This document shows, piece after piece, positions 1-33,974 of a stretch of DNA of 33,974 nt. Below the pieces are notes generated by a model that made no database searches, was not told where the DNA came from, and worked only from the letters and a program-made list of their open reading frames with translations. The translations under genes were made by a program, and so were the position numbers. Positions within the stretch are counted from its first letter, which is position 1, and each line of letters opens with the position of its first letter. The stretch is from a virus: positions 1 to 33,974 of IMG/VR virus record IMGVR_UViG_3300042350_000515; one strand, given 5' to 3'.

Positions 1-142
1 ATGGTGAGGCTGCAGTACCTGCGCCAGAAATTTCTGTTGTTACGTCCACAGAAACGGTATTGGCACTTGCAGGTGTCATTACTAGTGTGCTCATAGTCAT
101 GGCTGCAACCACGGCAAGAGCGATCTTCTTAAATGAATTCAT
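1..142 (-). CDS. Secreted protein, N-terminus only (runs off left edge)
   Basis: The first 47 residues are visible and the gene continues past position 1. It opens with a textbook Sec signal peptide: N-region with two lysines (MNSFKK), a hydrophobic stretch of about 18 residues, then TPASA-N, a good signal peptidase I site after residue 27. The mature part begins NTVSVDVTTEISGAG, rich in Thr, Ser and Ala. A strong ribosome site (AAAGGAGAAAA) sits just before the ATG, and only 26 nt separate it from the terminase stop. Function is unknown; an exported or virion-surface protein is possible. I recall similar short exported leaders in environmental actinophage genomes, but cannot check that here. 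The start and the signal peptide are well supported, the role is not. Confidence 0.75.
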   Translation of the reverse strand, partial: MNSFKKIALAVVAAMTMSTLVMTPASANTVSVDVTTEISGAGTAASP

Positions 143-168
143 TTTTCTCCTTTTATTATTCATTTGGT

Positions 169-1947
169 TTATATTGTTTTTAGTCTATCCAAATAGTCTT
201 TAATTTCTTCTATTTGACTAGGTTTATATTGTATCACGTTCTCAGGGAGCGTGTCAACTTGGCGTGGCCTATCCCTAAAAGTGTGAACCTCTACTTCAGA
301 GTCTATATTCTTAGGAGTGTGAGATATAGCACCAAAAATAGCACCACACACAGCATCGGCCAAATCTTTAGATTTTTTCCTGGGGTGATCAACTTTATCA
401 TTTTTCATAATTTTTAACTGGGTTAATTCTTCAAACAATAATTCTATTGCTGGCATAACAAGTCTTTCTTCATATACCAACATAGCCATATCCTCATAAT
501 GTTTTTTAGCAACAGAAACAGTATCAGTTTTCATTCCTACCTGATTTAACTCATTCTGAATATCAAATGACTGCCAACGGTCAAAAGAAACCATGCCAAT
601 ATCAAACCCTATTCTTCTTAGGTTTTGGATCCACTGCTTAACCTCAGATAAATTAACTGGACCCTCTACCTTTGGTTCCCACCAAGCAACGGCATCTACT
701 ACAACTATCGGAGCGACCTGTTCGTAATTATTGATTACCTGTATGTTTACCCATTTTTCTACATGGGCAATTGCAACTGCACACTTGTCATGCTTTTGTG
801 CAAGGTCAGCGTGTACATAATATTTTTTATTTGGATCTGGCTTAAATGATTCATCAAACCTTTTAAAATCATCTATTGGGTTTCTAGTTGTCATGCAGGA
901 TCTTAACTTTTCTGCCTGCTTAAAAAATGCGTCAGAAGCAAATGTTGGAACACAAGCAAAGCGCATCATTGCATCTCCAAGGTCTGTCATAAATGCAATC
1001 TTAAAATCATCAATCTTTCTTGTAGGGTTTACTTCCCATGTAGGTCTTTTAAGTGCAAAAACTCCAGGGTATTTGTATGAAAGTATTTGATCTTCATCCC
1101 ATGATATTTCAAACCTATTGTCTTTATCATCTTCTGGCAATAGCGGATTAATTATAAACTCATGCCTTTTTTCTACTACTTCTTTATCTGCAATAACAGA
1201 GTCGTACCTTTCGGAAATAAAGTCTCCTGGGTATCTTGGGAACGAAAGCAAAACAACTTTGCCTAAGTCTGGAAAACGAGAGTCTACGGATCCACGGAAT
1301 GCTTTGTATATGTTTTCTGCAGTCTTGCCTTGTTCATTTCCTGTGCCAACTTCAGATGCAAAGCCAGAAATCTCATCAAGAACAGCAAGCAAAAGATTCA
1401 GACCCTCATGCGATTCACGCTCTGAGTGTCCAGAGTAAACCGTAATTGACTTATCAAATTCAATTGAATCTGCTTTAGGATTATACTTGCCTGCAAACCA
1501 AGGAGACTTTTCAATCTTTGTTTTAAAACCTTTAAAGAAAACATTTTTTGCTTGTTGTGCGTTAATAGCAACATTGATTAGGTCTATGGCATCCCCAGTG
1601 GGTTTGCCGAAATATCTGGCTGGATCCTTAAGGCATAGTAACTTATAAACGATGTAAGCACAAGCAACAGTAGAAGTAAAATCTTTACCGCTACCCTTTC
1701 CAAGTTGGAGGATAATTTCATTCTTAGTATATTTTTCATAGTATCTTGCACCTTCTTCATGCCCCATCAAATTTTCTAAATCTTCTTTACGATATATTTG
1801 GCTCATTGCCTCGACAATGTCATATTGAATATCCGATAGGCCTGGCTGACCAAGGTAATCTGGTGACTCAACAAATGTCTTTGCGTCGACTGGTGTCTCT
1901 TCAAAATGATTATCTTTAAGCGCTTCTAAGAAATCATCAAACATCAT
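169..1947 (-). CDS. terL: Terminase large subunit (TerL), ATPase plus nuclease
   Basis: This is the DNA-packaging motor: it pumps DNA into the prohead through the portal and cuts the concatemer. The N-terminal ATPase half has a P-loop LGKGSGKD near residues 82-89 (Asp replaces the usual Thr/Ser after Lys) and a Walker B LLLAVLDEIS near 185-194 with the catalytic Asp-Glu. The C-terminal RNase H-like nuclease half has the expected acidic residues: YVHADLA (about Asp381), SFDRWQ (about Asp456) and KDLADAV (about Asp528 and Asp531). At about 592 residues the length is normal. I start at the ATG at 1947; a longer form from a TTG at 1953 is open but less likely. It overlaps the end of the small-subunit gene by 11 nt. 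It lies beside replication genes, not next to a portal gene in this window. Confidence 0.93.
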   Translation of the reverse strand: MMFDDFLEALKDNHFEETPVDAKTFVESPDYLGQPGLSDIQYDIVEAMSQIYRKEDLENLMGHEEGARYYEKYTKNEIILQLGKGSGKDFTSTVACAYIVYKLLCLKDPARYFGKPTGDAIDLINVAINAQQAKNVFFKGFKTKIEKSPWFAGKYNPKADSIEFDKSITVYSGHSERESHEGLNLLLAVLDEISGFASEVGTGNEQGKTAENIYKAFRGSVDSRFPDLGKVVLLSFPRYPGDFISERYDSVIADKEVVEKRHEFIINPLLPEDDKDNRFEISWDEDQILSYKYPGVFALKRPTWEVNPTRKIDDFKIAFMTDLGDAMMRFACVPTFASDAFFKQAEKLRSCMTTRNPIDDFKRFDESFKPDPNKKYYVHADLAQKHDKCAVAIAHVEKWVNIQVINNYEQVAPIVVVDAVAWWEPKVEGPVNLSEVKQWIQNLRRIGFDIGMVSFDRWQSFDIQNELNQVGMKTDTVSVAKKHYEDMAMLVYEERLVMPAIELLFEELTQLKIMKNDKVDHPRKKSKDLADAVCGAIFGAISHTPKNIDSEVEVHTFRDRPRQVDTLPENVIQYKPSQIEEIKDYLDRLKTI

Positions 1948-2470
1948 GGACAATTGTAATCACTTCATCTTTCTTGGCAATATCAGAAAGCCTACGCATA
2001 ATTTCATCTCGTATCTGCGGATACTCAGACGCTATGTCACGAAGAATTCCCATCAAAACTTCTTGCCGTCTTTCTATCTGAATCATCTCTTCCGCCAACT
2101 CCTTATTCTCAAGAAGTCCAGCCTTTTGTAGCATATCAATTCTTTTAGACTCAATGTCCATTACAAGTTTAATTGCAGCAGTCTTTGCACTAAGATTGTT
2201 TGTCATTGATGCTTCATCAATAACTTCGTATGTACGAGACACCAGTTTACTATAGTGGGTGTCTGCTGCAGCAAGTGCCTCTTTAGCACGAGCACGAATA
2301 GCATCATTAGCAGATGCCATGACTTTCCACTCGTTGATAAGTGTTACTACTTTTTGTCTTGGTATAGCAAGTTGTTTTGAAATTGCAGTTGGGTCATTAC
2401 CTTTTAAGTATTCTTCTACTACTTGATTAACCTGATCAAGGTGCTTAACTAAATCATCTTCAGTTGACAC
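1937..2470 (-). CDS. terS: Probable terminase small subunit (TerS)
   Basis: A 177-residue, highly charged, largely helical protein. Residues about 22-50 read as a helix-turn-helix (DPTAISKQLAIPRQKVVTL), the usual DNA-recognition part of small terminases. The rest looks like long helices suited to ring oligomers, with a segment rich in Glu and Arg near residues 125-165. It sits directly upstream of the large subunit and overlaps it, the standard TerS-TerL arrangement. Its start is a GTG preceded by AAGGGAG, and it overlaps the upstream gene by 11 nt. The identification rests on position, HTH and size rather than on a diagnostic motif. A regulator with an HTH domain is the main alternative. Confidence 0.7.
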   Translation of the reverse strand: MSTEDDLVKHLDQVNQVVEEYLKGNDPTAISKQLAIPRQKVVTLINEWKVMASANDAIRARAKEALAAADTHYSKLVSRTYEVIDEASMTNNLSAKTAAIKLVMDIESKRIDMLQKAGLLENKELAEEMIQIERRQEVLMGILRDIASEYPQIRDEIMRRLSDIAKKDEVITIVHDV

Positions 2471-2732
2471 CGTTTAACTCCCTTGCTATTTTTAGCAATA
2501 TCAAGTATCCAATAAGGTCGTCTATATCATTGTCGCCAACATAAGATCCACCCCTAGTTATTCTAGATAACTTGTCATCAATACGAACATGCAACTGCTC
2601 TACACTATCAGAGGTAGCAAAAATTCTAACTGGATTTAAAGCAGAGTCTCCATAGGACTTATTCTTAGCAATAAGCATTTCCTTAATTTCATCACAAACC
2701 TGAGCAATTGTAAACTGTGTCTCAGAACTCAT
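2460..2732 (-). CDS. Small protein resembling phage nucleotide-modification-type domain proteins
   Basis: A roughly 90-residue protein whose core reads KNKSYGDSALNP, then a helical stretch with RIDDKLSRI, then DNDIDDLIGYLILL. This order (NKxYG.S...P, DDKLxR, DxxDLxGYxxLL) resembles small phage proteins often filed as nucleotide-modification-associated or DUF6378-like, and loosely the MazG/all-alpha NTP pyrophosphohydrolase type. The acidic residues in the last helix would be the metal ligands under that reading. I choose the ATG at 2732 because AAGAGG lies six bases before it; an ATG at 2738 is also open. It overlaps the genes on both sides by 11 nt. Family assignment is from memory and moderate; the substrate is unknown. 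Confidence 0.55.
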   Translation of the reverse strand: MSSETQFTIAQVCDEIKEMLIAKNKSYGDSALNPVRIFATSDSVEQLHVRIDDKLSRITRGGSYVGDNDIDDLIGYLILLKIARELNGVN

Positions 2733-2859
2733 CTTCATCCTCTTCTTCCCACGATGCTTCCCAATCTTCCATACTCTTAGATAGCCTAATTAATGTTATT
2801 CCCGCTAAAGCAGAAAAAACTCCAATAAATACAACAATAGGTAGCAATATTTTTTTCAT
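2722..2859 (-). CDS. Tiny predicted single-span membrane protein
   Basis: A 45-residue reading frame. It starts MKKILLPIVVFIGVFSALAG, giving one hydrophobic helix of about 20 residues after two lysines, followed by a short basic turn and a very acidic tail (EEEDEDEF). The ATG overlaps the stop of the preceding small HTH gene in an ATGA arrangement, and AAGGAAG lies upstream as a ribosome site. Its 3' end overlaps the next gene by 11 nt. That coupling on both sides is the main reason to call it real. Orientation would be N-in by the positive-inside rule only if the acidic tail is exported; a signal-anchor is equally possible. Function is unknown. Confidence 0.6.
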   Translation of the reverse strand: MKKILLPIVVFIGVFSALAGITLIRLSKSMEDWEASWEEEDEDEF

Positions 2860-3011
2860 CGTCTCGACTTCCTTAATTTAAATTTAGCAAGATATACATA
2901 GATTGTCTCCACGCTAACCCCACATTCTTTTGCTATTTCTTCTGGAGTCTTTTTATCCATAAGATACCTCTTACGCATATAAGTCTCGCTTGTATATAGT
3001 TTAGCAGCCAT
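2856..3011 (-). CDS. Small helix-turn-helix protein
   Basis: A 51-residue frame that fills the gap after the RuvC-like gene. Its sequence includes KKTPEEIAKECGVSVETIYVYLAKFKL, cut here as two pieces: TPEEIAKECGVS forms helix 2 plus the turn, and VETIYVYLAKF forms the recognition helix. This is a typical sigma-70 region 4 or resolvase-type HTH, with a basic end (KLRKSRR). It could bind DNA as a small regulator or help choose packaging sites near the terminase genes; neither role is shown by the sequence. The start codon has only a weak ribosome site and a 4 nt gap from the upstream stop. The 3' end overlaps the next small gene as ATGA. Confidence 0.6.
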   Translation of the reverse strand: MAAKLYTSETYMRKRYLMDKKTPEEIAKECGVSVETIYVYLAKFKLRKSRR

Positions 3012-3015
3012 GATG

Positions 3016-3606
3016 TTATTTGTCAACCCCCAAAGCCTTACCCCAATTATTTATTGCCCAATGACCTATACCGCAGGCATCTGCAGCATCATTATCTTCA
3101 ATATTTCTATCATATATAGTGTTAATAAATCTAATTGTTCTTTCTTTTCTTAAATTACGCTCATATGTTTTGTACCAAGACTCAGACTTGCCTGGGTTTT
3201 GTGACCTAATATATAGTTGTTCATCTTTAGAAATTTTTTTGTTTCCTATATAATTTTGCCATGTAATAGGAGCAACCTTACCTATGGTTTGGATGCCAGA
3301 CTGTCCAGCAGCACCAAGAAGAGCACCCTGAACTAAGGCCAAGTCTGCAGCAGTTTTAGGGCTGTTCATGAATACCGTATGCTCAATAACAATTGCATCA
3401 ACATTTATAATATGGTCAAACAATGCCTTTGATTTTTTTCCAGCATCAATAACTTTTTCGTATATGTCTTTACCCTCAAAAGTTATTTTTCCAACTTCTT
3501 TTAACTGATCATTATGAAATGTAGCATATGCAAGACTATTAGTGCTGGCATCAATAGCGCAAATTCTTTCTGGCTTAACTTCGATGCCCCATTTATTTTT
3601 TACCAT
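3016..3606 (-). CDS. RuvC-like Holliday junction resolvase
   Basis: A 196-residue protein of the RNase H-like RuvC family, which cuts four-way and branched DNA so that replicated phage DNA can be packaged. The catalytic acidic residues are in the expected order: Asp19 in CAIDAST on the first strand, Glu75 in AIVIEHTVF on the fourth strand, and Asp173/Asp176 in EDNDAADACGIGHWA at the last helix. Length fits phage RuvC-type enzymes. It lies in the run of nuclease genes between the Cas4-like nuclease and the terminase, which suits a role in resolving branched concatemers. AAGGATAGG precedes the ATG, and the gene overlaps the upstream zinc-finger gene by 14 nt. Confidence 0.82.
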   Translation of the reverse strand: MVKNKWGIEVKPERICAIDASTNSLAYATFHNDQLKEVGKITFEGKDIYEKVIDAGKKSKALFDHIINVDAIVIEHTVFMNSPKTAADLALVQGALLGAAGQSGIQTIGKVAPITWQNYIGNKKISKDEQLYIRSQNPGKSESWYKTYERNLRKERTIRFINTIYDRNIEDNDAADACGIGHWAINNWGKALGVDK

Positions 3607-3877
3607 TAGTCCTATCCTTAATCTTTTTTAGTGCTTTAGCAACTGCATCTGGGTTGACAGAGCATGTATTACAAATTTGGTGGTCATTGTATATTGATAA
3701 TGGCATTGAACAAGATTTGCAAGGCCTTATCTTTCCTTTTCTTTTTGCTCTTTTTGATTGCAAATACCTTGCAGCAATTTTTTCTTTTGTTGCAAGGTCT
3801 CTGCATTCTACTGAACAATATATCTGATACGATACTGATTGATCAAATTGTTTATCGCAAAAGTTACAATGTCTCAC
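3593..3877 (-). CDS. Small protein with two zinc-finger motifs
   Basis: A 94-residue basic protein with two four-cysteine sets. The first is Cys4/Cys7 and Cys21/Cys25 (CNFC ... CSVEC), the second Cys53/Cys56 and Cys69/Cys72 (CKSC ... CNTC). A lysine/arginine-rich helix (SKRAKRKGKIR) joins them. This suggests a two-zinc nucleic-acid-binding protein. It starts with GTG after a GGAG ribosome site inside the end of the Cas4-like gene, overlapping it by 14 nt, and it overlaps the RuvC-like gene by 14 nt. That placement suggests an accessory role in DNA processing, but no specific function can be assigned. Confidence 0.72.
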   Translation of the reverse strand: MRHCNFCDKQFDQSVSYQIYCSVECRDLATKEKIAARYLQSKRAKRKGKIRPCKSCSMPLSIYNDHQICNTCSVNPDAVAKALKKIKDRTNGKK

Positions 3878-4679
3878 CGAGAATCTCCAGGGGCGTTATT
3901 TTAATTACGCCTGTCCCTGCAGACTCGCATGCCTTTTTGATTGGGCATGACTTGCATATCTTGGAATTAGATCTATAGTTCTTGACTGGTAAAGTTTTAT
4001 CTTCCCATGCCTTTCGAACTGTCCTCATCCAATCAAATGCCTGGTCTACCCACCGACGGTAATGATCGTTTACTTCTACGGGAATCAAAAGAAGTTCATG
4101 ATTGTTTTTATTTTCATAAATCATAACACCCTTTGGCCGTTTTAAAATCTTCATATATATAAGTAGTTGCATAAGGTGTCCATTCTTGGCTTTACCAGAT
4201 GCCTTTCTATATTCAAAACCCTCATTCATCATTGTTTTAATTTCACCAATGAGTTCTTCACCTTGCCAATCAAGCATAACATCTCCGTATCCAAAGATAG
4301 GAGGATCGCTGTGGGTGATCTTAAACTCTGTTGTAGTCTCATTGTCATCATTGCGATATATTTTTGCTACCCCTGAATTCATCATTGCTGCCTGAATTCT
4401 GGCGTGTGATAGTGTTCCAGCAGTCATATTTGCTGCTGCATATGCATCTGCATTATCTTCAAACATTTGACCATCAAAAGCAAGATACCAATATCTCGCA
4501 CACTCTCCGTGCCCATATGCAATGGTTGAAGGGGCAAAAGTCTTTTTGACAGTGTGCTTATCTACACGATTAATCGTATATCCTTCTTTAATCTTTGCTT
4601 CTAGGGCAGCAATATCCATAGAGTGAACTGGCTTTTCTTCTTGTTTTATCATAACTGTATGTAGTAAATTTTTTGTCAT
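3864..4679 (-). CDS. Cas4/RecB-like PD-(D/E)XK exonuclease with Fe-S cluster
   Basis: A 271-residue nuclease. The PD-(D/E)XK core is clear: His92 (LSHAR), Asp133 (GYGDVM), Glu146-x-Lys148 (GEIKTM) and Gln171 (HLMQLLIYM). Four cysteines are placed as in Cas4 and the AddB/RecB-type Fe-S nucleases: Cys60 (ECARYW) ahead of the core, then Cys242, Cys245 and Cys251 in ICKSCPIKKAC near the C-terminus, which together would hold a 4Fe-4S cluster. Such phage enzymes are expected to act on DNA ends during recombination or host-DNA breakdown. There is no CRISPR array or cas1/cas2 nearby, so a phage recombination role fits better than spacer acquisition. A 34 nt gap with a possible promoter precedes it; the ribosome site is weak. 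Confidence 0.85.
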   Translation of the reverse strand: MTKNLLHTVMIKQEEKPVHSMDIAALEAKIKEGYTINRVDKHTVKKTFAPSTIAYGHGECARYWYLAFDGQMFEDNADAYAAANMTAGTLSHARIQAAMMNSGVAKIYRNDDNETTTEFKITHSDPPIFGYGDVMLDWQGEELIGEIKTMMNEGFEYRKASGKAKNGHLMQLLIYMKILKRPKGVMIYENKNNHELLLIPVEVNDHYRRWVDQAFDWMRTVRKAWEDKTLPVKNYRSNSKICKSCPIKKACESAGTGVIKITPLEILGETL

Positions 4680-4696
4680 TTTAACTCGTTTCTGTT

Positions 4697-4711
4697 AGTA
4701 TAAGTATAGCA
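4697..4711 (-). promoter_or_regulatory. Possible extended -10 promoter before the Cas4-like gene
   Basis: On the minus strand the gap reads TGCTATACTTATACT. It contains an extended -10 (TG-n-TATACT, 4711-4703) and a second overlapping TATACT (4702-4697). No good -35 is seen about 17 nt upstream. Transcription would start about 10-17 nt before the ATG at 4679, leaving a very short leader. The region is AT-rich, so chance matches are possible. Confidence 0.35.
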
Positions 4712-4713
4712 GA

Positions 4714-5019
4714 TTATCGGATTATGTACTTTAAAGCAGAAACAAGATTGTTGATTGACTCTGCTGCAGTGTAATAAAGATTCTTTTTACCTCTATCAGA
4801 CTTGTCTACATTTGCCATCCAAGTGGCCTTGAGAGACATTTTTGCTGCAATTGCCTGTAGCCTAACTATCTCTACCGTCGCTACATTAAGTGGTATGTCT
4901 GGCTTTATAATAATCTTAGCAATGAAAGTAAGAGCCGTTGTCAACTCCTGATCATCCATATAGTCTGCAATCTCTGCCAAACCATTTACCATATCTATTG
5001 TTGTTTGTTGTTGCTCCAT
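4714..5019 (-). CDS. Hypothetical helical protein
   Basis: A 101-residue protein that I do not recognise. It looks all-helical and soluble: an acidic N-terminal half (GLAEIADYMDDQELTTAL), a central helix (VATVEIVRLQAIAAKM), and a C-terminal half with KSDRGKKNLYYTAAESIN. No cysteines or catalytic motif are visible. The ATG overlaps the stop of the small resolvase gene (TAATG) with GGAGG just upstream, so the two are translationally coupled. It sits between nuclease genes, which suggests a DNA-metabolism accessory role, but that is context only. Confidence 0.68.
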   Translation of the reverse strand: MEQQQTTIDMVNGLAEIADYMDDQELTTALTFIAKIIIKPDIPLNVATVEIVRLQAIAAKMSLKATWMANVDKSDRGKKNLYYTAAESINNLVSALKYIIR

Positions 5020-5300
5020 TATTCCTCCGTTAGTTGTTCTAAAATACTCATCTCAATTATAGCAAGCCTGACCTTGGCGTTACCCTCGCCAATAACCACA
5101 ACTATGGCTGGGTCTTTTCCATTCTTTATAGCATCAGTGGTAGCCTTTGCCCACACCTCTTTATTTAATGTAAAAGATTTTCCAACCTCTTTAAAATCTA
5201 CAACAAAATTTTTCCAGGAAGCGTCACCTTTTTTAGTATTGCGACCAGAGTTTTTGTGCTGCTTGGCACCTATTCTTTTACTTTCACTCTTCTCGCTCAT
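5019..5300 (-). CDS. Small probable PD-(D/E)XK nuclease, resolvase-like
   Basis: A 93-residue protein starting MSEKSESKRIG. The pattern SGRNTKKGD (Asp26), then WKNFVVDFKEV (Asp35, Lys37), then GKSFTLNKEVW, followed by KNGKDPAIVVVI, matches small archaeal/phage Hjc- or RecU-like enzymes: SG...KGD, (E/D)xK, K-S in the next strand, and a helix before a hydrophobic strand. Asp replaces the more usual Glu in the (E/D)xK. A longer frame from 5390 is open, but I place the start at 5300. AAGGAAGG lies just before that ATG, and it gives a 17 nt overlap like its neighbours, while the extra upstream residues look like out-of-frame noise. Resolution of recombination intermediates is the likely role; other small nuclease families are possible. 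Confidence 0.6.
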   Translation of the reverse strand: MSEKSESKRIGAKQHKNSGRNTKKGDASWKNFVVDFKEVGKSFTLNKEVWAKATTDAIKNGKDPAIVVVIGEGNAKVRLAIIEMSILEQLTEE

Positions 5301-5469
5301 TGACCTTCCTTTTCTTATAACCAACCTTAAACAACTGAACTTCAGACAAGTGTTTATCAGAACACATCCAAGACGCCATACCAGTTGCAAGATATACTCT
5401 AATAGTTTTTACTTCTTTTTTACAAACCTTACAAGGAAACTTTCCTTCGTAAACGCTATACTTGTCCAC
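5284..5469 (-). CDS. Small zinc-finger-like protein
   Basis: A 61-residue basic protein with Cys13/Cys16 (FPCKVCKK), a beta-rich middle (VKTIRVYLATGMASW), and Cys36 followed by Asp-Lys-His (MCSDKH). This could complete a C-x2-C...C-x3-H zinc site. It starts at a GTG inside the end of the recombinase gene (14 nt overlap) and runs 17 nt into the small resolvase gene. Its ribosome site is weak, so translation probably depends on coupling. Function is unknown; nucleic-acid binding is a guess from the metal site and the basic tail. Confidence 0.6.
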   Translation of the reverse strand: MDKYSVYEGKFPCKVCKKEVKTIRVYLATGMASWMCSDKHLSEVQLFKVGYKKRKVNEREE

Positions 5470-6472
5470 TAATTTTATTCTTAATCATATCTTGTAGATC
5501 AAGATCCTCTCTTACCCTATTAATAAATCCTTCTCTTCCCTGAATCTTAGTTCCGTCTGGAAGAATATACCATGCTCCTGTACGCTCTACAAAACCCATA
5601 GACTCTGCTGTGTCAACAAGATCAGCAATTGCATCTACTCCTAATACGTCTCCTCTAAAATAGAAATCGTATTCTCCTGATTGAAATCCTGGAGAGGTTT
5701 TAGAAAATTGAAGTTCCCATCTAATTTTTCTTCCAATCTTTTCTTCTATCAACTTATCTCCGACTTTAATCTTTCCCTTAAGTGCTTGATTGTCCGACTC
5801 TGAAGAAAATAGTTTAATAACACATGAGGAATAAAACTTAGTAGCCTGACCACCAGAAGGCTGCTGGCTAGTATACATAGCATTGATATTGTTACGAGAC
5901 TGAGAAATAAGAACAAGCAAAGTTGGCTTAACTTTGTTGTTTGCATAATTAAGCATTTTCCATGCGTTACTAAAGTCACGAGACTCTGCTCCAATCTGCT
6001 TTGTATTTTCCAAAGCCTTCATCTCATCAGTGTCCTTTTCAAAATAAATTGCAGGAAGCATTGATGTAATAGAGTCTACCACAATTAAATCAACCCCAGC
6101 ATTCATTAAAGCCACACCCACATCTACCATATCGCTGATAGTTCTTGCTTGTGAGTAGATCAATTTTTCTGGATCTACCCCCATTTTACGAGCCCAGTCT
6201 TCAGAATAAGACATCTCTGAATCAATCCAAGCACACAACTTTCCTTCTGATTGTGCAAGGGCAATCATTTGCAAACACATGGAAGACTTTGCAGAAGACT
6301 TACTTCCCCAAATCAAAACCTGTCTGCCATATGGCAAGCCTCCACCCAGGGCTTTGTTCAGTCCAAAACTAGGGGTGGGCTGATACTCAAAATTTACACC
6401 AATACCACTGCCAAGTTTCTTTCTTAACTTTGGGTCTAACTGTGCTAATGCTTCTTCGATACTAACTGACAT
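5456..6472 (-). CDS. recA: RecA/UvsX-like recombinase
   Basis: A 338-residue strand-exchange protein. The ATPase core is easily read: P-loop GSKSSAKSS at residues 56-64, the catalytic glutamate in AWIDSEMS (Glu86, as in RecA AFIDAE), Walker B DLIVVDSI, the loop after LLVLISQSR, and the L2-like segment QQPSGGQATKFYSS, aligned with RecA TTTGGNALKFYAS. The P-loop lacks the usual Gly before Lys (Ala61), recalling T4 UvsX, which also has a non-Gly residue there. I start at the ATG at 6472 because GGAGG lies six bases upstream; an ATG at 6478 is also open. It overlaps the polymerase gene by 11 nt, linking recombination to replication. Confidence 0.92.
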   Translation of the reverse strand: MSVSIEEALAQLDPKLRKKLGSGIGVNFEYQPTPSFGLNKALGGGLPYGRQVLIWGSKSSAKSSMCLQMIALAQSEGKLCAWIDSEMSYSEDWARKMGVDPEKLIYSQARTISDMVDVGVALMNAGVDLIVVDSITSMLPAIYFEKDTDEMKALENTKQIGAESRDFSNAWKMLNYANNKVKPTLLVLISQSRNNINAMYTSQQPSGGQATKFYSSCVIKLFSSESDNQALKGKIKVGDKLIEEKIGRKIRWELQFSKTSPGFQSGEYDFYFRGDVLGVDAIADLVDTAESMGFVERTGAWYILPDGTKIQGREGFINRVREDLDLQDMIKNKISGQV

Positions 6473-9400
6473 GTACATCCTCCAATGTTACGGTTCCGTC
6501 TTTAGTCTTGCCAAAATCAAACTTATAATACTTTCCTTCTTCAATATGCATATATGCTTTTGCAAATGATGTTGGAAATACTGTTATTGAGTGCAGGTCT
6601 CTTTTTGTATCTGCTAAAGTCAATGATGCCATTTTCTTGCCTGCTTTGGTAACTCTAGGCTTAAAAGAAACAACAAACATTTCATCATCTTTGTATGGCA
6701 ACTGTTTATATCCTAAAAATTTAACCAGCGCATGGGACGAACTTTTTATTTCATCAGACGGTATGAAAGATACAATCCTGTTATCGTTACAAAGGACCAA
6801 ATAAGAACGACCCGTCTCAATAGCGGTATTTTCATCATCAAATATACCGACAGACCCAGTCTTATCCAAAATTTCAACTCGTGACCATCCTGTTCCCCTC
6901 TTAATAGATTTTACCATACCCATGAATATATAGGAACCCTTTTCTTCAAAATCAACAATGTCCTGAATAAAAGCGTAGTAATGAGAAGGTATAGTAATGT
7001 TAAACTCTGGAAGATTTAAATATTCATATAAGTTTTCTTTAATCTCTTGATCATTTCTAGGATTATCTGGAAATGTTGCTGCACCAATTACACGAAGTGC
7101 CTGAAGTGCACGAGAGTTTACTCCATTGCCCTTTGTGAATGTAAACTCTTCAAGTTCTTTGTAAGACTTAAAAGGTCGTGCCGATATATATCGTTCTGCA
7201 ATCTTATCAGAGATAAACTTGATTGCCGAGAGTCCAAACCGAATACCCTTACCCTCAATTTTAAAATCAATATCCGAATCATTAATGTGAGGTAGTTTAA
7301 TGCTAATCCCCATTCTTTTCGCTTCAATAAGATATTCAGTTCGTGCATCTTTATCCTTTTCATTCTTTAGAAGTGCAAACATAAACTCTAGTGGATAATA
7401 ATACTTTAGCCATGCTGTCCAATATGATAGCGTTGAGTACGCTACTGCATGGGACTTATTAAATGAATACCCTGCGTGAGCCTCAAAGTCATGCCATAGA
7501 TCACGAGCAAGGTTTGGGCTAATAAAACGAGAAGCACCCTCTATAAACTTATCCTTAAATATGTCAAACTCTTTAGCATCTTTTTTCTTTCCAATGATCT
7601 TACGAACCTTGTCAGCCTCAGACATAGACATACCGCCAAGATGTACGCAAGCCTGCATAACCTGCTCTTGGTAAAGAATACAACCATAGGTTTCCTCTGT
7701 AAATTCTTTCACAACTTGATGAATATAGGATATATTCTGACGACCATGTTTACGATCAACATAATCTTTTCCAATTGTATTCATTGCGCCTGGACGAACA
7801 AGAGCATTTGAAGCAGCAAGTTCTGCTAGATTTTTTACACCCATCTTAATTAGTAGGTTTGTGTATGGTGCTGCTTCACACTGGAACACGCCCTTTGTAT
7901 ATCCATCTGACAGCATTTGATAAACATTTTTATCATTCATATCTATTTTAAGAAGGTCAATCTTTTTACCGTCACGCTCTTTAATTATGTTAATGGTGTC
8001 TTTTAGAACAGACAAAGTCTTTAGTCCTAATGCATCTATTTTAATAAGGCCAACCTTTTCAGCCTCTTCCATATCAATACCGACCACTGGTATGCGATCA
8101 TCAGATCCAGGAGAAGAACGAGTTTCCAACGGCGCATACCTAAAAATTGGATCCTTACTAGTAACCACACCAGCAGCATGAATACCAGTTCCCCTAATAC
8201 GGCCACGAAGTTGTTCACCATATTCTTCTACCTCTGGATATTTTTCACGAAACTCTAATGTTGATTTTGATGTACAGTAATCATCCCACGAATCTACTGT
8301 CTTTAGAACCTTGTTTACATCTGACAAAGGAATGTTTAGAACTCTGGCAACGTCTCTAACAATTCCTTTACCAGTAAACTGAAGGAATGTTGCAATAGAT
8401 GCTACATGTCGGTACTGTCTTACAAGATAGTCTTTAACCTCTTCACGCCTAGTGTCCTGAATATCTGTGTCAATATCTGGAAAGTCATTACGGTCTGGGT
8501 TAATAAATCGGAAGAACAATAGGTTGTGCTGAATTGGATCTATATCTGTAATTCCAAGGGCATAGCAAACTAAGGACCCAGCAGATGACCCACGACCAGG
8601 TCCAACTAGAATCTCTTCCTTCTTTGCCCAGTTAATCATGTTGCTAACAACCAAGAAGTACGGAGCAAACTTTTTATCCTTGATAATTTCTAACTCTTCG
8701 TTAAGCCTGTCTATATACTGCTTGCTTTCAGACAACCCTCTTGCTGTCAAACCTTCCAAAGCAATCTTTGCAAGTTCCTTATCTGGACTCTTGTACTGAA
8801 CTGGCAGCAAGTTTAAGCCTTCTTGAATTTCATAGTCTTCTACAGTGTCTGCAAGCGATAATGTGTTTGTGTATATATCTTCTCTATCAATACCCTGGGA
8901 TTTCATGGCTGCCTTCATCTCTTCATAAGAAAGCAAATGAATATCAAACTTATTAAATGTTATCTCTCTATCTTTACCATAAAGCAAGTCTAGCCTGTCC
9001 ATCATATTAGAACACTTTGCCGACTTAGCATAAGAAACATCTTTAGAGAGTTTGGCATGGGTATTCATAATTAGTTTAAATTCTTGAATTTCTTTTTGCC
9101 CTGGATGAGAATGGTGGCAGTCTGGAGTAACAATAGCCTTAATGTTAAACTCATCTGCTAAATCCAAAAGGTATTTATTTATGTGGGCTTCGTTGTGTGG
9201 CATAACCTCAATATAATAATCACTGCCGAAGTTATCTTTAAACCAACTAATATACTTCTTAGCGAGTGCAAATTCTTCTTCTTCTAAAGCCTTTACCAGC
9301 ACACTGCTTGGGCATGCAGAAGAAACAATAATTCCTTCTTTATATTTTTCTAATATCTTAAAATCAAACCTAGGCTTTTTAAAGAAGCCATCAGTCCATG

Positions 9401-9737
9401 CTATTTCGCTTATCTTATTTAGATTTTCTAAACCAATTTTATTCTTGGCTAGAAGGATAATGTGATTATAGACAAGATCTTGTTGACCTTCTCTTTCATT
9501 CTTATCACGCTTATCGGATATATCAGAACACATATATCCTTCTAGCCCAAGAATAGGCTTAATGCCCTTTGCTTTTGCAACTCGGTACAGTTCCCGATGC
9601 CCAGACAATGTTCCGTGATCTGTGATAGCCAATGCTGGCATACCAAGTTCAACTGCTCGGTCTACTAATTCTTCTGGAGTAGCAATCCCGTCAAAAAGAC
9701 TAAAGTGGGTATGGACATGTAAGCCTACGTAGTTCAT
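6462..9737 (-). CDS. dnaE: DNA polymerase III alpha subunit (C-family)
   Basis: A 1091-residue replicative polymerase. It has an N-terminal PHP domain (about 1-210) with intact-looking metal ligands: HVHTH at 7-11, Asp16, TDHG at 39-42, Glu66, His92, Cys142 and a CHH near 204-206. The palm domain follows, with FPDIDTD near 418-424 holding two catalytic Asp residues, and GRGSSAGS upstream near 378-385. Helix-hairpin-helix and OB-fold-like parts lie in the C-terminal third (for example YIFMGMVKSI and the closing MASLTLADT region). Length matches bacterial DnaE. It follows the SSB gene after a single base. No separate proofreading exonuclease gene is seen in the window, so the PHP domain may proofread; that is inference. 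Confidence 0.95.
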   Translation of the reverse strand: MNYVGLHVHTHFSLFDGIATPEELVDRAVELGMPALAITDHGTLSGHRELYRVAKAKGIKPILGLEGYMCSDISDKRDKNEREGQQDLVYNHIILLAKNKIGLENLNKISEIAWTDGFFKKPRFDFKILEKYKEGIIVSSACPSSVLVKALEEEEFALAKKYISWFKDNFGSDYYIEVMPHNEAHINKYLLDLADEFNIKAIVTPDCHHSHPGQKEIQEFKLIMNTHAKLSKDVSYAKSAKCSNMMDRLDLLYGKDREITFNKFDIHLLSYEEMKAAMKSQGIDREDIYTNTLSLADTVEDYEIQEGLNLLPVQYKSPDKELAKIALEGLTARGLSESKQYIDRLNEELEIIKDKKFAPYFLVVSNMINWAKKEEILVGPGRGSSAGSLVCYALGITDIDPIQHNLLFFRFINPDRNDFPDIDTDIQDTRREEVKDYLVRQYRHVASIATFLQFTGKGIVRDVARVLNIPLSDVNKVLKTVDSWDDYCTSKSTLEFREKYPEVEEYGEQLRGRIRGTGIHAAGVVTSKDPIFRYAPLETRSSPGSDDRIPVVGIDMEEAEKVGLIKIDALGLKTLSVLKDTINIIKERDGKKIDLLKIDMNDKNVYQMLSDGYTKGVFQCEAAPYTNLLIKMGVKNLAELAASNALVRPGAMNTIGKDYVDRKHGRQNISYIHQVVKEFTEETYGCILYQEQVMQACVHLGGMSMSEADKVRKIIGKKKDAKEFDIFKDKFIEGASRFISPNLARDLWHDFEAHAGYSFNKSHAVAYSTLSYWTAWLKYYYPLEFMFALLKNEKDKDARTEYLIEAKRMGISIKLPHINDSDIDFKIEGKGIRFGLSAIKFISDKIAERYISARPFKSYKELEEFTFTKGNGVNSRALQALRVIGAATFPDNPRNDQEIKENLYEYLNLPEFNITIPSHYYAFIQDIVDFEEKGSYIFMGMVKSIKRGTGWSRVEILDKTGSVGIFDDENTAIETGRSYLVLCNDNRIVSFIPSDEIKSSSHALVKFLGYKQLPYKDDEMFVVSFKPRVTKAGKKMASLTLADTKRDLHSITVFPTSFAKAYMHIEEGKYYKFDFGKTKDGTVTLEDVHVS

Positions 9738-9738
9738 C

Positions 9739-10395
9739 TTACCAATCAGTGTTGGTAGACGAAGTTACTGACGGACCATCAAAGCCCAAGTAGAACGCTT
9801 CTTGTTCTGCGTAAGGAACCTTCTTAAGTGCTGACTCCAAAGGATATGGCTCGATACCCTTCCAGTCAAATGGTTCCTTGTCTGGTGCTGATGGAATAAG
9901 TGTATAGTTTGTTTCAGTTCCCTGGCCGTTACGCTTCAACTTCCAAACTACATTTGAGATGCTTCCTGTTTCTAGGGCATACTCACGAATTGTATTAAAT
10001 GATGATTGCTTGCTGATACCCATTGACCAGATAGCAACATACGGTGCCTCAATGCCGTCGTCGACTAGGACATTGCAATAAAAGCGAAGACGGCCACGCC
10101 ATCCAGCCTTTGGATCTTTACGGTGCATTTCTTCAGCCCAGTCACGGCCTTCTGATTCCATAGTATCTACAGCACGACGCTTATAGTCTTTTGGATTAAC
10201 ATGTTCTTTGACAACAAGAGCAAGTCCACGGCTATCGTTATAGTTAGCAGAGTCCTCATCTAGTTCTTCAATGAAACGGATTTTTACTGACTGACCATCA
10301 GCAAGTTTTAGCCACTTGATCTTTGGTCCGTCGTTTTCATATTTTGGCTTATCGAGCAGGGCATTGATATTTTTTAGTCCCTTAATAACGCTCAT
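9739..10395 (-). CDS. Probable single-stranded DNA-binding protein
   Basis: A 218-residue protein between the primase and polymerase genes. It begins with a short helical lead (SVIKGLKNINALLDK), followed by a beta-rich domain with DGQSVKIRFIEEL and a long strand-rich core (GWRGRLRFYCNVLV, APYVAIWSMG, VVWKLKRNG, NYTLIPSAP). The tail ends with TSSTNTDW. The order 'short lead, KWLKLADGQ, OB-like core' is typical of phage single-strand binding proteins of a gp32-like kind, although no zinc-binding set is present. The strong ribosome site AAGGAGAAAA fits a protein needed in large amounts. The call rests on this fold impression and on context; DNA binding is not proven by a motif. Confidence 0.7.
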   Translation of the reverse strand: MSVIKGLKNINALLDKPKYENDGPKIKWLKLADGQSVKIRFIEELDEDSANYNDSRGLALVVKEHVNPKDYKRRAVDTMESEGRDWAEEMHRKDPKAGWRGRLRFYCNVLVDDGIEAPYVAIWSMGISKQSSFNTIREYALETGSISNVVWKLKRNGQGTETNYTLIPSAPDKEPFDWKGIEPYPLESALKKVPYAEQEAFYLGFDGPSVTSSTNTDW

Positions 10396-10419
10396 AGTTT
10401 TCTCCTTTGTGTGTTTGTA

Positions 10420-11364
10420 TTAGTTTAGCATAGACTCTATAGATTTGTCAAATGAAAAGTCTAAATCTTTTATTTCACTGTCAGCCATATCGCCTATATC
10501 CTTGTATTGTTTATTTAGTTTAACTATAGAAACACGAGAGCCAAGTTTTTCAATTATCCTGTCTTTCATGTTTCCACCTGCCTCATCATTATCAGCAATA
10601 ACAATAATGTTATTGAAATACTTTTGAAGCAATTCTATTTGTTTGCTAGACACATTTGCACCTAGTGTTGCCACAGCAGGCATGCCTAACTGGTCTAACC
10701 TGATAGCGTCAAATGATGACTCCACAACATATACTCTATCAGATTTCTTTACACGATGCAAGTTAAAAAGGGTTTTGCTTTTTGGCAAGCCTGGAGTATT
10801 CTTAAAATCTTTACCTTCAACTGATCTACCAACAAATCCCAAGGGGATTCCTTCTGGGCTATGAACTGGAACAGTAACCATGTCTTGTTTATCAGAATAT
10901 CCCAATGAGAACTTAGAAAATGATGAAGGATATATTTTTCTATATGAAAAATAGTTTTTTGGTCTTTCAGAAGCAACAAGGTTGTTGTGTAATCTTTTAA
11001 TAATTAGTTCATCAAAAGACTTATACTTTTCTTCTTCAACTAATGCACGATCAATATCTATAGCAAGATTACTCTGCTTTTCTTTGCTCTTGATAAACCT
11101 GGCAGCCTCAAAATACGATCTTCCAGATGTATGCATTACAAGTTCTATTAGGTCTGCTGATTTTTGACATGAAAAACAAAAGAACATTCCGCTACTTTTT
11201 TGAACTTCTCCTGCTGGTGTTCTATGATTATTATGAAATGGACAAAATATTATAAAGTCTGCATCTAACTCTGATTCAACTGTTACGCCTGATCCCGTAA
11301 GGACTCTCTTGACTTGTTCTGCGGTATATTGATTGGATTGGTTCCGTCTACTCCTGCTATCCAT
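10420..11364 (-). CDS. DnaG-type DNA primase (CHC2 zinc finger and TOPRIM)
   Basis: A 314-residue primase that makes RNA primers at the fork. The N-terminal zinc-binding domain has Cys41/His44 (CPFH) and Cys63/Cys66 (CFSC). A middle part (residues about 110-190, KNYFSYRKIYPSS ... VPVHSPEGIPLGFVGRS) resembles the DnaG/Toprim_N region. The TOPRIM domain has Glu215 (VYVVESSFDAI) and Asp258/Asp260 (VIADNDEAGG). It is shorter than bacterial DnaG (about 600) because the helicase-binding C-terminal domain is missing, as is common in phages. AAAGGAAGAG precedes the ATG. Its 5' end overlaps the upstream small gene by 82 nt, the longest overlap in the window. Confidence 0.92.
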   Translation of the reverse strand: MDSRSRRNQSNQYTAEQVKRVLTGSGVTVESELDADFIIFCPFHNNHRTPAGEVQKSSGMFFCFSCQKSADLIELVMHTSGRSYFEAARFIKSKEKQSNLAIDIDRALVEEEKYKSFDELIIKRLHNNLVASERPKNYFSYRKIYPSSFSKFSLGYSDKQDMVTVPVHSPEGIPLGFVGRSVEGKDFKNTPGLPKSKTLFNLHRVKKSDRVYVVESSFDAIRLDQLGMPAVATLGANVSSKQIELLQKYFNNIIVIADNDEAGGNMKDRIIEKLGSRVSIVKLNKQYKDIGDMADSEIKDLDFSFDKSIESMLN

Positions 11365-11636
11365 TCGCTCTTCCTTTTCCCTGCGTAAACTCCGTGTATA
11401 GATAATTCAAACTCAAAAAATCCTTTTATCTCATTATACCTTATTGTGAAGTCTGGGTCAATATCAAATCTTGGAACATATCCACTCAGCCTCATTTCTG
11501 ATACTAGCAATCTTATATATTCTATCTTTAATCTTCCTATTAAAGCCTCGTCCTGAATAACCCCATCAATATAAAACTTCCTCAAAGACTTATGATGATA
11601 AAAGTCTGGTGGTATGTTTTCCTTATTTTTTGGCAT
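11283..11636 (-). CDS. Hypothetical protein between helicase and primase
   Basis: A 117-residue protein I do not recognise. It starts MPKNKENIPPDFYHHKSLR, has a helical middle (DEALIGRLKIEYIRLLVSEM), then alternating strands (PDFTIRYNEIKGFFEFELSI) and a polar tail. The reading frame is well separated from the helicase stop (12 nt) and its last 82 nt overlap the primase start. A -10-like TATAAT ends five bases before the ATG, and no convincing ribosome site is present. A role with primase or helicase, for example as a loader or adaptor, would fit the position, but nothing in the sequence shows it. Confidence 0.68.
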   Translation of the reverse strand: MPKNKENIPPDFYHHKSLRKFYIDGVIQDEALIGRLKIEYIRLLVSEMRLSGYVPRFDIDPDFTIRYNEIKGFFEFELSIHGVYAGKRKSEWIAGVDGTNPINIPQNKSRESLRDQA

Positions 11637-11641
11637 ACCAT

Positions 11642-11649
11642 ATTATACC
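11642..11649 (-). promoter_or_regulatory. Possible -10 element giving a leaderless mRNA
   Basis: The minus strand reads GGTATAAT, with TATAAT at 11647-11642 ending 5 nt before the ATG at 11636. A transcript started 6-7 nt downstream would begin at or near the A of the ATG. There is no recognisable -35 and only a poorly spaced AGG as a ribosome site. The match is short and the region AT-rich. Confidence 0.4.
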
Positions 11650-12869
11650 TACTTATCTTCAAAATCTTTGTACCTATAGTAGCCTTTGTCAAAATCACAC
11701 TGAACTAGGAAATCTCCCATAAAGCCATTTCTATTCTTTCTAAAAGCACACTCAATAATATCACTGTTTGTACCTCGCCCAAGGGCTAAGACCCAGTCAG
11801 CATCATACGCAATCTGCCTAGACCACGCTGTTTGACCCAGTGTTGGGACTGTAGACAAATCGTTTACATCGTCAGGTGTAGCAGAGGAGATAGCAATAAT
11901 AGGAACCTCTTCGCCAATAGCCATGAGTTTGAGTTCTCTTGAAAGGTTCTTCATTCGTACCGTTTCATTATCTGACTTCTGATTAGGAGCCATTAACTGA
12001 AGGTAATCAACGATTACAAAGTCTGGCTTATACTGATCGATCTTTCCACGAAGGACTGATGGATTAATTTCTCCACCCTGATCGTTTGAGATAATATGAA
12101 ACTCTGGCTTACCCTGTAGATTTTTAGCATGCCAATCTTTAAGCATTTCTAACTCTACTTCTCCGTTGCTTAACTTTCTATGTGACCAACGACCCTCGCC
12201 CATAATCGTAAAGACACGATTACGGACCTCTGTCTCGCTCATCTCAAGACTTATGACTAGTGGGCTACGACCCTGTTTCCAGGCCTGTACAGCGAAATAG
12301 AGAGCCAACCACGACTTTCCGATACCTGGATATGCTAAGAAGACTCCCAACTGCCCTGGCATGATTCCAGAGGGTAGGTAGTTATCAAATCCTGGCAGGC
12401 CAGTCTTTATACCAATATGACCTAATGCTTGTTGTTTCTTGACATTTTCAAAATATGCGATAGCAGACTCTAGGTCAGTAACATCAATATCACGGATAGC
12501 AGCAGTGTTCTTTTTTAACTCTGAGGTCTGTGTTATTAGATTTTCTAAAGCCTTGTTACCCTCACCCTGCTGAACATCACTAGCAGCAGATCTTAAAATA
12601 TCTTTTAGGCTATCTCTTAAATATTCTCCCTGAAGTTCATCAAGATGGTGCTTGGTTGCACCCACCCCTGGAACTGGGTCAAAGTCTCTGAACTTTTCAC
12701 TAACTAAGTCAACTGGCGGTAGCGATGAGTTGTTTTCAAAATAAAGCCTGATGAAGTTCCAAATGTCTGCATGTGTTCTAAGAAGATTTTCTACATTGGC
12801 CTGAAGAAGAACATGTATTTGTTTATCTTGCAATACAGCAGTTATTAGTTTTGACTCTGTGCTATTCAC
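11649..12869 (-). CDS. DnaB-like replicative helicase
   Basis: A 406-residue RecA-fold helicase of the DnaB family, the 5'-3' unwinding motor at the fork. Motif H1 is AYPGIGKSW at residues 179-187 (Lys185), followed by VISLEMSETEVRNR (the H1a segment with Glu209). Motif H2 is FVIVDYLQLM with Asp288, and RKNRNG near the C-terminus is the expected arginine-finger region. Residues 1-110 are a helical N-terminal domain as in DnaB. It starts with a GTG inside the end of the upstream gene (8 nt overlap, AAGGAG ribosome site). With primase, SSB and polymerase downstream it makes a full phage fork set; a separate loader is not obvious. Confidence 0.92.
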   Translation of the reverse strand: MNSTESKLITAVLQDKQIHVLLQANVENLLRTHADIWNFIRLYFENNSSLPPVDLVSEKFRDFDPVPGVGATKHHLDELQGEYLRDSLKDILRSAASDVQQGEGNKALENLITQTSELKKNTAAIRDIDVTDLESAIAYFENVKKQQALGHIGIKTGLPGFDNYLPSGIMPGQLGVFLAYPGIGKSWLALYFAVQAWKQGRSPLVISLEMSETEVRNRVFTIMGEGRWSHRKLSNGEVELEMLKDWHAKNLQGKPEFHIISNDQGGEINPSVLRGKIDQYKPDFVIVDYLQLMAPNQKSDNETVRMKNLSRELKLMAIGEEVPIIAISSATPDDVNDLSTVPTLGQTAWSRQIAYDADWVLALGRGTNSDIIECAFRKNRNGFMGDFLVQCDFDKGYYRYKDFEDK

Positions 12870-13170
12870 TTAACCACTCCTTTGCCATTATCCTACGCTC
12901 TGCTCTTTCTGCATCGTCCCGCTCTTTGTCTAATTTTATTTGAAGTATTTTTTCTGCGTTGTATGCAAAATAATTCCAAGAAGGGGAATGAGCGATGCCA
13001 AAATAATAATTTAGTAAATCATAGCAACCGATCATTCCGTAAGACTCAATAAGTGCATCAGCAGCCCACTGCTCTACATTAAGATTAAGAGACGGTTTTT
13101 GCTCATATCGCTGTGTGTGCAACTTACCATAACGACTAAGCAAAGCCATACGGTCTTTGCGTTCAGCCAT
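12862..13170 (-). CDS. Small protein upstream of the helicase
   Basis: A 102-residue, mostly helical, charged protein that I do not recognise. It contains a tryptophan/tyrosine-rich middle (EQWAADALIESYGMIGCYDLL, then YYFGIAHSPSWNYF) and a long charged C-terminal helix (KLDKERDDAERAERRIMAKEW). It overlaps the upstream stop as TAATG and the helicase start by 8 nt. Tight coupling to the helicase gene makes a loader or regulator of the helicase an attractive guess, but no loader motif is seen. Confidence 0.65.
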   Translation of the reverse strand: MAERKDRMALLSRYGKLHTQRYEQKPSLNLNVEQWAADALIESYGMIGCYDLLNYYFGIAHSPSWNYFAYNAEKILQIKLDKERDDAERAERRIMAKEWLSE

Positions 13171-13379
13171 TACTTTGCTTCTGCTTCAGTCTGTGCTTCT
13201 AGAATTTTTGCTGTAAGTTTATCTTCAACAAACTTATAAACACGCTCAAAAGCCTGATCTGTATTTTCGCCATCTCGCTTTGAGTCAGTTACGCCAAGGT
13301 CTAACCTTAGTGATTGAAAGTTGCCTAGATTTAAAGTGTATCCTAGAGTTACGGACACCTTAGTTGGTTCATTTTCCAT
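13170..13379 (-). CDS. Hypothetical small protein
   Basis: A 69-residue protein with a strand-rich N-terminal half (TKVSVTLGYTLNLGNFQSLRLDLGV) followed by one long helix (NTDQAFERVYKFVEDKLTAKILEAQTEAEAK). The ribosome site is AAGGG, 8 nt before the ATG, and it ends in a TAATG overlap with the next gene. The beta-then-helix layout is like small phage proteins that sit beside replication genes, but I know of no role. No cysteines or catalytic residues stand out. Confidence 0.68.
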   Translation of the reverse strand: MENEPTKVSVTLGYTLNLGNFQSLRLDLGVTDSKRDGENTDQAFERVYKFVEDKLTAKILEAQTEAEAK

Positions 13380-13393
13380 TCTTATACCCTTCG

Positions 13394-13936
13394 CTAAATA
13401 GACTCACTCCATACAGGAATGAATCGTCCATCTTCTGTTTTCGTATATGTAAGTATACCATCGCCCATTCTTCGTGTCAACTCAGCCTTGCTGGGCGTAA
13501 TATCATTTGTAATTAATCCATCTTTTCTTGGTCTACCAATATGGTATGTAGCCAGTATATCACGAATCTCTTTTACTTGCGATTCAGAGTAATATGATCT
13601 AACACGAAAACCTCTTGCTCCGCCTTTTTGAGATCCTTTTGGAAATGGAATAATTCCTCTACGCATAAGAGACGGCATATATTTTTTATGACGATTAACT
13701 AGATTAGCAGTCTCTCCAACTGTGTATGCTCGTTCTCTATTTTTTTTAAAATCATTAATTAAACAACTTTCAATCCTATCTTTATTTATATTATAAACAG
13801 ACATTATCCCATTAGACTTATTTAAATGATGTATTCTAACAAGGTCCCCGTTTAAAAACCAAACCTTTTTATTCCCTGAAATTACAGGGAGGACATTGTA
13901 ACCTTCGCTCTCAATTGTTCCCTTTTTAACAGCCAC
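13394..13936 (-). CDS. MerR-like DNA-binding protein
   Basis: A 180-residue basic protein. The centre (residues about 70-130) holds a winged-helix pattern of the MerR/excisionase kind: AYTVGETANLVNRH as helix 1-turn-helix 2, KYMPSLMRRGIIPFP as the recognition/wing part, then RSYYSESQVKEIRDI as the 'Y-x-x-x-Q/V' helix. It is followed by HIGRPRKDG, an AT-hook-like GRP core. The N-terminal 65 residues are beta-rich (NKKVWFLNGDLVRIHHL). It sits at the head of the replication genes, so control of the early operon is plausible. It starts at GTG with AGGAGG close upstream, 55 nt inside the previous gene. An 18-bp inverted repeat lies within its first codons. Confidence 0.75.
   Translation of the reverse strand: MAVKKGTIESEGYNVLPVISGNKKVWFLNGDLVRIHHLNKSNGIMSVYNINKDRIESCLINDFKKNRERAYTVGETANLVNRHKKYMPSLMRRGIIPFPKGSQKGGARGFRVRSYYSESQVKEIRDILATYHIGRPRKDGLITNDITPSKAELTRRMGDGILTYTKTEDGRFIPVWSESI
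13873..13890. repeat. 18-bp inverted repeat in the start of the MerR-like gene
   Basis: TCCCTG-AAATTA-CAGGGA has perfect 6-bp arms around an AT centre. It lies over codons 16-22 of the MerR-like gene. It could be an operator, but it is inside coding sequence and is the only copy I see, so chance is not excluded. It lacks a T run and is not a terminator. Confidence 0.3.
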
Positions 13937-14073
13937 ATGCCCTCCTGTGAATTACTAGGCGGATGAAAAAATGTTCTCGATCCGCAAGACATACAATATA
14001 GTTCTAAGTTATTTATTTGTGAATATTGCCTATCGACAAACATTCTTCCTTTACATCTTTTACAATAAATCAT
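13882..14073 (-). CDS. Small zinc-ribbon protein
   Basis: A 63-residue protein with Cys4/Cys7 (CKRC) and Cys27/Cys30 (CMSC) separated by a strand-rich 19 residues, the layout of a zinc ribbon. A C-terminal tail (MWLLKREQLRAKVTMSSL) lies in the 55 nt overlap with the MerR-like gene. Its ATG overlaps the stop of the last tail gene (TAATG). It marks the junction between tail and replication genes. A role in transcription or DNA binding is possible, not shown. Confidence 0.65.
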   Translation of the reverse strand: MIYCKRCKGRMFVDRQYSQINNLELYCMSCGSRTFFHPPSNSQEGMWLLKREQLRAKVTMSSL

Positions 14074-14516
14074 TAATTAGGAATTCCCACTATCAATAAG
14101 TTAACACCGACAGTAGTATCTCCGCCAACATTAAACTTTACAACTCCTTCAATCTTCGATGTTGAAATACTTAATAGGGTAACCGTAACATCTTTTCCAG
14201 CATCTGTATTTCCAATATTAATTGGAGTTGCAGTAACAACTGGAGGAAACTTAAACTCGCTTGGCAAACTATATGAAAATGATTGGGTAGATCCTGCTGT
14301 TTGAGATGAGCCAGAAGTTACTTGAACGTAGCCCCCTATAATTCTTGCCTCAGACGTTTTTACGCTCTGCTTGCCAGAGTTTGGGGTGTCTACCGTAACA
14401 TACTTATATATTGATGTAGACGCTTGACTGGAAAGATCATTGAGTGCCTTAACTATCTGATAAAGATATGTTACATCTAAAGGCTGCCCCCGTTCGGGTA
14501 AAGGTAATATTGCCAT
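14073..14516 (-). CDS. Tail-tip or fibre-associated protein, putative
   Basis: A 147-residue protein. Residues 1-30 (LPERGQPLDVTYLYQIVKALNDLS) look like a short helical attachment piece. Residues about 75-147 form a beta-rich domain: YSLPSEFKFPPVVTATPIN, then strands with GKDVTVTLLSIS, then VGVNLLIVGIPN. The 'F-PPVV.A...N' and closing 'VxVNxxxxG' resemble the small beta domains found on phage fibres (H-type lectin-like), which could bind host surface sugars. That is a fold guess. No ribosome site precedes the ATG; an extended -10 (TGGTATAAT) ends 6 nt upstream, suggesting a leaderless transcript. It is the last gene of the tail block. Confidence 0.6.
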   Translation of the reverse strand: MAILPLPERGQPLDVTYLYQIVKALNDLSSQASTSIYKYVTVDTPNSGKQSVKTSEARIIGGYVQVTSGSSQTAGSTQSFSYSLPSEFKFPPVVTATPINIGNTDAGKDVTVTLLSISTSKIEGVVKFNVGGDTTVGVNLLIVGIPN

Positions 14517-14522
14517 AATATA

Positions 14523-14531
14523 ATTATACCA
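14523..14531 (-). promoter_or_regulatory. Extended -10 promoter, probable leaderless start
   Basis: The minus strand reads TGGTATAAT, a full extended -10 (TG-n-TATAAT). It overlaps the stop codon of the upstream gene and ends 6 nt before the ATG at 14516. No -35 match and no ribosome site are present. Transcription would start at or next to the ATG. Confidence 0.45.
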
Positions 14532-14961
14532 GACTGACTATTCCAGAATCATATATTTTTAAATCAGGATTTAAAGATGGGTTAACGGATGATGCCTGAA
14601 CAACAACACGCACAGATGTAGTTCCAGTTTTAATAAACGAATAATTTGAAGATCCTGTAGAAGCCCTAAATGTTGGAACAGAAGAGTCAAAGCCTATAAA
14701 AACATCATAGAGTATTTGAGTTGATATTTCTCCAGCAGACCAGTTAACCATTATTGTGTTTCCAACAACATTTATATCTCCAACACCAAGAAGAACTTCT
14801 CCAGATTCAGCAACAAATATTTGAGAATATGCAGACTTTCTATTTTTATCATCTGATATTATCCTAAATCTTAAAACAACAGAATTGTTTTCAGTAACCT
14901 TTCCCAAAGAATCTTTTTTAATAATAACATTTTTTATTCCTTTATCTGGAGTTTTACTCAT
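14524..14961 (-). CDS. Putative tail-tip protein with a beta-sandwich (Fn3-like) domain
   Basis: A 145-residue protein that is nearly all beta: VVLRFRIISDDKNRKSAYSQIF, then NVVGNTIMVNWSA, ILYDVFIGF, SFIKTGTTSVRVVVQA. The spacing of strands and the Trp in MVNWS look like a fibronectin type III or similar immunoglobulin-like fold. Such domains are common on phage tail tips and help weak binding to cell surfaces. It lies 2 nt after the previous tail gene. I do not recognise a specific family; the assignment rests on strand pattern and location. Confidence 0.55.
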   Translation of the reverse strand: MSKTPDKGIKNVIIKKDSLGKVTENNSVVLRFRIISDDKNRKSAYSQIFVAESGEVLLGVGDINVVGNTIMVNWSAGEISTQILYDVFIGFDSSVPTFRASTGSSNYSFIKTGTTSVRVVVQASSVNPSLNPDLKIYDSGIVSLV

Positions 14962-14963
14962 GG

Positions 14964-16127
14964 TTAAACATCCAATACAAATCTAAACTCTATGTAATTG
15001 GTTGTGTTGGCTGATTTTATAATTGGTCTTGCCTGAACATTTTTAATTACAGAGTAGCCAGTTAGACCGTACAAAGAGTTTGTTGATGTAGTGTTTTCAA
15101 GCCTTATTCCGTCTAGGCATACATAAAAAGAATCCGATGGAAGATTATTTTTAGTAACACAAGCATAAATTTTTACAGAGGATACATCTGGCCAGTTAAA
15201 TCTCAAACTTTTGTCTAACTCTTGAAATGTTCTTTTTGCTACGATATATCTATTATTTGCAAAGTTGTGCTTGTCTTCTGATGTCCCTTGTGCATAATTA
15301 ATATCATCAATGTCAACTACAAACTTTGCATGCTGAACAGTTGAATTAGGTCCAGTATGAGAAAACTCTACTAAAATTTTAACATTGTCTGGAACAGTCA
15401 AAGAGTTTGCCACCTTGCTAACAACAGAAAATGCTAACCTTAATTCATCCAATGGGCTATTTTTACTAAAATCTGACGATGGATTATCTAAAACTATATA
15501 GTCTGACTCAGTAAGTCTAACCATGCTCCCCTGTTGATCATATAAAAGATTTGAAGAATCACCCCTAAGTGCTACAATATTATTTAAAAATCTACATCTT
15601 TCGTTTCTATTAACTCTATCTGTTTGGGTAAAAACTCTATTGTCTGCATTTGTAGAAAAAATCTTTGATGTTTGATTTATCGTTCCATTATTGCTATCTC
15701 CGTCTAATGGACTATATTGTACAGGAATGTCTATTGGAGAGGCTCCATCAATGCTATACCGCCAATTATCCGTATCTGCAAAAGAATAAACTACTCTACT
15801 ATCGAATGATCCAGCCACTGGATTTGAGCCTGCAGAAAAAATGCCAACCTCAGTAATCTCATATCTTTCTTCCGTGGGCAGTTCTGCTGTCAGCACCACC
15901 TTTGATAAACCATTTTCATTTACAAATCCCCTAGAAATAATAGGGGCACGAAACATTTCAAAATCTAAAGACTCTTTATTTTTTAATATTGTCAACTCTT
16001 CAGGGGGAAACGTATAATCAGAAACAACTGGCTTGGCTCCACAGCCTACGGCAATATGGGACGCATACGATGGCGTCTGCCCAACAAGGTATTTTGCTAA
16101 AAGATTTTTTCCTATATTAGTTATCAT
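14964..16127 (-). CDS. Tail fibre/baseplate-type protein
   Basis: A 387-residue protein starting MITNIGKNLLAKYLVGQTPSYASHIAVGCG. This opening resembles the N-terminus of fibre-type proteins in several marine and freshwater phages as I recall them. A strand-rich region follows to about residue 120 (RYEITEVGIFSAGSNP), then a second beta-rich domain from about 200 to the end (LRLAFSVVSKVANSLTVP ... VKIYACVTKNN ... YIEFRFVLDV) that could be a jelly-roll. The N-terminal part would attach to the tail tip and the rest project outward. GGGAG precedes the ATG, and it overlaps the upstream gene by 4 nt. Ligand and exact role are unknown. Confidence 0.65.
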   Translation of the reverse strand: MITNIGKNLLAKYLVGQTPSYASHIAVGCGAKPVVSDYTFPPEELTILKNKESLDFEMFRAPIISRGFVNENGLSKVVLTAELPTEERYEITEVGIFSAGSNPVAGSFDSRVVYSFADTDNWRYSIDGASPIDIPVQYSPLDGDSNNGTINQTSKIFSTNADNRVFTQTDRVNRNERCRFLNNIVALRGDSSNLLYDQQGSMVRLTESDYIVLDNPSSDFSKNSPLDELRLAFSVVSKVANSLTVPDNVKILVEFSHTGPNSTVQHAKFVVDIDDINYAQGTSEDKHNFANNRYIVAKRTFQELDKSLRFNWPDVSSVKIYACVTKNNLPSDSFYVCLDGIRLENTTSTNSLYGLTGYSVIKNVQARPIIKSANTTNYIEFRFVLDV

Positions 16128-16711
16128 TGGCTGCTCCCATAGTATATTGTATCATCAAAAATGTTTCCAGCGGTCAATATTTCTACTTCTACCTGCTCAT
16201 TTTCTTTCATATTTATAAGATTAATTACAAGGTCTCCAGTGATTGGATCTATGTATATAGACTTACAGTTTGGCGTTTTTATCCATTTGGTCTTATCTGG
16301 CTCGTTTGGATTACTCACTGGTGGTGCTATGTCATATCCAGTACCGCATATTGGAAGACGATCAAAAATAGAAAGTGACAGTGACTTAAAATAAGAATCT
16401 GCCGATTGAAGCCTTAAAACATTATTTGGGTTGTACTGTAAATACAAATCTGTTAAATTTTTAATTGGTGCATATATAACCTTTTGACCATTTATTAGGT
16501 CATGTCTAGAAATTGTTGCAAGTTCGTATCCACCAATATCTTCAAAAATTAAGTCAGTCATTATCTCTATTGACATTGTTTCGTCATTTGATAATATTAA
16601 ATCTGGCGTTGCAATCTTAACACCGTCATCGTTATTTTTTGGGGATGGCTCTGGTATTGCTGCTACAGCAGAAAGATAAATTGGGTCTACAGAACTAATT
16701 GGGCTTGACAT
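16124..16711 (-). CDS. Minor tail protein, unassigned
   Basis: A 195-residue protein coupled by TAATG to the end of the large hub gene and by 4 nt overlap to the fibre-type gene. It has a proline-rich N-terminus (AAIPEPSPKNNDDG), a middle of mixed strands (YELATISRHDLINGQKVIYAP and DLYLQYNPNNVLRLQ), and a beta-rich end (CKSIYIDPITGDLVINLINM, EQVEVEILTAGNIF). No catalytic motif is visible. Position between hub and fibre suggests a baseplate or connector protein. I do not recognise the family. Confidence 0.62.
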   Translation of the reverse strand: MSSPISSVDPIYLSAVAAIPEPSPKNNDDGVKIATPDLILSNDETMSIEIMTDLIFEDIGGYELATISRHDLINGQKVIYAPIKNLTDLYLQYNPNNVLRLQSADSYFKSLSLSIFDRLPICGTGYDIAPPVSNPNEPDKTKWIKTPNCKSIYIDPITGDLVINLINMKENEQVEVEILTAGNIFDDTIYYGSSQ

Positions 16712-19700
16712 TAAACCACCTCACTTAAAAATAAAGTCATTGAAGGACCGTCAGAACTTCTTGAGAATTCAATATTATAGACAACAAATCGATTATTTGG
16801 ATTTGACGCCATGCTTATATCGTTCTCTTTGTAATCTACGCTAACGATGTCTCCTAGTTGTATTGTTGGAATTGCAAATATTTGAGCCCCAATAGATCTT
16901 CTAGGCTTTGCTATTTTTTCAATTAGCCATTCCATTAAACTGTTTGCTTCATCTTGAGACTGTATATATGTTGTATCTATAGCAAAATCTTTTTTACCGT
17001 AGGTCATTCTGCTAAGTTTAATATCCTGATAGTCTTGTTTAAATTTATATGGATTTGATATAAGTTTATCTGCAACAAACTGTGGATTAGAAACAAGACT
17101 GTTCTTGTTAAAATATTCATCAACTGTAAGATTGTTATCAGACTGTTGAGTAAATGTAATTCCCTGAATTCTCAAATAGTTTCCGCTAGTTTCATCTAAT
17201 GACAAAGGTGCATCGGTTGTATTAAAAATTAAAAACTCTGCTCCGTAGGACCCTGCTCTAAAACCAGATACTGCATAACCTTTCATTTTATTAAATGTTG
17301 GAGAAATTTTTGCACTAAGTGCTGGATATGCTTTATCGTATTTAAAATTAAATGCTGCCAACTCTCTCATAATGCTTCCAAACTCTTCAAAGTAGATATC
17401 ATATTTTGGTGGCTCAGAAGAACTAATACCAGTTAAATAAGTATTTTGTATTAAACCACTAATTGAATATTTTCTAAACGACTCGTTAGCATCAATCTCC
17501 GTATCTCCAAAAACAGAATTAACAGGGGCACCAAGTTTAAATGATGTGTTCTGTGCATAGTTGTTACATAGTGCATACACATTTTCAAACATTGCTCTTG
17601 ATGATCCTCTAGTAAATAATGCCATACTTGAGTATGCTGGAAGTGGGTCTATATCGTCTACTGTCTTTATAACTACTCCATTTAAATATAAATAAAATCT
17701 TCTAGTTGTTCCTATATCCTCATATTCTACTGCTAAGTCATATACCGTCGGATTTTCTTCAGCAAAACTTCTTGATTGGCCTGTAAACTTTCCGTCATCT
17801 ACTGTGATTTGTCCCAAACCATCCCAAAGTTTAACGGGAACTGCAGATCCATTATTAGACTTTATTTTATAAAAAAACACATTGCTAACGCCTTGTTTTT
17901 CTGTGTCTGATAGTTTGCCCAATCCTAGCGCTGCTATCTCAAAATAGTAGCCAACGTTTGTAATAGGATTAAGCATTATGGCGATGCCTGCAGAACCCCC
18001 AGAGATATTAATATTTTTATCTGGCGTAGTTCCATTCACTACAAAATATGTTGAAGATCCGTTGGAGGTTTGTCCTCTATCTTGATTATTTTCTATCTTG
18101 CCAACAATTCTCATTCTTGTTCCAAAATGTTTATATTTTTTATTTTCTAAAGATTTGTGAACATAAGAAATAAAGTTTCTTGGTTTTTCCTTTGTTGTAA
18201 AATTTGGACCAGTTAAGGATAAAGCAGAAGACTGAATTGATCCAGGCTGTTGCTGGGTTTGTGTTGTTATTTCTCCAGTAAGTGTTGTAGAGAAAAAGTT
18301 TTTTATAAGACCAGTTCTTGTAGAAGTTCTTCCTATGGCATCAGCAGATACGCCTGTGTCTGTTGTTTTGCCTGCAGAAGAAACTGTTGTTGCAGGAATT
18401 GGGGTTTTGTTATCAAAAAGATATTCAGAGGACATATAGCATCCTTTAACATTGTCGTCAGACTTCCAATAATCAGATATACCAGCAGTGTGCTCTACCA
18501 CATTTGTTCCAAATTGACCACGACCATGCTTTACTACTGGACCATTTTGAAGTTTTATTACGCCACCCTGCTCAAAATACTTTGGCTCTGAGTAAATTCT
18601 TACTAGACCTGTTGGATATATTTTTCCATTAAAAGGCAGTTTAGCAAAATAGTACTGATAATCTTCAATAGAAGTTATCCAGACATTTCCAAATCCAGTA
18701 ACATTGTGCTGAACGGCATCGTACTTTATAATTTCTCCTTGAGAATAAAAGTACCCATTATATCTAGCAATCCAAAATACTGCTTCGCCTAAACTAAAAG
18801 TATTATTTATAACAACATTATTTTTTACAACAGGAACATCTGCAGAAAGGTTTGCATTTAGCGGAATTGCTGTAAGAAGATAAGAAGATTGGGTTCCAAT
18901 CTCATTATTCAAAGACTTTGTATTCTCAGTTCCAGAAACCTCCCAGAGTAGCGCTGGCTTGTATGTGTAATATCTTTCTTCATCTAAAAGGCTGGCCTGT
19001 TTGATAGACCCTATTGATCTTTGAATATGTCTTGGAGTATAGTTAATTACTCCATCATTATATACAATGTTAGACTGAGCAGAAACAGAAATAATGTTTG
19101 CAAGTTTAGACTTTTCCAAAGTTTTATTTGTAATTTCTCTATCTTCAAATAAATCATTTGTTCCTTTAAGTGCAAAGGTTGTCGGCCTTTGCTCTTTGGT
19201 TGGCATTATGTAGTTTTTGCTCATCATAACAAAATTATTATATTCATCAAAAAACATTGCCGTTTGTGTAGAAACTGCTATGTCTTGAAGAATTTCTGCA
19301 ACGCTTCTGTCTGGAGGAATGAAAAAATATGGAATTATTACTTCTTTTTCATTGGCTACTCTTTTAAAAGTATAGTTAGAAAATCCAATATAGTCAAGCA
19401 AAAGAGAAACTGCGGAACTAACAGAAACTTCAGTCATTAATATTTGTGGCGCTGTCATTGATTCTAAATACCAATATAGATCTCTTAGTGATATTGAAAC
19501 TCTTTTGCTCACAACATCAGACTTTGGAAATGAGTCAGAGTATAGTGTTTTTATTGGAACCCAATAATCCCAACCATTGACATCAACTATAACTTCATAA
19601 AACTTAAACTGTATATGTCTATCTGTATATTTATGAACAATGCTAGAATAATTGTTTTCATTAAAGGCTTGATCATAATCAAATATATTTATTGATCCAT

Positions 19701-21162
19701 TTGAAGCAACGAGTTGTCCAACTGGCAAACCGCTAACTCCAAGGTCAGATGCACTTTTATTTATTGAATAATCCAATGTCTTATCTGATATATTCATTAC
19801 AAGTCGGGGAGACATTTCTATCAGATCAAATGTTGAGTCTTTCACATTCATTGTATCAACTACAATTCTTATTCCAGAAATATATTCAAACTCCCTATAT
19901 TGAACCTTACCATCTAATGTTCTTAAAAATTTACTTGGATCTGTTGCGTCTACAACAAAGTTGGTTAGCCTATCTACAGTTTCATCTTGAACATACCACC
20001 CATATTTTGGTCTAATAATTGTATAATCTTGACCGTTCCAAATGTGATATTCTCCAATGTCATTTTCATTTTCTTTAATAAGGTACGCATATCCAATTAC
20101 CGACTCTTTTGGTAAAAATAGTTCAGTTGGATATGTTTCTGCAAATACAAAATTATCTCTCCACTCATCTGGAACAATTAGTCCATAAGCAATTTCAACA
20201 TATCCATCACTTTTAATAATTGAAGAGCCATCTCTTCTTCTTTTTGATGGATCAAAAGATATAAGGTCTTGCCAATTATTATCTTTTAAAACTTGAATCT
20301 TCCACTTGCTAGGAGTTTTTTGATTTAACTCTCCAAAAAATGGATCAGCAAAAGACCCTGTAGAGGATGAAAAAGGACCAAGATTTTCTGTACCCGTATG
20401 CGTTTGCATCTTAATAACAATCCTATTTGTAGGAATTTTTTCTTTATAAACAACAAATGGACAAGCGTCTTCAATGTCATACTGAGGCCCTCTTACCTTA
20501 GAAGCAATCCCATATTCTTGTCCACCCTCAGTTCTATAGGATGTCCAATATTTAAATATATCATTTTTATCTGGCATGTAATATCTTGGTCTGTCTGCCA
20601 TAAATAAATTAGGGTGGTGTAGTTTTCCATTTTCAAGAAACACTGCTTTATTAATTCCAGATCTAGGTCTGAACTGATTAAAACAATCCTCTAGAGAGTA
20701 TAGCGTTTGAAGTTTTTCTTTTTTAGTTAAAAATATTGTTGGCACATCATTATTATCAAATGATCCATCGACTGCAACATCTGCATCTGTTGCCCCAGTA
20801 TAAAAGTTTCCAGCATCATTAATATCAAAACTTGTAGGTAAAGAAGAGTATATAGAAGATGGTTGTTCTGTACTCACCCTCCATCGATTTCGAGTGTCCG
20901 TGTCAGAAATCTTACACTCATAAGTCGCACCTGAAGAAGATTTGCCTATTGCTCCAGCAGGGGAACAAAAAGCCCCTGGGGTAATGGTCCATACCGAACT
21001 TATTGGGTTTGGTGTTGAAGTTTGGGTTGGCCTATATCTATAATTACCAACATGTTTTATATTTGTTGGTATATTCATATTCCATTCTGCAGTAATTACC
21101 GACTTATTTCTAATAGTTGGAGATGTCTCCAGAAATGTCTGCAGGTCTTTGTCTTCAAACAT
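16711..21162 (-). CDS. Large tail-tip hub/Tal-like protein with lectin-like insertion
   Basis: A 1483-residue minor tail protein just after the Dit-like gene. Residues about 560-665 (ILMTEVSVSSAVSLLLDYIG, then FFIPPDRSVAEILQDIA, FFDEYNNFVMMS) look like the tail-hub domains of gp27/Tal-type proteins. The end (about 1395-1483; SQDEANSLMEWLI, PTIQLGDIVSVDY, VVYNIEFS) looks like the matching hub domain. Between them, residues about 1000-1200 form a beta-rich unit (GTRMRIVGKIENN, GIAIMLNP, YFEIAAL, FYLYLNGVVIKT, SSMALFTRG) resembling a laminin G/concanavalin A-like fold, which would bind glycans. It would form the tail tip and contact the host. The N-terminal 500 residues are beta-rich and unassigned. 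No peptidoglycan-hydrolase motif is seen. Confidence 0.75.
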   Translation of the reverse strand: MFEDKDLQTFLETSPTIRNKSVITAEWNMNIPTNIKHVGNYRYRPTQTSTPNPISSVWTITPGAFCSPAGAIGKSSSGATYECKISDTDTRNRWRVSTEQPSSIYSSLPTSFDINDAGNFYTGATDADVAVDGSFDNNDVPTIFLTKKEKLQTLYSLEDCFNQFRPRSGINKAVFLENGKLHHPNLFMADRPRYYMPDKNDIFKYWTSYRTEGGQEYGIASKVRGPQYDIEDACPFVVYKEKIPTNRIVIKMQTHTGTENLGPFSSSTGSFADPFFGELNQKTPSKWKIQVLKDNNWQDLISFDPSKRRRDGSSIIKSDGYVEIAYGLIVPDEWRDNFVFAETYPTELFLPKESVIGYAYLIKENENDIGEYHIWNGQDYTIIRPKYGWYVQDETVDRLTNFVVDATDPSKFLRTLDGKVQYREFEYISGIRIVVDTMNVKDSTFDLIEMSPRLVMNISDKTLDYSINKSASDLGVSGLPVGQLVASNGSINIFDYDQAFNENNYSSIVHKYTDRHIQFKFYEVIVDVNGWDYWVPIKTLYSDSFPKSDVVSKRVSISLRDLYWYLESMTAPQILMTEVSVSSAVSLLLDYIGFSNYTFKRVANEKEVIIPYFFIPPDRSVAEILQDIAVSTQTAMFFDEYNNFVMMSKNYIMPTKEQRPTTFALKGTNDLFEDREITNKTLEKSKLANIISVSAQSNIVYNDGVINYTPRHIQRSIGSIKQASLLDEERYYTYKPALLWEVSGTENTKSLNNEIGTQSSYLLTAIPLNANLSADVPVVKNNVVINNTFSLGEAVFWIARYNGYFYSQGEIIKYDAVQHNVTGFGNVWITSIEDYQYYFAKLPFNGKIYPTGLVRIYSEPKYFEQGGVIKLQNGPVVKHGRGQFGTNVVEHTAGISDYWKSDDNVKGCYMSSEYLFDNKTPIPATTVSSAGKTTDTGVSADAIGRTSTRTGLIKNFFSTTLTGEITTQTQQQPGSIQSSALSLTGPNFTTKEKPRNFISYVHKSLENKKYKHFGTRMRIVGKIENNQDRGQTSNGSSTYFVVNGTTPDKNINISGGSAGIAIMLNPITNVGYYFEIAALGLGKLSDTEKQGVSNVFFYKIKSNNGSAVPVKLWDGLGQITVDDGKFTGQSRSFAEENPTVYDLAVEYEDIGTTRRFYLYLNGVVIKTVDDIDPLPAYSSMALFTRGSSRAMFENVYALCNNYAQNTSFKLGAPVNSVFGDTEIDANESFRKYSISGLIQNTYLTGISSSEPPKYDIYFEEFGSIMRELAAFNFKYDKAYPALSAKISPTFNKMKGYAVSGFRAGSYGAEFLIFNTTDAPLSLDETSGNYLRIQGITFTQQSDNNLTVDEYFNKNSLVSNPQFVADKLISNPYKFKQDYQDIKLSRMTYGKKDFAIDTTYIQSQDEANSLMEWLIEKIAKPRRSIGAQIFAIPTIQLGDIVSVDYKENDISMASNPNNRFVVYNIEFSRSSDGPSMTLFLSEVV

Positions 21163-21833
21163 TATACCTCTTCCAGTGTTACAGAAACATTCCAGTAATC
21201 AAACTTGGTTCCTCTTTTTTCAACCGAATATGAAAAATCACTAATAAACATTTCAACTAGTTGATTATATTGCTGGAGATGCTTATACGGCTCTGGCGTA
21301 CCCTTGAATATTCCTTTTCTATCATATGTAAGAAATACCCAAAATGATCCCTTGTGTGAGTCATACCACTCTAACATGTCTGCTGCTCCTGCGCCTCCGT
21401 CTGTTGTGTATGCTTTATGTGGAGACAACCCAGTTGCTGAATTAAAATTTGGAAAATCCTCATGAGACCTAGATGGAATCATGTCCCAACTAGTGCTTAT
21501 TGTAATCTTGTCTGCAATGTGATATGACCTCATTCGGCCATTAATCATTCGCTCCCGCTTTTCAATTCGCTCTGTCTTAATATCAATAGGCTGTCTGTTG
21601 TCATCAGTTAAAAATAAAAACTGGTCAACAAGAGATTCATCCTCTATGCTTTCTGGATCAGTACCAACCTCAAAACCAATTGGGACATACAGTTTTTTCT
21701 TTGGGGTTGTTATGCTTGCAGGGTCTTCTACGAGTGTACCAGAATTTTCAGACCACAGCATACCGCTTGGTCTGTTATATTTTTTACGACCATTGACATA
21801 CAACAGCCTTGGATCTACATCACCTTCTGCCAC
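21162..21833 (-). CDS. Distal-tail (Dit)-like or minor tail protein
   Basis: A 223-residue protein starting at a GTG with a strong AGGGGGG ribosome site, 14 nt inside the end of the tape-measure gene. It is a mixed-strand protein with RMINGRMRSYHIADKITISTSWDM in the middle, DMLEWYDSHKGSFWVFLTY after it, and a closing beta segment (FISDFSYSVEKRGTKFDYW, VSVTLEEV). Size and place directly after the tape measure and before the hub fit Dit, which forms the ring that opens the tail tube. Sequence motifs alone do not prove it, so 'Dit-like' is by position. Confidence 0.62.
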   Translation of the reverse strand: MAEGDVDPRLLYVNGRKKYNRPSGMLWSENSGTLVEDPASITTPKKKLYVPIGFEVGTDPESIEDESLVDQFLFLTDDNRQPIDIKTERIEKRERMINGRMRSYHIADKITISTSWDMIPSRSHEDFPNFNSATGLSPHKAYTTDGGAGAADMLEWYDSHKGSFWVFLTYDRKGIFKGTPEPYKHLQQYNQLVEMFISDFSYSVEKRGTKFDYWNVSVTLEEV

Positions 21834-24800
21834 CTATAGCCACCCCCCTAATTCTTCTATCATCAACCCTCTTGATTGTTGCCATTACTGCTTGTGCAAT
21901 TTCATCTGGATTTGCATCAGTCTTAGCATTAACTGTTAAGGTATATGTATTATTATACACTGAACCGCTAGACAATTCTCCGTTATTTATTTTTCTCATT
22001 GTATCTAGCCCATACGAATCAACAGCATATTTACTCATAATAAACTCGCCTGGAGTTAACATTGCTGGAACTGTATCAGTACCCCTAGCAAATCCACCCA
22101 TTGCAAATCTTTGAATTAAGCCACCCATGGCTTTCCAGTTTGCAAACTGCGATGCTGCTATGGCATTGCCACCAAACTTCTTAATATCTGCTGCAGCCTT
22201 TTTCTTTGCTGCTTCTTCTGCAGCCTTTTTAGCATTTGCTGCCTTTACCTCTGCAGAAAATGCTGCTGCGGAGGCTGCTTTTTGTGCTGGAGTATTTGTT
22301 AGTTCGTCTAAATGGGCATATGGAGTGGCGCCCATCTTTTTAATATTTGCATTAACAATTTCTTTATTAAAGGCATCTGCTCTATCCTTCATATTTAATA
22401 AATCATTAACATGGCTTCCTGCAGTTTGTCCAGCATTCTTAGTAATATTTGCTACTGTAACAGCATTAGCCAATCTTTGCAAGTCTTCTAAATGAAGCGC
22501 TGCAGTTGATCCGCCAGTATTAAGACCATAGTTAAGTGCATCAGCAGTTGAAGATCCTGTACTGCCACTATTATTATTTGTGGTCGCACCGCCAGTATTT
22601 GTCGTGTTCACACCCCTAGGCTTGATGTCTGCTTGACTTGCCACACATTCACCTGTGTAATAATTGTAATATGGTCTTGAAGGTCCACATGGCCCTTGTG
22701 GTGTTGTAGTTGTTGTTCCCTTATCATCCTGAACACAGTTTCCATTTACCATGCTGAATCCTGTAGGACATGGTTTTGCACCTGTCTCATCCTTAACACA
22801 GTTTCCATTTACCATTTTGTATCCTGTAGGACATACTGTTTCGGCATCACTCTTAACGCAGTTACCATTAACTAGTTTAAATCCTGGAGGACATGTAGTA
22901 ACACCTGGACCTTCATACTCTCCAGCGGGAATGATTGGATCTGTATTTACTGTTTGATTCTTATAGGCAGCAATCAAAGCATTAACAATATTAAGAGCAT
23001 CTTGCATTTGCTTAACGAATTGTGCGGAACTAACTCTTGCAAGATCAACCTCATTTTTAATTCTTTCCCACGCATCTCTTGTTTTTCCTAATACAGTAAT
23101 TCCCTCAATCGCTTTTTCTAAAGCAAGTTCGTTAAGTCTTAATGTCTCTCTGTTTGGCTCAAGACTCTTTTGTTCAATATCATAAATTTCGTCTTGAAGT
23201 TCTTTAATCCTTCCCTCAATTTCAATTCTACTTCTGCCGTCTTTAGATCTTAGTTGTGACAGTTCGTACTCTCTTGACTTTTCTAAGGCATCTCTTTGTT
23301 TTGTTACAGCATCGGCTGCAGACTGCGCTCTCATTTCTTGTGCAGCACGAGCAGCAGCAGCAATGTCTCCAGATGTCAAAGCCTCAGCAAGAGTTAGTTG
23401 ACCTTTCTGTTGCTGCGATATTGAGGCATTTGCTTTTTCAACTTCATCAAGAGCCTTTAATCTTTCATCATATTTTTCATTTACCTTGGCCTCTTGGTCT
23501 TCAATTTCTTTTAAGCCTATTTCCTGTATTCTGATCTGTTCTTGTTTTACGGCAATTAGTTCTTCAGCCTTTTTAATTTCATCTTTTAATTTTTTATTTT
23601 CATCATCAAACTTAAATCTTAGCCTTGTTTCTTCTACATCAAACGCTTCCATTGCATTGCTATATCCAGTATCAAATATATCTTGCATTCCTTCAATAGT
23701 TACTTGCTTAAGTTTTAATTCAACCCTTGCTTTATCTACTGCCTTCTGAAGCAAATCTTTAAAATCTTTATTGTCTATACCAAAATTAATTAATAAACCT
23801 TGTAGTGCAGAACTGTCCATAACTGCCTGGAGTTGTTCTTGTGTCAAACTTTCAAATGCTCCAGTGATTTTTGTTAATAAGTTTGCTCTATCTTTCAACT
23901 CTTGCTCTTCTTGTATACCAGCCTCTACAGCGGCATATTCTCTTTTGGCCTTAGTTGATTTATTCCATGCCTTGGTTATCTTTTTTATTTGTTCATCAGA
24001 CAACTTTTTATTGGCAATTGCTGCTGCAAATGTGGCATCTGCTACTGCTTCTAGAGCAACAGAACCCTCTATACCTGCTGCCTGCAATCTCTTAAGTGCT
24101 GCAGTTTGATTGCCTATTTGGTTGGCCATTTTTTGCTGCTCACTAACAAATTCTCCAAGTTTAACAGACTGTAGTGCATCTCCAATGCTCTTTGCACCAT
24201 CTTTTATTTTTATAATATTTCCTTTTTTGTCAAACTCAAACAACTTACCCTTCTGCTTTTCATATTCTTTAGGATCCATTCCGACTATGAGTTCAATCAG
24301 GTCTTCTCCTGCTCCTAGTTTTCTCATATCGTTTTCAATACCGCTAAAAATTTCAATAGTTTTCTTTCCACCAAATAGTTTATTTAGAGACTTGAATGAG
24401 GCATCAAAACCTTCTGTAACCTTGATTTGATTTTTACGAACATCTCTTAGGCGTTTTAAAAGATCATCTAATGGAGATGACTTTGGCTTATTTCCACTTC
24501 CTTTATTTGCTCCAGGTGCTGGCGCATTTGCAGTTATAGATGCCCCCTCTGTAACAGCCTTAAAGCCTTGCTGCTCTTTATAATGTGCAATTAGTGCAGC
24601 CTGAGACAATCCTTTGTACTGTGCTCCACCGTATGTTCGTCCCTCAATTACTGTATTTTCTTTTAGCCATGTCTGATAGTCATCTGTTGCAACAATCTGT
24701 GGGTCTGGAACATTGATGACAGAAGCAATTGTAGTTGTATACACCTTTTGCTGGTCTTCTGTTAAAGTTTTAAAGTAATCTTCATTAAATGCATTAGTTC

Positions 24801-27800
24801 CTTTAACCTGTGGAATAATTTCGTACACCATGGTTGCTGTTAAATCTTTTTTGCCTTCAATGGCGTCAAGCATTGTGTTTAGTTGTTGATAGGCTGCATC
24901 ATTTTCTGTGTAGTATTTAACCAAAACATTAGACGGTATAACTGCGTTTAAATTGTTTAACTTAATCATATTTTTAGCAAAGTCTAGTGCGTCTGAATCT
25001 TCTTCAAATGCTGAAACTTTAGTAATAAATTGTGCCTGTACTGTTTTGTCAATATCTCCCTTAGCGTTAAGAATATTTTGAGCAGCAACACCAATTGATT
25101 CAGATGTAGCACCACTAAACTTTGTTATAATATTCATCATCTTTGGAGCAATGTCTTTGTTATCTGTTGCCATCTGAAGAAGTTGTCTAAAAACTGATGG
25201 AGGAATATCGCCACTTGCCATTTTTGCCTGAATTAAAAATTCTTGACCTTTATCTATTGCGCCATCTTTACGAAGTTGTCCTGCCTGTGCACCAACAACA
25301 TCCATGTAAGCAATTTCATTTGGGTTATCTTTATATCTAGCCTTAGCAGCCTTTTTCATTCCACTCATCATTGACTCTTGCATTCCTCCAGCACTGTTGT
25401 ACTGAGAAACAATATCTTCTTGAATAACTCTTTGTGCTGCTGTTAAATCATTTCTTTTATCAATTAACTTTTCTTGCAATTCATTTGCTTCATTAATTTT
25501 TCCTTGAAGTCTTAACTCTTCAACTTTCTTTTCCATATACAAATCAAATGAATCTAGCATTTGCTTATTTTGCTCCATTGCAATTTTAGCATCTACTGCA
25601 TATGCCGCTCCAAGTTGTGCAGATTGTTGAGTAAATTTCTTTGAGGCAAAATATCCACCAATTGCTCCTGCTGCAGCACCGATACCGCCACCAATTATTG
25701 CTCCAACAGCATTTCCAAGAACTGGGACAACGCTTCCAAGAGCAGCACCAAGTGTTGCTCCTATCGCTGCGCCACCTGCAGCAGATGCGCCTATGCCTAC
25801 CTTTTGCATTGTTTTTTGTCCAGCAAGTTTAGTAATCATGCCAGCATTTTCAATGTTTGACATGTTTGACTGCATTCTCTTTTGATTTTCGGCAATCATT
25901 CTTGTTCTAACTTCAAGAGGGTTTTTATCTAAATCCTCTCCGTTTGGTCCAAGAACTTTTTCCATTTGTGCAATAACTTTAAGGCCTATAGACATATCCC
26001 CTGCTTCTTTAGCAACATTCATTGCAAGACTTTTTGCCTGATTTACATCCATTGCTCCAGACATTACTGCAGTTGAAAGTTGACTTGTTAAATCAGAAAC
26101 TGCTTGACCACCCCTGCCTGCTGCATTTTGTTTTGCTATGTTTTCAGTTAAAGCCTTTCCTTCTTTTGTTTGAGTAAAAGCCTCGCCGTATGTTGTTTTG
26201 CCTGTTGCTGGACCTAGCATTGAGAATGAATTCTTTCTTCTTAGATCCATTTGTTCTGATGCAGTTACTTTACCGCCAAACTTTGCGATACTTTGAATAG
26301 CAGAAGATGATCCTCTAAACTTTTCTGCTTCTTGCAAAACCTTTTCTTGAGCACTATTAAATGCCATTCTTAATGCAATAAATGCTCCAACTGTTGCTGT
26401 AAGCCCTGCAATTACTGCCATTACTGGGCTCTTTAGCATAGGCAAAATCATTGAAAGACCCATCAAAGGCATCATTATTTTTTGAGATATCTCCCCGACT
26501 TTTCCTGGAGCCATTGATCCTAGCATTGCAATACCAGAAGCAGCCATGGCTGCGCCACCAACACCCATTCCTGGCCCCTTGCCTGCTGCGACTCTTGCGG
26601 TCCTCTTGCCTTCTCGCTTTTGAATATAAGACTTAATTCTTCCAGATGGGGTCATTTTTTCTCCATCTTGTGCCATGTTTGCAGCAACCACTGGCTGAGG
26701 AACTGGAGCCTGTGCTGCTATCTTACTTAGTCTCTTGTTATCTCTTTCTAACTTTTTTAGTTTACGACGAAGAGATTTTTGGTTAGCATCTATTGGCCCT
26801 GTTCCGTATAGAGCAGTTCTAGACGCTGCTGCAGCAGACTGTGAAATAGTTAGACCAATCTTTTGTCCTGTTGACTTAGCCTCTGCTATAGAAGATCTTG
26901 CTCCAGCAACTATTGATGAACCTATTGCACTGCTTGATTCTGGAGCATCTGCAAAACCAGGAACTCTTACACCTCTAGGACCTTGAACGATTCTCTTGCC
27001 CTTTTTGGGCTTATTCATTTCTCTTGTATCTTTTGGACTACCTGACTTAACGCCTCTAGTTTTTCTTCTTGTTTTTGGCTTTTCTGTTTTTCCATCTTCA
27101 TCTTCAACCAATTCATCTGGCTTTACTAGAATAGCGTTATGCTTTGCGTGTACGAGTCTCCAGTTAACCTTTTTGCCTTCTTCAAGCCTGTCTATCATTG
27201 CCTGATAGTATTTTTGATCTTCTGGTCCAAGATTAAATTTTGCTATTGTTTCTTTTAGTTTTGGTAATGTTCTATCAATTTCAGCAATCATTGCTTTATG
27301 GTATTCATCAGGAGTCATATTCTTTGCAATGTCTGCCGTTGCATTTCCAAACCAGAACGGAGACTTTCCTGCTGCTGGGCCTTTAACTCCACTTAAATTC
27401 TTTTCTGCCATTTCAAGCATTGATGGCATTCTTTCTGCATAACCTCTTGCTCCAGATGCTCTATCTAGTACACCAGCCTTGCCAACATCTACCAACCTAT
27501 TTCCGCCTAAGTTTCCTTTCTTTAGGTCGTCATCACCACGAAGATTTGCTGCAACTAGTTGTCTAAAATATTGTTCCCTGCTAAAATTGCCTGACAATTC
27601 TTTTGGAGTAAACTTTGGATCATAGGCAGACTCAAGAGCAAACATTGTTTTTCCAGTGTATGGATCCTTAATAACTCTAAGTTCTTGCTTTGGAGCCTCA
27701 AGCCCATGAACATCTCTTGCTATTATTGTTGCTCTTTGCTCTGCAAGCGCTGCTCGCAAATCAGGCATTGGCTTTACATAAACTTTTTTGCCGTCTTCTG

Positions 27801-30800
27801 TTAGGAACACTCCAGAGGCATCACGAGCAGCAACATTGCTGTATCCAGTACCCTTTTCAAGTTGCTTGCCATATGTGGTAATTGGTCTGCCATCAATGTC
27901 TTCTGCGGTTAAGCCTTGTAGTGCTGCTCTTGCTTTTTCAAGAAGTTTTTTCCCTGCAGTACCGCCAATCTTTACTGCACCAGTGTCTCCACCAGATCTT
28001 CCAGTTTTAAATACCCAGTTTCCGTTTTTATCCTGTACTAAAGAACCATTATTTCTTTTATCTGTTAATGTCCAGTCATTTGGATTTTTAGACTTCTTCT
28101 TTCCACTAACTTCTGGTCTTTCGTATGCAACAACCTTGTCACCATCTCGCTTAACATCAAGCATTATTCCTGGGGCTTTTTTAGCAAGATCCTCTATTGC
28201 AGAAACAACAGATGGGTTAGTGTTTGGAGCATAAGTTCTTATATTTTTGATAAGATCTTCAACAGCCATTTTCTTTGCGTCATACTTTATAGTTGAAGCA
28301 GATGCAGCGCCGATGCCAGCAACAGAGTATATCTTTTCAATTGCTGGTGCAATTCTTGGGTCTCTTGCAAGACCACCCATTACACCTGTTTTAAGATTAC
28401 CCATTCGTGAGTATATTACTCTGTCACCTATTTTTGTTCCATCTGGAAGGTTTTGCAAAGACAATATTAAGTTTTTACGAATCTTGTTTGTTACTCTTGA
28501 AGCCTCGTCTGCGGTTAAATTAGAAGGTGGCTTCATTAACTGAGAAGTCATTGTTTCTACAGCACGAGCCTTTCTTATTTCTGCCTCGTATTCTCTTACA
28601 TCTAAAGCATTATTTGTAAGTTTCTTGTGAACTTCTTCTGGAATGTCAAACCCAAGTCCACGATATCCTAATGCTCTTTCAATTCCTCTTGCCCCAAGGC
28701 TTGTTCGTATATCTCCAAACTGATCAGAAATATTTCTTGTTTGCATTTGCTGTGGTTTGGTTGCATGTGCAAAAACTGTATCTGGTTTAGTTCTTTTCTT
28801 TTTAGTTTTAGGAACAGCCGTTCCATCATTAATTAAAGAAGTAATAACTGGTCTATTTGCTGGATCTTGTGCTGCTTGTGCAGGAATAACTGCTTCGCCA
28901 GGAGATAGCAATGCTGGGACAATATCGCCTGCACCCATTGGTCCTGGAACTCTTTCAACGCCTGTTGAGTATCTTCTACTTTGTGGGATACCGCCACCTT
29001 TTCCACCTCTACCTACTGGTCCAGTAAATCCTAATTGTGAAGCGATTGCCCTTTGATATGCTGCTGCAAGTGCATTTACTGCTGCAGTTTCAGAGGTAAA
29101 GGTTTGTCTAAGTTTTTGGTGAACTTGATCTAATGATGCCGCTACTGCAGATGCCTCAAGTTGTTGTTGAGTTAAATAGTCTGTTTGGTTACCAAGTATC
29201 TGTGTTGATGAGCCAGCACGGTTAAACGAGGTTTTCATTGTTGCAAATAACTTAATTATATTTGCAAGTCCGTTAGCCAACAGACCGAATGTCATAAGAG
29301 CAATCGGTCCAATTGCTCCTAGCGCTACGGTGAGAATAGTTAAAAACTTTTTACTTCCTTCTCCCAGGTTATTAAATTTATCTAAAATCTTAGATGCAAA
29401 TTCTACAATTGGAGTAAGAGCCTTTAAGAACTGCTCTCCAACTGGTGCAAGTGTTACCTTAAGATCTTCTATAGACTTTTTAAACTTATATGTTGTTGTA
29501 TTTTCTATCTTGTCCAATTCTCGCTGTGACAGAATTGCTAACTCTTCTGTTGTTGCTTTTGTTAATCCCAAAACTCTGGCTGCCTGAGAGCCCTCTGCAG
29601 TTACGTTCTTAAATAGTGTTGAAAGTCTTGAAAACTGGAACTTTCCAAACAATTGCTCAATTGCTCTTGCACGATTAAGCGGATCTAGTGTATCTAAGGC
29701 TTGTGAAAACCCTACAACAGTTGCTGCAACATCTCCTTTATTTGCTTCAACAATACCTTTAATATTTATGCCAAGCCCTGCGAGCATCTTAGATGCTTTT
29801 TCAGATGGATTGATTAATGATGCTAAACCAGACTTAAGTGCGTTAGCGCCTTCTGATGCATTAATACCACCTTCCTTCATTGCTGTCAGGAAGAATGCAA
29901 GATCTTCAACATCTCCGCCCAATTGTTGAACCACTGGTCCAGCCTTTGGAATTGCAACTGTTAAGTCTTCAATAGATACAACAGTTTGGTTTTCAACTGC
30001 GTTAAGGAAGTCAATCTTTTTTGCTAAATCTTCTGCTGCTACACCAAATGCATTTGTAACAGAAATAGTTGTCTCAAGTGCCTGCTCCTGTTCAACACCA
30101 CCAAGAACAGCAAGTCTTGTTGCTTCGGTAACTTGTGCAGTAAGTTCTGCGCCCATCTTACCCATTGCTGCAGCATTTGCTGCCATCTCCATGGTTTTTT
30201 CTACCGCAACGCCATACTTAGTATATTCTTTTGCAAGTGTCTGTATCTGCTTAACCATTGCGTCAGTTTCTTCTTGCGTAGTAAACATTTCACCATAAAC
30301 ACGCTTAAACCTAATTGCTTGTTCTTCAAGTTTCATGAAGGTTTTTGCAGCAGTAGATCCAAGAAGCATAAGCGGAACTGTAAAACCAACCATTAACTGG
30401 CGACCAGCCCACTGCGTATTCTTACCAAAATTTAATAGATTTGTTGAGCCCTGCTTTAGTAATTGATTTAATAATTGCTGACGCTGTGCTGCAATCTGTG
30501 TTTGTGTAGCAAGATTTTTCATGTCCAGCGTAAGCGGTCTTACAGCAATGGCTTGAAGGGCTCCATTTGCCCCACGACCCATCTTTATATACTGGGTCTG
30601 GATATCTTTTACACGCTCTCGTGCAACTTTATTTATTGTTTCAAATTCAGACTTAAAAAGCCTACCGAAAGTTTTAGTGGCTGCTCCAGTATATCTAAAA
30701 TATTCTCTGGAGGATAGTTTATTTTTTTCTAAAGCATTAGTAAAGTGCTCTGTGCTTGTAGCAACCGTTCTCATGGCTGCTTGGAATTGTCCAGTAGCAT

Positions 30801-30972
30801 TTATGCTGTTCATCAAGTTTTGTGCTTGATTTGCTGCTACCGCTGACGCTGCTGCGCCAGACTTTGACATCTGTGTGTGGAAGGCTGATATTTGACGCTG
30901 TAGAAGTTTTAAACTTGCTAAAGCATCTGACGTATCAATATTTACATGAATATTGGATTGAACATCAGCCAT
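21820..30972 (-). CDS. Giant tape measure protein
   Basis: A 3050-residue protein that would set tail length and fill the tube. Residues about 240-500 carry the classic phage tape-measure core (YGVAVEKTMEMAANAAAMG, SIEDLTVAIPKAGPV, GANALKSGLASLI). Hydrophobic stretches lie near 541-575, 1475-1541 and 1725-1778 (the last Gly/Ala rich), and a coiled coil near 2440-2515. A motif with PALLSPGEAVIPA at about 685 and PAMLTPGEFIM near 2965 appears twice. Between about 700 and 1290 is a non-tape insertion with a kinase-like pattern (see findings). Cysteine repeats with CPxGxxxVNGNCV lie near 2690-2780. AAAGAGGTGTTG precedes the ATG. The gene is 18 nt after the short chaperone. Confidence 0.93.
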   Translation of the reverse strand: MADVQSNIHVNIDTSDALASLKLLQRQISAFHTQMSKSGAAASAVAANQAQNLMNSINATGQFQAAMRTVATSTEHFTNALEKNKLSSREYFRYTGAATKTFGRLFKSEFETINKVARERVKDIQTQYIKMGRGANGALQAIAVRPLTLDMKNLATQTQIAAQRQQLLNQLLKQGSTNLLNFGKNTQWAGRQLMVGFTVPLMLLGSTAAKTFMKLEEQAIRFKRVYGEMFTTQEETDAMVKQIQTLAKEYTKYGVAVEKTMEMAANAAAMGKMGAELTAQVTEATRLAVLGGVEQEQALETTISVTNAFGVAAEDLAKKIDFLNAVENQTVVSIEDLTVAIPKAGPVVQQLGGDVEDLAFFLTAMKEGGINASEGANALKSGLASLINPSEKASKMLAGLGINIKGIVEANKGDVAATVVGFSQALDTLDPLNRARAIEQLFGKFQFSRLSTLFKNVTAEGSQAARVLGLTKATTEELAILSQRELDKIENTTTYKFKKSIEDLKVTLAPVGEQFLKALTPIVEFASKILDKFNNLGEGSKKFLTILTVALGAIGPIALMTFGLLANGLANIIKLFATMKTSFNRAGSSTQILGNQTDYLTQQQLEASAVAASLDQVHQKLRQTFTSETAAVNALAAAYQRAIASQLGFTGPVGRGGKGGGIPQSRRYSTGVERVPGPMGAGDIVPALLSPGEAVIPAQAAQDPANRPVITSLINDGTAVPKTKKKRTKPDTVFAHATKPQQMQTRNISDQFGDIRTSLGARGIERALGYRGLGFDIPEEVHKKLTNNALDVREYEAEIRKARAVETMTSQLMKPPSNLTADEASRVTNKIRKNLILSLQNLPDGTKIGDRVIYSRMGNLKTGVMGGLARDPRIAPAIEKIYSVAGIGAASASTIKYDAKKMAVEDLIKNIRTYAPNTNPSVVSAIEDLAKKAPGIMLDVKRDGDKVVAYERPEVSGKKKSKNPNDWTLTDKRNNGSLVQDKNGNWVFKTGRSGGDTGAVKIGGTAGKKLLEKARAALQGLTAEDIDGRPITTYGKQLEKGTGYSNVAARDASGVFLTEDGKKVYVKPMPDLRAALAEQRATIIARDVHGLEAPKQELRVIKDPYTGKTMFALESAYDPKFTPKELSGNFSREQYFRQLVAANLRGDDDLKKGNLGGNRLVDVGKAGVLDRASGARGYAERMPSMLEMAEKNLSGVKGPAAGKSPFWFGNATADIAKNMTPDEYHKAMIAEIDRTLPKLKETIAKFNLGPEDQKYYQAMIDRLEEGKKVNWRLVHAKHNAILVKPDELVEDEDGKTEKPKTRRKTRGVKSGSPKDTREMNKPKKGKRIVQGPRGVRVPGFADAPESSSAIGSSIVAGARSSIAEAKSTGQKIGLTISQSAAAASRTALYGTGPIDANQKSLRRKLKKLERDNKRLSKIAAQAPVPQPVVAANMAQDGEKMTPSGRIKSYIQKREGKRTARVAAGKGPGMGVGGAAMAASGIAMLGSMAPGKVGEISQKIMMPLMGLSMILPMLKSPVMAVIAGLTATVGAFIALRMAFNSAQEKVLQEAEKFRGSSSAIQSIAKFGGKVTASEQMDLRRKNSFSMLGPATGKTTYGEAFTQTKEGKALTENIAKQNAAGRGGQAVSDLTSQLSTAVMSGAMDVNQAKSLAMNVAKEAGDMSIGLKVIAQMEKVLGPNGEDLDKNPLEVRTRMIAENQKRMQSNMSNIENAGMITKLAGQKTMQKVGIGASAAGGAAIGATLGAALGSVVPVLGNAVGAIIGGGIGAAAGAIGGYFASKKFTQQSAQLGAAYAVDAKIAMEQNKQMLDSFDLYMEKKVEELRLQGKINEANELQEKLIDKRNDLTAAQRVIQEDIVSQYNSAGGMQESMMSGMKKAAKARYKDNPNEIAYMDVVGAQAGQLRKDGAIDKGQEFLIQAKMASGDIPPSVFRQLLQMATDNKDIAPKMMNIITKFSGATSESIGVAAQNILNAKGDIDKTVQAQFITKVSAFEEDSDALDFAKNMIKLNNLNAVIPSNVLVKYYTENDAAYQQLNTMLDAIEGKKDLTATMVYEIIPQVKGTNAFNEDYFKTLTEDQQKVYTTTIASVINVPDPQIVATDDYQTWLKENTVIEGRTYGGAQYKGLSQAALIAHYKEQQGFKAVTEGASITANAPAPGANKGSGNKPKSSPLDDLLKRLRDVRKNQIKVTEGFDASFKSLNKLFGGKKTIEIFSGIENDMRKLGAGEDLIELIVGMDPKEYEKQKGKLFEFDKKGNIIKIKDGAKSIGDALQSVKLGEFVSEQQKMANQIGNQTAALKRLQAAGIEGSVALEAVADATFAAAIANKKLSDEQIKKITKAWNKSTKAKREYAAVEAGIQEEQELKDRANLLTKITGAFESLTQEQLQAVMDSSALQGLLINFGIDNKDFKDLLQKAVDKARVELKLKQVTIEGMQDIFDTGYSNAMEAFDVEETRLRFKFDDENKKLKDEIKKAEELIAVKQEQIRIQEIGLKEIEDQEAKVNEKYDERLKALDEVEKANASISQQQKGQLTLAEALTSGDIAAAARAAQEMRAQSAADAVTKQRDALEKSREYELSQLRSKDGRSRIEIEGRIKELQDEIYDIEQKSLEPNRETLRLNELALEKAIEGITVLGKTRDAWERIKNEVDLARVSSAQFVKQMQDALNIVNALIAAYKNQTVNTDPIIPAGEYEGPGVTTCPPGFKLVNGNCVKSDAETVCPTGYKMVNGNCVKDETGAKPCPTGFSMVNGNCVQDDKGTTTTTPQGPCGPSRPYYNYYTGECVASQADIKPRGVNTTNTGGATTNNNSGSTGSSTADALNYGLNTGGSTAALHLEDLQRLANAVTVANITKNAGQTAGSHVNDLLNMKDRADAFNKEIVNANIKKMGATPYAHLDELTNTPAQKAASAAAFSAEVKAANAKKAAEEAAKKKAAADIKKFGGNAIAASQFANWKAMGGLIQRFAMGGFARGTDTVPAMLTPGEFIMSKYAVDSYGLDTMRKINNGELSSGSVYNNTYTLTVNAKTDANPDEIAQAVMATIKRVDDRRIRGVAIGGRR
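22733..22894 (-). repeat. Three tandem cysteine-rich repeat units inside the tape measure gene
   Basis: The DNA repeats with near-identical blocks at about 22733-22771, 22796-22834 and 22856-22894, spaced 63 and 60 bp. Each encodes CPxG(F/Y)xxVNGNCV with a short acidic linker (for example CPPGFKLVNGNCVKS). A fourth, diverged unit (CGPSRPYYNYYTGECVAS) lies at about 22640-22695. Recent tandem duplication is likely because the match is visible at the nucleotide level. Confidence 0.85.
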
Positions 30973-30990
30973 CCATCAACACCTCTTTAT

Positions 30991-31314
30991 TTAGTTATTT
31001 ACAAGATTACCAAGTAGAGTTGCGTCTGAAAGTCTAATTCCAGATGCCTCTTCGACAATCTTATATACTGTAGGAAGATCTATATTTTCTTCTAGGGCTT
31101 CCTTGTCTTCCGCCAACTCTGGCTTGTATTGTTGCATTGCGATTTGTACACACTCCATAAGTAGAGTCATTGACTTTTCATTGTCTTCCGCTACTTTGGC
31201 GATATCTTCAAACTTCTTCATAAACGGACGAAGTAGTGAGATCTTTAATGGTCTTACCTTGATCTTTGTTCCATCGATGAGAGTTACTGTCTTTTCTTCC
31301 GTGGCAGTTGCCAT
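30991..31314 (-). CDS. Tail-assembly chaperone, short form (G-like)
   Basis: A 107-residue protein that is a clear paralogue of the first half of the upstream gene. Shared features in order are MAT..., LIDGT, PLKI..LR.F..KFE, AM.QY.P, ..LE.N.DLPT.Y....  A.GI. It stops at LGNLVNN where the longer copy continues. It has a strong ribosome site (AAGGAGGAATAA) and sits 18 nt before the tape-measure start. In lambda-like phages the short form (gpG) and the frameshifted long form (gpGT) coat the tape measure during tail assembly. Here two genes provide them. Its frame is the same as the tape-measure frame, separated by a stop. Confidence 0.8.
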   Translation of the reverse strand: MATATEEKTVTLIDGTKIKVRPLKISLLRPFMKKFEDIAKVAEDNEKSMTLLMECVQIAMQQYKPELAEDKEALEENIDLPTVYKIVEEASGIRLSDATLLGNLVNN

Positions 31315-31339
31315 TTATTCCTCCTTATAAGGTTAAAGT

Positions 31340-31348
31340 TAATTATAC
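31340..31348 (-). promoter_or_regulatory. Extended -10 promoter before the short chaperone gene
   Basis: The minus strand reads TGGTATAAT, an exact extended -10, in the 57 nt gap between the two chaperone genes. The predicted start lies about 20 nt before the AAGGAGGAATAA ribosome site region, so this mRNA would have a normal leader. No good -35 is visible. Separate transcription of the short form would let it be made in excess over the long form. Confidence 0.45.
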
Positions 31349-31371
31349 CATAGCGGAGTCTATTTTTTTTG

Positions 31372-32052
31372 CTATTCTATAACCTCATAGGTTAGGCCCA
31401 TTCCTATTCCAAAACCAGCCCTTTCTGCATTTTTACCCTGAAGTGCAAGGATATCATTTCCATTTTCTGCTGCACCTTTACTAAATACCCTAGCCTTCAT
31501 ATCTTCCCATTCATTACTATTCCCTGAATTTTTATCAAGATCAACACCCTGCATAGCAGCAGCAAATTTTTTATCACTATAATCTAAATCTCTTTTAGCC
31601 TTAATCGTTGCAGTTAGTTCTGGCATTGACAAAGATTGTTCTAATTCCTCATAGTCTTTCCAAATGCCAATCAAAAACGCCTCTGCTTCTAATTTTGCTA
31701 AATCCAAAGTCTCCCAGGAAGATCCACTATCTACGGCTTGAGACTTTACTGGCTCTTCTGATTTTTGATTAATCTTAATTCCTGCTGCAATATCGATAAC
31801 CTCATATATTGTTGGTAAGTCTAAATTGTCTTCAAGGTCATCTATAGTTTTTATATATGGAGCATATTGCTTCATTGCTACAAGGGCACAAAGAACCAAG
31901 ATAGATATTGATTCATCATCTGTTTTTGCTAATTTTATTGTTTCAAATTTTGTTAAAAATTCTCTAAGATATTTTATTTTAAGTGGAGCAGCCTCAACTA
32001 TTGTTCCATCAATCAGAGAAAAACTTTTCTTTTCATATACGCTTGTTGCCAT
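31372..32052 (-). CDS. Tail-assembly chaperone, long form (GT-like)
   Basis: A 226-residue protein. Residues 1-95 match the short chaperone encoded next (SLIDGTIVEAAPLKIKYLREF, DLPTIYEVIDIAAGI). Residues about 110-226 add a second domain: ETLDLAKLEAEAFLIGIW, KDYEELEQSLSMPEL, AAMQGVDLD, then KARVFSKGAAENGND and GFGIGMGLTYEVIE. That C-terminal sequence is what phage 'T' domains look like as I know them, so the whole looks like a GT fusion made as one uninterrupted reading frame. It binds the tape measure and tail tube subunits in assembly. The ATG has no ribosome site; a -10 (TGGTATACT) ends 6 nt upstream. Confidence 0.82.
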   Translation of the reverse strand: MATSVYEKKSFSLIDGTIVEAAPLKIKYLREFLTKFETIKLAKTDDESISILVLCALVAMKQYAPYIKTIDDLEDNLDLPTIYEVIDIAAGIKINQKSEEPVKSQAVDSGSSWETLDLAKLEAEAFLIGIWKDYEELEQSLSMPELTATIKAKRDLDYSDKKFAAAMQGVDLDKNSGNSNEWEDMKARVFSKGAAENGNDILALQGKNAERAGFGIGMGLTYEVIE

Positions 32053-32058
32053 TATATA

Positions 32059-32067
32059 AGTATACCA
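32059..32067 (-). promoter_or_regulatory. Extended -10 giving a probable leaderless chaperone mRNA
   Basis: The minus strand reads TGGTATACT (TATACT at 32064-32059), ending 6 nt before the ATG at 32052. It lies just after a hairpin terminator, so transcription could stop after the tail tube gene and restart here. A TATAAT overlapping the ATG itself is too close to be the -10. No -35 is seen. Confidence 0.42.
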
Positions 32068-32072
32068 AATGG

Positions 32073-32100
32073 AAAAGCCCAGACCTTGTGAGTCTGGGCT
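32073..32100 (-). terminator. Rho-independent terminator after the major tail gene
   Basis: On the minus strand a 9-bp perfect stem AGCCCAGAC/GTCTGGGCT with a 7 nt loop is followed by a short T run (TTTT then CC). It lies 17 nt after the tail tube stop codon. The GC-rich stem stands out in an AT-rich genome. The T run is short, so termination may be partial. Confidence 0.75.
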
Positions 32101-32117
32101 AGTCCTATTAAGTTGTA

Positions 32118-32774
32118 TTAGTCGAGTGAACGATCTACGATTTTACCGTATGATGCGTCATCGTTTGGAAGGAGACGGAATGATACTTCAAACATTGAAG
32201 CCTCATCACGCTTTGCTGATACTGTAACATTCTCAATTGAGAGTGCACGATATGCAACATAGATTCTTTCCTTTGGAGTTGCTGAAGAACCAGATCCTGG
32301 TCCTACTGCTACTAGTCCACGCTCTAGTGGAACGTCACCAATATCACCTGCGGACATCTTCAATGTTGAGAGTCCTGATGCTGATACTAGGTCTGTATCA
32401 TCTGCTGCAATTGCAACTAGAAGATTTTCTAATGTTGCCTCTGCGAACGATGTATTTAGATTAACTGTCATACCTTGCTTGAATAGACGAGCAACGTCGA
32501 GAAGTTGATCTACTGCTACTTCACCGAAATCTGGCTGGAATGCGAGTTCCAAACCGTTCGATGTATAACCTACGTTTGTGTAATTTTCGTCATCGAGTGA
32601 CAAAGTTTCCTTGTAGGATGTGGCGGATGCGGTCATTGCTGGAAGATCTAGTAACGCTTGTGCGTCAGTAATCTTTCCAGTTGATGAGTTGTATCCGATT
32701 GGACCTGCATTATGCGTAAATAGTGCTGCTGCACCTACGATAATGTTACTACTTGAACCACGGCTGTATGCCAT
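32118..32774 (-). CDS. Major tail protein (tail tube)
   Basis: A 218-residue, beta-rich, cysteine-free protein that would stack to form the tail tube. Recognisable pieces are a Gly/Ser/Ala-rich start (SSSNIIVGAAALFTHN), LAFQPDFGEVAVDQLLDVARL, then KERIYVAYRALSIENVTVSAKRDEASMFEVSFRLLPND near the end; this last block (a strand, then 'V.F..LP') is typical of tube proteins. Place fits: between the tail terminator and the chaperones. It has the strongest ribosome site here (AAAGAGGTGAG) and its own possible promoter 50 nt upstream, and a terminator follows, all in line with high expression. Confidence 0.78.
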   Translation of the reverse strand: MAYSRGSSSNIIVGAAALFTHNAGPIGYNSSTGKITDAQALLDLPAMTASATSYKETLSLDDENYTNVGYTSNGLELAFQPDFGEVAVDQLLDVARLFKQGMTVNLNTSFAEATLENLLVAIAADDTDLVSASGLSTLKMSAGDIGDVPLERGLVAVGPGSGSSATPKERIYVAYRALSIENVTVSAKRDEASMFEVSFRLLPNDDASYGKIVDRSLD

Positions 32775-32825
32775 ATATTCTCACCTCTTTCATTTTATTA
32801 AAAGGGGGTTTGTTTCCTCACCATA

Positions 32826-32833
32826 ATTATACA
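32826..32833 (-). promoter_or_regulatory. Possible promoter before the major tail gene
   Basis: The minus strand reads TGTATAAT in the 68 nt gap ahead of the tail tube gene, about 50 nt before its ATG. TATAAT is exact, but the TG is directly adjacent with no spacer base, and no -35 is recognisable. A leader with the AAAGAGGTGAG ribosome site would follow. Confidence 0.35.
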
Positions 32834-32842
32834 GCCTTTTTA

Positions 32843-33439
32843 TTAGGGTATTAGGTCTGGGTATACAGCATGCCAGTCATAGTCTATGATCATCTTATTC
32901 CCCGCATAGGTGCGGGCTGTGCCAAAATCAATAATATCTCTTGTTTCTTCCAACTGGTATATTTTAAAGTTATGGAAATATGGCACATAGAATGTTCCGT
33001 GTCCAGGGATTGTGGCTTTTGGTCGCAAAGTAACTGGCTCTGTTTCTATGGATAGGTTTGATAATATCCATTCATTGATGTCTTCTGCTGACTCATCGCC
33101 ACGATCTAAAAGGTCTTGAATCTTTTGAGTTATTCTAATTAAATTTGGAACAGCATTTTCTTCTAAAGCATTAAAATAATAAAGTAATTGCTCACACTTG
33201 ATATGTGGAAATGGCATTCTTCTCATTTTAAACATTCTATCATATATTGCAGCATTACCATTAAACACAAATACTCCAGGAGTTCCTTCTGTTAGATTGT
33301 TTATGGAAAACTCTTGAGCCAATCCAGCCATATCTGTTGGAACTGTTGGGAACATAGGGATTGCCCCAAAGTCTGGTCCAAGTTTTTGTTGTAAAAACGC
33401 ATTTATAAATGATGGCGGATGATCAATAACTACACTCAC
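32843..33439 (-). CDS. Probable tail terminator/completion protein
   Basis: A 198-residue protein between the neck protein and the tail tube gene, the usual place of the tail terminator, which caps the tube and joins it to the head. The sequence has a helical lead (SFINAFLQQKLG), a central region with GTPGVFVFNGNAAIYDRMFKM, a helix (LIRITQKIQDLLDRG), and a beta-rich end with ARTYAGNKMIIDYDWHAVYP. No diagnostic motif is known to me. It starts at GTG in a GTGA overlap with the upstream stop, with GGAG upstream. The call is by size and order. Confidence 0.6.
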   Translation of the reverse strand: MSVVIDHPPSFINAFLQQKLGPDFGAIPMFPTVPTDMAGLAQEFSINNLTEGTPGVFVFNGNAAIYDRMFKMRRMPFPHIKCEQLLYYFNALEENAVPNLIRITQKIQDLLDRGDESAEDINEWILSNLSIETEPVTLRPKATIPGHGTFYVPYFHNFKIYQLEETRDIIDFGTARTYAGNKMIIDYDWHAVYPDLIP

Positions 33440-33974
33440 TGAATACCAACTCCTGCGTTAGCAATCCAGCGGTAGCCTGTTGACAAACCTTTAGACCTGC
33501 CCAGTTTTTTGCCTGCTGCCATATCTTTTCTATATACTATTGGATTCTCAAGATATCTAGCAATACCGCTTACTCTTAAAAATGCTTGAGAAAAATATCT
33601 ATTAAAGAACATATCAAATACCTTTTCAAATCCACCTTGGACTTCTGTTCCTCCAGGATTATCTACCCTTACTTCATTTTTTGTAAACACTGTTTCTCCG
33701 TTATCTTCAAATACCAAGACTTGTGCCACTCTTGGTCTAATCGTAACTGGAATGCCTTCTTCCATGATTCTTGCTTTATCATAAAACGGAGTCCTAGACC
33801 CATTTTTTATTGAGGTAGATTGACGAAACGAAGACCTAAATGACAAACCTAGATTACTTGTTGTATATGATATATCATATAATCTTGCACTAGGGCTACC
33901 TGTCTGATTCCATTCATAAACATGATGCAGCATATCTGGATTAACCCTAGCGTTAGAATCTATAAACTCTTTCA
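33436..33974 (-). CDS. Neck protein of the HK97 gp10-like kind, 5' end missing
   Basis: The frame stays open to the right edge, so the real start is outside; an internal ATG at 33933 is unlikely to be the start because the 13 codons before it (KEFIDSNARVNPD) read on naturally. The visible 178 residues include MLHHVYEWNQTGSPSARLYDI, a pattern I associate with head-tail joining/minor capsid proteins of actinophages, then beta-rich GIPVTIRPRVAQVLVF, a helix (GGFEKVFDMFFNRYFSQAFL), and a basic C-terminus (KDMAAGKKLGRSKG). It would sit at the head-tail joint. It ends in a GTGA overlap with the next gene. Confidence 0.65.
   Translation of the reverse strand, partial: KEFIDSNARVNPDMLHHVYEWNQTGSPSARLYDISYTTSNLGLSFRSSFRQSTSIKNGSRTPFYDKARIMEEGIPVTIRPRVAQVLVFEDNGETVFTKNEVRVDNPGGTEVQGGFEKVFDMFFNRYFSQAFLRVSGIARYLENPIVYRKDMAAGKKLGRSKGLSTGYRWIANAGVGIQ

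Follow-up and report, generated by a model that had tools for sequence, protein, structure and literature searches.

Tape measure proteins (TMPs) are usually viewed as rulers and DNA conduits that sometimes carry a wall-cutting enzyme. The TMP of TM4 reportedly contains a peptidoglycan hydrolase motif. A muralytic peptidase is carried by pb2, the TMP of T5 (PMC10038345). In actinobacterial contractile injection systems, Sle1 stands for TMP-related effectors that are described as reconfigurable (PMC13277306). Kinase-like domains occur in phages on the large polypeptides of polyvalent proteins, for which co-delivery with the DNA and modification of host proteins have been proposed (Iyer et al. 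2017, PMC5512222). The domain described here is predicted to be kinase-like and lies inside a phage TMP that is encoded in the window, a stretch of 33,974 nucleotides of viral DNA (IMG/VR record IMGVR_UViG_3300042350_000515).

The TMP gene (21820..30972, minus strand) is an ORF of 3050 amino acids. A profile match, the great length of the ORF and its placement among tail genes all identify the product as a phage TMP. Residues 246-443 match PhageMin_Tail (PF10145, 2.6e-23, Pfam), PHROG tape measure families match with values up to 9e-98 (phrog_10030), and nearby ORFs on the same strand match minor tail and tail protein families. The TMP N-terminus is matched by 641 phage records, the best being from Streptomyces at ~30% identity; as staphylococcal and enterococcal phages are found among these records as well, they do not point to one host. 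The kinase-like domain is absent from the TMPs of the three Streptomyces phages examined.

The domain comprises residues 1025-1290 (~266 amino acids; 27103..27900, minus strand), as delimited by alignments A2 and A3, an AlphaFold2 model and fold searches. The first-pass annotation had pointed out a kinase-like series of five motifs inside the TMP, and all five are located on the minus strand between 27852 and 27472. The nucleotide-loop position is taken by GTGYSNVAARD (residues 1041-1051, 27820..27852), which is modeled as a loop plus a short helix separating strands one and two. It is followed by GKKVYVKPMP (residues 1061-1070, 27763-27792), AALAEQRATII (1074-1084, 27721-27753), GDDDLKKGN (1146-1154, 27511-27537), and RLVDVGKAG (1159-1167, 27472-27498). 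Within these motifs, Lys1067 (27772..27774) is the predicted strand-3 lysine and Glu1078 (27739..27741) the predicted αC glutamate. Asp1147 and Asp1149 (27526..27534) are separated by the variable Asp1148, and Asp1149, which has the D-x4-N spacing, is the predicted catalytic aspartate. Asn1154 (27511..27513) is the predicted metal-binding asparagine of D-x4-N, and Asp1162-Val-Gly1164 (27481..27489) the predicted metal-binding DxG.

The same annotation had looked to the Lys and both Asp residues to be conserved in homologs, and this is borne out. No substitution of Lys1067, Glu1078, Asp1147, Asp1149, Asn1154, Asp1162, or Gly1164 occurs in any of the 74 unique copies, which come from other IMG/VR phage TMPs (a viral scan gave 297 relatives, the best 80 of the 297 were examined, and contigs from one phage may repeat). 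Gly1043 and Ser1045 of the nucleotide-loop motif are likewise retained in 74/74 copies. The catalytic set is included in the 26 of 278 columns that are invariant across these copies. The family consensus of the catalytic stretch, LRGDKDLxxGNLxGNxLADVG, resembles the HRDLKPxN...DFG of kinases. The invariance also holds in the 37 relatives below 90% identity (alignment A3), where Lys1067, Glu1078, one aspartate of GDDD, Asn1154, Asp1162, and Gly1164 are retained in 37/37. The motif pattern exceeds chance: the probability that all six named residues fall in the 35 invariant columns of the 266 in A3 is ~3.5e-6, a crude estimate, as residues that look functional tend to be conserved more often anyway.

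The AlphaFold2 model of the domain (pLDDT 89.2, pTM 0.87) takes on a predicted two-lobe protein-kinase-like fold, with a sheet and αC in the N-lobe and the catalytic loop and helices in the C-lobe. The annotated order of Lys, Glu, D-x4-N, and DxG recurs in this model. The nucleotide-loop region is built from strand 32-36, helix 40-48, and strand 50-53 (model numbering). The predicted strand-3 Lys1067 lies on strand 59-65 and the predicted αC Glu1078 on helix 68-84, and two strands and a helix (128-141) lead to the catalytic loop with Asp1149 and Asn1154. The candidate D-x4-N is followed by the equally invariant D1162-x-G1164, after which the model continues with helices 181-188, 195-199, 203-207, 209-213, 217-240, 246-262, and 267-275.

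A kinase-like fold is also what the fold searches return. Of 1000 aligned chains, 76 score at Z of at least 8, led by CotH kinase (Z 12.1) and followed, among others, by CtkA (10.9), PI4KII-alpha (9.9), MavQ (9.6), HipT (9.4), DrFam20C1 (9.3), and HipA (9.3). The closeness to HipA and PI3/4-kinases that had been proposed from the letters is thus reflected in the structural matches. Among the best 50 matches, all whose titles are telling are kinase-like folds, and we take the remaining rows to be such folds too. Foldseek against the PDB finds CtkA at 6.7e-4, the only match below 1e-3, then HipT at 1.9e-3 and, among the other matches listed, kinases or kinase-like structures; TM-scores are low throughout the matches listed (≤0.39). 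A search of viral structures gives five matches below 1e-3, each with a probability value of 1.00, and annotations for three of the five name one portal and two ADP-ribosyltransferases.

The domain shows no significant similarity in sequence to known kinases, which counts against the interpretation given below, as do the low TM-scores, the short Asp1149-to-Asp1162 spacing, and the absence of the domain from the three Streptomyces phage TMPs. Pfam, NCBIfam, PHROGs, and PADLOC yield nothing relevant for the domain, only weak and unrelated names. At E up to 1, Pfam scans of the window domain and nine members match neither CotH (PF08757) nor PF00454 (PI3/4-kinase), and HipA_C (PF07804) is likewise unmatched. 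A separate PF07804 search of the virus record matched 0 of 1, and the controls matched 4 of 14. Sequence and profile searches of the PDB retrieve no kinase fold, and an S-layer protein, designed bundles, a PKC C2-type entry, and others appear at E 0.002 to 3. The kinship with kinase-like families suspected in the first-pass annotation does not carry over to profile-profile comparison: hhalign of A3 stays at background level against 24 CotH-like sequences (E 0.38), against SrkA relatives, and against one HipA sequence, and its global mode gives a meaningless alignment. The best A3-CotH stretch, which is not significant, aligns the helix and the D/N of the catalytic loop. As the control, A4 of the neighboring upstream domain, scores the same against CotH as A3 does (15.3 against 15.2), this Asp/Asn register is only an anecdote. 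A tblastn search with four domain members finds none in isolated phages, and at E up to 10 it gives seven records with fragments. Among genome contigs, a profile search of 302 pattern-matching stretches finds 0 relatives, and this pattern-based search could let distant cellular relatives escape.

The domain sits in a variable slot (~residues 703-1350, 26923..28866, minus strand) between conserved TMP flanks, as seen by blastp of the window TMP against its relatives. The N-terminal match stops at 699-702 in L200 and L204 and at 815 in L213 and L220, and the C-terminal match restarts at ~1351 in most of the kinase-less relatives compared. The upstream edge is marked by a PGE linker motif found by regex scan, VPALLSPGE (residues 685-693, 28894..28920, minus strand). 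A similar motif lies near the TMP C-terminus and between cassettes in some relatives, and in L081, L100, and L245 the kinase-like domain is flanked by two PGE motifs. The slot also holds an upstream domain (~residues 731-1008, 27949..28782, minus strand; alignment A4), which is modeled with a pLDDT of 89.0 and a pTM of 0.78. Fold searches assign it no known fold (best Z 4.1; no viral match below 0.001), a missing match that is no proof of a new fold.

Relatives whose N-termini are 85-88% identical carry other sequence in the slot. Among 58 complete TMPs with similar N-termini (unique by exact sequence), 28 have the kinase-like domain, five a DUF3626-like cassette, 25 neither, and none both. 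The five are to be read with the profile in mind, for which six loci of the same set supplied the sequences: four of the complete matches are among these seeds, and the remaining one, L237, is very similar to seed L236. DUF3626 was considered as the identity of the alternative cassette but not adopted, as Pfam matches stay below the cut-off (7.1e-5 and 0.013, in two of 10 slots scanned), and the name is kept as 'DUF3626-like'.

The divergence of the kinase-like domain is uncoupled from that of the TMP chassis. For L189, identity is 97% in the N-terminus and 52% in the kinase-like domain; the respective values for L097 are 38% and 46%, and in distant relatives of this kind the conservation of the domain exceeds that of the surrounding TMP. 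Of 13 pairs, 11 are informative, and their dN/dS of 0.054-0.132 places the domain under purifying selection. The TMP N-terminus has equally low values in these 11 pairs (0.019-0.111), so that purifying selection does not single out the kinase.

Drawing on the predicted fold, the residue invariance, the presence, absence, and exchange of the module, and the purifying selection, all computed here, we consider residues 1025-1290 to be probably an active kinase-like ATP-dependent transferase, carried as an exchangeable TMP cassette and presumably delivered to modify a host target. None of the predicted ATP- and metal-binding residues is missing from the domain, which would most likely act as a protein or small-molecule kinase, possibly as an AMPylase. 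For catalysis, substrate, ejection, and refolding we infer the following course. The payload slot between the conserved N-terminal and C-terminal parts would hold the kinase-like cassette, and the TMP would be housed in the tail tube, where its domain would be unfolded or compacted. The TMP would then be ejected before or with the DNA, after which the domain could refold at or within the host cell to modify its host target early in infection. A folded domain of 266 amino acids is unlikely to fit the tail lumen, which counts against this course.

A kinase-like fold with other chemistry, such as AMPylation, glutamylation, or phosphorylation of lipids, sugars, or nucleotides, is a rather doubtful alternative that overlaps with the delivered transferase, a reading that commits to no particular chemistry. 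Its fold neighbors are a mixture of protein kinases (CtkA, HipA, CotH) and lipid kinases (PI4KII, MavQ, VPS34), and the family lies far from known kinases at the sequence level, both of which speak for it; the D-x4-N plus DxG set favors ordinary γ-phosphate transfer instead, and no feature is specific for AMPylation. It is unlikely that the enzyme acts while tails are being assembled in the producing cell, with tail parts, the TMP itself, or the host late in infection as possible targets, and is then merely left in the tail rather than injected. Since the infected cell synthesizes the TMP ahead of packing, the domain has the opportunity to fold and work at that stage, and the model, the cassette counts, and the conservation are silent on the site of action. 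However, close relatives lack the domain, which is therefore not needed for tail assembly as such, and placing a cytoplasmic enzyme on a protein that other phages eject would be a costly way to make it. Even more unlikely is a catalytically dead pseudokinase that serves as a scaffold, either in binding or in the architecture of the tail. Kinase-like folds frequently serve elsewhere as binding modules and no activity is known for the TMP domain, but pseudokinases rarely keep the full catalytic residue set, which is predicted and invariant here in all 74 copies, and the module is optional among TMPs. A chance resemblance of the segment to kinase motifs, to which the lack of a sequence-level match to any kinase family would be congenial, is very improbable given the confident globular model with its kinase-like structural matches, the invariant motif residues, and the conservation of the domain beyond its surroundings in L097-like relatives.

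Beyond the single proposed transferase, the TMPs encoded by a large group of uncultured tailed phages could quite possibly form a payload bay, a polymorphic platform for injected effectors with swapped cassettes and PGE linkers at their edges. On this tentative reading, the cassettes would include the new kinase-like family, a DUF3626/ADP-ribosyltransferase-like family, and several unrecognized ones. If true, this platform of infectious phages would parallel the MuF toxins on heads and the Sle1-type effectors in contractile nanomachines. A conserved and exchangeable kinase-like enzyme on the TMP would in itself imply that phages are able to ship a host-modifying activity in the tail, ahead of any phage gene expression. 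The kinase-like domain provides a concrete, testable candidate family, and comparing the variable slot among otherwise similar TMPs gives a rule for finding more cassettes.

Compared to known kinases, the domain is structurally closest to the CotH-type spore-coat kinase (PDB 5jda, 5jd9; Z 12.1, rmsd 4.1 over 217 residues, 10% identity) but is not recognized by Pfam CotH and sits in a phage tail protein. HipA, HipT, and CtkA match at Z 8-11. Unlike them, the TMP domain has no HipA_C match, and it is part of a tail protein rather than of an evident toxin-antitoxin gene pair. Its Asp1149-to-Asp1162 spacing of 13 residues also sets it apart, the corresponding spacing in classical kinases being longer, at ~18. 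PI4KII-alpha, VPS34, and MavQ, which are PI3/4-kinase-like, match at Z 8-10, and two phage proteins annotated as PI3K/PI4K appear in the viral structure search (E 1.1e-3 and 1.3e-3), whereas the TMP domain lacks a PF00454 match.

The phage and injection systems differ from the present case in other respects. Among the papers listed by searches of the open-access literature, none was seen to describe a phage TMP with a kinase-like domain. Polyvalent-protein kinases are described as having lost the C-terminal subdomain and as carrying a conserved His, then an insert, before the Asp, as well as a Gln in the last N-lobe strand, and the main text on them makes no mention of 'tape measure' (PMC5512222). 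The TMP domain model, in contrast, keeps its C-terminal helices, and none of the 26 invariant columns is a His; Gln1096, which is invariant, occupies model position 92, at the start of the strand preceding the last N-lobe strand. Sle1 and the present TMPs share a TMP-like chassis with exchangeable functional domains, but Sle1 belongs to contractile bacterial nanomachines and has its functional domain at the C-terminus, and 'kinase' is absent from its main text (PMC13277306), whereas the chassis here is that of phage TMPs. T5 pb2 and, reportedly, TM4 likewise place an enzyme on the TMP, though one acting on peptidoglycan, whereas the domain described here is predicted to use nucleotides and sits mid-protein in a swappable slot.

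The window's tape measure protein (TMP) carries a kinase-like domain at aa 1025-1290 (27103-27900). The TMP of 3050 aa is encoded on the minus strand at 21820-30972 of the 33,974-base window, and its ORF matches tape measure families in Pfam (PF10145, 2.6e-23) and PHROGs (phrog_10030, 9e-98). A tblastn search with the N-terminal 650 residues of the TMP hits 641 records of isolated phages, the best of them Streptomyces phages at ~30% identity. The three of these that were examined are Stanwilliamsviridae, and an actinobacterial host is possible for the window phage. Elsewhere in the TMP, a glycine-zipper-like stretch (25639-25776, aa 1733-1778; PF13488, 2.2e-4, under the Pfam cut-off) is a candidate for a membrane-inserting segment. 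Tandem repeats rich in Cys (CPxGFxMVNGNCV and similar) were seen by eye in the C-terminal part (~22723-22893, aa ~2694-2750) and have weak EB/EGF-like Pfam matches only. Packaging and replication genes occupy one strand at 169-13170, including those for the terminase large subunit and a 1091-aa DNA polymerase (phrog_405); RecA-, primase- and helicase-like ORFs were recognised there by eye. Contigs with kinase-bearing relatives reach 115,665 and 118,809 bases, so the window could be part of a longer phage genome.

The first-pass annotation had read a kinase-like series of motifs in the TMP (Gly/Ser loop, Lys, Glu, D-x4-N and D-x-G), and these are found where it placed them. A first search of viral contigs with the domain yielded 20 loci; profile searches reported 132 and then 297 relatives, and the 80 best were taken from each. 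The alignment of relatives listed by those searches comprises 37 sequences that share <90% identity, the most divergent being 44% identical to the window. Lys1067, Glu1078, Asp1147, Asp1149, Asn1154, Asp1162 and Gly1164 are invariant in all 37 and likewise in 74 of 74 sequence-distinct full-length copies from the retrieved loci (copies of 231 residues or fewer left out), so that the proposed Lys, Glu, Asp, Asn and second Asp are indeed conserved. The catalytic-loop consensus, LRGDKDLxxGNLxGNxLADVG, is unmatched as a regular expression by four of the 74 copies and can be lined up with the protein-kinase pattern HRDLKPxN...DFG. D1149 and D1162 are 13 positions apart, which is short for a kinase-like fold.

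The AlphaFold2 model built with this alignment (pLDDT 89.2, pTM 0.87) runs through a strand, a short helix, two strands (the second with the Lys), a helix with the Glu, two strands, a helix, the catalytic loop, DxG and further helices. Foldseek against the PDB ranks CtkA first (E 6.7e-4, alone below 1e-3) and HipT second (1.9e-3), at modest TM scores of 0.36-0.38. With VIA-align, for which the best Z is typically 7 to 8 for models without a clear match, 76 of 1000 chains reach a Z of at least 8. The top match is CotH (Z 12.1, 217 residues, rmsd 4.1), followed among others by CtkA (10.9), PI4KII-alpha (9.9), MavQ (9.6), HipT (9.4), DrFam20C1 (9.3) and HipA (9.3). All 50 best of the 76 chains are kinase-like folds, as judged by title or, for chains with uninformative titles, by what is known of the protein. 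The predicted model and its structural matches support the kinase-like fold suggested from sequence. A viral structure library gave five matches with E under 1e-3 (from 5.3e-5 to 1.4e-4; TM at most 0.50) to proteins of 829-1340 residues. Three of the five are annotated, all from phages (one portal, two ADP-ribosyltransferase), and ranks six and seven (1.1e-3 and 1.3e-3) are annotated PI3K/PI4K.

Family and profile searches link the domain family to no known kinase by sequence alone. Membership of the CotH, HipA or PI3/4-kinase families is rejected because the domain fails all three profiles. A pattern search of the species-genome collection and tblastn of isolated phages with three domain members returned no relative, and a fourth member gave only fragments with E 1 or worse. 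The domain was also undetected in the TMPs of the three Streptomyces phages.

The domain lies in a slot (~aa 703-1350) between conserved TMP flanks. A second well-predicted domain directly precedes it (27949-28782, aa ~731-1008; pLDDT 89.0, pTM 0.78), for which a fold search found no good match (best Z 4.1); among the loci examined, its profile matches kinase-bearing TMPs only (19 of 19 unique copies). In six related viral loci (L235, L236, L238, L243, L248, L251), the slot holds at ~aa 695-1090 an alternative cassette that weakly resembles DUF3626 (7.1e-5 in L236, 0.013 in L235) and is perhaps an ADP-ribosyltransferase-like domain. It also resembles a protein whose gene adjoins that of the portal in Actinomycetia phage DSL-LC01. 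The PGE linker motif (VPALLSPGE at aa 685-693 in the window) occurs twice in mid-TMP, with a cassette between the copies, in L235, L236, L242, L243, L248, L251 and L252, and it looks as if cassettes are added at the repeated linker.

Viral contigs were also searched with the N-terminal part of the TMP alone, disregarding the kinase, and the best 80 of at least 600 relatives were taken. Complete, sequence-distinct ORFs, near-identical ones included, number 58; the other 22 run off the contig or duplicate another. The kinase-like domain is present in 28 of the 58 (one, L184, is broken downstream of it) and the DUF3626-like cassette, as counted with a profile built from loci of the same set, in five; 25 have neither and none has both. 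L200, L204, L212, L213 and L220 are kinase-less although their N-termini are 85-88% identical to the window's; other relatives with equally near N-termini have the domain. The conserved N-terminal flank reaches ~aa 700 in L200 and L204 and, at lower identity, aa 815 in L213 and L220, and in most of the kinase-less relatives aligned, the C-terminal match restarts at ~aa 1351 (at aa 1216 in L204). Between the flanks, the nearest kinase-less relatives have ~300-360 aa without a kinase.

The position of the domain varies, from ~aa 735-1042 in L240, L256, L260, L100, L081 and L098 to ~aa 1258-1627 in a group of more distant TMPs. In L261 it lies not near aa 1000 but at aa 2832-3108, deep into a TMP ORF of exceptional length (3982 aa, off the contig end). 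Two PGE motifs enclose it in L081, L100 and L245. Identity in the kinase does not track identity in the chassis: L189 shares 97% of the N-terminus and 52% of the kinase with the window, and L097 38% and 46%. In 11 informative pairs of 13 (one of the others is identical, one has almost no synonymous change), dN/dS is 0.054-0.132 for the kinase and 0.019-0.111 for the TMP N-terminus.

The invariance of the catalytic residues suggests that the domain is probably an active enzyme. Its optional and exchangeable position argues against a needed tail part. TMPs are described as a protein class ejected during infection by other phages (PMC13277306). A carrier of this class argues for host delivery of the domain. 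At ~266 aa, the domain should not fit the tail lumen when folded, and for this reason it is assumed that the domain would unfold in the tail tube and refold upon ejection.

No report of a kinase-like cassette in phage TMPs was found in the literature searched. T5 pb2 bears a peptidoglycan-acting enzyme on a TMP (PMC10038345), and polyvalent proteins place kinase domains on large phage polypeptides proposed to be probably co-delivered, but with hallmarks that differ from those found here (PMC5512222). For bacterial contractile systems, a paper of 2026 described a TMP-like chassis with swappable domains, with no kinase mentioned in its main text (PMC13277306).
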